Shown here in pieces: positions 1 through 64,000 of a DNA stretch of 64,000 bases. The translations under genes and the position numbers were made by a program. This DNA comes from Streptosporangium saharense. Lineage in GTDB: Bacteria; Actinomycetota; Actinomycetes; Streptosporangiales; Streptosporangiaceae. Location: positions 1,302,001-1,366,000 of the forward strand of contig NZ_JACHJP010000002.1 of NCBI RefSeq assembly GCF_014203715.1. Direction: 5' to 3'. A model generated the notes under the pieces. That model saw nothing but the letters and a program-made list of their open reading frames with translations, had not been told where the DNA came from and ran no database searches. Within the stretch, counting starts at the first letter, position 1, and every line of letters starts with the position of its first letter.

Positions 1-607
1 TGTCCACGTCGCAGGCGACGACGAACTCGACGCCGTCGAGGGGCAGGGTTCCCGAGGTGTCGATCCTGTCGAGCAGGCGCAGGGCGCCGCCGCCGTCGGG
101 CAGTTCCTTCCCCTCGGCGTCCAGGAAGCGCACGCCGAGCGCCCGCATCATGCCCGTGCCGCCGTCGGTCGAGGCGCTGCCCCCGATGCCGAGCACGATC
201 CTGCGCGCGCCGCGCCACAGGGCGTCGGCGACCAGTTCGCCGGTGCCACGGGTGGTCGCGGTCAGCGGGGCGCCCGCGCCGGGGCCTCCCGGCAGCCTGC
301 GCAGCCCGGAGGCCTCGGCCAGCTCGACGACCGCCGTCGGCCCCGCCTCTCCCTCGGTGGCCTCACGCCAGGCGTAGGCGGCCCGCACCGGCTCTCCCGT
401 CGGGCCGGTGACCTGGGCCTCGACGCGGGTGAACCCGGCCGCGACGGCGGCCTCGACGGTGCCGTCACCGCCGTCGGCGACCGGCAGCGCTACCACGGTG
501 ACGCCGGGGCCGAGCCCCCTGGCCACGTGCGCGGCGACCTCGGCCGCGCTCAGCGACCCCTTGAACTTGTCCGGGGCGACGACGACATGGCCCGGCGACT
601 GAGACAA
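1..607 (-). CDS. glxK: Glycerate kinase (partial, 3' end outside window)
   Basis: Phosphorylates D-glycerate with ATP, feeding glyoxylate/serine carbon into glycolysis. About 202 codons are visible; the C-terminal part lies beyond the left edge. The N-terminus reads VVAPDKFKGSLSAAEVA, the hallmark of the glycerate kinase GckA/GlxK family, followed by PVADGGDGTVEA, LGIGGSASTDGGTGM and VACDVD, all family motifs. The start chosen is TTG at 605-607, because a GGGAG ribosome site sits five bases upstream on the minus strand; no in-frame ATG precedes the conserved N-terminus. It is divergent from the endonuclease IV gene across about 130 bp. Confidence 0.9.
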   Translation of the reverse strand, partial: MSQSPGHVVVAPDKFKGSLSAAEVAAHVARGLGPGVTVVALPVADGGDGTVEAAVAAGFTRVEAQVTGPTGEPVRAAYAWREATEGEAGPTAVVELAEASGLRRLPGGPGAGAPLTATTRGTGELVADALWRGARRIVLGIGGSASTDGGTGMMRALGVRFLDAEGKELPDGGGALRLLDRIDTSGTLPLDGVEFVVACDVD

Positions 608-735
608 CCCTGCTCCCTGGGGCGAAGAACGGGCGGACGACGGCACGCGCCGCCCTCCGCTTGACGAACGCCCATCATCACACCACGCCCATGCCGTACG
701 GCGGGGCCCGAGGGTCCCCCTAGACTGGCTCCGTC

Positions 736-1605
736 ATGAATCACGTGTCCCTCATCGGCGGACACGTCTCCGTCGCCGGTGGCCTGGCCACGGGCGGCCT
801 GCGGGCGGCCTCGGAGATCGGCGCCGAGGTGATCCAGGTGTTCGTCACCAACCCGCGTGGCTGGGCGCTCGCCGAGGGCGACCCCGCCGAGGACGCCCTG
901 CTGCGCGAGTCCGGCATGCCGTGTTTCGTGCACGCGCCGTACCTCGTCAACCTGGGTTCCCCTAACCCGGAGACCCTGGACAGGTCGGCGGCGACCGTAC
1001 GGCACTGCCTCAGGCGCGCCCACGCGATCGGCGCCAGGGGGGTTGTCGTCCACACAGGGTCCGCGGTGACCGACACCCGCGAGAAGGCCATGGGCAGGCT
1101 GCGTGAGCGGCTGCTCCCGCTGCTCGACGAGGTCCCGGACGACGGCCCCGACCTGCTGCTCGAACCGATGGCGGGGCAGGGCGCGATGCTCTGCGCGACA
1201 GTCCAGGACCTGGAGCCCTACCTCGCGGCCCTCGACTGGCATCCGAGGGCGCGTGTCTGCCTGGACACCTGTCACACCTTCGCGGCCGGTCACGACATCT
1301 CGACCGAGGCCGGGGTCGCCGAAACCCTCGACGCCCTGCACGCGCTGGCCCCCGGGCGGCTCGGGCTGGTCCACGCAAACGACTCCAAGGACGTGTGCGG
1401 CTCGAAGAAGGACCGGCACGCGAACATCGGCACCGGCCACATCGGCGTGCGGGCCTTCGGTCACCTGCTGCGGCATCCGGTGGTCGTGGGGGTGCCGGTC
1501 TGCGTCGAGACCCCCGGCTCCGCCGCCCGCGCGGACATCGAGACGCTCAAGGGGCTCCGTCCGGCGGTCCGCCGTTCCCGGGTGACCGCGGGAACGACAC
1601 TCTAG
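736..1605 (+). CDS. nfo: Endonuclease IV (AP endonuclease)
   Basis: Cleaves 5' of abasic sites in base-excision repair using a trinuclear zinc centre in a TIM barrel. The 289-residue length is normal. Visible motifs in order: GGHVSVAGG near the N-terminus, FVHAPYLVNLGSP, VVVHTGS, LLLEPMAGQG, VCLDTCHTFAAGHD, GLVHANDSKDVCGSKKDRHANIGTGHIG (a zinc-ligand His/Asp block) and VCVETPG. No Shine-Dalgarno is evident before the ATG. A TAGACT hexamer at 721-726 would place transcription start at about the ATG, so the mRNA may be leaderless (inference). A large nested inverted repeat follows the stop codon. Confidence 0.95.
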   Translation: MNHVSLIGGHVSVAGGLATGGLRAASEIGAEVIQVFVTNPRGWALAEGDPAEDALLRESGMPCFVHAPYLVNLGSPNPETLDRSAATVRHCLRRAHAIGARGVVVHTGSAVTDTREKAMGRLRERLLPLLDEVPDDGPDLLLEPMAGQGAMLCATVQDLEPYLAALDWHPRARVCLDTCHTFAAGHDISTEAGVAETLDALHALAPGRLGLVHANDSKDVCGSKKDRHANIGTGHIGVRAFGHLLRHPVVVGVPVCVETPGSAARADIETLKGLRPAVRRSRVTAGTTL

Positions 1606-1999
1606 ACCATCGGTTTCCGGGTGTGACGGGACGCCCGCGGCCCGCAATCCGGCCGCCCCCGCGTGGCCGGATCGCTCGGACCCGCCCCCGCAGGTCGGCG
1701 CGGGCGTCCCGTCACACCGGAGGCCGCCGGGCCCCCTCCCCCGATTGGGGCCCGGCAATGGGTGACCACGTGCTGGGTGTCACCCGGGGTTCCGCGGACC
1801 AGGAACTTCGAGCCTTCCGGCTCTGTCCCCCTCTCTGGCGCCGCGGGTTTGGCTCTCCGATGTACGGAACACTAGAGGGGACGCTCCGGGGACGACTCAC
1901 CATTTTTTGACCAGCACGATTAACGGTGTGTAGCCGTCGATGTACGGAGCGTTCTCAGACGACGAGCGGCAGAGCGTGGACGACGAGCGGTCGCCCCCG
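1606..1999. other. Intergenic region with several inverted repeats
   Basis: This 394-bp stretch between two convergent genes has no convincing coding frame. It contains the nested inverted repeat at 1621-1717, a smaller hairpin (GGGTGAC 1760-1766 with GTCACCC 1779-1785), and an 11-base direct repeat CGATGTACGGA near 1857 and again near 1937. A short T-run lies near 1905. I cannot assign it to a known RNA family. Confidence 0.5.
1621..1717. repeat. Nested inverted repeat downstream of nfo
   Basis: A perfect 19-bp outer arm (1621-1639 with 1699-1717) encloses a perfect 8-bp inner arm ATCCGGCC (1646-1653) with GGCCGGAT (1664-1671). Transcribed from either side it would form a long, branched hairpin. 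It may act as a terminator for nfo and the convergent SulP operon, but the arms are unusually long and no U-tract follows. Confidence 0.55.
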
Positions 2000-3691
2000 T
2001 CAGGTCCGGTCCGCGGTCAGGACCCCGGTGCGGTGGAGGTGGTCGCGGGCCGCCGCGATGGCCTGCGGCGTGGTGGCGAAGACGTGCCCCTCCTCGTCGA
2101 GGCGGGCGATGACGCCCAGGGCGTTCAGCGGCTGGTGGTGACCGTCACGGATGCCGGAGACGTAGACGGTGATGCCGCGCCGCCGCAGCCGCCCGATGGC
2201 GTCGGCCAGGACCAGGGCGCCGCTGGCGTCCACGGTGGTGACCCTGGACATGCGCAGGACGACCACCGAGACGTCGGCCACCTGCGAAAGCTGCAGCAGG
2301 AAGCGGTGGGCCGCGGCGAAGAACAGCGGCCCGTCCAGGCGGTAGGCGACGATGTGCTCGGCCAGCAGGGCGTGTTCCTCGTCGGTGTGGTCACCGGGCA
2401 GGTCGGGGCGGAGCGACACGGCCTCAAGGCGGGCGTCGCGGGCGACGGCCCGCAGCGCCAGCGCCCCGGCCACGACCAGGCCGAGGATGACGGCCTGGAC
2501 CAGGTCGAGCGCCAGGGTCGCGACGGCGGTCAGCGCCAGCACGACGGCGTCGCCGCGGGTCGAGCGCAGCATGGCGGCGACCGAGCCGACCTCGACCATC
2601 CGGATCGCGGTGGCCAGCAGCACCCCGGCGAGCGCGGCCAGCGGGATCCTCGCGACCAGCCCGGCGGCGGTGAACACGATCAGGCCCAGGATCACGGCGT
2701 GCGCGAGCGCGGCCAGCCGTGACTGGGCGCCCGAGCGGACGTTGACGGCGGTGCGGGCGATCGCGCCGGTCGCCGGGACGCCGCCGAACAGCGGGGCGAC
2801 CATGTTGGCCAGCCCCTGCCCGAACAGCTCCCGGTCGGGGTCGTGCCGGTGGTTGACGCTCATGCCGTCGGCGACGGCGGCCGACAGCAGCGACTCAAGC
2901 CCGGCCAGCGCGGCCACCGCGACGGCGGGGGCCAGGAGCGAGCCCAGGGCGGTGAGATCGAGGAAGGACAGCGAGGGGGCAGGCAGCCCCGAGGGCAGCT
3001 CGCCGATCCGGCCCGCCTCGATCCCGGTCAGCTCGACCACGACGGTCGCGCCCACCACGGCCAGCAGGGAGAAGGGGATGGTCGGCCGCCACCGGGCGCC
3101 GACGAGCATCGTCGCGGCCACCCCGAGCGCGATCACCGGCGCCCATCCGCCGGGGTGGGCGGCGAAGTCCAGCACGGCCCGCCAGGCCACGACCGTGACC
3201 TTGTCCCCCTCCGGGGTCGCGACGCCGAGGGCGGCGGGGATCTGCTGGAGGCCGATCACGCAGGCGATGCCGAGGGTGAAGCCCTCGACCACCGGGGCGG
3301 GCACCAGCGCCATGTACCGTCCGGCGCGGGCCAGTGCGAGCGCGACCAGCAGCACCCCGGCCATCACGCCGACGGTCAGCACCCCCGAGGCGCCGTACTC
3401 GTGCACGATCGGCACCAGCACCACCGTCATCGCCCCGGTCGGGCCGGACACCTGGAGGCCGGAGCCGCCGAAGAACGCGGCGACCGTGCCCGCGATCACC
3501 GCGGTGGCCAGCCCGGCGGCGGCGCCGAGGCCGGAGGAGATGCCGAACCCGAGGGCCAGCGGCAGCGCGACGATCGCCACAGTCAGCCCGGCGAGCAGGT
3601 CCCTGCCGGGGCGGCGGCCCATCGCGGCCAGGTCCGCCCGTCCTGGCAGGAGCGCGCGCAGGCGGCCGCCCGGTGAAGCCACCGTGTTCAC
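2000..3691 (-). CDS. SulP-family anion transporter with STAS domain
   Basis: Inner-membrane transporter of the SulP/SLC26 family, which moves sulfate, bicarbonate or related anions; the substrate cannot be read from sequence. The 563-residue protein has about ten to twelve hydrophobic segments, with the family N-terminal block (DLLAGLTVAIVALPLALGFG, then VSGPTGAMTVVLVPIV), and a cytosolic STAS domain over roughly the last 120 residues (VVVLRMSRVTTVDASGALVL). The GTG start overlaps the stop of the upstream arsR-type gene by one TGA-containing step, so translation is coupled. It is the last gene of a three-gene unit headed by a strong palindromic operator, which suggests regulation by the ArsR protein. 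Confidence 0.88.
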   Translation of the reverse strand: MNTVASPGGRLRALLPGRADLAAMGRRPGRDLLAGLTVAIVALPLALGFGISSGLGAAAGLATAVIAGTVAAFFGGSGLQVSGPTGAMTVVLVPIVHEYGASGVLTVGVMAGVLLVALALARAGRYMALVPAPVVEGFTLGIACVIGLQQIPAALGVATPEGDKVTVVAWRAVLDFAAHPGGWAPVIALGVAATMLVGARWRPTIPFSLLAVVGATVVVELTGIEAGRIGELPSGLPAPSLSFLDLTALGSLLAPAVAVAALAGLESLLSAAVADGMSVNHRHDPDRELFGQGLANMVAPLFGGVPATGAIARTAVNVRSGAQSRLAALAHAVILGLIVFTAAGLVARIPLAALAGVLLATAIRMVEVGSVAAMLRSTRGDAVVLALTAVATLALDLVQAVILGLVVAGALALRAVARDARLEAVSLRPDLPGDHTDEEHALLAEHIVAYRLDGPLFFAAAHRFLLQLSQVADVSVVVLRMSRVTTVDASGALVLADAIGRLRRRGITVYVSGIRDGHHQPLNALGVIARLDEEGHVFATTPQAIAAARDHLHRTGVLTADRT

Positions 3692-4038
3692 GAGGTGCCG
3701 CTCCCCGTACTGTCCTGCAGCAGCTCGTCGAGCAGCTCGTTCTGCCCGGTCAGCTTCTCCGTCAGCAGTTCTCGTGCCGCCCGCAGCAGGCCCGCGACGC
3801 GTCCACCGGCCAGCGCGTAGACCACGGTGCTGCCCTCGCGCTGCGCGGTGACCAGGCCGGAGCGGCGCAGCACCGCCAGGTGCTGGGACAGGCCGGTCGG
3901 CTCGACCTCGATCGCGGCCAGCAGTTGCCGTACCGGCCTCGGGCCGTCCTGCAGCAGCTCCAGCACGCGGATCCGCACCGGGTGCCCCAGCAGGCGGAAC
4001 AGCTCGGCCTTGGCCTCGTACAACGGCACCGACATCAC
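3688..4038 (-). CDS. ArsR-family winged-helix transcriptional regulator
   Basis: A 116-residue single-domain regulator. The DNA-binding core is clear: FRLLGHPVRIRVLELLQDGPRPVRQLLAAI, then GLSQHLAVLRRSGLVTAQREGSTVVYAL. The classical ELCVCDL metal-binding motif of ArsR/SmtB is absent and there is no cysteine, so it is unlikely to sense thiophilic metals through that site. It is translationally coupled to a small upstream gene (4-bp overlap) and to the SulP transporter downstream. The operator at 4276-4301 is the probable autoregulatory target. ArsR regulators beside SulP genes usually control that transporter; the signal is unknown. Confidence 0.88.
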   Translation of the reverse strand: MMSVPLYEAKAELFRLLGHPVRIRVLELLQDGPRPVRQLLAAIEVEPTGLSQHLAVLRRSGLVTAQREGSTVVYALAGGRVAGLLRAARELLTEKLTGQNELLDELLQDSTGSGTS

Positions 4039-4232
4039 GAGTCCAGCTCCTCGGGGGAAAGGGGGCCGACGTCCAGGCTCACCCCGTGTTCACGGGCGAG
4101 GCGCTGGACGTCCTCCCACTCGTTACTGGCCGCCAGACCGGCGTGCGCGTCATCGTCCTCACGGGCCTCCTGCAGGGCCCGCCATGCCTGGCGTGCCCGC
4201 TCCCTGACCGCCGCGGTGAAAGCCGTACTCAC
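4035..4232 (-). CDS. Small acidic helical protein, function unknown
   Basis: A 65-residue, highly charged, probably all-helical protein (RERARQAWRALQEAREDDDAH...), first gene of the ArsR/SulP operon. It overlaps the ArsR gene by four bases (ATGA type), so it is almost certainly translated. No metal-binding or catalytic motif is visible. It could be a small partner of the regulator or transporter, but nothing in the sequence settles this. Confidence 0.6.
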   Translation of the reverse strand: MSTAFTAAVRERARQAWRALQEAREDDDAHAGLAASNEWEDVQRLAREHGVSLDVGPLSPEELDS

Positions 4233-4275
4233 GTCACCCCTCGCTGTCGCGGCGCGGCCCGGGGGGACACACCTA

Positions 4276-4301
4276 CGTAATTGCGAACTTTCGCAATTAC
4301 G
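4276..4301. promoter_or_regulatory. 12-2-12 palindromic operator upstream of the ArsR/SulP operon
   Basis: Perfect 12-bp arms CGTAATTGCGAA and TTCGCAATTACG are separated by two bases. The site lies 44 bp upstream of the first gene of the minus-strand operon and is strikingly AT-rich for this genome. ArsR-family operators have this architecture, so autorepression by the 3688-4038 product is the simplest reading (inference). Confidence 0.75.
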
Positions 4302-4358
4302 ATACCTCGTGACCGGGGTGGTTCCGCGACCGCCCCTCCCGGGCCCGCGGCGAAGGGG

Positions 4359-4769
4359 TCACTCCTCGCCGGAGAAGCGCTCCCAGGCCGACTGGCGCGT
4401 CATGTCCAGGGCGGCGCCGATCCTGGCCCAGGTGACCCCGCGGCCGCGCAGTTGCTCGACCCAGGCCTTCAGGTCGGCCTCGACCCTGGCGCTGGCCGCC
4501 GCGACGCGGGGCAGGTGGGAGAGGATCTCCTCGTCGGTCATGCCGTCGGGCCAGGGGATGTCGGGGACCCGCTCCTTCTCGGGGGCCGACTCGTCCGGCG
4601 ACGGCCGCTCGGTGGCGACCCGCGTCTCGGCGAGGATCGCGACGCAGAGATCGACGCACTCGTTGCAGATGTAGACGCCGGGACCGGCGATCACCTTCTC
4701 GACCTTGGACTTGGACTTGGCGCAGAAGGAGCAGAGGATGTCCTGCTCGGTGAAGGATGACGCGGGCAT
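4359..4769 (-). CDS. ClpX-type zinc-finger protein with C-terminal HTH-like segment
   Basis: A 136-residue protein. The N-terminal 50 residues match the C4 zinc-binding domain of ClpX ([19 protein letters not shown] then CNECVDLC), which in ClpX mediates dimerisation and adaptor/substrate binding. There is no AAA+ ATPase. After a Pro/Glu-rich linker, the C-terminus (residues about 75-136) has [21 protein letters not shown], typical of a helix-turn-helix in actinobacterial proteins. The ATG at 4767-4769 is preferred over an in-frame TTG upstream because GGAGGG sits four bases before it. It could be a free-standing adaptor or a regulator. Two operator-like palindromes lie just upstream. Confidence 0.78.
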
Positions 4770-4791
4770 GCGGCCCTCCAAGGCACACGGC

Positions 4792-4850
4792 TGTCAGGCC
4801 CACCCTGACAAGCATCACCGTGAGCCTATAGCGTCAGGCCGAGCCTGACA
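4792..4850 (-). promoter_or_regulatory. Promoter flanked by two TGTCAGG-type palindromes
   Basis: Site 1 (4792-4810) is TGTCAGG-N5-CCTGACA. Site 2 (4832-4850) has the same GTCAGGCC...CCTGACA pattern exactly 40 bp away, about four helical turns. Between them on the minus strand lies TATAGG (4825-4830), a plausible -10, with TTGTCA (4846-4851) as a possible -35 at a short 15-bp spacing. A repressor binding both sites would bracket the promoter of the zinc-finger gene. The cognate regulator is not identified. Confidence 0.6.
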
Positions 4851-4853
4851 ACG

Positions 4854-5612
4854 TCAGTCGAGTGCCCCCTGGGCGGGGGGACGGTCCTGGAGCTGGCGGA
4901 CGAGCCGCTCCCTGACCCGCCGGGTGTGGCGGCGGCTGACCGGCAGCGTCTCGGCGCCCACCCGCAGCGTCACCTTGCCGCCGTCGAAGTGCAGCTCGCT
5001 CACGTGCCGGGCCGAGACCAGCGTGCTGCGGTGCACGCGGATGAAGCCGGAGGAGGCCCAGCGGCGCTCAAGCGCGGCCAGCGACATGCGCACCAGGTAG
5101 TTGCCGTCGACGGTGTGCAGCCGCACGTAGTCGCCCTTCGCCTTGGCGAACCTGACCGCCTGCTGGGCGACGAACCTGGTCTTGCCCCCCAGCTCGACCG
5201 GGATCACGTCGTCGATCTCGGGCTCGCCCGGCGCCTGCGTGGCGCTTTCGAGGCGTCGTACGGCCTCGGCCAGCCGGTCGGGTCTGACGGGCTTGAGAAG
5301 GTAGTCGACAGCCTCAAGCTCGAAGGCCTGGACCGCGCAGTCCTCGTGGGCCGTGACGAAGACCAGCCGGGGAGGGTTGGGGAAGCCCCCGATGAGACGT
5401 GCCATGTCGAGGCCGTCGAGACCGGGCATCCTGATGTCGAGGAAGACGCCGTCGAGCCGCTCGCCCGCCCCGATCATCTGGACCATGTCCTGCAGCGCGT
5501 TCACCCCTCCGGAGGCGGTGAAGACGTGCTCGATGCGGGGGTCCTGACGCAGGAGGTAGGCCAGCTCCTCCAGCGCGGGGACCTCGTCGTCGACAGCCAG
5601 GACTCTCAACAT
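4854..5612 (-). CDS. LytTR-family response regulator
   Basis: Cytosolic two-component response regulator of 252 residues. The receiver domain occupies residues 1-120 (AVDDE acid pocket, phospho-acceptor D59 in FLDIRMPGLDG, conserved Thr in VFVTAHE and Lys in LLKPVRP). The C-terminal LytTR DNA-binding domain follows, with the family motifs KGDYVRLHT, FIRVHRSTLVSARHVSEL and LPVSRRH. It lies 75 bp downstream of a LytS-type sensor kinase on the same strand, forming a pair. The family often controls cell-wall or metabolite-transport genes; targets are not visible here. Confidence 0.93.
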   Translation of the reverse strand: MLRVLAVDDEVPALEELAYLLRQDPRIEHVFTASGGVNALQDMVQMIGAGERLDGVFLDIRMPGLDGLDMARLIGGFPNPPRLVFVTAHEDCAVQAFELEAVDYLLKPVRPDRLAEAVRRLESATQAPGEPEIDDVIPVELGGKTRFVAQQAVRFAKAKGDYVRLHTVDGNYLVRMSLAALERRWASSGFIRVHRSTLVSARHVSELHFDGGKVTLRVGAETLPVSRRHTRRVRERLVRQLQDRPPAQGALD

Positions 5613-5687
5613 GGCCCCACGCTGCCCGCTGTGGCCGCCCGCCGCAAGGGGGGTGACAACTTAGCGTAACGAGATGACTACAATTAG

Positions 5688-6881
5688 CTATGCCCGGCAG
5701 GAGATCTTGGGAAGGCGCAGCCGCACCTTGGTCCCCGCGCCCGGCGCGGTCTCGACCACCAGCCCGTAGTCCTCGCCGTAGATGTGGCGCAGCCGTACGT
5801 CCACATTGGCCAGGCCGATGCCGCCCTCGCCCCGCTCGCCGCGCGAGTCGTCGCCGAGCAGCAGCCTGGCCCGCTCGGGGTCCATGCCGAGGCCGTCGTC
5901 CTCCACGCTGACGTGCGCCTCGGAGCCCGCGTCGGAGACCAGCACCCGCACCTCGCCGCAGCCCCCGGTCGTGGCCATGCCGTGCTTGATGGCGTTCTCG
6001 ACGAGCGGCTGCAGGCACAGGAACGGCACCGGGACCGAGAGCACCTCGGGGGCGACCCTGACCGTGAAGCGCAACCTCTCGCCGAACCTGGCACGTTCCA
6101 GCAGCAGGTAGCGGTCCACGCAGTGCAGCTCGTCGGCGAGGGTGGTGAAGTCACGCTCGCGGCGCAGGGCGTATCTCGTGAAGTCGGCGAAGTCCATCAG
6201 CAGTTCGCGGGCCCGCTCGGGGTCGGTGCGGACGAACGAGGCGATGGTCGTCAGCGAGTTGTAGATGAAGTGCGGGGAGATCTGCGCGCGCAGCGCCCTG
6301 GTCTCCGCCTCCATCGCCCGCCGCCGCGAGGAGTCGAGCTCGGCCAGTTCGAGCTGGCACGAGACCCAGCGGGCGACCTCGGTGACGGTCCTGACCAGCG
6401 CGGGGCCCACCGCCGAGTCGTAGGCGGCCAGCGCGCCGACGACCCGCCTGTCCACGGTGAGCGGCACGACGACCGCCCCCCTGATCGCGCACCCCGGCAG
6501 GCCGCAGGCCAGGGCGTGCCCGGTCACCACGCGCGGCCTGCCGGTGGCGAGGACCGCGCGGGCGTGGCCCGGGGCGTGCTCGCGCTGGCAGTCCGCCTCG
6601 CCGTCCCAGGCGAGCACGCCGTCCACGTCCGTCACCGCGATGGCGCCCGCGCCCAGCAGGGCGTGCAGGTGGCGGATCGCCTTGCGGGCCGAGTCGCGCG
6701 TCAGGCCAGCACGCAGGGACGGGGCCGCCAGCGCGGCGACGTGCAGGGTCGCGAAGGTGGCCTCGTCCGGTGAGCCGCCCGCGCGGCGGGAGAAGACGGG
6801 GGTGACGGGAGTACGGCCTGGCACAACGAATCCCAGGAGAGTCCTGACGGCGCAGAGCAGCGCCCAGACACTGGTCGACAT
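5688..6881 (-). CDS. LytS-type sensor histidine kinase (GAF, His_kinase, HATPase)
   Basis: Sensor partner of the adjacent LytTR regulator. A GAF-like region covers roughly residues 45-180. Then comes the LytS/YehU-type phosphoacceptor block ALRAQISPHFIYNSL (His at about residue 204 from this start) and a HATPase domain with LQPLVENAIKHGM and DDGLGMD. Only one weak hydrophobic stretch lies near the N-terminus, so it is cytosolic or loosely membrane-associated and probably senses through the GAF domain. The ATG at 6879-6881 is preferred; a TTG six codons upstream is possible and neither has a strong ribosome site. A small inverted repeat GCCTG-N5-CAGGC lies upstream at 6904-6918. Confidence 0.9.
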   Translation of the reverse strand: MSTSVWALLCAVRTLLGFVVPGRTPVTPVFSRRAGGSPDEATFATLHVAALAAPSLRAGLTRDSARKAIRHLHALLGAGAIAVTDVDGVLAWDGEADCQREHAPGHARAVLATGRPRVVTGHALACGLPGCAIRGAVVVPLTVDRRVVGALAAYDSAVGPALVRTVTEVARWVSCQLELAELDSSRRRAMEAETRALRAQISPHFIYNSLTTIASFVRTDPERARELLMDFADFTRYALRRERDFTTLADELHCVDRYLLLERARFGERLRFTVRVAPEVLSVPVPFLCLQPLVENAIKHGMATTGGCGEVRVLVSDAGSEAHVSVEDDGLGMDPERARLLLGDDSRGERGEGGIGLANVDVRLRHIYGEDYGLVVETAPGAGTKVRLRLPKISCRA

Positions 6882-6929
6882 GCGGGAAACCGTAGTCAAA
6901 CCCGCCTGTCAATCAGGCAAGAACGCCGA

Positions 6930-7553
6930 TCACGGCGGCCCTTCACCCGGTTCCTCCTGATAGGAGTAGCGCTGCTCCCGCCACGGATCGGCGACGTTGT
7001 GGTAACCGCGCTCCTCCCAGAAGCCACGCCTGTCCTCGACGAGATACTCGACGGCGCGCACCCACTTGACGCTCTTCCAGGCGTAGAGGTGGGGCACCAC
7101 GGCGCGGACGGGGAAGCCGCGCTCCGGGGCGATCGGCTTCTCGTCCAGTTCGAGGGCGAACAGCGTGTGGTCGTGGGCGAAGTCGCTCATCCGCACGTTG
7201 GCGCTGTAGCCGTACTCCGCCCAGATCATGACGTGCCTGACCTCGGGGGCCGGGGGGACCAGCTCCATCAGCGTGGCGGCCGAGACGCCGCACCACTCGT
7301 TGCCCATGATCGAGAACTTGGTGACGCAGTGGAAGTCCGCGATGACGCTGGTGCGGGGCAGCTCGGAGAACTGGGGCCAGGTGAAGCTGTGCGGCTCCCC
7401 CGAGGCGGTCGCCCCCATGACCTGCAGCCGCCAGGAGGCGGGCCGGAAGGTGGGCACCCTCCCGTAGTGGATCACCGGATGTCCCCGGGGGACGTACTGC
7501 CCGGGAGGCAGGCGCGCGTCCTCCCCCGCAGGTTCGGGCTGCTCCACCGTCAC
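6930..7553 (-). CDS. Sulfite-oxidase-like molybdopterin-dependent oxidoreductase
   Basis: A 207-residue single-domain enzyme of the oxidoreductase molybdopterin-binding family (the MsrP/YedY and sulfite oxidase fold). The expected molybdenum-ligand cysteine is C76 in IADFHCVTKFS. Supporting motifs are YGRVPTFRPASWRLQV, the short WCGVSAATLMELV segment, and RLVVPHLYAWKSVKW-like sequence (here VRAVVPHLYAWKSVKWVRAVEYL). There is no signal peptide, so it is probably cytosolic, unlike MsrP. The substrate is unknown. It lies upstream of the LytS gene in the same direction but 50 bp separate them. Confidence 0.87.
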   Translation of the reverse strand: MTVEQPEPAGEDARLPPGQYVPRGHPVIHYGRVPTFRPASWRLQVMGATASGEPHSFTWPQFSELPRTSVIADFHCVTKFSIMGNEWCGVSAATLMELVPPAPEVRHVMIWAEYGYSANVRMSDFAHDHTLFALELDEKPIAPERGFPVRAVVPHLYAWKSVKWVRAVEYLVEDRRGFWEERGYHNVADPWREQRYSYQEEPGEGPP

Positions 7554-7764
7554 TCCCTCGTCACTCCCCTCGCCGTCGCGCCCCCGTCACACGGGGCGAT
7601 GCCGTCGCGCCCCGGTCACACGGGGCAATCCTGCCACCGCGCACGTGTCGCTCCTACGGCGGCCACCCGCTAACGCTCCCCGACGTCACCCGGCGTTCAC
7701 GGGTCCGCCATGGTCACCCGCCCGCCCGTCAGGGTGTTCCGGCGGTGCGCTACTATTGCCCGCG

Positions 7765-7839
7765 ATGCGTACTGCGTTCTGGTTTTGGTATGGCGACGGA
7801 CCCGTGGGTTGGACCGTTCGCCTCCAGATGCTGCGCTAG
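7765..7839 (+). CDS. Aromatic-rich leader peptide of the DAHP synthase gene
   Basis: A 24-residue open frame beginning MRTAFWFWYG and ending ...WTVRLQMLR. Six of 24 residues are aromatic, five of them consecutive (F5 W6 F7 W8 Y9) and a further Trp at 16. It is followed by a strong terminator-like hairpin and then the first enzyme of the shikimate pathway. This is the arrangement of ribosome-mediated attenuation responding to charged tRNA-Trp/Phe/Tyr. No ribosome site precedes the ATG; TACTAT at 7751-7756 would start the transcript at about the ATG, so the leader may be translated leaderlessly (inference). Confidence 0.8.
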   Translation: MRTAFWFWYGDGPVGWTVRLQMLR

Positions 7840-7856
7840 ACAGCCTGGCGAACGTG

Positions 7857-7891
7857 AAGGCCCCGGGTCCGGACAACGGACCCGGGGCCTT
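7857..7891 (+). terminator. Attenuator hairpin upstream of aroF
   Basis: Perfect 15-bp stem (7857-7871 with 7877-7891) and a GACAA loop, followed by TCGTCTTTC. A competing upstream stem pairs CGTTCGCC (7815-7822, inside the leader frame) with GGCGAACG (7847-7854). The sequence CGGACCC at 7797-7803, in the leader codons just after the aromatic run, is complementary to GGGTCCG at 7865-7871, giving a possible antiterminator. The exact switching scheme is inferred. Confidence 0.75.
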
Positions 7892-7950
7892 TCGTCTTTC
7901 CCGGCTCTTCCACCTGATCGGCGAATCCCCCGGATCAACGAAGGAGAGAA

Positions 7951-8988
7951 ATGGTCATCGTCATGGGCCCCGAGGCGACACAGGGCGACATCGAGGCGAT
8001 CGTGGAGATCATCGGCAGCGCGGGCGGCGACGCCTTCGTCAGCCGTGGCGTCAGCCGTACGATCATCGGCCTCGTCGGGGACGTGGAGCAGTTCGGCACG
8101 CTCAACCTGAAGGGCATGCGCGGGGTCGCCGAGGTGATGAGGGTGACGGCCCCCTACAAGCTCGTCAGCCGGGACAACCACCCCGAGCGCTCCACGGTCA
8201 GGGTCGGCGGGGTGCCGATCGGCCCGGGTCTGGTCACCCTGATCGCGGGCCCGTGCGCGGTCGAGACGCCGCAGCAGACGCTCGACGCCGCGTTGATGGC
8301 CAAGGCCGCGGGGGCGACCCTGCTGCGGGGCGGCGCCTACAAGCCCCGCACCTCCCCCTACGCCTTCCAGGGGCTGGGCGAGGCGGGCCTGCGCATCCTG
8401 GCCGACGTGCGTGAGGAGACCGGGCTGCCCATCGTGACCGAGGTCGTGGACGCCCACGACGTGGAGCTCGTCGCCTCCTACGCGGACATGCTGCAGGTCG
8501 GCACCCGCAACGCGCAGAACTTCGCGCTGCTGCAGGCGGTCGGCGGGATCGGCAAGCCGGTCATGCTCAAGCGCGGCATGAACGCCACCATCGAGGAGTG
8601 GCTGATGGCGGCCGAGTACATCGCCCAGCGCGGCAACCTCGACATCGTGCTGTGCGAACGGGGCATCCGCACCTTCGAGACGGCCACCCGCAACACCCTC
8701 GACGTCTCCGCGGTGCCGATGGCCCAGCGCCTTTCCCACCTGCCGGTCATCATCGACCCGTCCCACTCGGGCGGACGGCGTGACCTGGTGCTCCCGCTGA
8801 CCAGGGCGGCCATCGCCGTCGGCGCGGACGGTGTGATCATCGACGTCCACCCGCAGCCCGAACTGGCCCTGTGTGACGGCCCGCAGGCGCTGGTCCAGGG
8901 GGACCTCGACGAGCTGTCCGAGGTGATGCGCCGCCTGCCTCCGCTGCTCGGCAAGACCGCAACCGGCGACGCCCTCGCCACCGCCTGA
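7951..8988 (+). CDS. aroF: 3-deoxy-7-phosphoheptulonate synthase (DAHP synthase, type I beta)
   Basis: Condenses phosphoenolpyruvate and erythrose 4-phosphate, the first step of aromatic amino acid synthesis. The 345-residue protein has an N-terminal ferredoxin-like regulatory domain (residues 1-70, MVIVMGPEATQGDIEAIVE...) and a TIM barrel with LIAGPCAVE, LLRGGAYKPRTSPYAFQG, QVGTRNAQNF, KPVMLKRGMNATIEEW, LCERGIRTFE and VIIDPSHSGGRRD. This domain layout matches the Thermotoga/Bacillus-type enzymes that are feedback-inhibited through the N-terminal domain. AAGGAGAG precedes the ATG. Transcription is probably controlled by the leader peptide and attenuator directly upstream, and ended by the palindrome at 8997-9026. 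Confidence 0.95.
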   Translation: MVIVMGPEATQGDIEAIVEIIGSAGGDAFVSRGVSRTIIGLVGDVEQFGTLNLKGMRGVAEVMRVTAPYKLVSRDNHPERSTVRVGGVPIGPGLVTLIAGPCAVETPQQTLDAALMAKAAGATLLRGGAYKPRTSPYAFQGLGEAGLRILADVREETGLPIVTEVVDAHDVELVASYADMLQVGTRNAQNFALLQAVGGIGKPVMLKRGMNATIEEWLMAAEYIAQRGNLDIVLCERGIRTFETATRNTLDVSAVPMAQRLSHLPVIIDPSHSGGRRDLVLPLTRAAIAVGADGVIIDVHPQPELALCDGPQALVQGDLDELSEVMRRLPPLLGKTATGDALATA

Positions 8989-8996
8989 CGATCATC

Positions 8997-9026
8997 GACG
9001 GGTACGGCCCGCGGGCCGTACCCGTC
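8997..9026 (+). terminator. Perfect 30-base palindromic terminator after aroF
   Basis: The sequence is a perfect 15+15 palindrome beginning GACGGGTACGGCCCG, starting nine bases after the aroF stop. It can form a 13-bp stem with a tetraloop. No U-tract follows, as is common for high-GC actinobacterial terminators. Confidence 0.75.
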
Positions 9027-9101
9027 AGTAGCATCGTACTCACCGGTAACTGAGTAGGAACGCCCACGCGCGGCGCCCCCCGAGGCCGGGATCGTGGAGA
9101 C

Positions 9102-9386
9102 ATGACCAAGACGATCCAGCCCCGGCACACCGGCGCCTTCTACATCCAGTCGGTCCTGTCCTTCTGCGTCTCCGTCTCGGCGGTCGCCATCGGCGTCGCC
9201 TATCTCCCGGTCGAGGCCTGGGTCCGCGCCTTCCTCGGCATCGGCGTCCTGTACGTCGTCACCTCGGCCTTCACCCTGGCCAAGTGCGTGCGCGACCGCC
9301 AGGAGCTGACCGACGTCACCAGCCGCGTCGACCGGGCACGGCTGGAGAAGCTCCTGACCGAGCACGACCCCTTCAAGCCCGTCTGA
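9102..9386 (+). CDS. YiaA/YiaB-type two-helix membrane protein
   Basis: A 94-residue membrane protein with two hydrophobic helices (about residues 12-33 and 38-60) joined by a short turn, matching the yiaAB two-helix domain family (FYIQSVLSFCVSVSAVAIGVAYLP...). The C-terminal third is charged and helical, presumably cytosolic. The family has no established biochemical role. The gene ends three bases before the convergent thiI gene and follows the aroF terminator, so it is probably transcribed separately. Confidence 0.82.
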   Translation: MTKTIQPRHTGAFYIQSVLSFCVSVSAVAIGVAYLPVEAWVRAFLGIGVLYVVTSAFTLAKCVRDRQELTDVTSRVDRARLEKLLTEHDPFKPV

Positions 9387-9389
9387 GCC

Positions 9390-10592
9390 TCACACCTGCA
9401 GCTTGTACTCCTGCAGGGACCCGGCAAGCTGTACGGCCAGCTCCTCGGCGTCCAGGCGTCGCTCGATCTGCTTCAGATCGGCGATCTTGGCGGCGGTCTC
9501 CGCCCTGCGGGGCGCCAGGAGCGTGCAGCAGTCCTCGTCGGGCAGCTCGGAGATCTGCAGGGTGCCGATCCGGCGGGCCTCCGCCATGATCTCGGTCTTG
9601 TCGAGGCCGATGAGCGGGCGCAGGATCGGCATGTCGACCGCGTCGTCCTGGGCGGTGATGTTCTGCAGCGTCTGGGAGGAGACCTGCCCCAGCGAGTCGC
9701 CGGTGATCAGCGCCCCGGCCCTGAGGCGGCGGGCGACCTCCTCTGCGGTCTTGAGCATCAGGCGCCGCTGGGAGATGACCGCGAGCCGGTCCTGGCCGGA
9801 GGCCTTGATGGACTGCTGGGCCTTGCCGAAGGGCACGACCCACAGCCGGGACCCGCCCTGGAACTTGTCCAGCGCCCTGGCCAGGGCGTACGCCTTGTAG
9901 ATCGACTCCGAGGTGGTGAAGGGGATGCCGGAGAAGTGCAGGAAGTCCACCCGCAGGCCCCGGCGCATCATCCGGTAGGCCGCGACCGGGGAGTCGATGC
10001 CGCCGGACATCAGCACCAGCCCCCTGCCGCTGGTGCCGACAGGAAGGCCGCCCTGGCCCGGCTGCCCGCCGGTGAAGACGAAGATCTCGTCGCGGTCGAC
10101 CTCGATGGAGACCACGAGCTGCGGGTTCTTCAGGTCGACCGGCAGGCCGTAGATGTCGTTCAGCTCGCCGCCGACGGACCGGTCGAGCTGCATCGAGGTC
10201 AGCGGGAAGCGCTTGTCGCGGCGGCGCGAGCGGACCGCGAAGGAGACGCCCCGCCGTACGTCCTCGCGGTCGGCGAGCAGTTCGATGGCCGCCTTGGTGA
10301 CCGCGGCGGGGTCCTTGGCGACCCGCCACGCGCGGTGGATCCAGACCAGGCCGGGCACGTTCGAGACGCGTTCGGCGACCACGTCGGCGCGTTCGACCCC
10401 CGAGCCCTCCGGCAGGAAGAGCGCGATGACCCCGTGGCGCTGCCGCAGGTCCACCTTGAAGTCCAGGTCCTTGACCGAGGCCTTGATGTTGCTCTGCAGG
10501 CGGCGTTCGAAGAGCTCGCGGTTGTTTCCCTTGAGGACGACCTCGCCCAGTTTGAGCAGAACGCAGGGCTCGCCCAAGGCCGACATCGTCAT
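9390..10592 (-). CDS. thiI: tRNA 4-thiouridine synthase ThiI, short form
   Basis: Sulfurtransferase for s4U8 in tRNA and, in some organisms, thiazole synthesis. A ferredoxin-like/THUMP region spans residues about 1-170 (LLKLGEVVLKGNNRELFERRL), followed by the PP-loop domain with LVLMSGGIDSPVAAY, GDSLGQVSSQTLQN, MPILRPLIGLDKTEI and a DEDCCTLLAPR motif holding the conserved catalytic cysteine. The C-terminal rhodanese domain of the enterobacterial enzyme is missing, so sulfur must come from another donor. The ATG at 10590-10592 is chosen because GGAGG lies seven bases upstream; an open frame continues about 40 codons further but lacks any such site. Confidence 0.92.
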   Translation of the reverse strand: MTMSALGEPCVLLKLGEVVLKGNNRELFERRLQSNIKASVKDLDFKVDLRQRHGVIALFLPEGSGVERADVVAERVSNVPGLVWIHRAWRVAKDPAAVTKAAIELLADREDVRRGVSFAVRSRRRDKRFPLTSMQLDRSVGGELNDIYGLPVDLKNPQLVVSIEVDRDEIFVFTGGQPGQGGLPVGTSGRGLVLMSGGIDSPVAAYRMMRRGLRVDFLHFSGIPFTTSESIYKAYALARALDKFQGGSRLWVVPFGKAQQSIKASGQDRLAVISQRRLMLKTAEEVARRLRAGALITGDSLGQVSSQTLQNITAQDDAVDMPILRPLIGLDKTEIMAEARRIGTLQISELPDEDCCTLLAPRRAETAAKIADLKQIERRLDAEELAVQLAGSLQEYKLQV

Positions 10593-10718
10593 GGCGCAAC
10601 CTCCGGTGGAACTTCGAGGGGAAACATGGGTGCACGGCACCGCCGTCACGCGGCGGGAACCCTCGGGACCACGCCACAACGCCAAGTGTCGCGCGTTCCC
10701 CGATAAAGACAACTCACT

Positions 10719-11366
10719 TTAGTCGCCCCCGGGACCGTCGAGCCCCTGCTCGATGGCGTAGCGGATCAGCTGTGCCCGGTTGTGCAGCTGAAGCTTGTTC
10801 AGCGTGTTCTGGACGTGGTTCTGCACGGTTCTGTGCGACAGGACCAGACGCTCGGCGATCTGCCGGTAGGACAGTCCCTTGGCGACCAGGCGGAGCACCT
10901 GCGTCTCCCGCTCGGTCAGGCGGGGACCGTCTGCGGGGACCGGCTGGGCGGCCAGCCTGCGGTACTCCCCTAGCACGAGCCCGGCCAGGCCGGGGGTGAA
11001 CACCGCGTCGCCCTGCGCGGTACGGCGGACCGCGTCCAGGAACTCCTGCCGACTCGCCGATTTCAGCAAATATCCGGATGCGCCTGCCTTGACGGCCTCA
11101 AGCACGTCCTCCTGCTCGCCGCTGGCCGACAGCACCAGGATCCGGGGCTGGGGGTCGTGGGCCGCGAGCCTTCTGGCCACCTCCACCCCGGACAGGTCGG
11201 GCAGCCGCAGGTCGAGGACGACCAGCTCCGGCCTGACCGCGGCCGCGGCCCGAAGGGCCTGCCCTCCCTCGCCTACCGTCGCCACGACCTCGTATCCCGC
11301 CTCGGTGAGGTCCCTGGCCACCCCGTCCCGCCACATCGGGTGGTCGTCAACCACCATCACGCGCAT
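10719..11366 (-). CDS. NarL/FixJ-type response regulator (REC-LuxR HTH)
   Basis: A 215-residue regulator with receiver domain (DDHPMWRDG, phospho-acceptor D52 in VVLDLRLPDLSG, Lys in YLLKSASRQEF) and C-terminal LuxR-type HTH (LTERETQVLRLVAKGLSYRQIAERLVLSHRTVQNHVQNTLNKL). It starts nine bases after the stop of the upstream MacS-type kinase, so the two form an operon and a cognate pair. The targets are unknown. Confidence 0.94.
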   Translation of the reverse strand: MRVMVVDDHPMWRDGVARDLTEAGYEVVATVGEGGQALRAAAAVRPELVVLDLRLPDLSGVEVARRLAAHDPQPRILVLSASGEQEDVLEAVKAGASGYLLKSASRQEFLDAVRRTAQGDAVFTPGLAGLVLGEYRRLAAQPVPADGPRLTERETQVLRLVAKGLSYRQIAERLVLSHRTVQNHVQNTLNKLQLHNRAQLIRYAIEQGLDGPGGD

Positions 11367-11375
11367 CCGCCCACC

Positions 11376-12488
11376 TTAGACGGGAACGGACATCTCGATC
11401 TCGGTCCCCTCGCCCGGTGACGACATGATCGTGACCGTGCCGCCGAGGTCGGCGAGGCGGCCCCTGATGGACTGGGCGACGCCGAGCCGCCCGGCCGCCG
11501 CGGCCTCCTCAAGGCGTCCCTCGGGGATGCCCGGCCCCTCGTCCCTGACGGTGACGGTGACCAGGCCGTCGTCGCTCTCGGCGAAGACCCAGGCGGGGGC
11601 GTGCGGGCCGCAGTGCCCGGCCACGTTGTCCAGGGCGGCGCCGACCGCGGCGGCCAACTGCCGGGCGACGGCCTCGGGCAGGGTCAGCGGGGTCGCGGGG
11701 ACGGAGACGGTCACCGAGGCCGAGCCGTACGCCTGGAGCAGGGCGCGCAGGTCGGCGACGCCGTCGCGGGGCGGCTCTGGGCGGAGCCTGACCAGCTCGC
11801 GCAGCGCGGCCTCCTGCTCGCCCGCGAGCCTGCCCAGCTCGGCCGCCTCTCCCCCGATCTCCTGGCCCCTACGCTGGACCAGCGCGAGCACCTGCAGCAC
11901 CGAGTCGTGGATGTCCCTGGCGATCCTGTCGCGCTCGCGTCCGGCCGCCTCGATCTCGATGGCCCGTTGCAGGCGCGCCTCGGCCCGTCTGGCGAGCTGG
12001 GCGACGTGGCCGACCAGGACCCCGGCGAGGAAGAGCAGCACGCTTCCGTTGATCGGCAGGTTCTCGAATCCGACGCCCGGTCCGCCCAGGTCGTGCAGCC
12101 ACAGGTCGGCCATCGAGACGACCAGCGCGGCCACGGCCCCGGCGCGGCGCCCGCCGTACACGCCCCACGCCAGCACCGCGCCGCCCATCCAGGTGCCGGT
12201 GACCGGCAGGCTGCCCGTCCGGTAGACGCCCTGGACCAACGGGGTGGCCAGCAGGCAGACGAGCGTCACGAGCATGTCGACGGCCAGGAGCGTACGGCCG
12301 CGCAGCTCGGGCGAGGAGTAGGCGTAGGTCGTGGCCGCGGTCCACAGCGCCATGAGGCCGATCACCAGCCAGCCGGTCATCGGGTGGGCGTAACCGCCCG
12401 CGCGCAGCAGCAGGACGATCGCGTAGACCAGGGACGCGACGCGGAAGACCGCGATGACCCGCCAGAACGGACCCTCGATCCCCGTCAC
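11376..12488 (-). CDS. MacS-family sensor histidine kinase
   Basis: Membrane sensor kinase of 370 residues. The N-terminal 160 residues contain about five hydrophobic helices, corresponding to the membrane domain of MacS-like kinases (DUF5931 type). Then comes a short dimerisation helix and the phosphoacceptor motif RDRIARDIHDSVLQV with His at residue 194, and a HATPase domain near the C-terminus (TVRDEGPGIPEGRLEEAAAAGRLGVAQSI). MacS/MacR pairs in Streptomyces influence morphology and antibiotic production; the role in this strain is inferred only from family. It pairs with the NarL-type regulator downstream. Confidence 0.9.
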   Translation of the reverse strand: MTGIEGPFWRVIAVFRVASLVYAIVLLLRAGGYAHPMTGWLVIGLMALWTAATTYAYSSPELRGRTLLAVDMLVTLVCLLATPLVQGVYRTGSLPVTGTWMGGAVLAWGVYGGRRAGAVAALVVSMADLWLHDLGGPGVGFENLPINGSVLLFLAGVLVGHVAQLARRAEARLQRAIEIEAAGRERDRIARDIHDSVLQVLALVQRRGQEIGGEAAELGRLAGEQEAALRELVRLRPEPPRDGVADLRALLQAYGSASVTVSVPATPLTLPEAVARQLAAAVGAALDNVAGHCGPHAPAWVFAESDDGLVTVTVRDEGPGIPEGRLEEAAAAGRLGVAQSIRGRLADLGGTVTIMSSPGEGTEIEMSVPV

Positions 12489-12609
12489 GCCCCCGACCCT
12501 ACCGCCCCGTACGTCCCGCTCTTTCCCTCCTAGAAAACCCCCCTTTTACGCACAACGACCATCAACTGTCATAATCCAACAAATCACCCACTGACTCAGA
12601 AATTGGAAC

Positions 12610-13488
12610 ATGTCCCACGTAGACCACTTCTCATATGGCCTGGTCACCCCCATCGCGGCCTACATCGTCTCGACCATCGGGTGCATGCTGGGCCTGGCGC
12701 TCACCGCCAGGGCACGGGCGACAACCGGTCCCGCGCGGGCGCGCTGGCTGGTCGGCGGCGCCCTCTCCATCGGGGGCACCGGTATCTGGGTCATGCACTT
12801 CGTCGCCATGATGGGCTTCACGGTCGGCGGCAACCCCATCCGCTACGACGTGCTCCTGACGACCGGCTCCATGCTGCTGGCGGTCGTGGTCGTCGGCGTC
12901 GGCCTCTTCCTGGTCTCCTCAAGGGGCGACAGGCCCGCCTGGCTGCTGCTCAGCGGCACGATCACCGGCCTCGGTGTGGCCGGGATGCACTATCTCGGGG
13001 TGTTCGCGATGAACATGTCGGCGGCCGTCTACTACGACGTGACGCTGATCGCCCTGTCGGTCGTCATCGCGATCGTCGCCTCGACCGTGGCGCTGTGGTT
13101 CAGCCTCAGGACGGGTGGGACGCTCGCCACGGCGGGCGCGGCCCTCATCATGGGTATCGCGGTGTGCGGCATGCACTACGTCGGGATGTTCGCGATGGAG
13201 GTGCACCCCCGCATCTCCCTGACGCCCGTCGAGGGGGCCCGCGGCATCGACTTCATGCTGCCGATCCTGGCGGTGGTCAGCCTGCTGACCCTCGGTCTGC
13301 TGCTCGCCGCCATCCTGGCGCCCTCGGAGCAGGAGATGCGCGCCGACGCCGAGCTGCTGGCCCACCTGGAGAACCGCCGCACCGCCGCGCGCCACGCCGC
13401 GACCTCCGCCACCCCCGCCGCTCCCACCGCGCCGCCCGCCTCCGCGGAGCGGCGGCCCCCCTCGCTGTTCGACGCCCGCGAGAGGTGA
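12610..13488 (+). CDS. MHYT-domain integral membrane protein
   Basis: A 292-residue protein with seven predicted membrane helices in the first 250 residues and a Pro/Ala-rich cytosolic tail. It has the three repeats that define the MHYT sensor domain: GIWVMHFVAMMGF, VAGMHYLGVFAMN and VCGMHYVGMFAME, whose Met/His residues are proposed to bind copper and sense O2, CO or NO. There is no attached GGDEF, EAL or kinase domain, so it is a free-standing MHYT protein. The upstream 120 bp is AT-rich with a CATAAT candidate -10 near 12570. A strong hairpin follows the stop. Confidence 0.9.
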   Translation: MSHVDHFSYGLVTPIAAYIVSTIGCMLGLALTARARATTGPARARWLVGGALSIGGTGIWVMHFVAMMGFTVGGNPIRYDVLLTTGSMLLAVVVVGVGLFLVSSRGDRPAWLLLSGTITGLGVAGMHYLGVFAMNMSAAVYYDVTLIALSVVIAIVASTVALWFSLRTGGTLATAGAALIMGIAVCGMHYVGMFAMEVHPRISLTPVEGARGIDFMLPILAVVSLLTLGLLLAAILAPSEQEMRADAELLAHLENRRTAARHAATSATPAAPTAPPASAERRPPSLFDARER

Positions 13489-13492
13489 TGTA

Positions 13493-13532
13493 CGGCTTGC
13501 GCCCGGTCAGGCCGCCGCTGAGGCGCAAGCCG
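13493..13532 (+). terminator. Hairpin after the MHYT gene
   Basis: Perfect 11-bp arms CGGCTTGCGCC and GGCGCAAGCCG separated by 18 bases, starting four bases after the stop codon. There is no U-tract. Confidence 0.55.
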
Positions 13533-13616
13533 CACATGGAGGGGTGACGGATCGTCGCTCATCCGCGACCCCACGTTACGGCCCGGGGGTTGCAGAACGT
13601 TTGCAAGCAGATACAG

Positions 13617-13645
13617 GGCGTCGGCGGCACCCGGCCGCCGACGCC
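13617..13645 (-). terminator. Terminator of the phosphofructokinase gene
   Basis: Perfect 12-bp stem (13617-13628 with 13634-13645) and five-base loop, eleven bases beyond the stop codon of the minus-strand phosphofructokinase gene. Confidence 0.65.
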
Positions 13646-13656
13646 TGTCCGGCCTG

Positions 13657-14682
13657 TCAGCCGAAGAAGACCTCGGCCTCCTCGTAACGACTGACCGGCA
13701 CGGTCTTCAGCTCCTTGGTGGCCTCGTCGAGGCCGACCGTGACGACGTCCGTGCCGCGCAGCGCGACCATGGTCCCGAAGCGGCCCTCGTTCACCGCGTC
13801 GATGGCGTGCAGCCCGAACCGGGTCGCCAGCACCCGGTCGAAGGCCGTCGGCGTGCCGCCGCGCTGGATGTGGCCGAGGACCGTGGTCCTGGCCTCCTTG
13901 CCGGTGCGCTTCTCGATCTCCTTGGCCAGCGTCTCGCCAATGCCGCCGAGGCGGACGTGCCCGAAGGCGTCGAGCTCACCGGCCTGCAGGGCCATCTGTC
14001 CCTCGATCGGGTGCGCCCCCTCGGCGACCACGATGATCGGCGCGTAGCGGGTCTTGAACCGTGACTCCACGTAGGCGCAGACCCGGTCGATGTCGAAGGG
14101 CTTCTCCGGGATGAGGATGACGTTCGCCCCGCCCGCCATGCCCGCGTGCAGGGCGATCCAGCCCGCGTGACGGCCCATGACCTCGCAGATCAGGGCGCGA
14201 TGATGGGACTCGGCGGTGGTGTGCAGCCGGTCGATCGCCTCGGTGGCGATGTTGACCGCGGTGTCGAAGCCGAAGGTGTAGTCGGTGGCGTTGAGGTCGT
14301 TGTCGATGGTCTTGGGCACGCCGACGACGTTGACGTCCTTGTCGAAGAGCTGCTTGGCCACGCCGAGGGTGTCCTCGCCGCCGATGGCGATCAGCGCGTC
14401 GACCCCGGTGGCGACCAGGTTGTCCTTGATCCTCTCGACACCGCCGTCGATCTTGATCGGGTTGGTCCGCGACGAGCCGAGGATCGTCCCGCCGCGCGGC
14501 AGGATGCCACGGACCGCCTGGACGTCCAGGGGCATGGTCTCGCCTTCGAGTGGCCCTCGCCACCCGTCGCGGAAGCCGACGAACTCGTGGCCGTAGACAC
14601 TCACGCCCTTGCGCACGACGGCGCGGATAACGGCGTTGAGGCCGGGGCAGTCGCCGCCCCCGGTAAGCACTCCAATACGCAT
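13657..14682 (-). CDS. pfp: Phosphofructokinase, predicted pyrophosphate-dependent
   Basis: Phosphorylates fructose 6-phosphate (reversibly if PPi-dependent). The 341-residue length fits the mixed-substrate actinobacterial group. Motifs: MRIGVLTGGGDCPGLNAVIR, GGTILGSSRTNP, GGEDTLGVAK, PKTIDNDL (catalytic Asp), GFDTAVNIATEAIDRL, MGRHAGWIAL and HIQRGG. The donor-selecting positions equivalent to E. coli PfkA 104 and 124 are Asp (GGEDT) and Lys (PKT). In this family that pair favours PPi over ATP, which needs Gly at 104. The ATG at 14680-14682 has GGAGG five bases upstream. It is divergent from glycerol kinase. Confidence 0.9.
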   Translation of the reverse strand: MRIGVLTGGGDCPGLNAVIRAVVRKGVSVYGHEFVGFRDGWRGPLEGETMPLDVQAVRGILPRGGTILGSSRTNPIKIDGGVERIKDNLVATGVDALIAIGGEDTLGVAKQLFDKDVNVVGVPKTIDNDLNATDYTFGFDTAVNIATEAIDRLHTTAESHHRALICEVMGRHAGWIALHAGMAGGANVILIPEKPFDIDRVCAYVESRFKTRYAPIIVVAEGAHPIEGQMALQAGELDAFGHVRLGGIGETLAKEIEKRTGKEARTTVLGHIQRGGTPTAFDRVLATRFGLHAIDAVNEGRFGTMVALRGTDVVTVGLDEATKELKTVPVSRYEEAEVFFG

Positions 14683-14829
14683 GGCATCCTCCGGTGGTGG
14701 TTCCGAGGCAAGCGGCCAGACTTTAATGGGGTGACGCGGCCGGCGATCGAGGGATTTTCGGACGCCGACGCAAGGCATTCTGCCTGTCGACAAGCCAATG
14801 GTCTAGACCAAAACGAAGGAGTCCCTCAT

Positions 14830-16311
14830 ATGTCGGTTCTCGCCATCGACGCCGGGACGACCGGGGTCACCGCGCTGGTCGTGACCGAGGACGGCCGCGT
14901 CGACTCCCGTGGCTACCAGGAGTTCCCCCAGTACTTCCCCGAACCCGGCCGGGTCGAACACGATCCCGGGGAAATCTGGCGGGCCACCCTGGCGGCCTGC
15001 CGTACGGCGTTGGAGGGGGCGGGGGCGAGGCCGAGCTGTGTGGGGATCACCAACCAGCGCGAGACCGCGGTGGTGTGGGATTCGGACACCCTCGACGCGC
15101 CGCGCCCGGCGATCGTCTGGCAGGACCGCCGCGGTTCGGCGATCTGCGCGCGGCTGCGCGAGGCCGGGCACGAGCCGCGCGTCAGCGAGTTGACCGGGCT
15201 GCGGCTCGACCCCTACTTCACCGCGACGAAGCTCACCTGGCTGGCCGAGAACGACCCCGGCACCTGGGCGCGGGTGCTGTCCGGCGAGGCCGTCGTGGGC
15301 ACCGTCGACTCCTATCTGGTGGCGCGGCTGACCGGTGGGGCCCGGCACGTGACCGACGCCTCGAACGCCTCGCGCACGCTGCTGTACGACCTGGAGGCGG
15401 GCGGCTGGTCGGCGGAGCTGTGCGGGCTGTTCGGGGTGCCGCGCGAGGCTCTGCCGGAGATCGTGCCCAACCACGGGGAGATCGGGGTGACCGACCCCGA
15501 CGCCTTCCTCGGCCTGGCCCTGCCGATCGGCGGCATGGCGGGCGACCAGCAGGCGGCGCTGTTCGGTCAGGCGTGCTTCTCCCCCGGCGACGTCAAGTGC
15601 ACCTACGGCACGGGGTCGTTCGTGCTGATCAACACCGGGAGCGAGCCGGTACGGCCCGGCGGGGGGCTGCTGACGACGGTGGCGTGGCAGGCGCCCTCCG
15701 GGGAGATCACCTACGCCCTTGAGGGCTCGATCTTCGTCACCGGGGCCGCCGTGCAGTGGCTGCGCGACGGGCTCGGGCTGATCGGCCAGGCCGCGGAGTC
15801 GGAGGCGCTGGCCCGTACGGTCCCCGACAGCGGCGGCGTGGTCTTCGTGCCCGCGCTGACCGGGCTGGGCGCGCCGTACTGGGACCCGGACGCGCGGGGC
15901 GCGATCCTCGGCCTCACCCGGGGCACGACCGCCGCCCATCTGGCCAGGGCGACGCTTGAGGCGATCGCGTTCGAGGTGCGCGACGTCGTCGAGGTCATGA
16001 CGGGCGCGGCGGGCCTGCGGATGCCCGTGCTGAAGGCGGACGGCGGGGCCAGCGGCAACGACCTGCTCATGGAAACGCAGGCCGCCCAGCTCGGCGTGCC
16101 GGTCGAGCGGCCCGCGATCCAGGAGACCACCGCGCTCGGGGCGGCCTTCCTCGCCGGGCTCGGCACCGGTGTCTGGTCGTGCGCGGACGAGCTGCGCGAG
16201 ACCTGGACCCTGGACCGGCGCTTCGAGCCCGGCGGGCGGGACGAGAAGGCTGTCGAGGAGAGCTACGCCCGATGGCTCAAGGCCGTCGGCCGTGCCCGTT
16301 CCTGGGCTTGA
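14830..16311 (+). CDS. glpK: Glycerol kinase-like FGGY carbohydrate kinase
   Basis: ATP-dependent kinase of 493 residues, the normal length for GlpK. N-terminal FGGY domain: AIDAGTTGVTALVV, GITNQRETAVVWD, PAIVWQDRR and TVDSYLVARLTGG (glycerol-pocket regions). C-terminal domain: GGMAGDQQAALFGQ, KCTYGTGSFVLINTG, VPALTGLGAPYWDPDARGAILGLTRG and LKADGGASGNDLLMQ-type. The usual NQR.T and GDQQ signatures strongly favour glycerol as substrate. GAAGGAG precedes the ATG at 14830; the open frame extends far upstream but only across the divergent phosphofructokinase gene. The 3' end overlaps the convergent gene by 35 bp. Confidence 0.92.
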   Translation: MSVLAIDAGTTGVTALVVTEDGRVDSRGYQEFPQYFPEPGRVEHDPGEIWRATLAACRTALEGAGARPSCVGITNQRETAVVWDSDTLDAPRPAIVWQDRRGSAICARLREAGHEPRVSELTGLRLDPYFTATKLTWLAENDPGTWARVLSGEAVVGTVDSYLVARLTGGARHVTDASNASRTLLYDLEAGGWSAELCGLFGVPREALPEIVPNHGEIGVTDPDAFLGLALPIGGMAGDQQAALFGQACFSPGDVKCTYGTGSFVLINTGSEPVRPGGGLLTTVAWQAPSGEITYALEGSIFVTGAAVQWLRDGLGLIGQAAESEALARTVPDSGGVVFVPALTGLGAPYWDPDARGAILGLTRGTTAAHLARATLEAIAFEVRDVVEVMTGAAGLRMPVLKADGGASGNDLLMETQAAQLGVPVERPAIQETTALGAAFLAGLGTGVWSCADELRETWTLDRRFEPGGRDEKAVEESYARWLKAVGRARSWA

Positions 16312-17980
16312 CCCGGTGCCGGTCGTGGCGGGCGCCGCGCGCCACGGGACGGTGCCCGGCCCGCTGACGCTTCCAGCGGCCCATGGGCACGCGGCTCTTG
16401 GCAGCGTCGCGGGCGCGGTCCTGGACGTGGCCCCTGACCCGCTGCAGCGGGCTCAGGCCCAGGGCGGCGAGGTTGTCCCTGGCCGGGTGCGTGAGGGCGG
16501 CGGGGCCCTCGGCGAAGACCTTCAGCACGTTCGTCGTGGCGGCGCGGACGAAGAGCGCGGCCCGGTCGGTGACGCCGTGGCCGCAGGCGGAGCCGCGCAT
16601 CGCGCAGACCCAGCGCATCGTGCCCGTGCTGAACACGCCCGCGCCGCTCGGCGCGTTGTAGTAGGCGGTGTGCGCGGTCGTCGGCCGTCCGCTGCAGTCG
16701 ACAGGGGATATGGACAGAACCTCCATGGGTCGTGGCAGCGGCATGGTCGGCAGCACCTCGTCGGTCTCCACCCCCGCCAGGCCGGGGAAGGAGGTGCCGC
16801 GCCGTACGCCGGTGCCCTCGAAGACCCAACTGTCGGGGGTGTGGACCACGTAGGTCGCCTCCGCCGGGAAACAGGTATACATCGGGCCGGTCAGTGAGCT
16901 CTCCGGCTCCGTCACCCGCCAGCGGTCGGTGGTCGGGTCCACCCGGCCGTCCTTGTGGCAGATCACCATACGGTTGTGGCCCAGCGGGGTGGAGGCGAAG
17001 CGGATGCGCCAGTAGACGGCGTTCGCGCCGAGGAAGGCGAGGTTGACGCCGCGGTCGCGGGCGGCCTCGACCGTACGGCGCATGCCGACCGACCAGTACT
17101 CGTCGTGCCCGAGGGAGACGAGTCCCCTGGCGCCGTCGAGGATGTGCGGGTCGTCCTCAAGTTCGAGGTTGGTGATGTAGGCCAGCGGGACACCGCTCTT
17201 CTCGGCGACCTCGATCGCGGGGCGCTCCATGTCGAGGAAGAGTCTGGCGCCCGAGGTGTCGTAGGGCCGGTCGAAGCTGACGGCCGTGGACCTGTCCTCG
17301 AAGCCGCCGGGGCCGAGGTAGAGGCTGCGCCCGCCCCAGAGGTTGTACGCCTGCCAGGTGGTGACCCCGTTGACGACGACCAGGCGGCCCTCGGTCGAGG
17401 CCGACCTGACGGTGATGGGGACGAACCTCCTGGCGCCGGTGGAGGCTTCGAGCCGGATCAGGTAGGAGCCCTCGGGCCAGTCCGCGGTCTCGACGGCGGG
17501 GCCGGGCTTCCAGTGGACGGCGGTGACCATGCGGGTCTCGGGAACCGTCCTGGCGGGCTCCTGGACGATCCCGGGCAGCTTGGGCGACTCCCAGACCTTC
17601 CTGGCCCCGGCGCCGCCGTACCAGCCCATCCTGAAGGCGGTCGCGGTGTAGTGGGCGGCCGTGGTGGACACCCGCAGCCTGAAGGTCTCGCCGGGCAGCA
17701 CGCTCACCTTGTCGGCGTAGCCCTCGATCTCGTGCTCGCCGCCCCTGGGGGTGGCCTGCCAGTGCGGGTCGCCCGGTTTCGCGTTCTCGGCCTCGGTGGT
17801 GTTGGGATCCTCCTGGGGCGCCGTGACGGGCAGGGTCGCGGCGACGGGCCGCGCTCCACCGTCCAGGGTGGCGCCGGGGGCGACGGCCACGGTGCCGGTC
17901 GCCGGGGCGCACCCGGCGACCGCCGCGGCCGTGATGGTCACGGCCAGCGTGACCGTCAGATGAGTGAACGCTCGGAACAT
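16277..17980 (-). CDS. Secreted lipoprotein with N,N-dimethylformamidase large-subunit-like domain
   Basis: A 567-residue protein with a lipoprotein signal peptide: hydrophobic segment ending AAAVAGCAP, so Cys is acylated after cleavage. Residues about 70-500 match the C-terminal domain of the dimethylformamidase beta subunit (FRMGWYGGAGARKVWESP, WQAYNLWGGRSLY, FDRPYD, ITNLELEDDP, LVSLGHDEYWSVGMRRTVEAARDRGVNLAFLGANAVYWRIRF). Proteins with this domain in actinomycetes are common and mostly uncharacterised; an amidase role is not established. The C-terminal 60 residues are basic. It overlaps the end of glpK on the opposite strand. Confidence 0.82.
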   Translation of the reverse strand: MFRAFTHLTVTLAVTITAAAVAGCAPATGTVAVAPGATLDGGARPVAATLPVTAPQEDPNTTEAENAKPGDPHWQATPRGGEHEIEGYADKVSVLPGETFRLRVSTTAAHYTATAFRMGWYGGAGARKVWESPKLPGIVQEPARTVPETRMVTAVHWKPGPAVETADWPEGSYLIRLEASTGARRFVPITVRSASTEGRLVVVNGVTTWQAYNLWGGRSLYLGPGGFEDRSTAVSFDRPYDTSGARLFLDMERPAIEVAEKSGVPLAYITNLELEDDPHILDGARGLVSLGHDEYWSVGMRRTVEAARDRGVNLAFLGANAVYWRIRFASTPLGHNRMVICHKDGRVDPTTDRWRVTEPESSLTGPMYTCFPAEATYVVHTPDSWVFEGTGVRRGTSFPGLAGVETDEVLPTMPLPRPMEVLSISPVDCSGRPTTAHTAYYNAPSGAGVFSTGTMRWVCAMRGSACGHGVTDRAALFVRAATTNVLKVFAEGPAALTHPARDNLAALGLSPLQRVRGHVQDRARDAAKSRVPMGRWKRQRAGHRPVARGARHDRHRVKPRNGHGRRP

Positions 17981-18090
17981 GGCCCCAGCATGATCACCGG
18001 CACCGTTCTCACCGGGGAGGCCCGTCCGTGGCTGTCCGGGGACTTGGCCGGATCTTGGTCCTCGCGCGCCTCACGACCCCAGCGGGGCTC

Positions 18091-19041
18091 TCAGGGCAGG
18101 GTGAGCACGCATGAAGGGGTTCCGGTGGCGAAGACCACCGGGTCCGGCTGCGGGATGCCGTCCTTGAGCACCAGTACGGCCACGCCGTCGGAGCGCTGGT
18201 TGGCCACGTACAGCCGGTCGTCGGCGATGGCGAAGTGCCTGGGCCACGATCCACCGCAGGCGACCTCGGCGACCGGCTCCAGGGTGTGGGGGGAGAGGAC
18301 GGAGACGGTGTCGGGTCCCCGGTTGGCGACGTAGAGGAAGCCTCCGGCGACCTCCAGGTGCGAGGGGTAGTTCGTGCCGGGCGCCGAGCTGGCCGGGGCC
18401 GCCACGAGCTCGTTCCAGGCGTCGTCGTAGACGCGCACGGTGCCGTCGAGCTCCCCGACCACGTACCAGCGGTCCGCGAAGCGGGTCATGTGCCGGGGCC
18501 CCATGCCCGGCGCCAGCCGTACCGGACCTTCGGGGTGGGGCACGACCCTGTCGTCGGCGGGGTCTGTGAGGTAGCGGCGCACCTCGTCGGCGCCCAGGTC
18601 GGGCACGTGGAGCACGCCGTCGGGGCCGAAGACGGCCTGGTGGGCGTGGGAGCCCTTCCGGTAGGGGAAGGAGCACAGCTCGGTCAGCAGGCCCGCCTGG
18701 CTGACGTGGTGCACGCTCACCGTGCCGTCGCCGTAGTTGGCGACCGCCAGCAGGCGCCCCGTCGGATCGACGGCCAGGTGACAGGGGGATGAGCCGCCGC
18801 TGGGGCGCTGGCCCAGGGGGGTGGGGGCTCCCTCGCCGAGGGCGTAGACGCCGACCGTGCCGCGCTCGCTCTCTCCCACGGTGTAGAGCACCGGGAGCCG
18901 GGGGTGGACCGCGAGGAACGACGGCCCGCTCGCGGGCGTGGTGCCGAGCCTGGTGAGGCTGCCCAGCTCGACCACGGTGATCCCCGTGCCGGTTCCTCCG
19001 GTGTCGGGGGTGTATCCGCCGATGTACGCGACCTCAGCCAT
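18091..19041 (-). CDS. Seven-bladed beta-propeller lactonase-family protein
   Basis: A 316-residue protein related to 6-phosphogluconolactonases of the YbhE/Pgl type. It opens AYIGGYTPDTGGTGTGITVVEL and contains repeated propeller strands such as GPSFLAVHPRLPVLYTV, PCHLAVDPTGRLLAVANYGDGTVSV, HAHQAVFGPDGVLHVPDLGADEVRRY and YPSHLEVAGGFLYVANRGPDTVSV. No signal peptide is evident, so it is probably cytosolic. The ATG at 19039-19041 gives the better spacing (four bases) to GGGAG than the ATG immediately before it. The substrate lactone cannot be deduced. Confidence 0.85.
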   Translation of the reverse strand: MAEVAYIGGYTPDTGGTGTGITVVELGSLTRLGTTPASGPSFLAVHPRLPVLYTVGESERGTVGVYALGEGAPTPLGQRPSGGSSPCHLAVDPTGRLLAVANYGDGTVSVHHVSQAGLLTELCSFPYRKGSHAHQAVFGPDGVLHVPDLGADEVRRYLTDPADDRVVPHPEGPVRLAPGMGPRHMTRFADRWYVVGELDGTVRVYDDAWNELVAAPASSAPGTNYPSHLEVAGGFLYVANRGPDTVSVLSPHTLEPVAEVACGGSWPRHFAIADDRLYVANQRSDGVAVLVLKDGIPQPDPVVFATGTPSCVLTLP

Positions 19042-19214
19042 CATGCTCCCGTCCCTGGGTCGGACGGCGCGCCGCCCGAAAATCTTCAACCGTTCTCGGC
19101 CAGTCTGCGAACTTAGCGCAGTGTCCCACCCCCCGGGCACCCTCCTTTTCCCGGATCCCGCCGTGTTCACCCATGCCCCGCGCGGGGGCCTTCATTGACC
19201 TGGACAACGGGAAA

Positions 19215-19229
19215 GTTGATCGTGTCAAC
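19215..19229. promoter_or_regulatory. Palindrome overlapping the start of the MarR-GNAT gene
   Basis: GTTGA-N5-TCAAC, overlapping the proposed GTG start at 19222. A related TTGAC...ACAA motif lies about 20 bp upstream. TTGAC/GTCAA half-sites are typical of MarR operators, so autorepression is plausible. Confidence 0.45.
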
Positions 19230-20130
19230 CATGGAGAACCTCGTCGCGCGGATCCGCGCGTTCAACCACTTCTACAACGAGGTCATCGGCGCTCTCCACC
19301 GGGACATGGTCAACACCCCCTACTCCCTCACGGAGGTGAGGGTCCTGTGCGAGCTCAACCTGCGGGACCGTATGGAGACCGGCGAGCTGCGGCGGCTGCT
19401 CGAACTCGACTCCGGCTACCTCAGCCGGATGCTGGGGCGCTTCGAGACCGACGGGCTGGTCATCCGCGAGCGTTCGCCCGCCGACGCCAGGCGGCAGATC
19501 GTCGCGCTGACCGAGGCGGGCAGGATCGCGTTCACCAACGTCGACGAGCGCTCGGCCGCCCAGGTGCGCGACCTGCTTGAGGGGCTGACGGAGGAGGAGC
19601 GGGAGCGGCTGGCCGCGAGCATGGCGACGGTCAGGGAGATCCTCTCCAGGAACAGGAGCGCGGCGCCGTACGTCATCCGTCCGCCCAGGACAGGGGATCT
19701 CGGCTGGGTCGTGCAGCGGCACGGGGTGCTCTACAGCCAGGAGTACGGCTGGGGCCTGTGCTTCGAGGCCAGGGTCGCCAGGCTCGTGGCCGACTACGCG
19801 GAGAAGTACGACCCCCGGCGGGAGGCGTCGTGGATCGCGGAGATCGACGGCGACCGGGTCGGCTGTGTCTTCTGCGTCCGCAGGGACGACGAGACGGCCC
19901 AGCTCAGGCTGTTGCTGGTCGAGCCGTCCGCCAGGGGGATGGGCATCGGCAGGCGACTCATCGAGGAGTGCCTGCGCTTCGCGGGGAAGACGGGCTACCG
20001 GCGGATCATGCTCTACACCAGGGACGTGCTGACCGACGCGCGGCGGATCTACCGGACGGCAGGCTTCGAGCGGGTCGAGGAGCACACCATGGGCGGCGTC
20101 GTCGAGGAGACCTGGATCATGGACCTGTAG
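19222..20130 (+). CDS. MarR-family regulator fused to a GNAT acetyltransferase
   Basis: A 302-residue two-domain protein. Residues about 1-150 form a MarR winged helix (YSLTEVRVLCELNLRDRMETGELRRLLELDSGYLSRMLGRFETDGLVIRERSPADAR). Residues 155-302 form a GNAT domain with the acetyl-CoA loop VEPSARGMGIGRRLIEECL and a C-terminal YRTAGFERVEEH. Such fusions are widespread but their substrates are unknown. The GTG at 19222 has GGGAAAG about seven bases upstream and is preferred to the ATG three codons later. It lies 72 bp upstream of the sulfonate operon in the same direction and may regulate it (inference). Confidence 0.88.
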   Translation: MSTMENLVARIRAFNHFYNEVIGALHRDMVNTPYSLTEVRVLCELNLRDRMETGELRRLLELDSGYLSRMLGRFETDGLVIRERSPADARRQIVALTEAGRIAFTNVDERSAAQVRDLLEGLTEEERERLAASMATVREILSRNRSAAPYVIRPPRTGDLGWVVQRHGVLYSQEYGWGLCFEARVARLVADYAEKYDPRREASWIAEIDGDRVGCVFCVRRDDETAQLRLLLVEPSARGMGIGRRLIEECLRFAGKTGYRRIMLYTRDVLTDARRIYRTAGFERVEEHTMGGVVEETWIMDL

Positions 20131-20141
20131 GGTAATTCCTT

Positions 20142-20153
20142 CTATCTTGATAG
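20142..20153. promoter_or_regulatory. AT-rich inverted repeat before the sulfonate operon
   Basis: CTATC-TT-GATAG within a conspicuously AT-rich 40-bp stretch (20132-20172) that also contains TATTAT and TAGTAT, possible -10 elements. It is positioned to control the ssuD operon. Confidence 0.4.
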
Positions 20154-20202
20154 GTATTATCTGGTTAGTATCTGAGCAACCACGAGGAAGGGGGCGGCGA
20201 CG

Positions 20203-21285
20203 GTGCGGTTCCACTGGTTCCTGCCGACCACCGGTGACGGTCACCACGTCAGGCCCGCCACGACCACGGTCGCGGCGGGGACGGCGGCGGACCGTCCCGC
20301 GACGCTCGGCTACCTGACCCAGGTGGCCGGGGCCGCCGAGGCGTCCGGCTTCGACGCCGTGCTGACCCCCGTCGGGGCGGGCTGCATGGACCCTCTCGTG
20401 GTGTGCGGCGCGGTCGCCGCGCGGACCGAGCGGCTCAGGCTGCTGGTCGCCTTCAGGCCGGGGTTCACGCTGCCGACCCTGCTCGCCCAGCAGGCGCAGA
20501 CCTTCCAGGAGATCAGCGGCGGACGGCTGCTGCTCAACGTGGTGACCGGTGGCGACCCGCTCGAACAGCGCGCCTACGGCGACTTCCTCGACCACGACGC
20601 CCGTTACACGCGCACCGGGGAGTTCCTGAGCGTGCTCCGCCGTACGTGGGAGGGCGGGCCCTTCGACCACGAGGGCGAGCACTACCGGGTCGAGGGCGGC
20701 GGGCTGGCCAAGCCGCTGGCCGACGTCCCGGAGATCTACTTCGGCGGGGCCTCCCCCGCCGCCGAACGGGTGGCCGCCGCCCAGGCCGACGTCTACCTGA
20801 TGTGGGGCGAGCCCCCGGCGATGGTCGGTGAGCGGATCGCCAGGATGCGGCGGCTGGCCGCGGAGGCGGGCCGTGAGCTCCGCTTCGGCATCCGGCTGCA
20901 CGTCATCGCCCGTGACACCTCCGAGGAGGCGTGGGCCTGCGCCCGGCGCCTGCTCGACGGCATGGACCCCGAGCGGATCGCCGCCGCCCAGGCGCGCTTC
21001 GCCCGGATGGACTCCGTGGGCCAGAGCCGGATGGCCGGGCTCCACGGGGGTTCCGCGGATGCGCTCGAGATATCACCCAACCTCTGGGCGGGGGTGGGAC
21101 TCGTCCGCGAGGGCGCCGGCACGGCTCTGGTCGGCAGCTACGCGGAGGTCTCAGAGCGCATCCGCGGGTACGCCTCACTCGGCCTGTCCGAGTTCATCCT
21201 GTCCGGGTGGCCGCACCTGGAGGAGGCCTGGCGGGTCGGCGACTTCGTCCTGCCCCGCCTGACCGCTCCCGTCCCCGTGCCATGA
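20203..21285 (+). CDS. ssuD: SsuD-like FMNH2-dependent alkanesulfonate monooxygenase
   Basis: A luciferase-like (bacterial luciferase/LLM) monooxygenase of 360 residues that cleaves the C-S bond of alkanesulfonates to release sulfite. Characteristic features are HWFLPTTGDG at the N-terminus, SGFDAVLTPVG, VAFRPGFTLPTLLAQQAQTFQEISGGRLLLNVVTGGDPLEQRAYGDFLDHDARYTRTGEFL (the SsuD-specific active-site loop) and EIYFGGASPAAERVAA. The GTG start has a GAGGAAGGGGG region upstream. The stop overlaps the next ATG (ATGA), so it is coupled to the permease. A flavin reductase is not encoded nearby and must be supplied elsewhere. Confidence 0.9.
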   Translation: MRFHWFLPTTGDGHHVRPATTTVAAGTAADRPATLGYLTQVAGAAEASGFDAVLTPVGAGCMDPLVVCGAVAARTERLRLLVAFRPGFTLPTLLAQQAQTFQEISGGRLLLNVVTGGDPLEQRAYGDFLDHDARYTRTGEFLSVLRRTWEGGPFDHEGEHYRVEGGGLAKPLADVPEIYFGGASPAAERVAAAQADVYLMWGEPPAMVGERIARMRRLAAEAGRELRFGIRLHVIARDTSEEAWACARRLLDGMDPERIAAAQARFARMDSVGQSRMAGLHGGSADALEISPNLWAGVGLVREGAGTALVGSYAEVSERIRGYASLGLSEFILSGWPHLEEAWRVGDFVLPRLTAPVPVP

Positions 21286-22118
21286 GCACGATCACCGCTC
21301 CTTCGGAGAACACGACCGGCGAGCAGGCCCCGGCGCGGAGCGGGGCGCCGAGCCTGTGGCGCTCGCTCGCCCTGCGGGCCGGGGCGGTCGTCGCGCTGGT
21401 CGCGATCTGGCAGGCCGTGGCGATGGCGCGCGTCTGGCCACCGGTCTTCGTGCCGGAGCCCGCGGCCGTCTGGGAGCAGTTCCTGCGCACGACCGGCGAG
21501 GGCGTCAGCGGCTACACCCTCCAGGAGCACCTGCTCGTCAGCCTGCGCCGCATCCTTCTCGGCTGCCTGTACGGCGTGACGGGCGGGGTCGTCCTGGGGC
21601 TGCTGATCGGCATGGTCCCGACGCTGCGGGCGCTGCTCGGGCCGCTGGTGACGTTCGTGCGGACGCTGCCGCCGCTGGCCTACCTCAGCCTCCTGGTGAT
21701 CTGGTTCGGCATCGACGAGGAGCCCAAGATCTGGCTCCTGCTGCTGGCCGCGCTCCCGCCCGTCGCGGTCGCCACCGCGGACGCGGTGCGCGGCGTGCAC
21801 GAGGACTACCTGAACGCGGCCCGCTCCCTGGGCGCCCGGGGACACGAGCTGCCGCTCAGGGTCGTCCTGCCGAGTGCGCTGCCCGAGATCGTCACGGGTG
21901 TCAGGGTCGCCGTCGGCGTCGCCTACACCACGGTCGTCGCCGCGGAGACCGTGAACGGGGTGCCCGGGATCGGCGGCATGGTCCGTGACGCGCAGCGCTA
22001 CAACCAGACCGACGTGGTGGTGCTCGGCATCCTCGTCATCGGGCTGTCCGGCCTGCTCATCGACTTCCTGCTGCAAACGCTCGACCGGCGCCTCGTTCCG
22101 TGGCGCGGCCGTACCTGA
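21282..22118 (+). CDS. ssuC: Sulfonate/taurine ABC transporter permease
   Basis: A 278-residue BPD-type permease with about six membrane helices. The EAA-type coupling motif is seen as DYLNAARSLGARGHELPLRVVLPSALPEIVTGVRVAVG. The sequence around LPPLAYLSLLVIWFGIDEEPKIWLLLLAALPP is typical of the SsuC/TauC branch. Its ATG overlaps the ssuD stop. It forms the membrane channel with the binding protein and ATPase encoded next. Confidence 0.9.
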   Translation: MSTITAPSENTTGEQAPARSGAPSLWRSLALRAGAVVALVAIWQAVAMARVWPPVFVPEPAAVWEQFLRTTGEGVSGYTLQEHLLVSLRRILLGCLYGVTGGVVLGLLIGMVPTLRALLGPLVTFVRTLPPLAYLSLLVIWFGIDEEPKIWLLLLAALPPVAVATADAVRGVHEDYLNAARSLGARGHELPLRVVLPSALPEIVTGVRVAVGVAYTTVVAAETVNGVPGIGGMVRDAQRYNQTDVVVLGILVIGLSGLLIDFLLQTLDRRLVPWRGRT

Positions 22119-22156
22119 ACGAGGCCCGAACGAGGCCCTGAGAGAGAGCACCACCG

Positions 22157-23200
22157 ATGAGACGCACTACCCCCCTGTTCTCCCTGCTCCTGGCGGCCGC
22201 GCTGACGCTGACGGCGTGCGGCTCCGGCGAGCCGGAGGCCAAGCCCGCCGCGGACGGCTCCCCCGCGACCCTGCGCATCGGCTACCAGCTGATCCCCAAC
22301 GGCGACCTGATCGTCAAGGACCAGAAGTGGCTGGAGACCGCGCTGCCCAACACCAAGATCGTGTGGAGCAAGTTCGACTCCGGCGGCGACGTCAACACCG
22401 CCGTGATCGCCGGTTCGCTCGACATCGGCCTGGCGGGCAGCAGCCCGGTCACCCGTGGCCTGTCGGCGCCGCTGAACATCCCCTACCGGGTGCCGTGGAT
22501 CTTCGACGTGATCGGCGACAACGAGGCGCTCGTGGCGCGTGGTGGGGTGACCGACGTCAAGGGGCTGGCGGGCAAGCGGGTCGCCACGCCGTTCAGCTCG
22601 ACCTCGCACTACAGCCTGCTGGCCGCGCTCAGCGAGGCCGGGCTCTCCGAGGCGGACGTGAAGATCCTCGACATGGAGCCGCCGGACATCCAGGCCGCCT
22701 GGCAGCGCGGCGACATCGACGCCGCCTACGTCTGGACGCCCAACCTGGCCGAACTGCAGAAGAACGGCGGCACGACGCTGGTCACCAGCAGGCAGCTCGC
22801 CCAGCGCGGCAAGCTGACCGCCGACCTGGCCGTGGTCCGCGACGAGTTCGCCACCAAGTACCCCAAGGCCCTGCAGACCTGGCTCCAGCAGCAGGACCGC
22901 GCCGTCAAGCTCGCCAGGAGCGACAAGGACGCCGCGGCGGCGGCGATCGGCCGTCAGCTCAACCTCGACCCCGCCGAGGCGGCCCGCCAGCTCGGTCAGC
23001 TCGTGCTGCTCGACGCCACCGAGCAACGCTCCGCCGAGTATCTCGGCACGCCCTCGGCCCCCGGGAAGTTGGCGGAGAACCTGCACAGCGCCGCCGAGTT
23101 CCTCAAGACCCAGAAGAAGGTGGACGCGGTGCCCGACCTCGGCGTCTTCCAGAAGGGCCTGGCCACCCAGGAACTGGCCGATGCCTTCCCCGGAAACTGA
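22157..23200 (+). CDS. Sulfonate/taurine ABC transporter substrate-binding lipoprotein
   Basis: A 347-residue lipoprotein: hydrophobic signal ending LTLTACGS, with lipidation predicted at Cys21 or so. The body matches TauA/SsuA binding proteins (LRIGYQLIPNGDLIVKDQKWLE, SGGDVNTAVIAGSLDIGLAGSSPVTRGL, GLAGKRVATPFSSTSHYSLLAAL, PDIQAAWQRGDIDAAYVWTP). The TauA-like pattern suggests taurine or a small sulfonate as ligand. The 3' end overlaps the ATPase gene by 20 bp. Confidence 0.9.
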   Translation: MRRTTPLFSLLLAAALTLTACGSGEPEAKPAADGSPATLRIGYQLIPNGDLIVKDQKWLETALPNTKIVWSKFDSGGDVNTAVIAGSLDIGLAGSSPVTRGLSAPLNIPYRVPWIFDVIGDNEALVARGGVTDVKGLAGKRVATPFSSTSHYSLLAALSEAGLSEADVKILDMEPPDIQAAWQRGDIDAAYVWTPNLAELQKNGGTTLVTSRQLAQRGKLTADLAVVRDEFATKYPKALQTWLQQQDRAVKLARSDKDAAAAAIGRQLNLDPAEAARQLGQLVLLDATEQRSAEYLGTPSAPGKLAENLHSAAEFLKTQKKVDAVPDLGVFQKGLATQELADAFPGN

Positions 23201-23954
23201 GCCCGCGCTGGCGCTCGCGGGCGTCTCGCACTCCTACCGGAGCCGGGGCGGTACGGTCGCCGCCCTCGGCCCCCTCGACCTGGAGATCGCCGCCGGTGAG
23301 TTCGTCACGGTCGTCGGGCCCTCCGGGTGCGGCAAGAGCACGCTGCTGCGGCTGGTGGCGGGCTTCGCGGCGCCGTCGTCGGGGAGCATCACCGCCTCGG
23401 GGACGCCGGTCACCGGTCCCGACCCCGCGAGGGGTTACGTCTTCCAGCAGCACAGGCTCTTCCCCTGGCTGACGGTCGCCGGGAACGTGGGCTTCGGGCT
23501 GCGGGGCCTGCCGAAGGCGGAACGGAAGGCCAGGGTCACCGAGCTGCTCGAACTGACCGGGCTCGGCGACGTCGGCCGGGCCAGGCCGTACGAGCTGTCG
23601 GGAGGGATGCAGCAGCGGGCGGCCATCGCCCGCGCGCTGGCCCCCGGGCCCGCGCTGCTGCTGATGGACGAGCCGTTCGCCGCGCTCGACGCCTTCACCA
23701 GGGAGCGCATGCAGGAGGAGGTGCGCGAGCTGTGGCGGCGGGCCGGGACCACTGTCGTCTTCATCACGCACAGCGTGGACGAGGCGGTCTATCTGGGCAC
23801 CCGGGTGCTCGCGCTGAGCGGCAGGCCGGGCCGGGTCGTCTTCGACCGCGCCTCGGGCCTGCCGTACGAGGAGCAGCCGCGCGGCGGACAGTCCTTCGCC
23901 GCGCTGCGCGAGGAGCTGACGGAGGTCGTACGGCTGGCCGCCTCGGCGGCGTGA
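23181..23954 (+). CDS. ssuB: Sulfonate/taurine ABC transporter ATP-binding protein
   Basis: A 257-residue ABC ATPase. Walker A GPSGCGKST, Q-loop FQQHRLFPWLTV, signature LSGGMQQRAAIARAL, Walker B LLLMDEPFAALD and H-loop FITHSVDEAV are all intact. Sequence detail fits the nitrate/sulfonate/taurine subfamily. It completes the four-gene ssuD-C-A-B-type operon, and its stop lies three bases from the convergent PhoX-like gene. Confidence 0.93.
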   Translation: MPSPETEPALALAGVSHSYRSRGGTVAALGPLDLEIAAGEFVTVVGPSGCGKSTLLRLVAGFAAPSSGSITASGTPVTGPDPARGYVFQQHRLFPWLTVAGNVGFGLRGLPKAERKARVTELLELTGLGDVGRARPYELSGGMQQRAAIARALAPGPALLLMDEPFAALDAFTRERMQEEVRELWRRAGTTVVFITHSVDEAVYLGTRVLALSGRPGRVVFDRASGLPYEEQPRGGQSFAALREELTEVVRLAASAA

Positions 23955-23957
23955 CCG

Positions 23958-25028
23958 TCAGCGCGGCAGACGCGAGAAGGGGCCGGTGACCTCGTAGGTG
24001 AGGCCGCCGGTTCCTGCGGCGTCGCCCCTTCGGCCGCGCTGGGAGGAGAAGTAGAGGCGGCGGCCGTCCGGGGAGAGGGCGGGGCCGGTGATCTCCGAGC
24101 CGGGGTGTCCCTCGACCCTCAGGAAGGGGGCCGCCGTGTGGTCGGGGCCGACCAGGGCGAGCTCCATGGTGTTCCCCGCGTTGCCCGTCCCGACGGTCTC
24201 GATCCACTCCCGCTCGGCGTCGTAGGCCCAGATCCGTCCGTCGTTCCCGCCGCTGAACAGGAACACCCCGGCCGAGTGGTGGCAGGTGCCCGCCCCGTCG
24301 AACCTGTGGGCCGTCTCCACCTGGTGGCGGGTCGCCTCAAGCAGCGCGGCGGGGTTGGGCACCCGGCGCCAGGTCACCGGCCCCTCGTCCCCCGTGGCGC
24401 ACAGCACCTCAAGCCTGCCGGTCGTCAGGTCGCCCCAGCAGGAGGGCACGAACCGGTAGAGGCAGCCGTCCGGCTCGTCCTCGGTCAGGTAGACCACCCT
24501 GCGGACCGGGTCGCAGACCGCGCCCGCGTGCCGAAACCTGCCCATGGCCAGGCGCGGCATCGCGGCGCGCACGCCGTACGGGTCGCACTCGAAGACCTGG
24601 CCGCGCGCGGTCTCCTCGCACGAGAGCCAGGTCCGCCACGGGGTCGCGGTCCCGGCGCGGTTGAGGTCGGTGCCCGACAGGATCCGGTAGGCGCCGTACA
24701 CGCTCCCGTCCTGCCGGAACCTGATGGCGGTGGCGCCGCCGAGCAGCGGGATCTCCGAGTTGGACACGTAGATCCAGCCGTCCCCGTCGGGGAAGCAGGC
24801 GCCGTCGCCGGGGGCCGGGTGCCAGAGCACCCCGCCGACCCGGTGGCCGGTGCGGGCGACGACCCTGCTGGAGAAGCCGTCGGGCAGCGCGACCCCGTTG
24901 GCGTCAGGGGACCCCGGAGGGCCGTAGGGGCCGGACAGCACGGCCAGGCCGCCACCGGATCCGAGGGGTCCCGCGAAGGCCGTTCCCGCAGCCACGCCCC
25001 CGGTGCTCACGAACGTACGGCGAAGCAT
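23958..25028 (-). CDS. PhoX-like (DUF839) exported protein
   Basis: A 356-residue beta-propeller protein of the PhoX/DUF839 family. The N-terminus MLRRTFVSTGGVAAGTAFAGPL has a twin-arginine-like pair before a hydrophobic stretch, consistent with Tat export as in PhoX. Family motifs include GWIYVSNSEIPLLGGATAIRF, TPWRTWLSCEET, GRFRHAGAVCDPVRRVVYLTEDEPDGCLYRFVP and GNTMELALVGPD. PhoX enzymes are Ca/Fe-dependent alkaline phosphatases; this protein is shorter than classical PhoX, so phosphatase activity is uncertain. It is divergent from the KAP NTPase gene. Confidence 0.82.
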   Translation of the reverse strand: MLRRTFVSTGGVAAGTAFAGPLGSGGGLAVLSGPYGPPGSPDANGVALPDGFSSRVVARTGHRVGGVLWHPAPGDGACFPDGDGWIYVSNSEIPLLGGATAIRFRQDGSVYGAYRILSGTDLNRAGTATPWRTWLSCEETARGQVFECDPYGVRAAMPRLAMGRFRHAGAVCDPVRRVVYLTEDEPDGCLYRFVPSCWGDLTTGRLEVLCATGDEGPVTWRRVPNPAALLEATRHQVETAHRFDGAGTCHHSAGVFLFSGGNDGRIWAYDAEREWIETVGTGNAGNTMELALVGPDHTAAPFLRVEGHPGSEITGPALSPDGRRLYFSSQRGRRGDAAGTGGLTYEVTGPFSRLPR

Positions 25029-25158
25029 CGCTCCTCCTCGTCACCTTCACGGTAGGCGGCCAGTCGATCGGACCCACATGAACAGGGCGACTCCCCGCGC
25101 CCAAACTTTGCGGAAACCGGAGAGCAAGCGTTTCCCAAAACCGGGCGTTCCCTGCCCG

Positions 25159-28100
25159 ATGTCCCGGGCCGTCGTCACCCGTACCCCCACAGTGGAGATC
25201 ACACCGTCGTCAGGCCGGGGGGCACCGTTGGGCGAGGGACTCACGTTCGCCGATCTGAGGACCGGGACCGTCCCCGCGGAGGGCGGCCGCAGGGCGCTGG
25301 TCCTTCTCGACACGCCCGAGCCCTCCCTGCAGGAGGGCCTCCCGCGTCCTGACGCGCGGCTGGCGGGCGCGCTGCGCGCCGAGGGGTTCGCCGTGGAGGC
25401 CGAACACGGCCAAGGGGCGCAGCGGGACGGCGAGCGGGTGTGGGAGTTCCTCGACTCGGCGCGGGAGGGTGACCTGCTGGTGATCCGGCTGCCCTCCGAC
25501 GGCGGCTGGACGCCGGGGCAGCTCGGCGCGATGATCGGCGCGTTCGGCAGGCGGGTCGGCGAGTCGCTGGCCACGGCCGTGCTGCTGGTCGTCGACTTCG
25601 GCTGGAGCGCCCTTGAGGGGACGGCCTCCCCGGTGCGGCAGCTCGCGGTGGCCGGGGAGCCCAGGATGGCCGCGGCGGCCCTGACGCTGACGCTGCGGGT
25701 CGGGGAGACGCCCAGGGGACCCGCGCGGAGCCTGACGGACGTGCTCGCCGAGGGACTGGCGACCAGGGCCGCCGACCTCGACGGCGACGGCGTGATCACC
25801 GTCGGCGAGCTGCACGCGTACGCGCTCGGCCACTACGCGGCCTCCCGCACCGCCCGCGTCCCCATCCTGATCGCCTACGGCGCCGTGGCGGGCGTCCCGC
25901 TGACCGGTCCCCCCGACACGTCGGCGACGGTCCCCGCGGCCCTCGCGCGGGCCGCGGCCAGGCTCGGCGGGGCCGTGGCGCCCATGTCGGGGCCCGAGGT
26001 CGTCAGGCGCGTCTACGAGCTGCACCTGAGCGAGGCGGGCAGGCAGTTGCTGCGCAGGGCCTCGCTGCTGGCCGAGGACGAGTCGGTCGAGGAGGTCTTC
26101 GGCGACGCCTCGGAACTCGGCCGGTGGGGGCTGCTCGGCGAGCACACCACCTTCTCCCACCCGGACGTGCGGGCCTTCGGCTACTCGCGCCTCACGGCCG
26201 CCGAGCGCGCCCAGACCTCCGCGCTGCTGCGCCGCAGACGGGCGGGGCTGCGGGCCGTACCGCCCAGGGCGCGGCTGACGGCCGACCGGTGGACCACGCA
26301 GGACCAGCTCGGGCACCGGCTCTACGCGGAGGCCGTGGCCGCCTTCGTCAGGCACCCGGAGACGCGTCCCCCGCTCACCATCGGCGTCAAGGGGCCGTGG
26401 GGGGCGGGCAAGACCTCCCTGATGCGGATGATCCAGGACCTGCTGGACCCGGGGGCGGCGGGAAGCGCCCCGGTGGAGATCCACCTTCCCGGCGCCGGTG
26501 TCGGCGGGACACCGACCAACGCCGAGGTGCTGGCCCGTGCCGGGCGGCGGGAGCGGGACGGCGAGGGCGGGGCGCGCGCGGTGCCCGGCGACCTTCCCGT
26601 ACGGCGGGCCGACTGGCGCCCGACCGTCTGGTTCAACCCGTGGATGTACCAGAACGGCGAGCAGGTCTGGGCCGGGCTCGCCCACGAGATCATCGGCCAG
26701 GTCACCGAGCGGCTGCCGAGGGCGGAGCGGGAGCGCTTCTGGCTGCGGCTCAACCTGGCCAGGATCGACGGTGAGGCGGTACGGCGGCGCGCCTATTGGC
26801 TGGCGCTGACCCGGCTCGCGCCGCTGGCCCTCGGCCTGGTCGCCGGGCTCGTCATGACCTGCGCGCTGCTGGCGGCCTCGGCGCTGCTGCCCGCCGCCGG
26901 GGAGCTGATCCGTCTCGTCGCCGCCGCCGTCGGCACCGTGGGCTCGGCGGGCGTGCTCGGGGCGGGAGCCGTACGGCTGGCGCGCTTCTTCGGCGAGTCG
27001 GCGGACAACGCCTTCGCCGAGCTGGTGCGCAGCCCCGACGTGCTGGCCAGGGAGGCGGCCGACGGGCTCCTTCCCGAGATGGGCTACCGGTCGAGGACGG
27101 GGTTCCTGCACTTGGTGCAGACGGACATGCGGCACGTGCTCGACCTGGTCGCCACCGAGGAGCGGCCCCTGGTGGTGTTCGTCGACGACCTCGACCGGTG
27201 CTCGCCGGGGACGGTCGCGCAGGTCATCGAGGCCATCAACCTGTTCCTCGCCGGGGAGTTCCCCAACTGCGTCTTCGTGCTGGCGATGGAGCCGGAGGCG
27301 GTCGTCGCGCACGTGGAGGCCGCCTACCGGGACCTGACGGAGACGCGTCCCGGCCACGGGGCCGGGCTCGGGTGGCGCTTCCTTGAGAAGATCGTGCAAC
27401 TGCCGCTGAGTGTGCCGTTGCTCGACGACGCCGACCGGCTGCCCGCCTTCGTCAGGGCCCTGCTCGGCGTGCCCGACCCGGCCGAAGGGCAGGTGCCGTA
27501 TGTCGCGCCGCCCCGCTCCCCCGTCGATCTGCCGATCCCCGAGCCGCTGCCGTACCCGGCCGAGCCGCCTGACCCGGTCCAGGTGAGCCGTCTTGAGGAG
27601 GAGATCTGGGCGCTGCGGCCGACGGCGACGACCCTCGACGAGGCCGCGCGGCTGGCGCAGGAGAGGCTGGGCATCGAGAGCAGGGACACGATCGGCGGGC
27701 TGTCCTCCGCGGCGCGCGAGGCCGCCGACCGGGTCTTCGACGACCTCTACAGCGACGAGAACGCCTACCGGGCGATCGAGTTCGTGCTGCCCGCGCTGAC
27801 GTTCTCCAACCCGCGGCAGATCAAGCGCTACGTGAACGTCTTCAGGTTCTACTCGTTCCTGACCTACCGCAGGGCGCTGGCGGGGGCCGAGCCCTCCTCC
27901 GACGCCGAGGTCGCCAAGCTCGCGGCGCTGACCGTCAACTGGCCGCACCTGCTGTCGCTGCTGGTCACCGAGGCGGAGGGGCCGAGCGCGCTCGACAACC
28001 TCGAACGCGCGGCGGACGCCGGTGACGACGCCGCCTGGGAGCTTGCCGTACGGCGGGCGGGCCTGACGGACCGTGGCACCTGGGACGAGACCGACCTGGG

Positions 28101-28164
28101 CGCCCTGCGGGGGCTGCTGTCCCGCCCGCACCCCATCGCCGGGCTGGCCCGCCACCTGCTCTGA
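25159..28164 (+). CDS. KAP-family P-loop NTPase with degenerate caspase-like N-terminus
   Basis: About 1001 residues. The C-terminal 600 are a KAP NTPase: Walker A GPWGAGKTS near residue 411, FNPWMYQ, two membrane helices inserted at about 550-600, Walker B VVFVDDLDRCSPGTV near 671, and FLEKIVQLPLSVP. KAP NTPases are membrane-associated and linked to bacterial conflict and signalling. Residues 1-250 resemble a caspase-fold domain ending in DLDGDGVITVGELHAYALGHY, an EF-hand-like block seen at the end of many actinobacterial caspase domains. The His (LLVIRLPSDGG) and Cys (VLLVVDFGWS) positions of the dyad appear to be lost. The start is uncertain; ATGs at 25078 and 25159 both lack a clear ribosome site. 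Confidence 0.8.
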   Translation: MSRAVVTRTPTVEITPSSGRGAPLGEGLTFADLRTGTVPAEGGRRALVLLDTPEPSLQEGLPRPDARLAGALRAEGFAVEAEHGQGAQRDGERVWEFLDSAREGDLLVIRLPSDGGWTPGQLGAMIGAFGRRVGESLATAVLLVVDFGWSALEGTASPVRQLAVAGEPRMAAAALTLTLRVGETPRGPARSLTDVLAEGLATRAADLDGDGVITVGELHAYALGHYAASRTARVPILIAYGAVAGVPLTGPPDTSATVPAALARAAARLGGAVAPMSGPEVVRRVYELHLSEAGRQLLRRASLLAEDESVEEVFGDASELGRWGLLGEHTTFSHPDVRAFGYSRLTAAERAQTSALLRRRRAGLRAVPPRARLTADRWTTQDQLGHRLYAEAVAAFVRHPETRPPLTIGVKGPWGAGKTSLMRMIQDLLDPGAAGSAPVEIHLPGAGVGGTPTNAEVLARAGRRERDGEGGARAVPGDLPVRRADWRPTVWFNPWMYQNGEQVWAGLAHEIIGQVTERLPRAERERFWLRLNLARIDGEAVRRRAYWLALTRLAPLALGLVAGLVMTCALLAASALLPAAGELIRLVAAAVGTVGSAGVLGAGAVRLARFFGESADNAFAELVRSPDVLAREAADGLLPEMGYRSRTGFLHLVQTDMRHVLDLVATEERPLVVFVDDLDRCSPGTVAQVIEAINLFLAGEFPNCVFVLAMEPEAVVAHVEAAYRDLTETRPGHGAGLGWRFLEKIVQLPLSVPLLDDADRLPAFVRALLGVPDPAEGQVPYVAPPRSPVDLPIPEPLPYPAEPPDPVQVSRLEEEIWALRPTATTLDEAARLAQERLGIESRDTIGGLSSAAREAADRVFDDLYSDENAYRAIEFVLPALTFSNPRQIKRYVNVFRFYSFLTYRRALAGAEPSSDAEVAKLAALTVNWPHLLSLLVTEAEGPSALDNLERAADAGDDAAWELAVRRAGLTDRGTWDETDLGALRGLLSRPHPIAGLARHLL

Positions 28165-28171
28165 ACGGCAC

Positions 28172-29413
28172 TCAGGACCTTCTCGCGAGCCGGGGCAGGC
28201 GGCGGATGGGCCAGGCGACGACGAGGGCCATGGCGCAGCCCAGGGCGATCACGGCGGCGGCCAGCAGCATGTCCCTGATGCCGAACAGCGCGCTCGCGGG
28301 ACCGGCGATGGCCTGGCCGAACGGGACGGCCAGGATCGACCCGGCGATCTCGTAGGCCGCCACCCGGTTGAGCCGGTCGGCGGGGATGTGGGTCTGCACG
28401 GTCGTAGCCCACTGGACGCCCCAGAACGCCCAGCCGAGACCGCTGACGCCGTACCCGAGCATGAGCAGCGGCAGGGAGGGGACCAGCGCCGCCACCAGCG
28501 GCATCAGCGGGAAGAGGAACATCGCGACGCCGCCGCCGAACAGGGGGCGGGAGGGGCGCAGCCTGAGCGCGGCCAGGCCGCCCAGGACGCAGCCCGCCCC
28601 GAACGCCGCCTCGGCGAAGCCGAACGCCGCCTTGCCGTGCGCGGTGATGATGGAGGCCGCGCCGAGCGGGGTGATCGGTCCCCAGACGAACACCCCCAGC
28701 ACCCACCAGATCAGGATGACCCCCCACAGCCAGGACCGGGAGCGGAACTCCTTCCAGCCGGTACGCAGGTTCTGCAGGGTCGTGGCCGACCGGTCCACCT
28801 CGAAGGCGGGCAGCCGCAGCGCGACCAGGCAGATCCCGCTGACGGCGAAGGTCGCGGCGTCGATGGCGAACACCCACCCGGCGGAGGTCACGGCCAGGAG
28901 CGTTCCGGCGATGGCGGGACCGGCCATCGTGGACAGGCCCTCGCTCACCTTCAGCACCCCGTTGGCCTGCTGCGGGTCGGCGGCGACCTGCGGCACCAGG
29001 CTGGAGACGCCCGGCTGGAACATCGCGGTCGCCATGCCGCCGAGCACCGAGGTGACGATGATGAACCACACCGGCGGGTGACCGAGCCCCAGGTAGAGCG
29101 CGAGCGAGCCCTGGATCAGGAACCGGGCCGCGTCCGAGCCGATCATCAGCGGGCGGGGGTGGAACCGGTCGGCCAGCACGCCGCCGAACACCACGAAGAG
29201 GGCGAAGGCCCCCATCCAGGCGGCCAGGGCGAACCCGGCGCCGCTCACCCCGTAGCCGAGGGAGAGCATCGCGACCGAGAGAGCGACCGGGAACATCGCG
29301 TCGCCCAGCATCGACACGATGCGGGCGACGAAGTAGAGGCGGAAGTTCCTGGTCCAGAGGCGGGCGGGGGCCGCGACGGGGGTGAGCACGCGGGCACCCT
29401 GCCAGAAACCCAC
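28172..29413 (-). CDS. MFS transporter (EntS-like MFS_3 group)
   Basis: A 413-residue integral membrane protein with twelve hydrophobic segments. The first-loop motif appears as GGVLADRFHPRPLMIGSD, and the overall pattern (VARIVSMLGDAMFPVALSVAML, GVSSLVPQVAADPQQANGVL, STMAGPAIAGTLLAV) matches drug/siderophore exporters of the EntS type. The substrate cannot be assigned and there are no co-directional partners. A GTG start at 29413 is used, but a GTG eight codons later has a better-placed GGCAGGG. Confidence 0.87.
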   Translation of the reverse strand: MGFWQGARVLTPVAAPARLWTRNFRLYFVARIVSMLGDAMFPVALSVAMLSLGYGVSGAGFALAAWMGAFALFVVFGGVLADRFHPRPLMIGSDAARFLIQGSLALYLGLGHPPVWFIIVTSVLGGMATAMFQPGVSSLVPQVAADPQQANGVLKVSEGLSTMAGPAIAGTLLAVTSAGWVFAIDAATFAVSGICLVALRLPAFEVDRSATTLQNLRTGWKEFRSRSWLWGVILIWWVLGVFVWGPITPLGAASIITAHGKAAFGFAEAAFGAGCVLGGLAALRLRPSRPLFGGGVAMFLFPLMPLVAALVPSLPLLMLGYGVSGLGWAFWGVQWATTVQTHIPADRLNRVAAYEIAGSILAVPFGQAIAGPASALFGIRDMLLAAAVIALGCAMALVVAWPIRRLPRLARRS

Positions 29414-29457
29414 TTTTCAGACAACTCTTTTTCTTGGTGACATTTCCCCCATACCCC

Positions 29458-29493
29458 CGGGCCGTGCCTCCCCGTACGGCGAGGCACGGCCCG
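29458..29493 (-). terminator. Hairpin terminator of the emfourin-like gene
   Basis: Perfect 13-bp stem (29458-29470 with 29481-29493) with a ten-base loop, ten bases beyond the stop codon of the minus-strand gene. Confidence 0.65.
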
Positions 29494-29502
29494 ACAACCG
29501 TC

Positions 29503-29955
29503 TCAGTCGTCCGAGGCGGTGGGCGGGGCGGTGATGTGCCGGGCGATCACCTCGTCGAGCCGGGTGATCGCGGGTCGCCAGTCGGCGGGCAGGTCGTGAC
29601 AGCGGGTGGCGTGCCTGCCCTGGTACTCCAGGGTGTAGGTGAAGTGGTCGGGAACGTCACAGCCGACCGGGGACGACGACCACGTCCTGACGTAGGACAG
29701 CCCCTGCAGCAGGAAGCGGAACTCGGCCGGGGTGAGCCGGAAGGTGACGGAGGTGGTGCCCGACCTGCCGCGGGCCAGGCCGTACCGGTCGACGACGAGC
29801 GTCTGACGGATCCCGGCGAAGCCACCGGTCTTCTGGTAGAAGACCGTCCGCTGGGGAGCCTCCGGCGCGCCGTCCCCGGGGACGCCCGCCCGGGCCGTCG
29901 CCGGGCTCATCGCCGTTACGGCCAGGATCGCGACGGCGAGCAGGTGTTTCACCAT
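29503..29955 (-). CDS. Secreted protein with emfourin (protealysin inhibitor)-like fold
   Basis: A 150-residue protein with a signal peptide (MVKHLLAVAILAVTAMSPATARA, probable cleavage after ARA). The mature part has TGGFAGIRQTLVVDRYGLARG, then LTPAEFRFLLQGL, and FTYTLEYQGRHATRCHDLP, the order of conserved elements in emfourin, the partner inhibitor of protealysin-like metalloproteases. No M4 protease gene is in the window. Two cysteines (in VGCDVP and TRCHDLP) could form a disulfide. The family assignment is by pattern and moderately sure. Confidence 0.6.
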   Translation of the reverse strand: MVKHLLAVAILAVTAMSPATARAGVPGDGAPEAPQRTVFYQKTGGFAGIRQTLVVDRYGLARGRSGTTSVTFRLTPAEFRFLLQGLSYVRTWSSSPVGCDVPDHFTYTLEYQGRHATRCHDLPADWRPAITRLDEVIARHITAPPTASDD

Positions 29956-30118
29956 GACGTCTTCCTCTCGTTGTCTGGAACGTTCCAGAAGTCACCGGAC
30001 AGCGGGTCCAGGCTCGCGGCGACGGCCGCCGAAGACCATCCGCCGCGCCGGTCACCCGTGACGGAAGTTCCCCCACCTGAGATCGTGATCATGCAGTCGC
30101 CCGAACGAAGGAGATCCT

Positions 30119-30682
30119 TTGACCGACCTACCCGTGGAACAGCTCACCCGCGCGCTGGCCGCCGTCGATCCCCTGGTCGCCGGGGTCGAGGACGGGCAGT
30201 GGTCCGCGCCGACCCCGTGCGCCGAGTGGACCGTGCGCGACCTGGTCGCCCACCTGGTCGTGACCAACCGGATGATGACCGCCTTCCTGACCGGCCAGGC
30301 GCCCCCCGACCGCTCCGCCGACCCGCTGGGCGGCGACCCGCTCGGCGCCTACCGCGAGTCCGGTACGGCCCTGCGGGCGGCCTTCGCCCTGCCCGGCGTC
30401 CTCGAAAGGACCCATGAGGGCGCGCTGGGGGCGGCCACCGGTGCCGTACGGCTGCGCTGGCGCCTGGCCGACCTGCTGACCCACGCCTGGGACCTGTCCC
30501 GGGCCACCGGCAGGCCCGCCGAGATGCCGCAGGACCTCGTGGAGCAGGCGCTGGCCTTCGTCGGGGACGCGCTGTCCGACGAGGCCCGCCCCGGACGGTT
30601 CGCCCCGGCCCAGCCGGTCGCCGACGACGCCCCCGCCCTCGACCGGCTCGCCGCCTTCGCCGGCCGTTCCGTACGACCCTGA
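30119..30682 (+). CDS. TIGR03086-family DinB-like metal-binding protein
   Basis: A 187-residue protein of the maleylpyruvate isomerase/DinB four-helix superfamily. The N-terminal motif WSAPTPCAEWTVRDLVAHLVVTN carries the conserved Cys and His, and RLRWRLADLLTHAWDLSRATG supplies the second metal-ligand His. In related enzymes these bind a divalent metal and mycothiol acts as cofactor. The substrate is unknown. It starts with TTG, eight bases after GAAGGAG. Confidence 0.88.
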   Translation: MTDLPVEQLTRALAAVDPLVAGVEDGQWSAPTPCAEWTVRDLVAHLVVTNRMMTAFLTGQAPPDRSADPLGGDPLGAYRESGTALRAAFALPGVLERTHEGALGAATGAVRLRWRLADLLTHAWDLSRATGRPAEMPQDLVEQALAFVGDALSDEARPGRFAPAQPVADDAPALDRLAAFAGRSVRP

Positions 30683-31089
30683 GCCCGTTATTCCCGTGAC
30701 CGGGGAAAGACGCCTTTCCTGATGCCTTCGGGACGGTCCGCACGCCGTCACGAATGAGAGCCGGACCACCGGGGCACCCGTCACGACCTTGGAAAACGAC
30801 CCGGCAACAGACCGGGAATCGGCTGCCCACAACGCCTTTCTGGCCCGGAGGAAATCCGCTCCCCGATTCGGGAAAATCCGCTTACCGGAAAGCATTCCTT
30901 CCCGACGGGAAGCGTCACCCACGAGCCTTCCAGGAAGCTTTTCCGTCACCACGGTGACTACTCACGGTCACCATTGACCAGCCGAAAGTAAGGCAAAAAG
31001 CTGCTTTTACCCCTCTTGCGCCAGCCGGATTCGGCGATCTATGGTTCTCCCCGAAAACGACAACCGTTTTCACTGTCGAAAGGAGCACC
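30683..31089. other. Non-coding region upstream of the RiPP operon
   Basis: This 407-bp region has no convincing gene and is less GC-rich than its surroundings. It contains several palindromes: CTTCCC-GAC-GGGAAG (30898-30912), GGTCA-N4-TGACC (30966-30979), AAAAGC-T-GCTTTT (30996-31008) and the promoter-proximal repeat at 31053-31071. The density of such elements suggests layered regulation of the operon. Confidence 0.55.
31016..31072 (+). promoter_or_regulatory. Candidate promoter and Zur-like operator of the RiPP operon
   Basis: TTGCGC (31016-31021) and TATGGT (31040-31045) make a -35/-10 pair with 18-bp spacing, predicting a start near 31052. Directly over the start lies a perfect inverted repeat GAAAACG-N5-CGTTTTC (31053-31071). 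Overlapping it, CGACAAC-C-GTTTTCA (31058-31072) matches the 7-1-7 layout of actinobacterial Zur boxes (TGAAAAY-N-RTTTTCA) with two mismatches in the left arm. Metal-dependent repression is an inference from this and the importer downstream. Confidence 0.5.
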
Positions 31090-31281
31090 ATGAACAAGGA
31101 TCTCGGCTTCGAGGAGCTGACCTCCGCGGCGGCGCTGCCCGCCCTGCAGGGGCCGGGCACCAACGCCCTCGTCCACACCCCGTTCGGCTTCGAGGAGCTG
31201 GCTCCCGCCACGGCGCTGCCCGCTCTCCAGGGGCCGGGCACCAACGCCCTCGTCCACACCCCCTTCGCCTGGAACTCCTAG
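31090..31281 (+). CDS. RiPP precursor peptide with two tandem 27-residue units
   Basis: A 63-residue peptide: MNKDL, two 27-residue units (residues 6-32 and 33-59) identical at 24 positions, then AWNS. Each unit starts GFEEL, continues through ALPALQ, and ends GPGTNALVHTPF. GFEEL...ALPALQ looks like a recognition segment and the GPGTNALVHTPF stretch like a core with two Thr and one His; there is no Cys. An AAAGGAG ribosome site precedes the ATG. It heads an operon with an RRE/E1-like protein and two YcaO enzymes, which convert Ser/Thr/Cys to azolines or modify backbone amides. The two-core layout recalls multi-core precursors such as cyanobactins. I recognise no named family. Confidence 0.85.
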   Translation: MNKDLGFEELTSAAALPALQGPGTNALVHTPFGFEELAPATALPALQGPGTNALVHTPFAWNS

Positions 31282-31290
31282 TTCCAGAAA

Positions 31291-31321
31291 CGGACGGCCC
31301 GCTCCCAGTGCGGGCCGTCCG
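31291..31321 (+). terminator. Hairpin between precursor and modification genes
   Basis: Perfect 12-bp GC-rich stem (31291-31302 with 31310-31321) with the loop TCCCAGT, ten bases after the precursor stop. It probably acts as a partial terminator or mRNA stabiliser, giving more precursor than enzyme mRNA. A smaller repeat GGAAC-N5-GTTCC spans the stop codon at 31271-31285. Confidence 0.7.
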
Positions 31322-31367
31322 CCCATCCCATCCTTCCCCCTTTGCGAGTCGCGGAGAAGAACAGCCC

Positions 31368-32123
31368 ATGGAGTCGATCGCCCCCGGCCACCACCTGTAC
31401 GTCGGCCCGGACGGGACGTGGCGCTCGTGCGACGAGAACGAGCGGTTCACCCGCCTGACCGGCCGGGCCGACCTGCTCGAACGCATGCGTGAGCAGGCCT
31501 ACCTCGGCGGGAACGCCCCCGACCTCGAACCGCTGGTCACCGCCCTGCGCGAGCGGGGCGTGCTCACCGACCCCTCCCCCGGCGGCGGCGAGCCGCTGCG
31601 GGTGTGCGTGCGCGGGGAAGGCCCGGTGGCCGCCGAGACCGTACGGCTGCTCGCCGGCACGGGGACCGCGCTCGCCGTGGACGACCCGGCCACGGCCGAC
31701 GCGGTGGTCGAGTGCGCGGGCTGGCTCCCCGACGGGCACTGGCTGCGCCTCGACGACGACGGGGCCGTCAGGCACCGCTGCCACGTCGAGGGCCGCAGGC
31801 TGGTCGTCGGCCCGATGACCGTGCCCGGCCGTACCGCCTCCTACCGGGACCTGCGGGGACGCAGGCTCGCCGCGGCGGCGCTGCCCGACGAGCTGGCCGG
31901 GCTGTGGACCTACCTCGACGAGGGTGTGGCCGGTACGGTGCCGCTCCCGCCGGTGCCGTGGCCGAATCCCGGCGCGGTCGCGGTCGCCGCGGGCCTGCTG
32001 GTCAACGACCTGCTGACCTGGTGGGCCGGTGACCTGCCCGCGACCTCGGGGCTCCAGCTCGTCGTCGATCCCGCCTCGGGACGGGTCGAGCGGCACCCGG
32101 TGCTGCCGCTGCCGGTCCGATGA
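31368..32123 (+). CDS. RRE/E1-like partner protein (TOMM cyclodehydratase C-like)
   Basis: A 251-residue protein. Residues 1-75 (APGHHLYVGPDGTWRSCDENERFTRLTGRADLLERMREQAYLGG...LVTALRERGVL) have the pattern of the winged-helix RiPP recognition element at the start of cyclodehydratase C proteins. The remainder resembles a shrunken ThiF/E1-like domain (PLRVCVRGEGPVAAETVRLLAGTG, ADAVVECAGWLPDGHW, VGPMTVPG) without the zinc-binding CxxC pairs or an ATP-binding GxGxxG of active E1 enzymes. By analogy it binds the precursor leader and presents it to the YcaO proteins. It is coupled to the next gene by an ATGA overlap. Confidence 0.7.
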   Translation: MESIAPGHHLYVGPDGTWRSCDENERFTRLTGRADLLERMREQAYLGGNAPDLEPLVTALRERGVLTDPSPGGGEPLRVCVRGEGPVAAETVRLLAGTGTALAVDDPATADAVVECAGWLPDGHWLRLDDDGAVRHRCHVEGRRLVVGPMTVPGRTASYRDLRGRRLAAAALPDELAGLWTYLDEGVAGTVPLPPVPWPNPGAVAVAAGLLVNDLLTWWAGDLPATSGLQLVVDPASGRVERHPVLPLPVR

Positions 32124-33925
32124 ACCGGTTCAACCTGCGGCTTCCCGGCTGGGACGGCACCCCGCTCGCCCTCGACGTCCACCTGCCGGAACCGTCCTTG
32201 TGGCCCGTCCCCACGGTCGTCACCCGCACGCCGTACGGGCGGGGCCGTCACCTGGCGGAGGGGGCGGGGTGGGTCAGGCGCGGCTTCGGCTACGTCGTCC
32301 AGGACGTGCGGGGCCGCTATGACTCCGACGGCGTCTGGGAGTGCTACCGCAACGAGCGCGGGGACGGCGCCGCCCTGGCCGACTGGATCGCCGCCCAGGA
32401 GTGGAGCGACGGACGGCTGGTCGGATACGGCGGCTCCTACGGCGGATACACCGCCTGGGCACTGGCCGTCGAACGCCCCGAGCTGGTGCCCGCGGTGGTG
32501 AGCATGGGCCCGTCCATGGCGCTGCACCGCACCAAGTTCGAGGACGGCGTGCTGCGGCTGGCCGAGCACGCGGCCTGGTGGCTCGAACGGGCGGACAGCC
32601 GTACCAGCAGAGACGGCCTCGCCGCGCTCCTGCTCGGCGGGGAGGGCGGCGGCGCGCTGGCGCATCTGCCGGTGACCGATCTGCCCGAGCGGCTCGGGGC
32701 ACGCCTGCCGGGCTGGGCCGGGGTCGTCCTGCGGGGTCCCGGCCACCGCCCAGCCGAGGAGATCACCGAGGAGGAGCTGGCCGCGCTGCCCACGGCGGGG
32801 CTGCACGTCGGCGGCTGGTACGACCTGCTGGCCGACGAGACCCTCCTGCACTGGCGGACGGTCGGCGCCGCCCGCACCCCGCGCCCGCCGCAGCGGCTGA
32901 TCATGGGACCGTGGGGCCACGACCTGGCCTTCACCGGGCGGACCCGGCACATCGACCGGGAGCACGGCCCCCAGGCCCTGCTCGACCTGGGCGCGGCACA
33001 GGTCACCTGGATCCGCGCCTGCCTGGCGGGCGAGGATCCCGGTCCCGACCTGGTCCTTCCCGTCGGCGGAACCGCCTGGAGCCCCTGGCCGACCACGACC
33101 CGCGAACACGTGCTGCACGCCCACCCGGAAGGGCGGCCCGACGAGGGGACCGTGACCGGCCTGTTCGGCAAGCTTGAAGAGGTGCCCGGGGACGGGCCTG
33201 GCTTCGGAGGGACCACACCCGACGAGGTCCCCGGGGGCGGTTCTCCCTTCGCAGGACTCAAAGCGTTTCCCGCGAATGAGCTGTTCGGCGGGAGGCTCGA
33301 CGAGGTTCCCGGGGACGGGCCCTGTGGGGTTTTCGTGTACGACCCGGCCGACCCGTGCCCGTCCCTGGCTCCCGGCACCGACCGGCGCTTCCTCGACGGG
33401 CGGCCCGACGTCCTGCGGTTCAGCACGCCGCCGCTGACCGCCCCGCTGTCGTTCACCTCGGCCGCCGTCCACCTTGACGTCACCGCCTCGGCCCCCGGCG
33501 CCGACTGGATCGTACGGCTCGCGGAGCACACCGCGGACGGCCGGGTGTTCGAGCTGGCCAGGGGCAGGGCCGCGGGGTCGGGGCGCCTGGCGCTCAGCCC
33601 GGTCTGGGCGAGCCTGCCCGTGGGGTCCCGGCTCCGGCTGGAGATCACCGGCAGCGACTTCCCCCGCCTGGCCCGCTCCCTCGGCACCGGGGCCGACCGC
33701 TACACGACCACCGCGACCGCCCCCGTCCGCCAACGGGTCCGCACCGCCCGCCTGGTCCTGGAGGTCCCGGAGACTCCGGATGCCCTGGCGGCCCCGGGAG
33801 CCGAAAAGCCCCAGAGAGGCTCGGCGGGCCAGGAAGACCCGACATCCCTGCCAGGCAGGAAAGCCCCAATACCCCTGCAAAACCCGAAAAATCCGGGAGA
33901 CCAGGAAGGCATGGAGAGCCCGTGA
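32120..33925 (+). CDS. CocE/NonD-family S15 serine peptidase (X-Pro-type)
   Basis: A 601-residue alpha/beta hydrolase of the S15/CocE family. The nucleophile elbow is GYGGSYGGYT (Ser106), with FGYVVQDVRGRYDSDG upstream, the acid in GWYDLLADE-type sequence, and a catalytic His in MGPWGHDLAF (about residue 268). The C-terminal jelly-roll domain is present. Unusual is a roughly 58-residue insert (residues about 347-404) with three copies of a D/E-E-V-P-G-D/G-G motif, and a Pro-rich 45-residue tail. Members cleave after X-Pro or hydrolyse esters; the precursor core begins GPG and contains PF, so maturation proteolysis is plausible (inference). Both gene junctions overlap. Confidence 0.85.
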   Translation: MNRFNLRLPGWDGTPLALDVHLPEPSLWPVPTVVTRTPYGRGRHLAEGAGWVRRGFGYVVQDVRGRYDSDGVWECYRNERGDGAALADWIAAQEWSDGRLVGYGGSYGGYTAWALAVERPELVPAVVSMGPSMALHRTKFEDGVLRLAEHAAWWLERADSRTSRDGLAALLLGGEGGGALAHLPVTDLPERLGARLPGWAGVVLRGPGHRPAEEITEEELAALPTAGLHVGGWYDLLADETLLHWRTVGAARTPRPPQRLIMGPWGHDLAFTGRTRHIDREHGPQALLDLGAAQVTWIRACLAGEDPGPDLVLPVGGTAWSPWPTTTREHVLHAHPEGRPDEGTVTGLFGKLEEVPGDGPGFGGTTPDEVPGGGSPFAGLKAFPANELFGGRLDEVPGDGPCGVFVYDPADPCPSLAPGTDRRFLDGRPDVLRFSTPPLTAPLSFTSAAVHLDVTASAPGADWIVRLAEHTADGRVFELARGRAAGSGRLALSPVWASLPVGSRLRLEITGSDFPRLARSLGTGADRYTTTATAPVRQRVRTARLVLEVPETPDALAAPGAEKPQRGSAGQEDPTSLPGRKAPIPLQNPKNPGDQEGMESP

Positions 33926-35262
33926 ACAGCCCGGAGGACCTGCTGGTCGACTCCCGTACCGGCGTGCTGACCGCGCTGGAACCCCAGCCCCGCCGTCCCG
34001 GTCTGCCCCGCTGGTGGACCGGGTACGGCGCGGCCGTCGCCGACACCCGGAGGTTCGCCCCCTGGACCGCCGACCGGCACGGGTTCGGCGCGACCCTCGG
34101 CGACCCCTCGCACGCCCGCGCCGCGGCGCTCGGTGAGGCCGTCGAACGCTACTGCGGCAACGCCGTCCCCGCCGGGCTCACGGTCTCCTCCTGGCGTGAC
34201 CTGACCGAGGCGGCCCTGGACCCGGAGACGGTCCCGCTGTACTCGGCCGCCCAGTACCGCGAGCCCGGTTTCCCCTTCGTCCCGTTCACCCGGGACCTGC
34301 CGGTCGCCTGGACTCCGGCGCGGGACATGCGTGACGGCTCCCGGGTGCTGGTTCCCGCGTCCCTGGTCTGGCTCGACTACTTCCACGGTCCCCGTGCCGC
34401 CGAGCCGCCGACCCACGCGCTGCCGTACTCGGGCATCGCGACCGGGCGGAGCCGGGATCACGCGGAGCGGTCAGCCCTTGAGGAGCTGTTCGAGCGGGAC
34501 GCCACCACGATCTGGTGGTCGAGCGGGGCGGCCTGCGAGGCCGTGGCCGACCCGGAGACGGTCACCGCGGCCCTCGGCGGTGGGGAACAGGAACCACGGA
34601 TCCGGTTGCTGGCCGTACCGTCGCCGTTCGGGGTGCCGGTGATGGCGGCCTTCCTTGAGGATCTCGACGGCGGGATCGTGGCGTTCGGCGGCGCCTGCCG
34701 GTCCACCCCCCGTGAGGCCGCGGCCAAGGCGCTGGTCGAGGCCTTCGGCCTGTACTCCCTGACGCTCCAGCTCGCCGACCCCGCGGGCGCGGTGTGGCAG
34801 GCCGTGGCCGCCGGGGTGCTCGAAGAGCACGTGTTCCGGCCCTACCGGGCCGACCGTTCCTACCGGGACGCCTTCCGCCCCGACTACCGGGACCTGACCG
34901 ACCTGCCCGCCATCGCGCAGCTCTATCTCGACCCGCGCATGCGGGGTGAGCCCCTGGAGCGGCTGCGCGCGGCCCCCGGTCCGGCCCTGGACGACCTGCC
35001 CTCGGCCGACCCGGGGAGCTACCTCGACCGCCTTGCCGGGGCCGGGCTCACCGCCTACAGCGTGGACCTGACCACCCCCGACGTGGCCGAGGCGGGGCTG
35101 TGCGTGGTGCGGGTCCTGGTGCCCGGCCTGGTGGGAAACGCCCCACCGGCCTTCCCGCTGCGCGGCGGAAGGCGCCTGTACGAGGTGCCGAAGGCCCTCG
35201 GCCTCACCTCCCACGTCCTGGACGAGGACGACCTGTTCCCCCACCCTCTCCCCCTGGCATGA
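33922..35262 (+). CDS. YcaO-family cyclodehydratase/amide-activating protein 1
   Basis: A 446-residue YcaO protein, which uses ATP to activate backbone amides. ATP/Mg-binding regions: GEAVERYCGN (71-80), EELFERDATTIWW (Glu187/188 to Asp193), and a third acidic block around AAKALVEAFGL. The C-terminus ends in a Pro-rich segment (FPHPLPLA), a feature of azoline-forming YcaO proteins. It is 35-40% similar by eye to the next gene, sharing RYCGN, LYSxAQ, PGFPxxPFTRDLPV and the C-terminal VxxPDVxxAGLxVVRVxVPG, so the two arose by duplication. The GTG start overlaps the S15 stop. Confidence 0.9.
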   Translation: MNSPEDLLVDSRTGVLTALEPQPRRPGLPRWWTGYGAAVADTRRFAPWTADRHGFGATLGDPSHARAAALGEAVERYCGNAVPAGLTVSSWRDLTEAALDPETVPLYSAAQYREPGFPFVPFTRDLPVAWTPARDMRDGSRVLVPASLVWLDYFHGPRAAEPPTHALPYSGIATGRSRDHAERSALEELFERDATTIWWSSGAACEAVADPETVTAALGGGEQEPRIRLLAVPSPFGVPVMAAFLEDLDGGIVAFGGACRSTPREAAAKALVEAFGLYSLTLQLADPAGAVWQAVAAGVLEEHVFRPYRADRSYRDAFRPDYRDLTDLPAIAQLYLDPRMRGEPLERLRAAPGPALDDLPSADPGSYLDRLAGAGLTAYSVDLTTPDVAEAGLCVVRVLVPGLVGNAPPAFPLRGGRRLYEVPKALGLTSHVLDEDDLFPHPLPLA

Positions 35263-35263
35263 C

Positions 35264-36598
35264 ATGACGACCATCCTCACCTCCCCCGAAGCGGGGCCGT
35301 ACTCCTCGCTGCTCGACCCCCGCACCGGGATCGTCCGCGCCCTGGTCCGCTCCGCGACCCCCGCCCAGCTGCCCGTCTCGTTCGAGCTGGTCACCGCCGT
35401 GCTCTCGGACACCACGAGGTTCGGCCCGTGGCCCTCGGACTCGGCGGGCGCCGGATACGCCTTCGCCGACCCGGAGGCCGCCAGGGGCGCGGCGCTCGGC
35501 GAGGCCGCTGAGCGCTACTGCGGCAACCTCGTCCCTCCCCGCCTTGTCCTGGCCTCCCACGCCGACCTGACCGCCCAGGGCGCCCGCGCCCTCGACCCCG
35601 CCGACCTGGCGCTGTACTCCCCCGCCCAGCACGCCGTCCCCGGTTTCCCGCTGGCGCCGTTCACCCGTGACCTGCCGGTCGAGTGGACGGAGGCGGTCGA
35701 TCTGCTCGACGGCCGGGGGACGCTCGTCCCGGCCGGGCTGGTGTGGGTGTCGTACTTCTCCGCCGACGTCGCCCCGCCGACGCCCCGCGTCAACCCGGTC
35801 ATCCAGGCCGGGCTGGCGGCCGGGCCGACCCGCGAGTACGCCGTCTGGGGCGCCCTGGGTGAGATCGCCGAGCGCGACGCCATGACGCTGGCCTGGCACG
35901 GGCGGGCCGGGCTGCGCGCCCTGACCCCGCCGTCCTGGCTGGCCGCCTTCGTCCCCGGGCCGCTGCGGCGGCTGCACGTGCGCTTCCTCGGCTTCCCCAC
36001 CGCGACCGGCCTGCACGTGACCGGCGCGCTGGTCCGCGACCGGGAGACCGGCCACCTCACCCTCGGCATGGGGGTACGGCGCGACGCCCAGGAGGCGATG
36101 GTCAAGGCCTACGGCGAGGCGTTGCAGTTGCAGCTCTTCGTCGCCGGGCTCGACGACCCCGCCGGGCCGTACTGTCAGGTGGCCGCCGACCCGCGCAGTC
36201 CCCTGAAGCCGTGGCGGGCCGACCGGGCCTACGGCTCGTCCTACCGGTCCGACCTGGCCGACGTCGTGGACTACGGCTGCCACCTGCAGTTGTTCCTCGA
36301 CCCCGCCGTCCAGGAGGAGTTCGAGGAGGAACTCGCCGAGGCGCTGACCGAGCACGTGCCCGCCCGCGCGGTGCCACCGCCGAAGGACGCCCGTGAGCTG
36401 GCCGTACGGCTGGGCCGTCAGGCGCTGGTCGCCGAGGTGACCACCCCGGACGTGCGGGGGGCGGGCCTGCGCGTGGTGCGGGTCGTGGTGCCCGGCACCT
36501 ACTCCAACACCGCGGCCGGACTGCCGTTCCTCGGCGGCACCCGGCTGGCGGAGACCCTGGGCCGCCGCCCCCGCCGCCCCCTGCCTCTCCCCCACTGA
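35264..36598 (+). CDS. YcaO-family cyclodehydratase/amide-activating protein 2
   Basis: A 444-residue YcaO protein beginning one base after its paralogue's stop. ATP-site motifs are GEAAERYCGN (79-88), GEIAERDAMTLAW (Glu200 to Asp205) and AMVKAYGEALQLQL. The C-terminus ends RRPLPLPH, close to the PxPxP tail seen in cyclodehydratases. Since both paralogues keep their acidic ATP-binding residues, both could be catalytic, for example one for each Thr in the core or as a heteromer; two YcaO proteins also occur in bottromycin loci. No FMN dehydrogenase is present, so azolines would stay reduced. Confidence 0.9.
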   Translation: MTTILTSPEAGPYSSLLDPRTGIVRALVRSATPAQLPVSFELVTAVLSDTTRFGPWPSDSAGAGYAFADPEAARGAALGEAAERYCGNLVPPRLVLASHADLTAQGARALDPADLALYSPAQHAVPGFPLAPFTRDLPVEWTEAVDLLDGRGTLVPAGLVWVSYFSADVAPPTPRVNPVIQAGLAAGPTREYAVWGALGEIAERDAMTLAWHGRAGLRALTPPSWLAAFVPGPLRRLHVRFLGFPTATGLHVTGALVRDRETGHLTLGMGVRRDAQEAMVKAYGEALQLQLFVAGLDDPAGPYCQVAADPRSPLKPWRADRAYGSSYRSDLADVVDYGCHLQLFLDPAVQEEFEEELAEALTEHVPARAVPPPKDARELAVRLGRQALVAEVTTPDVRGAGLRVVRVVVPGTYSNTAAGLPFLGGTRLAETLGRRPRRPLPLPH

Positions 36599-36610
36599 AG
36601 AGAGTCCTCC

Positions 36611-37648
36611 TTGACCTCCTCCCGTCTCATCTCCGGGCGGCGCTACCCGCTGGCGGTGGCGTTGCTGCTGGTCGCGGTCCCGCTCGCGATGGTGGCCGCC
36701 GTCAGCCTCGGCGCCGTCGACCTGCCCGCCGCGGACGTGTGGCACACGGTCGTCGCCCACCTGACGACCGGGCGGCGTCCCGTGGACGTCAGCGGCATCG
36801 ACGACGAGATCATCTGGAACTCCCGGGCCCCGAGGACCGTCCTGGCCCTCGTCGCCGGGGCCGGGCTCGCCGTCGCCGGGGCCGTGCTGCAGGCGGTGGT
36901 GCGCAACCCGCTGGCCGACCCCTACGTCCTGGGGGTCGCCTCCGGGGCGTCGCTGGCCGCGGTCGCCGTCATCACCCTGGGCGGCATCGTGGGACTCGGC
37001 GTGCCGGGGGCGGCCTTCGTGGGGGCGTGCGCCACGCTCGCCCTGGTGCTGCTGCTCGGCAGCAGGCGCGGCACCCTGGCGCCTACCCGGCTGATCCTGG
37101 CCGGGGTCGCCCTGTCCTACCTGCTGCAGGGGGCGACCGGCTACCTCCAGCTCCGCGCCCAGCCGGGGCAGCTCTCCGGCATCCTGTTCTGGCTGCTCGG
37201 CTCGGTCTCTGGCGCGGGCTGGGACGACCTGGCCGTGCCGTGCGCGGTGGTCGTGGCCTGTACGGCGTGGCTGACGTTCCAGGGCAAGCGGCTCAACGCG
37301 ATGCTGCTCGGCGACGAGACGGCCGCCATGCTCGGCGTCGCCGTACACCGGTTCCGGCTGACGCTGCTCGCCGTGTCGGCGCTGCTGACGGCTGCCGTCA
37401 TCTCGGTCGCCGGGGGCATCGCGTTCGTCGGGCTGATCGTGCCGCACGCCGTACGGCTGCTCGCCGGTCCCGACCACCGCCGTGCCCTGCCGCTGATCGC
37501 GCTGGGCGGCGGCCTGTTCCTGGTCCTCGCCGACCTGGCCGCCCGCACCCTGTCGCCGCCGCTCGAACTTCCGCTCGGCATCCTGACCGCCGCGATCGGC
37601 GCGCCGTTCTTCCTGTGGCTGCTGCGCCGGGAAGGGCCGGTGTCCTGA
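36611..37648 (+). CDS. FecCD-family ABC transporter permease
   Basis: A 345-residue permease of the BtuC/FecCD type, used for siderophores, haem and cobalamin. About ten membrane helices are visible, and the family motifs SRAPRTVLALVAGAGLAVAGAVLQAVVRNPLADPYVLGVASGA and GGIAFVGLIVPHAVRLLAGPDHRRALPL are intact. The TTG start follows AGAGAG-rich sequence 12 bases after the YcaO stop. The stop overlaps the ATPase start (TGATG). It would homodimerise, since only one permease gene is present. Confidence 0.92.
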   Translation: MTSSRLISGRRYPLAVALLLVAVPLAMVAAVSLGAVDLPAADVWHTVVAHLTTGRRPVDVSGIDDEIIWNSRAPRTVLALVAGAGLAVAGAVLQAVVRNPLADPYVLGVASGASLAAVAVITLGGIVGLGVPGAAFVGACATLALVLLLGSRRGTLAPTRLILAGVALSYLLQGATGYLQLRAQPGQLSGILFWLLGSVSGAGWDDLAVPCAVVVACTAWLTFQGKRLNAMLLGDETAAMLGVAVHRFRLTLLAVSALLTAAVISVAGGIAFVGLIVPHAVRLLAGPDHRRALPLIALGGGLFLVLADLAARTLSPPLELPLGILTAAIGAPFFLWLLRREGPVS

Positions 37649-38427
37649 TGCGGGTGGAGATCACGGACCTGGACCTGCCGCTCGGCGGGGTCGCGGGGGT
37701 CGGGCTGCGGGTCGAGCCCGGCGAGTTCGTCGGGCTCATCGGCCCGAACGGCAGCGGCAAGTCCACGCTGCTGCGCGCGCTGTACCGGGCGCTGCGTCCG
37801 GACGACGGGGTGGTGCTGGTCGGCGGGGACGACGTGTGGCGGAGCCTGACGGCCCGCGAGTCGGCGGGGCGGATCTCCGTCGTGGCCCAGCACGGCGGGG
37901 ACGGCTTCGACTTCACCGTCGCCGAGCTCGTGGCCACCGGCCGCACCCCGCACCGGACCTCCCCCTCGGCCGACCGGGAGATCGTCGCCGCGGCCCTCGA
38001 ACGGGTCGGGATGACCGGGATGGCCGAGCGCCTGTACTCGACGCTGTCCGGAGGCGAGCGGCAGCGGGCGCTGCTGGCCCGCGCCGTGGCCCAGCGGGGC
38101 GCCCTGCTGGTGCTCGACGAGCCGACCAACCATCTCGACGTCAACGCGCAGTTCGAGCTGCTCGGCCTGGTCCGCTCCCTGGGCGTGACGACGCTGGCGG
38201 CGTTGCACGAGCTGAACCTCGCCGCCGCCTACTGCGACCGGCTCTACGTGCTTGAGGCGGGCCGGATCGTCGCCCACGGATCCCCCGGCGACGTGCTGAC
38301 CCCGGCCCTGCTCGCCGAGGTGTTCGGGGTCCGCGCCCACGTGGGCGTCAACCCGCTCACCGGGCGGCCGAACCTCACCTTCGCGCCGCTGAAGGACACC
38401 TTCGAAGAAACTGGAGACCCCCGATGA
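37648..38427 (+). CDS. FecE/BtuD-type ABC transporter ATP-binding protein
   Basis: A 259-residue ABC ATPase. Walker A GPNGSGKST, Q-loop VVAQHGGDGFDFTVAELVATGRTPH (the metallophore-importer pattern), signature LSGGERQRALLARAV, Walker B LLVLDEPTNHLD and H-loop ALHELNLAAAYCDRLYVLEAG are intact. It overlaps the permease by one base and the binding protein gene by four, so the importer is translated as a block. Confidence 0.94.
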   Translation: MRVEITDLDLPLGGVAGVGLRVEPGEFVGLIGPNGSGKSTLLRALYRALRPDDGVVLVGGDDVWRSLTARESAGRISVVAQHGGDGFDFTVAELVATGRTPHRTSPSADREIVAAALERVGMTGMAERLYSTLSGGERQRALLARAVAQRGALLVLDEPTNHLDVNAQFELLGLVRSLGVTTLAALHELNLAAAYCDRLYVLEAGRIVAHGSPGDVLTPALLAEVFGVRAHVGVNPLTGRPNLTFAPLKDTFEETGDPR

Positions 38428-39410
38428 GAACGCCACGAGCGGCCCTGTGCGCCCTGACCCTCCTCGCCCTGACGGCGGGCTGCGGCGCCGGTCCCACCAC
38501 GGCCGCCGCCCCCGCCGCCCCGGGCGGTGAGGGCGCCTTCCCCGCCCAGGTCGTCAACTGCGGGCGGAGCGTTCAGGTGGACAGCCTGCCGAAGCGGATC
38601 GTGTCGTTCTTCCCGTCCAACACCGAGCTGCTGCTCGCCCTGGGGGTCAAGGACCGGCTCGCGGGCCAGGTGTGGGCCGACCAGTCGCCGCCGAAGCCCG
38701 CCTACGCCGCCGACTACGCCGGGGTCAAGGTCCTGTCCGGGGGCGAGGTGTCGAGGGAGACGCTGCTGGCCGCCCGTCCCGACTTCATCCTGGCCGACGG
38801 GGAGTACAACTTCGACGGCAAGAAGCTGCCCACCATCGCCGAACTGGCCGAGCTGGGCGTGCCCGTCTACGTGGACGCCGCGTTCTGCCCGGGAACCACC
38901 GGCTCGGCGACCCTCGCCGACGTCGGACGCGACCTCGACGCCCTCGGCGGGCTGCTCGGTGTGCCCGGCCAGGCGGCTGGCGCCAAACGCGACGTCACCA
39001 GGGCCCTCGACGGCCTGCGCCGCCGCCTCGACGGACGCGCCCCGGTGCGCACCGCCATGGTGCAGGTCTTCGACAGGCAGCTGTACGGCCTGGCGGGCGG
39101 CCTCTACTCCGACATCCTGCGCGTCGCGGGCGGCGCCAACGTGCTCGACGGGCAGGTCCCGACGGGCAAGAACTTCGACGTCGTCTCCGTCGAGGCCGTC
39201 GCCAAGGCCGACCCGGAGACGATCGTCTACCACTACACCGACGAGGCCGACCGCGCCTCGGCCGAGAAGTGGCTGCGTGAACACCTGGGCCAGACGAAGG
39301 CGGTCAGGAACGGCCGTCTGGTCGCCACGCCCGCCGCCGACTACTCGGGGCTGCGCGCGGTCGACGGCGTCCAGACGATCGCCCGCGCCCTGCACCCGGA
39401 CGTGTTCTGA
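38424..39410 (+). CDS. Metallophore-type ABC transporter substrate-binding lipoprotein
   Basis: A 328-residue lipoprotein: signal ending LTAGCGAG, lipid-modified Cys at about residue 20. The body is a class III (BtuF/FepB-like) binding protein with PKRIVSFFPSNTELLLALGVKDRLAGQ, ETLLAARPDFILADG, GVPVYVDAAF and NFDVVSVEAVAKADPETIVYHYT. This class binds metal chelates. Its place in the RiPP operon suggests the modified peptide, or its metal complex, is the ligand (inference). It overlaps the next start by one base. Confidence 0.9.
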   Translation: MRTPRAALCALTLLALTAGCGAGPTTAAAPAAPGGEGAFPAQVVNCGRSVQVDSLPKRIVSFFPSNTELLLALGVKDRLAGQVWADQSPPKPAYAADYAGVKVLSGGEVSRETLLAARPDFILADGEYNFDGKKLPTIAELAELGVPVYVDAAFCPGTTGSATLADVGRDLDALGGLLGVPGQAAGAKRDVTRALDGLRRRLDGRAPVRTAMVQVFDRQLYGLAGGLYSDILRVAGGANVLDGQVPTGKNFDVVSVEAVAKADPETIVYHYTDEADRASAEKWLREHLGQTKAVRNGRLVATPAADYSGLRAVDGVQTIARALHPDVF

Positions 39411-40597
39411 TGCGCCGTTACCTCGCCGCCCGGATCACCTCGTGGGCCGGGTCGTCGATCACCCTCGTCGCGTTACCGGTGCTGCTCTACCAGCGCACCG
39501 GCGACGCCGCCCTGACGGGCCTGCTCACCGCCATGGAGGCGGTCCCCTACCTGCTGCTGGGCCTGCCCGCGGGGGCGCTCGCCGACCGGTGGGACCGCCG
39601 CCGCGTGCTGACCCTCACCAGCCTGCTCAGCGCGCTGCTCGTGGCGAGCGTCCCGCTGGCCGCCGCGCTCGGGCTGCTCACCACGCCGCACCTGTTCGTC
39701 GTGGCGGCGGCGACCTCCTCGTCCTTCGTGTTCTTCGACGCCGCAGCGTTCGGCGCGCTGCCCGCGCTGGTCGGGCGGGAGGGGGTGGCCAGGGCGACCG
39801 GCGTCCTGATGACCTGGAGCACCCTGGTCTCACTCGTCGGCCCGGCCCTGGCGGGGGTGCTGGTGGCCGCGACCGGCGCGGCCCCGGCGATGGGGATCGA
39901 CGCGCTGAGCTACGTGGCCGCCGCGCTGCTGCTGGCCCGGCTGCCGCTGGCCAAGCCGGAGCCCCGGCCCCGCCGTGACCTGCGGGCCGAGATCCTCGAC
40001 GGTGTCCGCTACATCCGCGCCCACCCGGTGGTCGGGCCGCTGACCTTCCTCGGGGTCGGCAACAGCCTCGCCGAGGGGGCCGTGATGGGGCTGCTGGTCG
40101 TCGTGGCGGTCGAGCGGCTCGGCCTCGGGTCCGCCGATCCGGCGATCGGCCTGCTGTTCGCCGCGACGGCGGTCGGCGCCATGGCGGCCGGGCTGGCCGT
40201 GCCCCGGCTGCGGCTGCGGTTCAGCACGCCCGCGATCTCCCTCACCTCGCTGACGGCCGTGGGGATCCTGCTGGTGGTGTGGGCCCTCACCGAGCACCTG
40301 GTCGCGGGGCTGGTGGTGCTGGCCGTCTGGCAGGCGGCCAACAGCCTGGTCAGTCTGAACGGCATCATCGAACGGCAGGAGCGGACCCCCGACCACCTCC
40401 AGGGCCGGGTCAACACCACCGCCAGGATGATCGCCTGGGGTGGGCAGCCCGCGGGAGCCGCCCTCGCCGGGCTCCTGGCCGAGCTGACCTCTCCCAGGAC
40501 GGCTCTGCTGGCGACGGCGGCGGCCGTACTGCTGTCGCTGCTGCTGCCTCCGGCGCGTGCCCTGGCCCGGCTGACCCCCTCCGCGTCCCGGGACTGA
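39410..40597 (+). CDS. MFS transporter, probable exporter of the RiPP product
   Basis: A 395-residue, twelve-helix MFS protein of the EntS/MFS_3 group (ITSWAGSSITLVALPVLLYQRTGDAALTGLL, AGALADRWDRRRVLTLTSL, RAEILDGVRYIRAHPVVGPLTFLGVGN). Siderophore exporters such as EntS belong here. The last gene of the operon, it starts at the preceding stop. Together with the importer it gives both halves of a secrete-and-recapture cycle. Confidence 0.9.
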   Translation: MRRYLAARITSWAGSSITLVALPVLLYQRTGDAALTGLLTAMEAVPYLLLGLPAGALADRWDRRRVLTLTSLLSALLVASVPLAAALGLLTTPHLFVVAAATSSSFVFFDAAAFGALPALVGREGVARATGVLMTWSTLVSLVGPALAGVLVAATGAAPAMGIDALSYVAAALLLARLPLAKPEPRPRRDLRAEILDGVRYIRAHPVVGPLTFLGVGNSLAEGAVMGLLVVVAVERLGLGSADPAIGLLFAATAVGAMAAGLAVPRLRLRFSTPAISLTSLTAVGILLVVWALTEHLVAGLVVLAVWQAANSLVSLNGIIERQERTPDHLQGRVNTTARMIAWGGQPAGAALAGLLAELTSPRTALLATAAAVLLSLLLPPARALARLTPSASRD

Positions 40598-40711
40598 ATT
40601 CTCAGCCGGAGGAATTCCCGGTTGCTCCCATAAAGTGCAGATTTCAGGCCATAGCAGGAAAAATCAGTATCGGGTCGAGCGGTCCGTATTCCCCTTTACG
40701 GAAATATTGAT

Positions 40712-40733
40712 CTTGTTATATTTTGATAATAAG
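40712..40733. promoter_or_regulatory. AT-rich near-palindrome upstream of the conflict operon
   Basis: CTTGTTAT-N6-ATAATAAG, matched at seven of eight paired positions, within an unusually AT-rich 60-bp stretch (40677-40736). It contains candidate -10 hexamers (TATATT, GATAAT). The first gene starts 52 bp downstream. It could be an operator or a site for an AT-preferring nucleoid protein such as Lsr2. Confidence 0.45.
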
Positions 40734-40784
40734 ACCGGTATTCCTCGGGGGCGGTCATCCATTGACGGATACGGACGAGGACAT

Positions 40785-41129
40785 ATGGCCAAACAGCTCG
40801 TACGGTGGGAGATCGACGGCGGAGCGGTGGTCGTCGAAACGGACGAGGACTACGTCACGGACTGGGTTCCGGTCTCCACGACCGGCGACCGGGTCATCTA
40901 CGACGCGAAACAACGGTTCGAGGACGCTCTCAAGCACGTCAGGGGCGCGGCGGAGGCGGCGCTGCGGACCTTCCGCGAGGGCACGACCGGCCCGGACGAG
41001 GTCGAGGTCGAGTTCGGCGTGAAGCTGGGCACGGAGGCGGGGGCCGTCATCGCCAAGGCGTCCGTCGAGGGGAACCTCACCGTCAGGATCAAGTGGTCGG
41101 GGCCGCGGAACACCGAGCACAGCGGATGA
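40785..41129 (+). CDS. Trypsin-co-occurring domain 1 (Trypco1, CU044_2847-type) protein
   Basis: A 114-residue small beta-rich protein (QLVRWEIDGGAVVVETDED..., then a helix RFEDALKHVRGAAEAALRTFREG, then EVEVEFGVKLGTEAGAVIAKASVEGNLTVRIKW). The final pattern is the signature of CU044_2847/Trypco1 proteins, which are found next to trypsin-like proteases in actinobacterial conflict systems. Its role there is not known experimentally; it may regulate the protease. It opens the eight-gene operon, with the protease gene four bases downstream. Confidence 0.85.
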   Translation: MAKQLVRWEIDGGAVVVETDEDYVTDWVPVSTTGDRVIYDAKQRFEDALKHVRGAAEAALRTFREGTTGPDEVEVEFGVKLGTEAGAVIAKASVEGNLTVRIKWSGPRNTEHSG

Positions 41130-41132
41130 GCC

Positions 41133-42890
41133 GTGCTCACCACGTGGCGGGCCCGGATCACCGGGAAAGGAGAGCGCTCCCCGGTCACGGGAGCGGGCGT
41201 CCTCGTGGACGCAAGACATCTGCTGACCTGCGCGCACGTCGTGCACGGCTGCTCGGATCTCACCGTCAGCTTCGTGCAGGCGGGCCGGGGAGACCTCCAG
41301 AACATCCCCGTTGACGTCTCACACCTCGGCCCCTGGCGATCCCCGGGAGATCCCGGAGACATCGCCGTTCTCGAACTTCCCGACAAAGTTGATCTCTCCC
41401 CGGCCAGGTTCTCCCTCAGGCCGGACATCACTGCCGAGTTGAACGCCCACGGCTTTCCTAAGGACGCGGGTCCTTTCGGTTCCGCTCTCGGATTACGGGT
41501 GACCTCCTCGCACGGCATCGGTGAATGGCTGAGCATCGAGGCCACGACCGGGCACGCGGAGTTTCCCCGTAAGGGATTCAGCGGTTCCGGCGTATACGAG
41601 GAAAACAGCGGCGAGGTCCTCGGGCTGGTCTCGGACGCCTCACCCGAGGCGAGCCGCCGTACCGGCCGCATGATTCCCGTCGAGACGATCCGCCGTCACT
41701 GGGAGGACTTCGACGACCTTCTCGACCTGCCGTGGCTGCCCAGGGAGGCGCGCATCCGCCTGCGGGCGATCGTCGGCGCCGCCGTACCGGAAACCGGGCT
41801 CGCGGAGCTGGTCGCGGGCGTCTTTCCCGGCACGCCCCGCCCGAGGGACCTCCACTCCCCCTGGGACGCCGTCAGGTTCGTCGCCGAGGAGCTCCGCGTG
41901 GAGCTTCCGCTTGACGACCGGCTCACCAGGATCGTCACCGCCCTGTCCACCCGGCTGACCGGCCCCGGCGTCCGGACCGGGCTGGCGGAGTGGCTCGGGA
42001 CCACCCGGAGCGCTCCCCCCGCGAGCGCCTTCTTCCTCTCCCACTGCGAGGAGGACGCCGCCTACGCCGGGCGGCTCGGCGAGCACCTGCGCCTCCACGG
42101 CGTGCCCGTTTCGCACGACGGCATCTCCCGGGCCCTGGGCGTCATCGTGCTCGTCTCGCCCGAGGCGGAGAGGTCAGGCCGGGTGATCGGGGAGGTCCTG
42201 GAGGGCCAGCGGCACAACCGCAGGATCATCCCCGTCCTCCTGCGCGGGGAGCCCCTCTCCATCCTCGGTTCCACCCGGCACTTCGACGCCCGCGACGGCG
42301 CGCTACCCGACGAGGAATATCTGCGCGAGCCGCCGCAGGCACCGCGGCCACTACCGCGACCGCCGATCCGGAGCACGCCCGCCACCGGGACGGCCCCGAT
42401 CAGGAAGCTCACCTCCCTCCTGGACGACCGCGCCCTCGAACACGCCGACCTCTGGACGACGACCCTCCTGCTCGACACGGCGGGACGGCTCGGGACCGGC
42501 TGGATGCGCAGGCTCGACGGGGAGCTTCTGCCGTACGGCCTGCTGGAGGAGGTGGACGCGGTCTGGGCGCGCGCCCTGGACGGGACGCAGGGGTTCGGGA
42601 CGCAACTGGCCTGCTACGACGGCCCTCCCCCGGGCACTCCGGCCGGGCACGCCGGTGACTTCTTCGCGCTGGCCGACGCCCTCGGCTGGCGCAGGGACCG
42701 TCAGGCGACCCCGAGATACGGGGAGTTCGTGCCCGCGGGGCCGCTTCCCACGGGTTTCTTTCCCACGCTGCGCAACCCGCAGCTCGAACACCACCGAGGC
42801 TGGCACGACCAGTGGAGGCAGACGGCGATGGCGGTTCACCTACGGCTGAGGAAGAACCCACGGATGGGGACGAGGGGAGGGCGGCGATAG
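41133..42890 (+). CDS. Trypsin-like protease fused to TIR-like and GUN4-like domains
   Basis: A 585-residue multidomain effector. Residues 1-190 are a trypsin-like serine protease with the full triad: His35 (LLTCAHVV), Asp76 (GDIAVLEL) and Ser150 (GFSGSG). Residues about 195-290 are helical and may be an adaptor domain. Residues 296-390 resemble a TIR domain (AFFLSHCEEDAAYAGRLGEHL, then VIVLVSPEAERS and RRIIPVLLRGE), although shortened and without an obvious catalytic Glu. Residues 418-560 match GUN4 (ALEHADLWTTTLLLD, LLEEVDAVWARALDGTQGFGTQL, FVPAGPLPTGFFP). The stop and next GTG overlap by one base. Confidence 0.8.
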   Translation: MLTTWRARITGKGERSPVTGAGVLVDARHLLTCAHVVHGCSDLTVSFVQAGRGDLQNIPVDVSHLGPWRSPGDPGDIAVLELPDKVDLSPARFSLRPDITAELNAHGFPKDAGPFGSALGLRVTSSHGIGEWLSIEATTGHAEFPRKGFSGSGVYEENSGEVLGLVSDASPEASRRTGRMIPVETIRRHWEDFDDLLDLPWLPREARIRLRAIVGAAVPETGLAELVAGVFPGTPRPRDLHSPWDAVRFVAEELRVELPLDDRLTRIVTALSTRLTGPGVRTGLAEWLGTTRSAPPASAFFLSHCEEDAAYAGRLGEHLRLHGVPVSHDGISRALGVIVLVSPEAERSGRVIGEVLEGQRHNRRIIPVLLRGEPLSILGSTRHFDARDGALPDEEYLREPPQAPRPLPRPPIRSTPATGTAPIRKLTSLLDDRALEHADLWTTTLLLDTAGRLGTGWMRRLDGELLPYGLLEEVDAVWARALDGTQGFGTQLACYDGPPPGTPAGHAGDFFALADALGWRRDRQATPRYGEFVPAGPLPTGFFPTLRNPQLEHHRGWHDQWRQTAMAVHLRLRKNPRMGTRGGRR

Positions 42891-44869
42891 TGGCCGGGCT
42901 CGTCGTCAAGCTCTCCAAGGGAGAGATCGGCATCGTCCGGCGCAGGTTCGGCCGGATCCACCCGGAGGACGAGGGCCGTGAGATCCGCGTCCAGGAGACC
43001 TCCCCTGGCGTCCAGGCCGCGGTCCTGCAGTCGGACCGCATCCACGTGCTGCCGAATGCCCTGTACGAGGTCACGGTGGTCAGGCGGACCGAGGTGCCAC
43101 TCGGGACGATCGGCGTCGTCGTGGCCAAGGACGGCGCCCCGCCCTCGCCCGTCAGGAACCTCGCCCCGCACGTCGAGTGCCGCGACTTCCAGGACGGCGT
43201 GGCGTTCCTGCGCGGCGGTGGGACGCGGGGCAGACAGCCCGGGGTCCTGCGCGGCGGCGCCTCCTACGCCATCAACACGGAGCTGTTCGAGGTGATCACC
43301 GTGAACACCCCCGTGGAGGCGAGGCACGGCCTCACCGACGACGACCTGAAGGAGATCACCATCCCGGAGGGCACCGCCGGGGTCGTGGTGGTCCGCGAGG
43401 GCGAGCCCGCCGGAGAGGAGGAGGGGACGCTCGGCCGCCGGGTGCCGGGGCACGCGAGCTTCCAGCTCCCCACGGTCTTCCTGGACGGCGGCGGGCAGCG
43501 GGGGGTGCAGGAGGAGACCCTCGGCGGCGGCGACTACCGCATCAACCCCTGGTTCGCCAGGGTCGTGCAGATCCCCACCCGGGTCCTCGTCCTCGAATGG
43601 AAGAGGTCGGACAAGAAGCGGCCGAGCAACCTGGACTCCTCGCTGGACCAGATCCGGATCAACGTCGAGGGCCACTGGGTGCGCTTCGACATGAGCCAGA
43701 CCATCCAGATCCCGGCCAAGGCCGCCCCCGTGCTGGTCAGCCGGGTCGGCGAGCAGAAGACCGCCCAGGACGACCCCCCGGTGCGGCGGTTCATCGATCG
43801 GGTCCTGGCGCCGACAGTGGAGAGCTACTTCCAGCGCGCGGCGGCGGGCCGCCAGATCCTCGACTTCCTCGACAGTCCCGAGGCGATCCGGCTCGAACTC
43901 GCCGGGCAGGTGTGCGAAGCGCTGGAAGGCTGGCAGGTCAAGGCGGGCGAGACCTCCCTCGGCGACTTCGAGCCCGAGAAGACGACCATCCACGAACTGC
44001 GCATGGAGATCGTCGCGGCGCGTACGCGGAACCAGGAACTCCAGCACATCAACGAGAACGCGGACATCGAGGAGGAGATCAAGCGCAAGCAGCTCAGGAC
44101 CGAGCGGGAACGCCGCAGGCTGGACGCCGTCATCCTTGAGGAGCACGTCCGGCTGCTGGGCGCCGACCGCGTCGCCATGGAACGGTTCATGTCCCACCTC
44201 AAGGAGGTGGACGTGCCGACCTACGTCGGCGGCAACGCCGAGGGGATCCTGCAGTACATGCCGCTCCAGGTCGCCCAGGAAATGATCAACACCGCCCTCG
44301 GCGGCCCATCACGGCGGCAGGAGATCCCCCGGGGAGCGTCGGGAGGCCGCGTCGAGACCGCGCTGAAGCGGGCACTGACCGGCCAGCGCTCGGCGCTGCT
44401 GGCCGACGTGGGCGGCGGGCCGTCCCCCGAGCAGGACGTCGTCGTCTGTCTCGGCCGGGAGGACGACCACGCCGAGGTCAGGGACGCCCTCGACCGGTTC
44501 CTCCGGTCCTGCGGCTGGACCGTCGCCGGGGAGTCGGAGCCCGTCACCGGCCCGTGGCTCCAGACGGTCACGATCAGGGCGGCGGACGCGGGCAGGGCCG
44601 CGACCTCCGAGGAGCTTGAGGACGAGCTGCGCCGCGCCACGGACCGGGAGTCCCCCGGCTCGGGCCTCGCGGCGGAGCTGGCCGAGGTCCTGGCGGGCAC
44701 GCCGCTGGCCGTGCTCCTCGTCGGGCCGGTCCTGCTCACCTCCGCCAACGGGGAGCACGCCGTGCTCCGCCTGGGGCACCGGCAGCTCAGCCACCTCATC
44801 CGCAGACCGAACCGGCTGCTCACCGAGCCGCTCGCGGTCGTCGCCGAACTGCGCGGGAGCGGCGGATGA
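42890..44869 (+). CDS. SPFH/band-7-like protein with coiled coil
   Basis: A 659-residue protein without a transmembrane segment. The first 210 residues are a repeated beta-rich region (LRGGGTRGRQPGVLRGGASYAINTELFEV, echoed by GGGQRGVQEETLGGGDYRINPWFARV). Residues about 235-400 fit an SPFH domain (IRINVEGHWVRFDMSQTIQIPAKAAPVLV), followed by an acidic/basic coiled coil (NADIEEEIKRKQLRTERERRRLDAVILEEHVRLLG). The C-terminal 130 residues form a separate alpha/beta region. SPFH proteins oligomerise on membranes and could scaffold the system. It begins with GTG overlapping the previous stop. Confidence 0.72.
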   Translation: MAGLVVKLSKGEIGIVRRRFGRIHPEDEGREIRVQETSPGVQAAVLQSDRIHVLPNALYEVTVVRRTEVPLGTIGVVVAKDGAPPSPVRNLAPHVECRDFQDGVAFLRGGGTRGRQPGVLRGGASYAINTELFEVITVNTPVEARHGLTDDDLKEITIPEGTAGVVVVREGEPAGEEEGTLGRRVPGHASFQLPTVFLDGGGQRGVQEETLGGGDYRINPWFARVVQIPTRVLVLEWKRSDKKRPSNLDSSLDQIRINVEGHWVRFDMSQTIQIPAKAAPVLVSRVGEQKTAQDDPPVRRFIDRVLAPTVESYFQRAAAGRQILDFLDSPEAIRLELAGQVCEALEGWQVKAGETSLGDFEPEKTTIHELRMEIVAARTRNQELQHINENADIEEEIKRKQLRTERERRRLDAVILEEHVRLLGADRVAMERFMSHLKEVDVPTYVGGNAEGILQYMPLQVAQEMINTALGGPSRRQEIPRGASGGRVETALKRALTGQRSALLADVGGGPSPEQDVVVCLGREDDHAEVRDALDRFLRSCGWTVAGESEPVTGPWLQTVTIRAADAGRAATSEELEDELRRATDRESPGSGLAAELAEVLAGTPLAVLLVGPVLLTSANGEHAVLRLGHRQLSHLIRRPNRLLTEPLAVVAELRGSGG

Positions 44870-46449
44870 CCGCCTACGGGATCGACCTCGGGACCACCTA
44901 CTCGTGCATCGCCAGGGTGGACGAGACCGGCAGGCCCACGGTGCTGCGCAGCCTTGAGGGCACCGACACCGTCCCGTCCGTGGTGTTCTTCGAGTCGGCG
45001 GACAACGTGGTGGTCGGCGCCGCCGCCAAGGACGGCTCCGTCCTCGAACCCGGCCTCGCGGTCAGCCTGATCAAGCGGGAGATGGCGCACGGCACCCTCT
45101 ACAGGAGGCACGGCAGGACCTACACCCCCGAGGAGATCTCGGCGTTCATCCTCAGGAAGCTGGCCGAGGACGCCCGCGTGGCGACCGGGGAGACCGTCCG
45201 CGACGTGGTGATCACCGTCCCGGCCTGCTTCGGCGCCGCCGAGCGCGACGCCACCCGCAAGGCGGGCGAGATCGCCGGGCTCACCGTCGTGGACGTCGTC
45301 TCCGAGCCCGTCGCCGCGGCCATCACCTACGGCCTGCTCACCCCGGGGCAGGACCGCACGGTCCTCGTCTACGACCTGGGCGGCGGCACCTTCGACACCA
45401 CGGTCATCACGCTCAGGGGCGGGAACATCGAGGTGGTCTGCACCGACGGTCACGACGAGCTCGGCGGAGCCGACTGGGACGAGCGGCTGATGGAGCACCT
45501 CGTCGAGGAGTTCACGCTTGAGCACCCCGACGTCGACAGCCCACTGGAGGACCAGCAGGCCGAGCAGCAGCTCCGGGTGGACGCCGAGGCCCTGAAGAGG
45601 ACCCTCTCGTCGAGGAACCGGCACGTCGTGCGGGTCGCGCACGAGGGCAGGGTCGCCAGGGTCGAGTTCACCCGCGAGACGCTTGAGGAGCTGACCAAGG
45701 ACCTGCTCGACCGCACCGTCGAGATCACCAGGCGGACGATGCGGACGGCCGCGGCGAAGGGGGTGCGCGACTACGACCAGTTCGTCCTGGTCGGCGGCTC
45801 GACGAAGATGCCCGCGGTCGCCGAGGCGCTGCGGCGGGCGTTCGGGGTCCCGGTCCTCATCCAGGATCCCGACCTGGCGGTGGCCAAGGGGGCCGCGCTG
45901 TACGCCTTCGAGGAGACCTACCGGCGCCTGCTGCGCTCCGGCGACCACGCCGGGGCCGAGGCGGTCGCCGAGCGGGCCGGGCTGACGACGGCCCAGCGGG
46001 AGCGGATGGCGGACAGGACGATCGGCACGGTCGCCTCCCGCGCCTTCGGCATCGTCATCAGCGGAGAACCCGGCGAGGCACGGAGCGTGCTCCACCTCGT
46101 GCACGCCAACGACCCCCTCCCCGCGTCCGTGACCGAGGAGTTCTACACCGTCGTGCCCGACCAGACCGTGGTCGACGTCGAGATCGTGGAGCAGGCGGGA
46201 AGCGCCGAGTCGTCGCGCCTCGACGACAACACCAGGATCGCCGGAGGACAGCTGCCGATCCCGCGCGGCAAGCCGAAGGGCTGGCCCATCGAGGTCACCT
46301 TCGACCTCGACTCCTCCGGCCTGCTGCACGTGACCGCCAGGGAACGGGAGACCGGCGAGCATCTCGACCTGCGGGTCCAGATAGGAGGCATGTCCGAGGA
46401 GGAGGTCAGGGCGTCCCGCACCGAGCTGTCCCGGGTACGGATCGGCTAG
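44866..46449 (+). CDS. Hsp70-family protein
   Basis: A 527-residue DnaK-like ATPase. The nucleotide-binding domain has GIDLGTTYSCIARV, VVITVPACFGAAERDATRKAGEIAGL, EPVAAAITYGL, VYDLGGGTFDTTVI and FVLVGGSTKMPAVAEAL. The substrate-binding beta domain follows (NDPLPASVTEEFYTVVPDQTVVDVEIVEQ...GWPIEVTFDLDSSGLLHVTARE) but the helical lid is nearly absent, so it is shorter than housekeeping DnaK. Overlap of four bases with the upstream gene couples translation. Lidless Hsp70 proteins in such operons probably work on dedicated clients. Confidence 0.9.
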   Translation: MTAYGIDLGTTYSCIARVDETGRPTVLRSLEGTDTVPSVVFFESADNVVVGAAAKDGSVLEPGLAVSLIKREMAHGTLYRRHGRTYTPEEISAFILRKLAEDARVATGETVRDVVITVPACFGAAERDATRKAGEIAGLTVVDVVSEPVAAAITYGLLTPGQDRTVLVYDLGGGTFDTTVITLRGGNIEVVCTDGHDELGGADWDERLMEHLVEEFTLEHPDVDSPLEDQQAEQQLRVDAEALKRTLSSRNRHVVRVAHEGRVARVEFTRETLEELTKDLLDRTVEITRRTMRTAAAKGVRDYDQFVLVGGSTKMPAVAEALRRAFGVPVLIQDPDLAVAKGAALYAFEETYRRLLRSGDHAGAEAVAERAGLTTAQRERMADRTIGTVASRAFGIVISGEPGEARSVLHLVHANDPLPASVTEEFYTVVPDQTVVDVEIVEQAGSAESSRLDDNTRIAGGQLPIPRGKPKGWPIEVTFDLDSSGLLHVTARERETGEHLDLRVQIGGMSEEEVRASRTELSRVRIG

Positions 46450-46458
46450 GCGGCCCCG

Positions 46459-49011
46459 ATGCCCTTCGACCACGACCGTTACGTCGAGGAGGTCCTCGAA
46501 CCCGCCCGCCTGCCCGGTGGCGCGCTCCCCGACGATCCGCGCGTGCGCTACCGGGTCGACGAGACGATGAGCGCCGCCGAGGTCACCGAGACGGTCCGGA
46601 GAGTACGGCAGAGCTGGCGGCTGGCCAGGGGACAGCTGAAGTTCAAACGGCTCGTCAACCGGCTTGAGGCCGACGACCAGGGGAGATACCGGGAGATCTT
46701 CTCCGCTGCGGGGCGGGGGGATCTCGGCCCGTTGCACACGGCCCTGGCGGAGACGGCCGGGCACGCGGCCAGGCGGCGCGCGGACGCCGGGGAACGTCTG
46801 CGGGCCGCGGCGGGACGGCTGCGCCTGGTGCTCCCCGACGTCGTCGAGCGCATCGCGGAGGACACCGGGCTCGGGACCGAGGAGACCCTCCTGCTCTGCG
46901 CCGAGCTGGAGATCGAGCCGCGCGAGCCCGGCCGGTTGCCCGAGGCCGTGCCGTACGCGGGGTACGGCGAGGTCCGCGCGGCCCTCGACACGCTGGGCGA
47001 GCGGCACCTGGCGCGGTTCGTGTTCAGCGACGCCTGCCGGGAGATGCGGGTGCTCGGCGGCTTCGCCATGCCGGACGGCAGGCCACTCGACCAGGACGCC
47101 CTTGAGGGGGTGCGGGCGAGGTGGGCGACCGAGCCGAGGGGGGCGCTGACGACCAGGGCGGAGACCGTGCTGACCGCGCTGGCCGCCGCCACCGACCCTG
47201 CCGAGCTGGCGCGTCACGACCTCGTGGCCAGGGTGCGCGAGCGGGCCCGCGAGCACGCCGACGACGCCACCCTCGTACGGCACGCCGTCAGTCATCTCGG
47301 CCTGGCCCTCGACGAGGCGCGCGGGCTGGTCTTCGCGGTCAGGCACGAGAGCCGGTACGGCGGCCCGCCCGGCGACACGGCGGCCCGCCTCAAGGAGCTG
47401 ATCGACGGCGGCGACGTCGTGGGCGCGGTAGCCCTGGCCCGGACCCTGGGCGGGGCCGCGCTCTCCGGCGAGGTCGGCGACCTGGTGGCCGAGGCCCAGA
47501 CCAGGCTGGACACGGCAGTGCGGCTGCGGAACGAGGCAGTGCGGGAGGGCACGGACCCCGACCGGGCCTGGCTGATGCTCCAGGACGCGCTCAGGAGCGT
47601 GCCCGACCTGCCGGAGGCCGGGCAGCTCCAGGCCCGGCTCGCCCCGCACCCGGCGGGACCCGTCACGGCCGAGGTCCGCGAGAAGGACGTCCTGGTCGGG
47701 TGGGAGCCCTCCGCGTCGAAGGTCGGGGAGATCGGCTACGAGGTGCGCAGGAACGGCGTGCCACTGGCCGTCGTCGCCGGGTCCCCCTTCCTCGACGAGA
47801 AGCCCGCCGTCAACGTCGTCCTCCGCTACGAGGTGGTGGCCCGCCGTGGTGAGGGCGCCGCCGTACCCTCCCGCGCCGGACCGCTCGTCCTGCGGCCCGA
47901 GCCCGCCGACGTCCGGGTCACCGCGGGCGACGGCGTCGTGTCCGGCGGGTGGACGCCTCCCCCCGAGGCGTCGCGTGTCGTCGTGTCCAGGGACGGGACA
48001 CCGGTCGAGGCCACCCCCACCGGGTTCCTCGACGCCGGGGTGGTCAACGGCGTCGAACACACCTACGTGGTCGCCGCCGTCTACCCGGCGCCGGAGGGCG
48101 AGGCGGTCACCCCGGGCGTGCGCAGGGCCGTCACGCCGAGGGGCCGCCCGGAGACGGTCCGCGCGTTCGACCTCGACCCCGACCCCGCAGAGCCGGGGGC
48201 GTTCCTCGTCCGCTGCGCGCCGCCCGCGACCGGCGCGCTGGAGATCGTCGCCCTGCCGGGTGAGCCGCCGTGGCCGGTGGGCACGACGGTCCCGGTGGCC
48301 GACGTGCGCGCGGCGGGCCGTACGGTGCCGTCGTCGCCGCACCGGGACGGCCTGACGGTCCGGCCAGAGGGGGTCAGCGCCGTCCTGCTCGCGGTGACGG
48401 TCTCGGGGGACCTCGCCACGGTCGGCGGCCACCGCGAACACGTGAACCTGCCGCCCGTCACCGGTCTCACCGCAGAGCGCCGGGGCGAGGAGGTCCACGT
48501 GGGGTTCGTCTGGCCCCCCGAGGTGAGCGAGGCCGTGGTCCGCTGGAACGGCCGGGAGCGGATCCTCTCCTCCGCGCTCTACCATGGCCGGGGCGGCGTC
48601 CGGCTGACCGTCCCCGAGACCGAGGACCTGACCGTCGAGGTCGCCCCGGCCCTGTTCCTGGGCGGCGGACACGTCTTCGGCCAGGCGAGCGCCGTACGGC
48701 TGCCCGCCAGGACGCCGGTCCGCTACGACCTGGCGCGCCAGGGCCCACCGTGGCGGCGCCACCTGCTGCTCACCCTCACCTGCGCGCGTCCCGTACGGCT
48801 GGCACGCCTGTCGCTGGTGCTGCGGCGGGGCCGCCTCCAGCCGATGTCCGCCGGCGACGGCGTCGTCCTCGCCGAGTGGAACGACCTGGCGGTCCCGGCC
48901 ACGCTGGAGATCCCGGCCCCCGGCGTGGCGGGGCCGTACTGGCTGCGCTGCTTCGCCGACCCCGAGGCCGAACTCGTCGATCCGCCCGTGCGGCGCCTGA
49001 GGGTGGGATGA
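46459..49011 (+). CDS. Large helical/FN3-like protein partnered with Hsp70
   Basis: An 850-residue protein with no recognised catalytic motif. Residues 1-390 are rich in charged helices (SWRLARGQLKFKRLVNRLEADDQGRYREIF...), the rest is a series of beta-sandwich units of fibronectin type III character (VREKDVLVGWEPSASKVGEIGYEVRRNG, VTAGDGVVSGGWTPPPEASRVVVSRDG, VHVGFVWPPEVSEAVVRWNG). It lacks a signal peptide and membrane helices. It starts nine bases after the Hsp70 gene, suggesting it is a substrate-recognition or scaffold partner (inference). Confidence 0.7.
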   Translation: MPFDHDRYVEEVLEPARLPGGALPDDPRVRYRVDETMSAAEVTETVRRVRQSWRLARGQLKFKRLVNRLEADDQGRYREIFSAAGRGDLGPLHTALAETAGHAARRRADAGERLRAAAGRLRLVLPDVVERIAEDTGLGTEETLLLCAELEIEPREPGRLPEAVPYAGYGEVRAALDTLGERHLARFVFSDACREMRVLGGFAMPDGRPLDQDALEGVRARWATEPRGALTTRAETVLTALAAATDPAELARHDLVARVRERAREHADDATLVRHAVSHLGLALDEARGLVFAVRHESRYGGPPGDTAARLKELIDGGDVVGAVALARTLGGAALSGEVGDLVAEAQTRLDTAVRLRNEAVREGTDPDRAWLMLQDALRSVPDLPEAGQLQARLAPHPAGPVTAEVREKDVLVGWEPSASKVGEIGYEVRRNGVPLAVVAGSPFLDEKPAVNVVLRYEVVARRGEGAAVPSRAGPLVLRPEPADVRVTAGDGVVSGGWTPPPEASRVVVSRDGTPVEATPTGFLDAGVVNGVEHTYVVAAVYPAPEGEAVTPGVRRAVTPRGRPETVRAFDLDPDPAEPGAFLVRCAPPATGALEIVALPGEPPWPVGTTVPVADVRAAGRTVPSSPHRDGLTVRPEGVSAVLLAVTVSGDLATVGGHREHVNLPPVTGLTAERRGEEVHVGFVWPPEVSEAVVRWNGRERILSSALYHGRGGVRLTVPETEDLTVEVAPALFLGGGHVFGQASAVRLPARTPVRYDLARQGPPWRRHLLLTLTCARPVRLARLSLVLRRGRLQPMSAGDGVVLAEWNDLAVPATLEIPAPGVAGPYWLRCFADPEAELVDPPVRRLRVG

Positions 49012-49014
49012 ACC

Positions 49015-49113
49015 GTGATCACCTGCGCAAAGCCGTGTCCCCACCGAAACGAGGCGGGCCGTGACCACCTCCGCGAAACCGCGTCCCGGCCGTCGGGTTG
49101 AGGTGAGGGAGAC
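49015..49113 (+). repeat. Degenerate duplications of the start of the following gene
   Basis: The first bases of the GTPase gene (GTGATCACCTG...) occur twice more upstream: GTGATCACCTGCGCAAAGCC at 49015 and GTGACCACCTCCGCGAAACC at 49061, spaced 46 and 53 bases. The first opens a 28-codon frame (starting VITCAKPCPHRNE) that parallels the true N-terminus MITCPHC. This looks like decayed tandem duplication of a gene start. Confidence 0.55.
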
Positions 49114-50310
49114 GTGATCACCTGTCCGCACTGTTTCGTGAGGCTGCGGCCCGGTCAGGTCGAGTTCCGGTGTGTGGGGGCCTCGGGGCGCAGGGGAGGG
49201 TGTGATCCCGAGCCCGACGAGGTCCTGGCCCGTTATCTCGGGTCGGCGGGAGTCTCGCTGCCGCCCGCGTTCGCGGTGCCCAGGCGGGTGCTCCGGCCCG
49301 GCCCCAGGGCCGACTGTCCCCGCTGTCACCGTCCGACCGCGCGCCGGGTCTGCCCCCGGTGCCACAACGCGCTGCCCGCCGAGTACTGCCGGAGGCCGGG
49401 ACGCATCGTCGCCCTGGTGGGGGCCAAGGGGTCGGGGAAGAGCACCTACATCACGGTCCTGCTGCACGAGCTGGCCAACCAGGTCGGCGAGGAGCTGGAG
49501 ACCACCCTGATGGGCTGCGACGAGCGGACCATCAAGCGCTACGGGAGGGACTTCGCCAACCCGCTCTACCGGGAGAACCGGCTGCTCGACGCGACCCGTT
49601 CCGCGGAGACCGAACCCGGTGGGCCGCTGGTCTACCTGCTGTCCAGGACGCTGTGGTCGTTCGACCGGCCGTTCCGCGTGCTCGGGCGGGAGTTCAGGAT
49701 CAGGTGGCGGTGGACGCGTTCGCTGGCGCTGGTCCTGTTCGACACGGCGGGCGAGGACCTGCGCAGCCGTGACCGCAGCGAGCTGTACCTGTCCTACGTC
49801 GGCGCGGCGGACGGCGTCGTCCTCCTCCTCGATCCGCTCGGGCTGCCGGGCGCGGGCCCCTCGGTGCGCGGCGCCACGGACCACCCGGACGACGACCCGC
49901 TCGACGTGATCGCCAGGGTCACCGAGCTGCTGCGCGAGCGGCACCGCTCGCGGCGGCTGCGGATCCCGATCGCGGTGGCGCTCAGCAAGATCGACGCGTT
50001 GCGGCCCGAACTGGGCCGTCAGTCGGCCCTGCACCGGGCCCGTCCCCGCACGGGCCGTCTCGACCTCGACGACAGGGAGGCGGTGCACGAGCAGGTGCGG
50101 GCGCTGCTCGACCGGTGGCAGGCGGGCGCGATCGACCGCTATCTGGGCCAGCACTACGCCGACCACGCGCTGTTCGGCCTCTCGGCGCTGGGTGGGGAGC
50201 CCGACGTCCGGGCCGGACGGGTCGGGCCGGGCGGCGTGCGTCCCCACCGGGTCGAGGATCCGTTGCTGTGGCTGCTGCACAGGTTCGGCATGCTGCGCGC
50301 GGGGCGGTGA
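49114..50310 (+). CDS. Zinc-ribbon P-loop GTPase (double-GTPase family, soluble member)
   Basis: A 398-residue protein. Residues 1-95 carry zinc-ribbon cysteine pairs (CPHC, a C...C pair, CPRC, CPRC). The GTPase-like domain has Walker A GAKGSGKST (103-111), a Walker B/switch DTAGEDLRSR near residue 210, and an SKID motif (ALSKIDAL, near 288) matching NKxD. The arrangement matches the DO-GTPase2-type proteins of actinobacterial conflict operons. It begins with GTG. The following gene encodes a GAP1-type protein named for association with such GTPases. Confidence 0.82.
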   Translation: MITCPHCFVRLRPGQVEFRCVGASGRRGGCDPEPDEVLARYLGSAGVSLPPAFAVPRRVLRPGPRADCPRCHRPTARRVCPRCHNALPAEYCRRPGRIVALVGAKGSGKSTYITVLLHELANQVGEELETTLMGCDERTIKRYGRDFANPLYRENRLLDATRSAETEPGGPLVYLLSRTLWSFDRPFRVLGREFRIRWRWTRSLALVLFDTAGEDLRSRDRSELYLSYVGAADGVVLLLDPLGLPGAGPSVRGATDHPDDDPLDVIARVTELLRERHRSRRLRIPIAVALSKIDALRPELGRQSALHRARPRTGRLDLDDREAVHEQVRALLDRWQAGAIDRYLGQHYADHALFGLSALGGEPDVRAGRVGPGGVRPHRVEDPLLWLLHRFGMLRAGR

Positions 50311-50314
50311 GACG

Positions 50315-52522
50315 GTGGCCTGGCAGCTGCACTACACCTCGGTGGCGGCGGGTCCGACGGGCCGGGCGGGGTTCCAGTTCGTCGCGGAGACGCCGGGGCT
50401 GCCCCCGGGCGTGCGCTCGCGCGTCGCTCCCCTGCTGGCCTACCGGCCACCGCCCAACGCCCCACTCGCCCCGACAAATCAGGAAATATCATGTTTCCCT
50501 GTCGCCCTGACCTACGACCTCCTCGGCTCCCACCGGGTGCTGACCCGCTGCGTCTATCTGGGCCGGGACTACTCGGGGCGGTACGGCAACTTCCTCGGCC
50601 ACGCCCTGGTGGTCTCCCCCGACGAGCTGACCGGCCTGAGACCGGTCGAGCTGTGGGAGGCCCCCTTCTGGAAGGACTCCCCGGACGCGGCCCTGCCCGG
50701 TCTGACGGAGATCGTCCCCGGCGCCGCGACCGATCCCGAGTCCCTGGGTGAGTGGCTCGCGCTCCAGGGGGACGGCGGTTACGCCCGGCTCGGCTTCCTG
50801 CTGGAGACGACGGTACGGTCCCTGACCGGGGGACACGGACGGCTGGTCCTGGTGGCCGGGGACGTCGAGGAGATCGTCCGCTGGATCACCGTGATCTCCT
50901 ACTCGCTGCCGTGGACCGTAGCCCTCGGCCTGTCGTTCACCACCTACAGCGCCGACCCGGCGACGGCCTCGCAGACCATCGTGGGGACCACGCCGGACGT
51001 CTGGCTCCCCTCGGACCTGGACGCCGAGGTCGTCGATCTCACCGGACCGGTCACCGGCTCCGGGACGGGCCGCCTGGCCCGCACGGTCGTGGACTGCTGG
51101 CGGCGGATGGACATGGCCGCCCTGGACGGCATGGCCGAGCTGGGCCGGACAGACCCCGAGGCCGCCGCGGCGCTCGTGGCCCTCTGCGACGGCGACCCCA
51201 CCGTCACCCGCGCCGAGCAGCTCGACGTGGCACGCCTGCTCGGCGCCGGTCTTCCCGCCCGGGTGTGGCGGGCCCTGGAGGGAGCGGCCGACCGGATGGA
51301 GTACGAGCTGGCCGCCGCCGCGAGCGCGACCGGCCCACCGGAAACCGCCGACCGGTATGCCGCCCGGTGCGTGGCGCTGGCCCTGCGGAACCCCGAGCTG
51401 CCGCTGCCCGCCGTACGGCTGCGCGCGGCGGCCCGGCAGGCGCTCGAACCCCGGGTGCGGGCCGCGCTGGGCGAGGCGGCGAACCTGACCGGCCTCGCCG
51501 ACGTGACCCGGCTGATCACCGAGGCCGGGCTGGCCGTACCCGGGCATGATCTTGAGCGCGGGGCCGCCGCGCTCGTCCGCGCCGGGGCGGCCGACTTCCC
51601 GCGTGCCGTGGGGCGGATGCCGTACGACCTGCGTGGCAGGCTCGTCGCGGGCGTGCTGGCCGGGTTGGAGACGGCGTCGGCGCGGGTCAGGGCACGCCTG
51701 CTGACCGACGAGGTCTGCGACCTGCTCGCGCCCGCCGACCTGGCGCGCGCCCCGCGCACCGGCGCCGCCGTCGTCCACTCCCTGGTACGGCGCGACGCGC
51801 TGGGCCGGATCGACGCGACGGACCGTCTGGTACGGCTGGCGCCGGAGCCGGGGCGTGACACGGTGCTGCGGGAGATCTGGGCCGGGCCGCCGACGGCCGC
51901 CGAGTGCGGGGCGCTCGCCGAACGGCTGGGCGCGTCGGTCGGGGTCTCCCCGGTCCTGACGGAGCTGCCGGGCCGCGCGTTCCGCGCCGAGGGGCCGAAG
52001 AAGGAGACGACGGCGCTGGCGAGGCTGGTGACGGCGCGGATGCCCGTGAGGAGCGCCGAACTGGTCGTCGCCGTCGCGGAGATCACCGACGCGCCCCGGC
52101 CCCGCGACCTGGCGGGCCCGCTCGAAAGGCTCCTCGACGCCGGGGAGACGGTCACTCCCGACCTGCGCGGGGCCGTGGCGAAGGCGGTGCTGGGAGTCCT
52201 GGACGCCCGGGGGCCGGAGTTCCTGGCGAAGGTCGTCATGACCGCGTCCCGGCGCGCCGCCGCGTGGCTGGTCGACCTGTGGCTGAGGCGCGTCAGGTCG
52301 CGGGAGGAACAGGCGAGGCTCCTGGAGGTCGCGATCAGGCTGCGGATGAACGGGGCCGCCTCGGAACGGCTCGACGCGTGGGCCCGCGAGTCGCCCCTGG
52401 GCTCCATGCGGTCCAGATTCGCCCGCGATCCCGAGCTCCTGCGGGGTTACGAGGAGCTGGTGCGTCCGCGAGCCGCCCTCTGGGAGCGCGTGCGTCCCCG
52501 GCCGCCGTGGAAGCGGGAGTGA
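50315..52522 (+). CDS. GTPase-associated protein 1 (GAP1-N2 type)
   Basis: A 735-residue protein. The N-terminus WQLHYTSVAAGPTGRAGFQFVAETPGLPPGVR, followed by LTYDLLGSHRVLTRCVYLGRDYSGRYGNFLGHALV, is the GAP1-N2 domain signature. A middle helical domain follows (residues about 150-350), then a long Ala/Arg-rich alpha-solenoid. No catalytic site is evident. Proteins of this family are encoded beside paired GTPases and were named for that association, not for shown GAP activity. GTG at 50315 starts five bases after the GTPase stop. Confidence 0.82.
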   Translation: MAWQLHYTSVAAGPTGRAGFQFVAETPGLPPGVRSRVAPLLAYRPPPNAPLAPTNQEISCFPVALTYDLLGSHRVLTRCVYLGRDYSGRYGNFLGHALVVSPDELTGLRPVELWEAPFWKDSPDAALPGLTEIVPGAATDPESLGEWLALQGDGGYARLGFLLETTVRSLTGGHGRLVLVAGDVEEIVRWITVISYSLPWTVALGLSFTTYSADPATASQTIVGTTPDVWLPSDLDAEVVDLTGPVTGSGTGRLARTVVDCWRRMDMAALDGMAELGRTDPEAAAALVALCDGDPTVTRAEQLDVARLLGAGLPARVWRALEGAADRMEYELAAAASATGPPETADRYAARCVALALRNPELPLPAVRLRAAARQALEPRVRAALGEAANLTGLADVTRLITEAGLAVPGHDLERGAAALVRAGAADFPRAVGRMPYDLRGRLVAGVLAGLETASARVRARLLTDEVCDLLAPADLARAPRTGAAVVHSLVRRDALGRIDATDRLVRLAPEPGRDTVLREIWAGPPTAAECGALAERLGASVGVSPVLTELPGRAFRAEGPKKETTALARLVTARMPVRSAELVVAVAEITDAPRPRDLAGPLERLLDAGETVTPDLRGAVAKAVLGVLDARGPEFLAKVVMTASRRAAAWLVDLWLRRVRSREEQARLLEVAIRLRMNGAASERLDAWARESPLGSMRSRFARDPELLRGYEELVRPRAALWERVRPRPPWKRE

Positions 52523-52525
52523 GCC

Positions 52526-54202
52526 GTGTCCCTCGATGTCGTGTTCGCGGTCGTGGTCGCGGTCGTCATGCTGCCCGTCCTCGTCGGCGCCGCACCCGCG
52601 CTGGCCGTCACGGTGCTCACCGCCGTCGGGCACCATCTCCTCCAGTCCTGCCGGGTGCTGCTCCCCCGTACGGCCGACGGCCCGTCCGACGTTCCCCGGC
52701 CCGGTAGAGGAGGCGGAGAACCGGCCTACCGGATCTACGCGCTGCGGCAGATCTGGCGTGACTGGGCGGTGCTGGACAGTGCGACCCGCCCGGTCGTCGT
52801 CGACAGGGTCAGGGCCATCCGGGACTGGGTCGGGCAGCGGTGGGGGGAGCGGCCGCAGGTGTACTTCCTGTTCCCGGTCTGGTTCGGCGTCGAGACGGGC
52901 GTCGTGCTGGCCGTGGTCCTGCTCACGCTGGCGCTGGCCGTGCCGCTCGCGGCATACACGCTGGTCGCGACCGTGACTTTGCTGGTGTGGCTGCCCTGCG
53001 TCCTGGTGCTGCGCGGTCTGGACCTGGCCTTCACCGTCGCCAACCGCGTCCTCCAGGTCTGTCAGAACGCCGACTGCTACGAACGGCTGACGCTCCCCGA
53101 GTACGCCTGCCCGTCCTGCGGGGCGCGTCACCGGCGGCTGCGCCCCAACGGGGACGGCGCCTTCCGGCACGTGTGCGCGTGCGGCGCCCGGCTCCCCACG
53201 ACGATCCTCCTCGGCAGGCACCGGCTGACCGGCCACTGCCCCGGGTGCGGCAGGGCGCTGTCCCCGAGAACCGGGCGGGTCAGGGCCGAGCCGCTGCCGT
53301 TCGTCGGCGGCCCCGACGCGGGCAAGACGACGTTCATGACGCTGGTGGTCGCCGCGCTGCACGCGGCGGTGGAGGCGAACGGCGGGCGGGCGAGCTTCGT
53401 GACCAGGCAGGACGAACTCGCCTTCACCCGCAGCCGGGACGAGATGCGGCAGGGCGGGGTGTCCAAGACGCCCACTCCCCTGCCGACGGCCATGACGCTG
53501 GACGTCTCCGGGTTTCGCGGGGGTGACCGGATCCTGCACCTGTTCGACCCCTCGGGTGAGCACCACACCGGGGCGACCACGGTCGAGGCGCTGGGCTATC
53601 TGACGCACGGCGAACGGATGGTCCTGGTCGTGGACCCGTTCGCGCTGCCGCTCGTGCGGGGCGGCCTGACCACCGCCGAACGCGACGCGCTCTCCTCGGC
53701 CGGGGTCTCCTTCTCCATGGAGGACCCGGCCGACACCTTCCAGCGGGTGCGCGCCGAGCTGGCCTCCCGTCCCGGGGGAAGCGGGCTGCGGCGGGTCGCG
53801 GTCGTCGTCAGCAAAGCCGACCTGCTGGAGCGGACGGGGGTCGGCCGGGGATGCGGCGAGGTGTCGCGCTGGCTCGGCGAGATGGGTCTGGGAAACATGG
53901 TCAGGGAGCTGGCCGCCAGGACCGGCGAGACCCGCTATCTGGCGTCACGCCTTCCCGCCGACCCCGTCGCCGTCGCCCGGCTCGTCGCGTGGCTGGTCGA
54001 GCTGCCGCTTGCCGTACCGGACGAGCTGCCTGAGGGGCGGCCGGTCACCGCCGACTCCCGCAGGCCGTGGCGGGCGTCGCCGCGCCGGGAGGGTCTCGTG
54101 CCGGTCGGCTACGCCGTCACCCGCTGGGCCGTCCTCGCCGTCTCGGTCCTGCTGCCCGGCGCCGTGGTCGTCATCGCGATCTTGGCCCTCGTGGTCAGGT
54201 GA
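52526..54202 (+). CDS. Membrane-anchored zinc-ribbon GTPase (double-GTPase family)
   Basis: A 558-residue protein with an N-terminal membrane helix, a pair of hydrophobic helices at about 115-168, and a C-terminal helix (WAVLAVSVLLPGAVVVIAILALVV). Between them are zinc-ribbon cysteines (CQNADC, CPSC, CACG, CPGC, residues 174-250) and a P-loop domain with Walker A GGPDAGKTT near 262, LFDPSGEHHTG near 337 in place of DxxG, and VSKADLL as the NKxD equivalent. It closes the operon, four bases after the GAP1 gene. With the soluble GTPase it forms the pair typical of these systems. Confidence 0.8.
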   Translation: MSLDVVFAVVVAVVMLPVLVGAAPALAVTVLTAVGHHLLQSCRVLLPRTADGPSDVPRPGRGGGEPAYRIYALRQIWRDWAVLDSATRPVVVDRVRAIRDWVGQRWGERPQVYFLFPVWFGVETGVVLAVVLLTLALAVPLAAYTLVATVTLLVWLPCVLVLRGLDLAFTVANRVLQVCQNADCYERLTLPEYACPSCGARHRRLRPNGDGAFRHVCACGARLPTTILLGRHRLTGHCPGCGRALSPRTGRVRAEPLPFVGGPDAGKTTFMTLVVAALHAAVEANGGRASFVTRQDELAFTRSRDEMRQGGVSKTPTPLPTAMTLDVSGFRGGDRILHLFDPSGEHHTGATTVEALGYLTHGERMVLVVDPFALPLVRGGLTTAERDALSSAGVSFSMEDPADTFQRVRAELASRPGGSGLRRVAVVVSKADLLERTGVGRGCGEVSRWLGEMGLGNMVRELAARTGETRYLASRLPADPVAVARLVAWLVELPLAVPDELPEGRPVTADSRRPWRASPRREGLVPVGYAVTRWAVLAVSVLLPGAVVVIAILALVVR

Positions 54203-54264
54203 CCCTCGTCGCCGGGCAGAAAACCAGCGGCCGAGGAAACCGCCGATCGGGAAGAATGCCCCCT

Positions 54265-54828
54265 ATGTCCCAGGCGACCCTGCGCACCGACCGCATCCTT
54301 CTCGTCCCGCTGGCCGACGAACACCTTGAGGACGAGGTGGAACTCGACTCCGACCCCGAGGTCATGCGCTATCTCGAAGGCCGGGCCCGTACCCGCGAGG
54401 AGGTCGAGTCCTTCCACCGCAGGCGCCTCGCCGCCGCGGACCGGGTGCCGGGCCTGGGGTTCTGGGCCGGTTCCGTGGATGGCCGGTTCGTCGGCTGGTG
54501 GATCCTCGAACCCCCAGAAAACGGGACCGAGGGCGAGGCCGAACTCGGCTACCGCCTCCTGCGCCGTCACTGGCGACAGGGCCTGGCCAGCGAGGGAGCG
54601 CGGGAGCTGCTGCGGCACGGGTTCGAGGATCTCGGACTGGACCGTGTCTTCGCCGAGACGATGGCGGTCAACACCGCCTCCCGCGCGACGATGGCCTCGC
54701 TCGGCCTGCGGCACGTCCGCACGTTCCACCAGGAGTGGGACAACCCGCTTCCCGGCAGCGAACACGGCGAGGTCGAGTACGCGATCACCCGGCAGGAGTG
54801 GCTGTCCCGGGGTCCCGGAAAGGCTTGA
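54265..54828 (+). CDS. GNAT acetyltransferase, RimJ/RimL type
   Basis: A 187-residue single-domain GNAT (Acetyltransf_3 group): LRTDRILLVPLADEHLEDEVELDSDPEVMRYLEG, then GEAELGYRLLRRHWRQGLASEGARELLRHGFEDLGLDRVFAETMAVNTASRATMASLGLRHVRTF. The acetyl-CoA loop and C-terminal N-T-A-S-R motif are intact. This group modifies ribosomal proteins, antibiotics or other amines; the substrate is unknown. The ATG at 54265 is about ten bases from GGAAGA; an ATG three codons earlier is possible. Confidence 0.9.
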   Translation: MSQATLRTDRILLVPLADEHLEDEVELDSDPEVMRYLEGRARTREEVESFHRRRLAAADRVPGLGFWAGSVDGRFVGWWILEPPENGTEGEAELGYRLLRRHWRQGLASEGARELLRHGFEDLGLDRVFAETMAVNTASRATMASLGLRHVRTFHQEWDNPLPGSEHGEVEYAITRQEWLSRGPGKA

Positions 54829-55327
54829 CGTCCACGACGAGGCGGAGCCGCGTGGTGCCGAGGGTGCCGGTGATCTGCCAGCAGCCCGCGTACGGCAACA
54901 GCATGCCGGTCGGCTGGAAGCCCGGCGCGTGGTAGCCGCCGGGAACGCTGCCCTCGACGCTCTCGCCGGTCCGCAGCGAGACCAGCCGGAGGGTCAGCTT
55001 CTCGTCACGGCCCCGCCACCACGGCATCTTGATCCGCAGGCCGCCCTCGTCCTGCGGGGAGGCGTACCGCGTGGCCTCAGGGAACGTCCACAGGTCGCCC
55101 GTGCCGTACCACCCGGCCGAGTCCTTCTCCCCCTGGGTGTCCAGCCAGGCGAGCAGCGGGGCGGACGGCCGCTCGGGCCGGTCCGCGACCTCGGTCACCG
55201 GGCAGGTACGGCTCCCGCCGACCGCTTCCGGTTCTCCCCCGGTGCAGGCCGAGAGCGTCCCGACCAGCGCGAGGGCCGCCACCCAGCGCCGTCCGGCCCA
55301 CTCAGGAGACCGGGAAATCGAATTCAC
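54785..55327 (-). CDS. Conserved actinobacterial lipoprotein, function unknown
   Basis: A roughly 180-residue lipoprotein with a hydrophobic signal ending GTLSACTGG. The mature part has PLLAWLDTQGEKDSAGWYGTGDLWTFPEATRY and ends in PTGMLLPYAGCWQITGTLG, with a WYGTGDLW/Y...CW pattern seen in uncharacterised actinobacterial lipoproteins. Both ends overlap other genes: its GTG start lies inside the end of the DUF397 gene (26-bp overlap) and its 3' end overlaps the convergent acetyltransferase by 44 bp. The start could also be a TTG six codons upstream. Confidence 0.65.
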   Translation of the reverse strand: MNSISRSPEWAGRRWVAALALVGTLSACTGGEPEAVGGSRTCPVTEVADRPERPSAPLLAWLDTQGEKDSAGWYGTGDLWTFPEATRYASPQDEGGLRIKMPWWRGRDEKLTLRLVSLRTGESVEGSVPGGYHAPGFQPTGMLLPYAGCWQITGTLGTTRLRLVVDVKPFRDPGTATPAG

Positions 55328-55529
55328 CGTCCTTGACCCCGCCAAGGAAGGCCTGCCACTCGGCCCGGGTGTAGACGATCACCTCGGCATCCCTGCGACG
55401 GCTGTGCCGTACCGCCACCCGGCCGCTACCGTCAGCCAGCGGACCGGCCTCCACGCACTGACCGTTGGTGCTGGGGCTTCGCGTGCTGATGCGCCAGGCG
55501 ACGCCCGCCAGTTCCTCGGGGGTAAGCAT
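55302..55529 (-). CDS. DUF397 protein, copy 1
   Basis: A 75-residue protein: MLTPEELAGVAWRIST..., then QCVEAGPLADGSGRVAVRHSRRRD and a C-terminal EWQAFLGGVKDGEFDFP, the DUF397 consensus. DUF397 proteins are typically encoded directly after an XRE/DUF5753 regulator and are thought to be antagonists or toxin-like partners of it. It is nearly identical over its last 50 codons to the next copy, two bases upstream. Confidence 0.9.
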   Translation of the reverse strand: MLTPEELAGVAWRISTRSPSTNGQCVEAGPLADGSGRVAVRHSRRRDAEVIVYTRAEWQAFLGGVKDGEFDFPVS

Positions 55530-55531
55530 GT

Positions 55532-55759
55532 TCACGAGACCGGGAAGTCGAACTCGCCGTCCTTGACCCCGCCAAGGAACGCCTGCCACTCGGCGCGGGT
55601 GTAGACGATCACCTCGGCATCCCTGCGACGGCTGTGCCGTACCGCCACCCGACCACTGCCATCCGCCAGCGGACCGGCTTCCACGCACTGACCGCCACCG
55701 TTGGCGCTTTTCGTGCTGATGTGCCAGGTGACACCCGCCAGTTCCTCGGGGGTAATCAT
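55532..55759 (-). CDS. DUF397 protein, copy 2
   Basis: A 75-residue protein identical to copy 1 in its C-terminal two-thirds and differing mainly at residues 2 and 11-22. The ATG at 55757-55759 is chosen because GGGAG lies six bases upstream; an earlier in-frame ATG overlaps the regulator's stop codon. It follows the XRE regulator gene in one operon. The duplication is recent. Confidence 0.9.
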   Translation of the reverse strand: MITPEELAGVTWHISTKSANGGGQCVEAGPLADGSGRVAVRHSRRRDAEVIVYTRAEWQAFLGGVKDGEFDFPVS

Positions 55760-55776
55760 GAGCTGCTCCCTGTGGT

Positions 55777-56631
55777 TCATTTGAAACGGTCAACCGCATT
55801 TCGAATAACGGTCGCGGAATCATCCGGAGTGAGCACGGTGTTCAGGAGCACATCGTATGTCTGAACGAAGTTTTCGGCACCATCTGCCTCGGTATAGACG
55901 GCACCTCCCCTGGTCTCCACATATGTCACGTCCGAGTAGGGCTCGGGCATGCGGAAAACGGTGAAAGCACCTTCCGGACTGGCGTGCGCTCCGACGGAGA
56001 ACGGCAGGATATGGATGGTCACGTTCGGCCTGGAAGCGACCTCGGAAAGGTGCTTCAACTGGCCACGCATCACCTCGGGACCACCGACCGCGCGGTGGAG
56101 CACGGCCTCGTCGAGGACGACCATCAGCTTCGGCGGCGTCTCCGCGCCAAGAACGCTCTGTCGGCTGACTCGGAACTCGATCCACTGCTCGACCTGACGG
56201 GCGTTGGCTCCCACCGCTCCCGCCGTAATGACGGCCGAGGCGTAGTCGCGGGTCTGGAGAAGGCCCGGGATGACCATCGCGTCGTAGGAGTAGATGACTT
56301 TGGCGCGGGTTTCCAGCCAGGCGTGGTCGAGCATGCCGCCGAGGGAGTCGGCGGAGAAGCCGTCCCACCAGCCCTTGCGCCAGATGTCGCGGCTGAGCTG
56401 CTCCAGCCCGTCGCGGATCTGCTCGTCGTCGATCTCGTAGAGGTTGAGCAGCGCCATGACGTCGGACACCCGGGCCGGGATGATGCCCGACTCAAGACGG
56501 CTGATGGTGGCCGCGTCGCGCTGGAGATAGTCGCCCGCCTGCCTGAGCGTCAGCCCGGCGGCGTCGCGGTATTCCTTCAGGTGCTTCCCGAGCCACTGCG
56601 CCCGCAGCGTCGGCCCTCGCCTCGCGGCCAT
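55777..56631 (-). CDS. XRE-family regulator with DUF5753 domain
   Basis: A 284-residue regulator. The HTH lies at residues 12-70 (LGKHLKEYRDAAGLTLRQAGDYLQRDAATISRLESG), and a DUF5753 domain follows (WWDGFSADSLGGMLDHAWLETRAKVIYSYDAMVIPGLLQTRDYASAVI, RQSVLGAETPPKLMVVLDEAVLHR, NVTIHILPFSVGAHASPEGAFTVFRMPEP). Such regulators are numerous in actinomycetes and affect development and secondary metabolism. It forms an operon with two DUF397 genes and is divergent from a small hypothetical gene, with a fairly AT-rich 227-bp promoter region between. Confidence 0.93.
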   Translation of the reverse strand: MAARRGPTLRAQWLGKHLKEYRDAAGLTLRQAGDYLQRDAATISRLESGIIPARVSDVMALLNLYEIDDEQIRDGLEQLSRDIWRKGWWDGFSADSLGGMLDHAWLETRAKVIYSYDAMVIPGLLQTRDYASAVITAGAVGANARQVEQWIEFRVSRQSVLGAETPPKLMVVLDEAVLHRAVGGPEVMRGQLKHLSEVASRPNVTIHILPFSVGAHASPEGAFTVFRMPEPYSDVTYVETRGGAVYTEADGAENFVQTYDVLLNTVLTPDDSATVIRNAVDRFK

Positions 56632-56858
56632 CTCATCTCCTTTGGTTTTTGTTTCCCTTACGGGTCTAATGCCGGGTAAATACGGACATTCTCAACTACC
56701 TTGTTTCGTAAGCTTGCGCTTTTATGAAGGCAATGTCACGCTACCACCGCACCAACGGTCACGCTCAGCATTGGCACGAGAGCGTAAAGAAACTTTCCCC
56801 GGCAGGGTCGCGCGCCCGATCTCCGCCCCGGATTAACCCGCGGAAGGAATTAACCGAC

Positions 56859-57170
56859 ATGGAACGCCAAAACGGATTCAACCGGTCGTCGGCCGAACCC
56901 GGAACGGACCCCAACCCCGCCCCGCACGCGACGCACCCGCTGCTCGGCGACCTGCCGCGCATGTTCGCGTTGGTCCAGGGGTTCGACGACGACGGCGACG
57001 GCGGCGAGGAGGAGGCGGACGTCGCCGTCGAGGTGGTGGCGTACGGCATCGCCCTGCCGAGCGGCCAGACGACGACCTTCGGGACCAACGGCCGGAACTT
57101 CGGCGTGTGGAACAGCCCCCGCAGCGCGGCCAAGCGCCTGCACTCCGACCTCGTCTGGCTCGGGGAGTAA
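56859..57170 (+). CDS. Small hypothetical acidic protein
   Basis: A 103-residue protein I do not recognise. The N-terminal half is disordered-looking, followed by an acidic run (DDDGDGGEEEADVAVEVVAYGIALP) and a C-terminal block GQTTTFGTNGRNFGVWNSPRSAAKRLHSDLVWLGE. That final part looks folded. GGAAGGA precedes the ATG at a usable distance. It is divergent from the XRE regulator, a common position for a regulated partner. Confidence 0.6.
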   Translation: MERQNGFNRSSAEPGTDPNPAPHATHPLLGDLPRMFALVQGFDDDGDGGEEEADVAVEVVAYGIALPSGQTTTFGTNGRNFGVWNSPRSAAKRLHSDLVWLGE

Positions 57171-57216
57171 GCCCCGGGGAACCGCAAAACGGACCGTCGA
57201 TAAGGCGAAGCCGTAC

Positions 57217-57256
57217 AAAAAAACAAAATGAGCGCCCGGCAGCCTGCCGGGCGCTC
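57217..57256 (-). terminator. Rho-independent terminator of the Dyp/BASS operon
   Basis: Perfect 12-bp stem (57230-57241 with 57245-57256) with a three-base loop. On the minus strand it is followed by a U-rich tract (the complement of an A-run at 57217-57228). This is the most canonical terminator in the window, 20 bases past the BASS stop. Confidence 0.88.
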
Positions 57257-57275
57257 CAGACCCATGCGGCAGCCC

Positions 57276-58145
57276 TCAGGTGGTGGCGTCGTCGCGCCTG
57301 TGACCGAGCACCGCGGCGATCGGCAGGGCCGCCGCCAGCCCGCTGATCAGTACCGCGGCGAGTGCTCCCAGGATGGCCTGGCTGCCGTCGAAGGCGATCC
57401 CGACGGCGGCCAGCGGAGGCCCCGCGTTGCGCACCGCCGCGATGCTCCCCATGGTGGTACGGCGCGCGGACGGCCCGGTGGCCAGCAGGGCGCCGACGGC
57501 GAACGCGACCACGGCCAGGACGAACCCCGCGAGCAGGGTGCGTGAGCCGAGCAGCGCGGCGACGTCGTGCCAGTTGCCCAGCAGCATGCCGACCAGCACC
57601 ATCATGAACGTCACGTTCGACACGAGGACGGCGACCGGGTGCCACGAGTGCGCCGTGGAGTGCGCGTAGTGGCGCACCACCAGTCCGATGCCGAACGGCA
57701 CAAGCTGCAGGATGGCCACGGTCCACACCAGCGCGGCGACGTCCAGGGAGACCGTGGTTCCGACGTCGGCCACGGTGAGGATGGCGGTGCTCATCGGGCC
57801 GAAGGTGAGGCTGGCCAGGGCGGCCAGTAGCACCTGCATCGCCGTACCCGCGCTCACGTCCCCCTTCTGCACCACGCTCAGTTTCGCCCCGAACGGCCCG
57901 CCCGGGGAGGCGGCGACCAGGATCAGGGCGACGAAACCCGCGGCGGGCAGGGCGAACAGCACCGCGACGCCCCAGCCGAGCAGCGGAATGGCCACCAGAT
58001 TGGCCAGCAGCGCCAGCACGGGCAACCGCAGGTCGGTGAAGACCGCACGCAGCGCGGACACCGTGGTCGCCAGTCCCGCGGCGAACATGGTGACCGCGAT
58101 GAAGATCACGGTGATCGCGTTGAACAGCGACTGCAGCGCGTTCAT
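57276..58145 (-). CDS. Bile acid:sodium symporter (BASS)-family transporter
   Basis: A 289-residue membrane protein with nine to ten hydrophobic helices. LANLVAIPLLGWGVAVLF, LVAASPGGPFGAKLSVVQKGDVSAGTAMQVLLA and GSIAAVRNAGPPLAAVGIAF match the BASS family (the broken helices 4 and 9). The substrates of bacterial BASS proteins range from bile acids to pantoate and keto acids, and cannot be deduced. It is the last gene of a four-gene operon, 35 bp after the Dyp peroxidase gene, so it may import or export a compound linked to that chemistry. Confidence 0.82.
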   Translation of the reverse strand: MNALQSLFNAITVIFIAVTMFAAGLATTVSALRAVFTDLRLPVLALLANLVAIPLLGWGVAVLFALPAAGFVALILVAASPGGPFGAKLSVVQKGDVSAGTAMQVLLAALASLTFGPMSTAILTVADVGTTVSLDVAALVWTVAILQLVPFGIGLVVRHYAHSTAHSWHPVAVLVSNVTFMMVLVGMLLGNWHDVAALLGSRTLLAGFVLAVVAFAVGALLATGPSARRTTMGSIAAVRNAGPPLAAVGIAFDGSQAILGALAAVLISGLAAALPIAAVLGHRRDDATT

Positions 58146-58180
58146 GGAACCTCCAGCCCGGCGGACCCCGGCACCGTGTG

Positions 58181-59503
58181 TCAGTCTTCGAGGTCGCCCA
58201 GCCAGCGCAGGGCACTCAGCGAGGGCATGAAGCAGTACTCACCACCGCGTGTGACCACGAACCGCGGCAGCCCCCGCAGGCACCGCCGCAGTGGCCTGCG
58301 GGGAATCGTGAAGTCACCGGAGCCGGTGACCGGGTCGCGCGCGTCGCCCGCGCCGAAGAAGACGCCGTCGTTCATCCACTCGGACTGGACGAACTCGAAC
58401 TGCCTGCCGAGATGCGCTCCGACGAAGGCGAACATCAGCCCGCGGTCGGCTCCGTCGTCCTCCAGTGTCCCTTCGGGCAGCGGCGGGCCGTAGGCGGTGC
58501 CGCGCCGGATCATCCGGTGCAGCCTCGGCACGCCCGCCACCGCCGCGTCGCGGGGGTTGCCCCTGCGGATGTGGCAGCCGCCGGGGGTGGTGAATCCGGC
58601 CGGATCGTCCCGCTCGTAGCCGAAGCCGTTGTTACGGTACGGATCGGCGCCAAGGCCGGGATCGTCGTGGTCCGGGCTGAGCGCCAGAGGGGCGCCGCTG
58701 CGCCAGCGACCCATGATCTTCGCTGCCAGCCACTCCTCGTCCGCCGGATCGGTGGCGTTGTCGCGCAGGTAACGCCGGAAGGCGGCGACGCGCTGGTGGA
58801 GCTTACGGAAGACCACGTAGCTGCCGTTACGGCCCAGCACCTCCGGCTCCAGCCTCTGGAGGCCGCCGAGTTCGTCGGGATAGCCGAGCACGAACTCCCC
58901 GGCCCTGAGTGGCGTCTCCAGCTTGTTGGACCCGGCGATGCCGCTACCCTCGACGGCCGGGTGGCTGATGCCGTCGCGGTAGCCGAACGGCTCGGTCTCG
59001 GTGGGCAGCGCGTGGCAGTCCTGCCGCCAGATCGCCGTGATGCCTGGCAGAGCGTGGTAGGCGGGCCGGGCGCGGTCGACGGCCGCCTCCAGCTGTGCGC
59101 CATCAGGGGCGAGGGCCACCAGCACCACGTGGACCTCGGGTGTGCCCAGCGGAGCCTCCCAGTTCGCCGGAGCGCTCTCGCCGACGTCGCCAAGCGCTGG
59201 GGCCCGGGCGGCCATCCCCTGCCGGAACTCCCAGGAGAAGGTGTCCAGCGACTCTCTCGGCACCCCCAACGCCCCCAGCCCGTGGTAGGTGAGTGCGACG
59301 CTGACCCAGGTCTCCCCCAGGGGACTGGTCGTGTCGGCGGCCGAGGTGACCACCGCGCTGAGACGCCGCATCAGTTCTCGTCCGTGTGCGCGCTCGTCGA
59401 CGCGGAACAGGATGTAGGTCGCCGCGTACGGGCTCGGCCTGGGGCTGAGCGCCCCGCGCTGGATGTCGTCGAGTTCGAGTACGGCCCGTGCCTGTCCGAT
59501 CAT
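58181..59503 (-). CDS. Dyp-type haem peroxidase
   Basis: A 440-residue dye-decolorising peroxidase. The GxxDG motif appears as FGYRDGISHPAVEG, containing the catalytic Asp. The proximal haem His is in GGCHIRRGNPRDA and the distal Arg in KIMGRWRSGAPL. No Tat signal is present, so it is cytosolic or encapsulated. AAAGGAGG lies nine bases before the ATG at 59501-59503. It is encoded with two unfamiliar proteins upstream and a BASS transporter downstream. Confidence 0.93.
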   Translation of the reverse strand: MIGQARAVLELDDIQRGALSPRPSPYAATYILFRVDERAHGRELMRRLSAVVTSAADTTSPLGETWVSVALTYHGLGALGVPRESLDTFSWEFRQGMAARAPALGDVGESAPANWEAPLGTPEVHVVLVALAPDGAQLEAAVDRARPAYHALPGITAIWRQDCHALPTETEPFGYRDGISHPAVEGSGIAGSNKLETPLRAGEFVLGYPDELGGLQRLEPEVLGRNGSYVVFRKLHQRVAAFRRYLRDNATDPADEEWLAAKIMGRWRSGAPLALSPDHDDPGLGADPYRNNGFGYERDDPAGFTTPGGCHIRRGNPRDAAVAGVPRLHRMIRRGTAYGPPLPEGTLEDDGADRGLMFAFVGAHLGRQFEFVQSEWMNDGVFFGAGDARDPVTGSGDFTIPRRPLRRCLRGLPRFVVTRGGEYCFMPSLSALRWLGDLED

Positions 59504-59525
59504 CGGTGCCCACCTCCTTTGGGTG

Positions 59526-60536
59526 CTACCTGGACGTGACGAGGTTTCTCCAGAAGGCGCGCAGGCTCTCGTCGCCGCCGAACAGCGAGCTGAAGACCGT
59601 GGAGTCGGCCAGCAGCACGTCACCGGCCCGTTCCCCGCCCGGAGGCATCCACAGGAACACATCGAACTCGGTGTTGCCCGCCTCGGTGAAGGGGTGCGAG
59701 GGCCGTGACAGGTCGATCGGCTGCCTGCCCAGCACGTGGACGACGTCCGGGTCGTCGGTCGTCACGGCGTAGTGCGGCAGATGCATGTGGAAGTTGAAGG
59801 TGGTCACCCCCTCCAGCCATCCCCTGGTGTCCAGGTCCCTGGCGATGGACAGTGGCGCGATCTGCTTGGGCCCGCTCACCGCGGGGCGCAGGCCGTAGCG
59901 GTTCTCCACCGGCACGCCGAGCTCTCGCATCAGGGAACGCAGGTACCGGGCGAAGCGTTGCTGCCGGGGCACCAGGGGGTCGCCGTGGTGGCGGTGCTCC
60001 CTGTCGCGCACGGCCAGGTCGTCCGTGGCCCCGACGTCGTGGTGCGGCCCCAGCACCAGGCGGGTTCCCTCCCTGGCGAGGAAGGCCCGCACCGCCTCGA
60101 CCTCCTCGGGCGCCGGTTCCTGTCCGGTGATCATGTGGTCCAGTCCGAACACCAGCAGGGTGTCGGTGTCGGCCAGTACCCGCTCGTCCAGCGGGGTGGG
60201 GAAACCCGCCTGGTCGATGCGCTGGTACACCGGCACGGGGTGGCCGGTGGTCTCCTGGACGAACTGCTGGAACGGCAGCCAGCCCCAGAAGAACAGTTCC
60301 AGCGACCCGGCGACGCCCTGCTGGAAGCGCAGCGGGTCGGACCACTTCGGGTCCTCGTAGGCGGGCCAGGCAGTCCGCCGGACCTCGGTCATCGTGGAGA
60401 AGCGGTTGTCGAGCTCGGCCGGGTTCCTGCCCGCCTCCGCCGGATAACTCCACGCGACGTAGATGCTCACCCGCTGCCCGCCGGGGGTGTACGGGCGCGG
60501 CACGTGGTTCTGGTTGTAGGTGCGTGCGGTCGTCAT
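59526..60536 (-). CDS. Unknown protein with GATase1-like Rossmann segment
   Basis: A 336-residue protein I cannot name. The central part ADTDTLLVFGLDHMITGQEPAPEEVEAVRAFLAREGTRLVLGPHHDVGA and the C-terminal GDVLLADSTVFSSLFGGDESL have the alternating strand/helix pattern of class I glutamine amidotransferase-like folds, without the nucleophile cysteine. It is conserved in arrangement between a Dyp peroxidase gene (22 bp downstream) and another unknown gene (45 bp upstream), suggesting a shared pathway. There is no signal peptide. Confidence 0.7.
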   Translation of the reverse strand: MTTARTYNQNHVPRPYTPGGQRVSIYVAWSYPAEAGRNPAELDNRFSTMTEVRRTAWPAYEDPKWSDPLRFQQGVAGSLELFFWGWLPFQQFVQETTGHPVPVYQRIDQAGFPTPLDERVLADTDTLLVFGLDHMITGQEPAPEEVEAVRAFLAREGTRLVLGPHHDVGATDDLAVRDREHRHHGDPLVPRQQRFARYLRSLMRELGVPVENRYGLRPAVSGPKQIAPLSIARDLDTRGWLEGVTTFNFHMHLPHYAVTTDDPDVVHVLGRQPIDLSRPSHPFTEAGNTEFDVFLWMPPGGERAGDVLLADSTVFSSLFGGDESLRAFWRNLVTSR

Positions 60537-60581
60537 CTCGTCTCCCCTGGACGGCGGGCCATGCGTGCGCGGGGCCCGCTC

Positions 60582-61115
60582 TCACTGCATCTGGTCGAGC
60601 ATCTCCGACAGGGCACTCTTGATCCGCAGCGCCTTCTTGATCTCGTCGGCGGTGACGTAGGGGTACTCCCCGTACTCGATGAAGCTCGGGCAGTGGTGGT
60701 CGCGGACGAACCTGACGAACGCCTCGGGGTTGGTCCTCCAGTCCTCGGGAAAGCCTTCGAGGTTCTCGAAGGCCGTGCTCACCCCCGACCTGGTGAACAG
60801 CGCGACGGCGTCCTCGGTGTACTTGTCGAAGTCGGTGTCGAAGATCCCCTGGTACATGAAGCGTGTGTCCTCGTCGAAGAGCACCCAGCGCAGATAGTGC
60901 AGCTTGAGCGGAGCCAGAAGGTACGGGTCGGCCTCCAGCGCCCTGGCCAGGGTGTGACCGTGGTTCCTGATCGCCTCGGCCCGCCCCGGTTTGACGTCGG
61001 CGATGATGGTGAACCCGTAGCACGCCGGGGTCCTCGGGAAAACAGGGCCGTACTTGCCCTGTTCGAGGTGGTCGGTCTCCTTGGGAATGACGACCGCCCG
61101 AGGGATGATGTCCAT
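60582..61115 (-). CDS. Unknown protein, possibly dimeric alpha/beta-barrel
   Basis: A 177-residue protein, first gene of the Dyp operon. FTIIADVKPGRAEAIRNHGHTLARALEADPYLLAPLKLHYLRWVLFDEDTRFMYQGIFDTDFDKYTEDAVALF resembles ferredoxin-like (dimeric alpha/beta-barrel) domains, the same fold family as Dyp peroxidases, but has no haem-binding motif. GGGGGAG precedes the ATG at 61113-61115. It may form a complex with the peroxidase or act on its product. Confidence 0.7.
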   Translation of the reverse strand: MDIIPRAVVIPKETDHLEQGKYGPVFPRTPACYGFTIIADVKPGRAEAIRNHGHTLARALEADPYLLAPLKLHYLRWVLFDEDTRFMYQGIFDTDFDKYTEDAVALFTRSGVSTAFENLEGFPEDWRTNPEAFVRFVRDHHCPSFIEYGEYPYVTADEIKKALRIKSALSEMLDQMQ

Positions 61116-61135
61116 ACCCGCTCCCCCTTTCACTT

Positions 61136-61179
61136 GGTCAGGGGGAGACAGGTGAGGCTGCCTGACCTGCAGAATTATC
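61136..61179 (-). promoter_or_regulatory. Promoter region of the Dyp operon
   Basis: GATAAT on the minus strand (61174-61179) is a near-perfect -10. Downstream, toward the gene, lie nested repeats: GGTCAGG (61136-61142) with CCTGACC (61161-61167), and AGGTGAGG-CTG-CCTGACCT. These could bind a repressor; the half-site GTCAGG also occurs in the 4792-4850 operators, with different spacing. Confidence 0.45.
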
Positions 61180-61242
61180 CCACATCCCGATTCGGTCGAG
61201 TCCGCGGGCCGGGCATCGTGGCGATCTCCGCCGACCGGCCGG

Positions 61243-61710
61243 TTACGACAGCTCTTCGACCGCGCGTTCGTAGGCGTCCAGGGTGTCGAGGAACATCCGG
61301 CGCTGTTCGGGGGTGAGCGGTTCGAGCACCCTGCGCCAGGCGACGGCGCCCCTGGCCAGCCAGTCGTCGATCACCGGACGGCTGGACTCGGCGATGCTGA
61401 TGATCCTGCGGCGCCGGTCCTCGTCGTCCTCGCGCCGGTCGAGGACGCCCTTGCGGCTCAGCTCGCCGACCAGCAGGCTCGCCGTCGTCGGCGCGACCTC
61501 AAGGCGCGCGGCCAGTTCGTTCACCGTCATCGGCCCGTCGAACAGCAGGTAGGACAGCAGCGACAGGTGCCGTGGCCCCAGCGAGAGCGACTGGAGCCGC
61601 TCGGGAACGGGCAGCCGTTTCGCCCGCCCGACCATGCGTGGCATGAGCAGCAGCAACGCCCGGATCGCGTCGTCAACGTCCAGTCCGGACTCCCGGCCTC
61701 CGCTTGACAT
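61243..61710 (-). CDS. MarR-family transcriptional regulator
   Basis: A 155-residue winged-helix regulator (LSLLSYLLFDGPMTVNELAARLEVAPTTASLLVGELSRKGVLDRREDDEDRRRRIISIAESSRPVI). The RREDDEDRRRR wing is typical. GGAGG lies seven bases before the ATG at 61708-61710; the upstream frame would add codons overlapping the operator. It is divergent from an NmrA-type oxidoreductase, with a perfect palindrome between the two, the usual layout for MarR control of a neighbouring gene. Confidence 0.92.
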   Translation of the reverse strand: MSSGGRESGLDVDDAIRALLLLMPRMVGRAKRLPVPERLQSLSLGPRHLSLLSYLLFDGPMTVNELAARLEVAPTTASLLVGELSRKGVLDRREDDEDRRRRIISIAESSRPVIDDWLARGAVAWRRVLEPLTPEQRRMFLDTLDAYERAVEELS

Positions 61711-61749
61711 CTCCTGCCCTCCAGGCAATACCTTTGCCATCAAAGATGT

Positions 61750-61766
61750 TTTGCTTGCAAAGCAAA
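61750..61766. promoter_or_regulatory. Palindromic operator between MarR and NmrA-type genes
   Basis: TTTGCTT-GCA-AAGCAAA, a perfect 7-3-7 palindrome located 40 bp before the MarR gene and 34 bp before the divergent oxidoreductase gene. It is the probable MarR-binding site controlling both. Confidence 0.7.
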
Positions 61767-61800
61767 TCAGTTGTGTCACTCATCGTAGCCGGGAGCAACC

Positions 61801-62640
61801 ATGACCATTCTCGTCACCGGCGCCAGGGGCAACATCGGCGGCCGTCTCGTCAGCCTGCTCGCCGAGGGCGGCCACCGGGTGCGCGGCTCGGCCAGGGACG
61901 CCGCGACCCTGCGGCTGCCCGAGGGCGTCGAGACCGCCGAGCTGGACCTCACCGACCCGCACGGGGCCGAACGGGCCCTGCGGGACGTCGAGACGATGTT
62001 CCTCTATCCCACCCGGGGCGATCTCGGCCCCCTGCTGAAGATCGCCCACGGGACAGGTGTGCGGTACGTCGTGCTGCTGTCCTCCCCCGCCGCCTACGAC
62101 GCCGGGGAGTACGACCAGCCCATCGGACTCGTCCACCGGGAGGCGGAACGGGCCGTCGAGGAGTCCGGCCTGCCGTACACCGTGCTGTATCCGAGCTGGC
62201 TGGCCAGCAACACGCGCCGTGACTGGGCCGAGCAGATCCGCTCCCTCGGCCGGGTCGGCGTCGCCCATCCCGAGGCGCAGGTCAACCCGATCCACCTCGA
62301 CGACGTCGCCGAGGTGGCCGCGCACCTGCTGACCGACGACAGGCACCGGGGGCGGATGCAGGTGCTCACCGGCCCCCGGTCGATGCGCCTGCGCGACGTC
62401 GTCACGGTTCTGGGAGACGTCCTGGGCAGATCCATAACGCTGGACGAGCTGACCGAGGAGCAGGCGATCGAACAGCGCGCCCCCTGGATGCCCGAGGCGA
62501 TCCTGCGGACGCTGCTCGCGGTGACCGCCCTGGGCGTCGGCGTTCTCGCGCCCGTCACCAACAACGTCGAGCGGATCACGGGCCACCCGGCCCGCGAGTT
62601 CGCCGAGTGGGCGAGAACCCACCGCGCCGACTTCGAGTGA
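61801..62640 (+). CDS. NmrA/atypical SDR-family NAD(P)-binding oxidoreductase
   Basis: A 279-residue Rossmann protein. The N-terminus MTILVTGARGNIGGRLVSLLAEGGHRVRG supplies the nucleotide-binding GxxGxxG motif; RYVVLLSSPAAYD, HREAERAVEESGLPYTVLYPSWLASN and INPIHLDDVAEVAAHLL follow the atypical-SDR (NmrA-like, quinone reductase-like) pattern. The YxxxK catalytic pair is not conserved, so it may be a redox sensor or a quinone reductase. Control by the divergent MarR gene suggests induction by an aromatic or quinone compound (inference). Confidence 0.85.
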   Translation: MTILVTGARGNIGGRLVSLLAEGGHRVRGSARDAATLRLPEGVETAELDLTDPHGAERALRDVETMFLYPTRGDLGPLLKIAHGTGVRYVVLLSSPAAYDAGEYDQPIGLVHREAERAVEESGLPYTVLYPSWLASNTRRDWAEQIRSLGRVGVAHPEAQVNPIHLDDVAEVAAHLLTDDRHRGRMQVLTGPRSMRLRDVVTVLGDVLGRSITLDELTEEQAIEQRAPWMPEAILRTLLAVTALGVGVLAPVTNNVERITGHPAREFAEWARTHRADFE

Positions 62641-62645
62641 CACGC

Positions 62646-62679
62646 GAGGCGCCCCGGCCACAACGGGCCGGGGCGCCTC
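62646..62679. terminator. Bidirectional terminator between the NmrA-type gene and dps
   Basis: Perfect 14-bp stem (62646-62659 with 62666-62679) and six-base loop between two convergent genes. Confidence 0.75.
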
Positions 62680-62699
62680 CGAGCACGGTGAAGGACGAT

Positions 62700-63167
62700 C
62701 TAGCGCTGGGCTTCCATCATCCAGTGCTGTTCCTCCAGTTTCTGGGTGATCTCGATGAAGATGTCCTGGGTCACCGGATCCGGCTTGTCGGTCGCCTCGA
62801 TGCGCTCACGCATCCTGCGGATGATCGATCCGAGGATGTCCGTCATCGCGGCGACGACCTTGCCGTCGTTGAGGTAACCGGCCTCCAGCTCCGGAAGCTC
62901 GCTGGTCTTGGCGAGCGTGGAGGCGCGCCCATCCGGGTTGCCTCCGATCGCGACCTCCCGCTCGGCGACGGTGTCGGCGTACTTCCTGGCCGATGTGACG
63001 ATCTCGTCGAGCTGCAGGTGCAGTGAGCGGAAGTGGTGGCCGATCACGTTCCAGTGGGCCTGCTTGCCCAGGAGCGACAGCTCCAGAAGATCCACGAGTG
63101 CGCCCTGGAGCGCGGTGGTGACGACCTTCTTGTCCTCGCCCTTGAGCGAACTGGTGATCGCGGACAT
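62700..63167 (-). CDS. dps: Dps-family DNA-protection ferritin
   Basis: A 155-residue ferritin-like protein that oxidises and stores iron and protects DNA in stationary phase or stress. The ferroxidase motif is seen in QAHWNVIGHHFRSLHLQLDEIVTSARKYADTVAERE (His38, His50, Asp65, Glu69). There is no long Lys-rich N-terminal tail. It lies just downstream of a 6-5-6 palindrome that could be its operator. The convergent gene shares a terminator. Confidence 0.94.
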   Translation of the reverse strand: MSAITSSLKGEDKKVVTTALQGALVDLLELSLLGKQAHWNVIGHHFRSLHLQLDEIVTSARKYADTVAEREVAIGGNPDGRASTLAKTSELPELEAGYLNDGKVVAAMTDILGSIIRRMRERIEATDKPDPVTQDIFIEITQKLEEQHWMMEAQR

Positions 63168-63197
63168 GTGGTGTCCTCCCCCTGCTTTCAGGATCGG

Positions 63198-63214
63198 TTC
63201 CGTTTTGTACGGAA
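63198..63214. promoter_or_regulatory. Palindrome upstream of dps
   Basis: TTCCGT-N5-ACGGAA, 31 bp before the dps start, a perfect 6-5-6 inverted repeat. The cognate regulator is unknown. Confidence 0.5.
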
Positions 63215-63244
63215 ATGCCCCTACCCATCAATCCCGCTCTTATG

Positions 63245-63274
63245 TTGACACTGTCATCGTTACAGTGTCACTAT
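63245..63274 (+). promoter_or_regulatory. MerR-type palindromic, leaderless promoter
   Basis: TTGACA (63245-63250) and CACTAT (63269-63274) are spaced by 18 bp. Between and over them lies a perfect 9-7-9 palindrome TGACACTGT-N7-ACAGTGTCA (63246-63270). A start about seven bases after the -10 falls on the ATG at 63281, so the transcript is probably leaderless. The MerR-family product is the likely binder. Confidence 0.7.
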
Positions 63275-63280
63275 CGCCGT

Positions 63281-63832
63281 ATGGAATGGACCATCGGTGA
63301 GCTGGCGGAGCGGGCCTCCGCGGCACTCTCCCCGACCGCCCAGCTCAACGGGCGGGTCAGGGACGTGCCCAACGAGCGCCTCATCCGGTGGTACGCCACG
63401 ATCGGCCTGCTCGACCCGCCCACCTCCCGCAGGGGACGCGTCGCCCTGTACGGCAGGCGCCACCTGCTCCAGCTCGTCGCCGTCAAGCGCCGTCAGGCCG
63501 AGGGGCTGACCATCGCCGAGATCCAGGCGGAGCTGGCCGGGGCGAGCGACCAGGCCCTTGAGACCATCGCCGACCTCCCCTCTCCCCCACCCGCGCCTCC
63601 CGCCGCGAAAAGCGAGAGCACCCGTCCGAGGTTCTGGGCGAAGCCGCCCAGGACGCCACATCCCACCCAGGTCAACGGCGTACGGCTGGCCCCCGGGGTG
63701 ACGCTGATGCTCGACGGCGGCCGTCCCCTCTCCCCCGCCGCGCTCGCCGACATCGGCACCGCCGCCGAGGCGCTCCTGGCGGTCCTGCGCGAACACGACC
63801 TCGTCCCCGATCACGAAGGGAACCAATCATGA
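63281..63832 (+). CDS. MerR-family transcriptional regulator
   Basis: A 183-residue regulator. The MerR DNA-binding domain has WTIGELAERASAALSPTAQLNGRVRDVPNERLIRWYATIGLLDPPTSRRGRVALYGRRHLLQLVAVKRRQAEGLTIAEIQAEL. The C-terminal half is Pro-rich with no effector-domain match. It overlaps the following VIT-domain gene by four bases (ATGA), so the two form a unit under the palindromic promoter. MerR-VIT pairs of this kind recur in actinomycetes; their function is unknown to me. Confidence 0.9.
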   Translation: MEWTIGELAERASAALSPTAQLNGRVRDVPNERLIRWYATIGLLDPPTSRRGRVALYGRRHLLQLVAVKRRQAEGLTIAEIQAELAGASDQALETIADLPSPPPAPPAAKSESTRPRFWAKPPRTPHPTQVNGVRLAPGVTLMLDGGRPLSPAALADIGTAAEALLAVLREHDLVPDHEGNQS

Positions 63833-64000
63833 TCACCGAGATCACGGCGCTACGCCCCGAGGAGTGCGAGCCGGTCCCCGGCGCCGGTCTCGGGGCCCTC
63901 GTCACCGACCGGGGCAACCTGCCGCTGGAGAGCGTCGAGGTGACCGCGGGCGTCTGCGGCCTCGCCGCGGGGGTCGAGGTCGTCCAGACCTTCCGCAACC
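63829..64000 (+). CDS. VIT-domain protein (partial, 5' end only)
   Basis: Only 57 codons are visible. The sequence LVTDRGNLPLESVEVTAGVCGLAAGVEVVQTFRN matches the start of a vault inter-alpha-trypsin (VIT) domain, usually followed by a von Willebrand A domain. It is coupled to the MerR gene. The function and C-terminal domains lie outside the window. Confidence 0.75.
   Translation, partial: MITEITALRPEECEPVPGAGLGALVTDRGNLPLESVEVTAGVCGLAAGVEVVQTFRN

Follow-up and report, generated by a model that had tools for sequence, protein, structure and literature searches.

A streptamidine-related, two-YcaO RiPP operon with a Zur-type operator and paired transport genes in Streptosporangium saharense

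Introduction

What does a bacterium make with, and gain from, an operon in which the enzymes of a RiPP pathway stand beside a dedicated importer and exporter? The window analyzed here, a 64,000-nucleotide stretch of the Streptosporangium saharense genome, contains such an operon, whose nine genes (31090-40597) encode a precursor, an RRE/E1-like protein, an S15/CocE hydrolase, two YcaO proteins, a FecCD/BtuF-type importer, and an EntS-like exporter. An exporter together with a FecCD-type importer is the usual layout of a metallophore locus, and the original prediction had read this one as a possible ribosomal metallophore of no RiPP class that it could name. All of the parts that it had described were found in place, including the two 27-residue units of the 63-aa precursor, and the features are as follows.

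31055-31075, no strand assigned: putative Zur-type operator AAACGACAACCGTTTTCACTG, recognized from sequence, with the 7-1-7 core CGACAACCGTTTTCA at 31058-31072
31090-31281, + strand: AmiA-like precursor, motif B, two repeats; 63 aa; NF040715 match
31105-31185, + strand: repeat unit 1, GFEELTSAAALPALQGPGTNALVHTPF; 27 residues; borders of the core by alignment
31186-31266, + strand: repeat unit 2, GFEELAPATALPALQGPGTNALVHTPF; 27 residues; borders of the core by alignment
31291-31321, + strand: 12-bp RNA hairpin; region -37.6 kcal/mol, z -4.5
31368-32123, + strand: AmiB-like, RRE/E1-like partner for precursor binding; 251 aa; fold best matched by the heterocyclases LynD and TruD
32120-33925, + strand: AmiC-like hydrolase, peptidase S15/CocE; 601 aa; family by Pfam/NCBIfam
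33922-35262, + strand: YcaO 1, AmiD counterpart by tree; 446 aa; TIGR03604 above cut-off
35264-36598, + strand: YcaO 2, additional paralogue of two-YcaO loci; 444 aa; TIGR03604 above cut-off
36611-37648, + strand: FecCD-family permease; 345 aa; Pfam/NCBIfam
37648-38427, + strand: importer ABC ATPase; about 259 aa; Pfam/NCBIfam; the listed ORF starts further upstream, at 36739
38424-39410, + strand: substrate-binding lipoprotein; 328 aa; siderophore/heme/B12-binding fold; Pfam periplasmic-binding protein
39410-40597, + strand: EntS-like MFS exporter; 395 aa; Pfam/NCBIfam

The operon belongs by sequence to the streptamidine-related family

In a profile search, the precursor matched the NCBIfam model NF040715 ("streptamidine-related RiPP repeat protein") in two stretches, with 114 bits against a cut-off of 45, and it carries the repeated ALV-containing motif; because of this match, the originally predicted absence of a named class can be rejected. 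With its two YcaO proteins and its AmiB- and AmiC-like genes, the operon is, judged by sequence, a member of the two-YcaO, mostly motif-B branch of the streptamidine-related family, which Russell et al. (2021; PMC8442711) reported without characterizing it, the one product that they characterized being of motif A. The operon is not a streptamidine locus in the strict sense: NF040714 (streptamidine sensu stricto) gave only 13.3 bits with a cut-off of 40, the core HLSATH is absent from the window precursor, and none of the eight operon proteins scanned matched a dehydrogenase family such as AmiE would require. A bottromycin-like cluster was also rejected, as the profile search returned no bottromycin model for the window precursor and an RRE/E1-like partner is present.

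The two precursor repeats are identical at 73 of 81 nucleotides, and the 12-residue GPGTNALVHTPF is the same in both at the protein level, with one silent codon different. Alignment of the window precursor with streptamidine-type precursors, in which the core HLSATH is followed by SNALVENPF, places the probable core at ALQGPG and its probable follower at NALVHTPF in each unit (core 31141-31158 and follower 31162-31185 in unit 1; core 31222-31239 and follower 31243-31266 in unit 2).

The RRE/E1-like protein has no Pfam match, and its match to TIGR03882 lies below threshold; its predicted fold (mean pLDDT 92) has LynD and TruD as best matches. In a tree of YcaO proteins, from which hits shorter than about 330 residues or containing stops were excluded, YcaO 1 falls into one supported group with motif-A enzymes and others, and YcaO 2 makes a group of its own. 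One locus (L058) was omitted from alignments A1 and A2 because a frame change splits its YcaO 2.

From the AmiB-like gene onward, neighboring genes overlap or lie at most 12 bases apart, and the 86-base gap between the precursor and the AmiB-like gene contains the strong hairpin, which is possibly a partial terminator or RNA stabilizer. Conservation of the gene set was assessed in 30 motif-B loci, namely those of the 77 loci from the YcaO 2 scan with two YcaO proteins best matched by YcaO 1 and YcaO 2; short contigs of the L097-L103 type were kept, and L118, whose contig ends inside the precursor, was excluded. All eight non-precursor genes, importer and MFS exporter included, occur together in 27 of these loci, the three exceptions being the short contigs L097 and L103, and L099, which lacks both the Fec importer and the regulatory box described below. 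This co-occurrence and the NF040715 score imply that the locus is not a product of chance. The original reading of a RiPP operon that travels with an importer and an exporter is borne out. Cys20 of the binding lipoprotein is invariant in all 22 aligned sequences.

A conserved Zur-type operator precedes the precursor gene

A Zur-type palindrome lies 32 bases upstream of the precursor start codon, adjoined on its left by an extra GAAAACG half-site. It matches the 7-1-7 actinobacterial Zur operator consensus of S. coelicolor, TGAAAATGATTTTCA (PMC2823685), at 10 of 14 positions, a score also reached in that region by 2 of 41 permuted palindromes. The window box and the znuA box of the same genome have GACAACC[A/G]TTTTCA in common. 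The pattern GANAACCRTTTTCA has exactly three matches in the 8.5-Mb genome (about 0.03 expected from base composition; none for a reversed-pattern control), located before the window operon, before znuA, and before a second AmiB-like gene. As the pattern was derived after reading the znuA box, the window and znuA sites do not count as independent evidence, which consists of the third match and of the other genomes. With one mismatch allowed, GANAACCRTTTTCA finds 6 further sites, among them L085, C12:234811, and C13:19359. The first Zur pattern used, GAAAACNGTTTTC, finds 7 sites in the genome with one mismatch, and no known Zur gene was recognized by ORF reading around the other six. The palindromic pattern TGANAANNNTTNTCA finds two, at znuA and at C1:744404, and the window box is not among them; the C1:744404 site lies at the start of an apparent permease gene.

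In the regions upstream of 27 motif-B precursors, the highest score against the Zur consensus averages 10.5/14, compared to 7.1 in about 4000 random windows and to an average of 7.8, and a highest value of 9.5, for 41 permuted palindromes. A site of at least 9/14 precedes the precursor in 26 of the 27 regions, and 24 reach at least 10/14, as do 1.8% of random windows. In 25 regions the top site is 32-45 bases ahead of the start; in L117 it (10/14) lies 188 bases away and CGGAAATGGTTTCCG, at the usual distance, scores 9, so that 23 rather than 24 regions reach 10 at that distance. L101-L104 were dropped from this count, the regular expression having missed their precursors; L102 has ACATGGAAATGGTTTCCATGT, L101 has CAACGACAATCATATTCAACA, L104 has CAACGACAATCATGTTCAACA, and L103 is a 3.5-kb contig without an upstream region.

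The boxes extend beyond motif B. Nine of 10 motif-A loci (from 8 of the 12 genomes with a motif-A hit, plus L150 and L160 from the 77-locus set) reach at least 10/14 before the precursor, against a background of 3.8% and with none of 40 control palindromes as high, and 8 of 9 group 3 loci reach 11, against 4.7%, with L131 below. Twelve YcaO loci outside the family score no higher than 10 in scans of up to 3.5 kb, and the Acidobacteria relatives L124 and L125 have no box. Of 16 loci scanned, 8 have an additional box ahead of the importer genes.

The RiPP boxes also follow the znuA boxes of their own genomes. In 15 genomes, likeness averages 14.3/20 to the own-genome znuA box and 12.9/20 to those of other genomes, a value as high being reached in 8 of 10000 permutations; L111, which has no znuA box, was dropped, and where several znuA genes occur the best-scoring box was used. 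Among 15 relatives' genomes, the znuA site scores at least 11/14 in 8, 9 in 5 (a score reached by 14% of random 500-base windows), and 8 in one, L111 having none. At the level of sequence, these comparisons support zinc control of the operon.

A working model and its alternatives

We think it probable that the operon is a Zur-controlled member of the streptamidine family (motif B, two YcaO) whose short peptides are exported and then re-imported, most likely with zinc. At low zinc, Zur would leave the operator and the whole operon would be transcribed. AmiB would present the precursor, each repeat of which appears to combine a separate leader and core with the NALVHTPF follower, to both YcaO 1 and the additional YcaO 2. 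The S15/CocE hydrolase, proposed to be the leader-removing peptidase by analogy with Russell et al. (2021), would free the N-termini and so make backbone cyclization to an amidine or azoline possible; the roles given here to AmiB, AmiC, and AmiD are likewise borrowed from the literature on a relative. The EntS-like protein would export the short peptides, and the FecCD/BtuF-type importer would retrieve them, most likely zinc-loaded.

The conserved operator lends support to the metal role originally predicted. It indicates the condition under which expression is to be expected and the metal to test, and it suggests a role in zinc starvation. Should the peptides prove to carry zinc, they would count as ribosomal zincophores, a kind of which we found no example in the open-access literature searched. 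That the product is a zincophore is a step that we infer, because purified streptamidine bound neither zinc nor six other metals in published assays (PMC8442711). Streptamidine-type clusters are reported from over 230 species, and their discoverers could assign them no role after metal and antimicrobial assays failed; an amiD mutant showed no phenotype under metal starvation (PMC8442711). These negative results may reflect growth with ample zinc or compensation by the ordinary zinc importer, the latter being possible as a ZnuA-family protein (PF01297) is present in the window genome and in all 15 relatives' genomes. A broader form of the model, which we advance only tentatively, is that the whole superfamily, from motif A and motif B to the VHSSNHAT-type third class, comprises the first RiPP zincophores, Zur-controlled and exported and re-imported by dedicated transporters, and that streptamidine as isolated is a fragment of the true ligand or its zinc-replete form.

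A less likely but serious alternative is that Zur controls something other than a zincophore, such as a signal, a weapon used in zinc starvation, or zinc-sparing metabolism, and that the importer returns the peptide or another cofactor. Beyond the lack of metal binding by streptamidine, this would agree with the role in signaling or development suggested by Russell et al. (PMC8442711) and with the composition of the motif-B cores as placed here, which contain neither Cys nor His in 57 units. Moreover, deletion of importer genes abolished streptamidine production (PMC8442711), a result that uptake alone would not account for. However, the conservation of exporter and FecCD-type importer as a pair speaks against it, as does the lack of antibacterial or antifungal activity of streptamidine (PMC8442711).

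The ligands originally predicted, Thr methyloxazolines and the His imidazole of GPGTNALVHTPF in a Cys-free azoline metallophore, overlap in part with the model favored here but seem doubtful to us. A YcaO protein with an RRE/E1-like partner is an azoline-forming pair (PMC8442711), and the Thr preceding NALV is invariant in 57 of 57 motif-B units. Against this, NALVHTPF aligns with the streptamidine follower, its His gives way to D or Q in 11 of those units and the HTP Thr to N or S in 46, and the known relative is an amidine (PMC8442711).

Least probable of all is a metal other than zinc, with another Fur-family protein reading the palindrome and iron, copper, or cobalt being scavenged. Proteins of the importer and lipoprotein families act mainly on iron complexes, heme, or B12. 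The binding lipoprotein itself is similar to proteins that bind iron siderophores, heme, and B12, and the matches listed include no zinc-specific relative. Control searches were run with presumed IdeR/DmdR and Fur-like consensus strings. The IdeR/DmdR consensus is not enriched (mean 0.505 versus 0.485; 0 of 27 motif-B regions), and iron control through IdeR/DmdR was rejected; the Fur-like consensus, however, is enriched before precursors (mean 0.634 versus 0.473), and it exceeds its own 99th percentile in 4 of 27 regions, as does Zur, so that this percentile test alone cannot separate the two. Rfam matches were absent from the window and from 7 related loci of the 77, which therefore hold no cobalamin riboswitch, and cobalamin import was rejected. 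The sequence shared with the genome's own znuA box, and the way in which the boxes track znuA boxes across lineages, argue instead for zinc as the most likely metal.

Comparison with known systems

Coelibactin and [S,S]-EDDS are not ribosomal peptides. Their loci are likewise actinobacterial metabolite loci with Zur sites (PMC6103462, PMC12161575), but they are zincophore loci, whereas zinc binding by the window product is something that we infer. Bottromycin shares two YcaO proteins in one cluster, and perhaps amidine chemistry, with the window operon, but its YcaO proteins work without a partner protein (PMC8442711).

Streptamidine itself (motif A, S. albidoflavus; NF040714) is closer, with AmiB, AmiC, and AmiD homologues, an ALV..PF follower, a Fec-type importer, and, in this analysis, Zur-type boxes at motif-A loci. 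It differs in having one YcaO, the core HLSATH, the essential dehydrogenase AmiE, and the ABC exporters AmiT1/T2. The closest counterparts are the two-YcaO streptamidine-related RiPPs (PMC8442711), which agree in precursor family, repeats, two YcaO proteins, AmiC- and AmiD-like genes, and Fec-type importer, and from which no essential difference was found. The family, its two-YcaO branch, and a proposal of metal import by streptamidine's authors (PMC8442711) were already known. To the portions of that description on which we draw, the present analysis adds, for two-YcaO loci, the Zur-type boxes and the MFS exporter beside the importer, precursors of up to five repeats as compared to the one to three reported (PMC8442711), and, in the window genome, a second Zur-boxed AmiB-like gene elsewhere; what appears from these sequences to be new is the putative Zur-type regulation of streptamidine-type loci.

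The streptamidine-related operon and its precursor

The window cluster belongs to the known streptamidine-related RiPP family. Its precursor, of motif B, scores 114 bits with the NCBIfam model NF040715 (streptamidine-related RiPP repeat protein), whose cut-off is 45, and the RiPP class is thus not an unnamed one, as the original prediction had claimed. Clusters of this family, in two main motif groups, have been described in over 230 species (Russell et al. 2021, PMC8442711). The window holds one such operon:

31090 to 40597, + strand, nine-gene operon with the precursor first and the MFS exporter last

The genes encode, in order, the precursor, an AmiB-like RRE/E1 protein, an S15/CocE hydrolase, YcaO 1, YcaO 2, a FecCD permease, an ABC ATPase, a binding lipoprotein and the MFS exporter, and a hairpin lies 3' of the precursor gene. 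In alignments, both YcaO proteins retain the GEA-ERYC, ERD and K--EA stretches, which we take to be the YcaO nucleotide-binding motifs. The predicted fold of the window AmiB (mean pLDDT 92) has the cyanobactin heterocyclases LynD and TruD as its top structural matches, and AmiB was also TruD-like by fold prediction in Russell et al. 2021 (PMC8442711).

The precursor consists of MNKDL, GFEELTSAAALPALQGPGTNALVHTPF, GFEELAPATALPALQGPGTNALVHTPF and AWNS. Its two units are identical at 73 of 81 bases, with four silent codon differences and three residue-changing ones, the latter all in the leader part. Streptamidine itself is HLSATH (PMC8442711), streptamidine-type precursors read QLA-HLSATH-SNALVENPF, and the exact HLSATH core was present in four of the eight fetched motif-A loci. 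Alignment to these precursors on NALV would put ALQGPG at the core position and NALVHTPF at the follower position. In the 57 units compared, which come from 27 loci, the A, Q, T, ALV and PF positions never vary, while the residue after ALV is H in 46, D in 8 and Q in 3, and the second is N in 39, T in 11 and S in 7. Because of this variation, the Thr and His residues that had been put forward as metal ligands are mostly not conserved, and that assignment did not hold up. Outside these 57 units, the Rhodococcoides fascians locus L104 has NSIVHNPF instead of NALVHNPF in both repeats, breaking ALV.

Distribution and YcaO phylogeny

NF040715 is rare: with the window's own genome counted each time, it occurs in 6 of 341 genomes from the family and in 8 of 394 sampled across the class. 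All 12 other NF040715-positive genomes contain matches to the eight further operon genes. At one locus, L058, in a genome that shares its genus with a Frankia locus, the YcaO 2 and S15 matches look interrupted (7130-8424 and 9951-11457), with decay or assembly error both possible. A genome scan with the YcaO 2 alignment (best 80 of 226 relatives) yielded 77 loci, several in genomes overlapping the NF040715-positive set, and 30 of them (L090-L117, L128, L137) make up the motif-B group. All eight non-precursor genes are present in 27 of the 30; the incomplete loci are L097 and L103, on short contigs, and L099, which lacks the Fec importer in its 19.6 kb. Precursors carry one to five repeats, with four (L092) and five (L091) in Acrocarpospora; Russell et al. 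reported up to three (PMC8442711).

In a YcaO tree of 90 rows, midpoint-rooted for drawing and carrying a long-branch warning, the 30 YcaO 1 rows form one supported group and the 30 YcaO 2 rows another. A larger supported group unites YcaO 1 with the first YcaO proteins of motif-A, Paenibacillus and other loci, and YcaO 2 falls outside it. Given this grouping, YcaO 1 is probably the counterpart of the streptamidine YcaO, AmiD, and YcaO 2 an added paralogue.

Two further sets of loci were observed. In the first (L119, L121, L123, L126, L127, L138, L144), a third precursor class of about 31 residues (e.g. MKVKKLKVQARNAAVHSSNHATVAPAKTAWR) accompanies two YcaO proteins, AmiB, a Fec-type importer and upstream Zur-type boxes; NCBIfam models matched neither of the two such precursors tested. 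The second set lies beyond Actinomycetota, in Acidobacteriota MAGs (L124, L125) and Paenibacillus (L161, L163); its precursors are streptamidine-like and their cores rich in His (HTNSHNHALVENPF, DPHHHALVHNPF). Two YcaO proteins are encoded at the Acidobacteriota loci, where no Zur-type box could be found.

Zur-type boxes upstream of the precursor

When the upstream regions of the 12 motif-B loci fetched first were compared by eye, a common palindrome was evident directly 5' of the precursor. Actinobacterial operators of the zinc uptake regulator Zur have the same form, namely the S. coelicolor 7-1-7 consensus TGAAAATGATTTTCA and TAATGATAACGGTTATCATTT in C. glutamicum (PMC2823685). By PF01297, a single ZnuA-family gene is present in the window's genome, and GACAACC[A/G]TTTTCA is common to the box of that gene, TTTTGACAACCATTTTCATTTAC, and the window box, AAACGACAACCGTTTTCACTG. 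The pattern GANAACCRTTTTCA has three exact matches in the 8.5 Mb genome (the window operon, znuA, and a locus at C1:32544 before a second AmiB-like gene), against 0.03 expected from a simple composition estimate and none for the reversed pattern; since it was shaped on the window and znuA sites, only the third match is an independent success.

This second AmiB-like gene, which lies outside the window (L088:5519-6686) and is preceded by two Zur-type boxes, encodes a 287-aa protein with an hhalign score of 99.2% to the window AmiB profile and 47% identity over residues 63-282 to AmiB of a motif-A locus. All four YcaO matches in this genome map to other places, and the locus is conserved at 81% in Streptosporangium carneum. 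The gene is a candidate orphan Zur-boxed RiPP partner.

The S. coelicolor consensus was then scored, out of 14, on 27 motif-B upstream regions (the window and 26 of the 30 loci). A site of at least 9 occurs in 26 and of at least 10 in 24, and the top site lies 32-45 bases 5' of the start codon in 25; at L117 the usual position holds a site of score 9, with a better one further upstream. The best-site mean is 10.5. It is 7.1 for random windows (about 4000), of which 1.8% reach 10, and 41 permuted palindromes averaged 7.8 (highest 9.5). Among motif-A loci, 9 of 10 reach 10, versus 3.8% of random windows, and none of 40 control palindromes did as well. A further box lies 5' of the importer genes in 8 of 16 loci scanned (L055, L102, L105, L108-L110, L114, L115). 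In L099, a one-repeat locus of a Pseudonocardiales MAG, the box and the importer are missing together.

Iron regulators would be alternative readers of these sites. The IdeR/DmdR consensus showed no enrichment before the precursors (0 of 27 motif-B regions). A Fur-like consensus was also enriched: 4 of 27 regions lie above its 99th percentile, and the Zur consensus gives an equal count, but the mean rises less for Fur (0.473 to 0.634) than for Zur (0.511 to 0.751). Zur is favored over Fur by comparison with the znuA box that these genomes carry. A ZnuA-family gene was present in all 15 genomes reached through the 30 motif-B loci, with best sites, upstream of one or more such genes, of at least 11 in eight, 9 in five (a score that 14% of random 500-base windows reach) and 8 in L108; no znuA site was found in L111. 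RiPP boxes agree with the znuA box of their own genome at 14.3 of 20 positions versus 12.9 for other genomes (own genome and 14 of 15 relatives), as matched by 8 of 10000 permutations, although shared whole-genome ancestry contributes to this figure.

A working model and its precedents

The family-wide boxes support the general idea of a metal role contained in the original prediction, and from these sequences the metal is most likely zinc. Zinc shortage would release Zur, and a single operon would supply the precursor, enzymes, exporter and importer at the same time. AmiB would hand the precursor to the YcaO proteins, and the S15/CocE hydrolase would open its N-terminus, which, as argued for streptamidine, an N-terminal amidine requires (PMC8442711). 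The MFS protein would serve export and the Fec-type system import, the repeats would give more copies of the same core from each precursor, and the hairpin may keep precursor mRNA in excess. From the control and transporters only, we infer that the product binds zinc and is re-imported.

On the strength of the Fec-type genes, Russell et al. 2021 suggested a function in metal import (PMC8442711). Published binding assays speak against simple zinc binding by streptamidine, for which the same work reports neither metal binding nor a metal-starvation phenotype (PMC8442711). The importer genes are also required for streptamidine production (PMC8442711), a requirement that the zinc-uptake model leaves unexplained.

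Russell et al. state that the role of streptamidine clusters remains unknown, and the word Zur is absent from their main text (PMC8442711). In the open-access literature, we found no report of a ribosomal-peptide locus with Zur sites, nor one treating streptamidine, Zur and zinc together. The family-wide Zur-type boxes make the open question of the role of streptamidine-type clusters directly testable. The known parallels are the coelibactin and [S,S]-EDDS loci, both of which have been linked to Zur sites (PMC6103462, PMC12161575).
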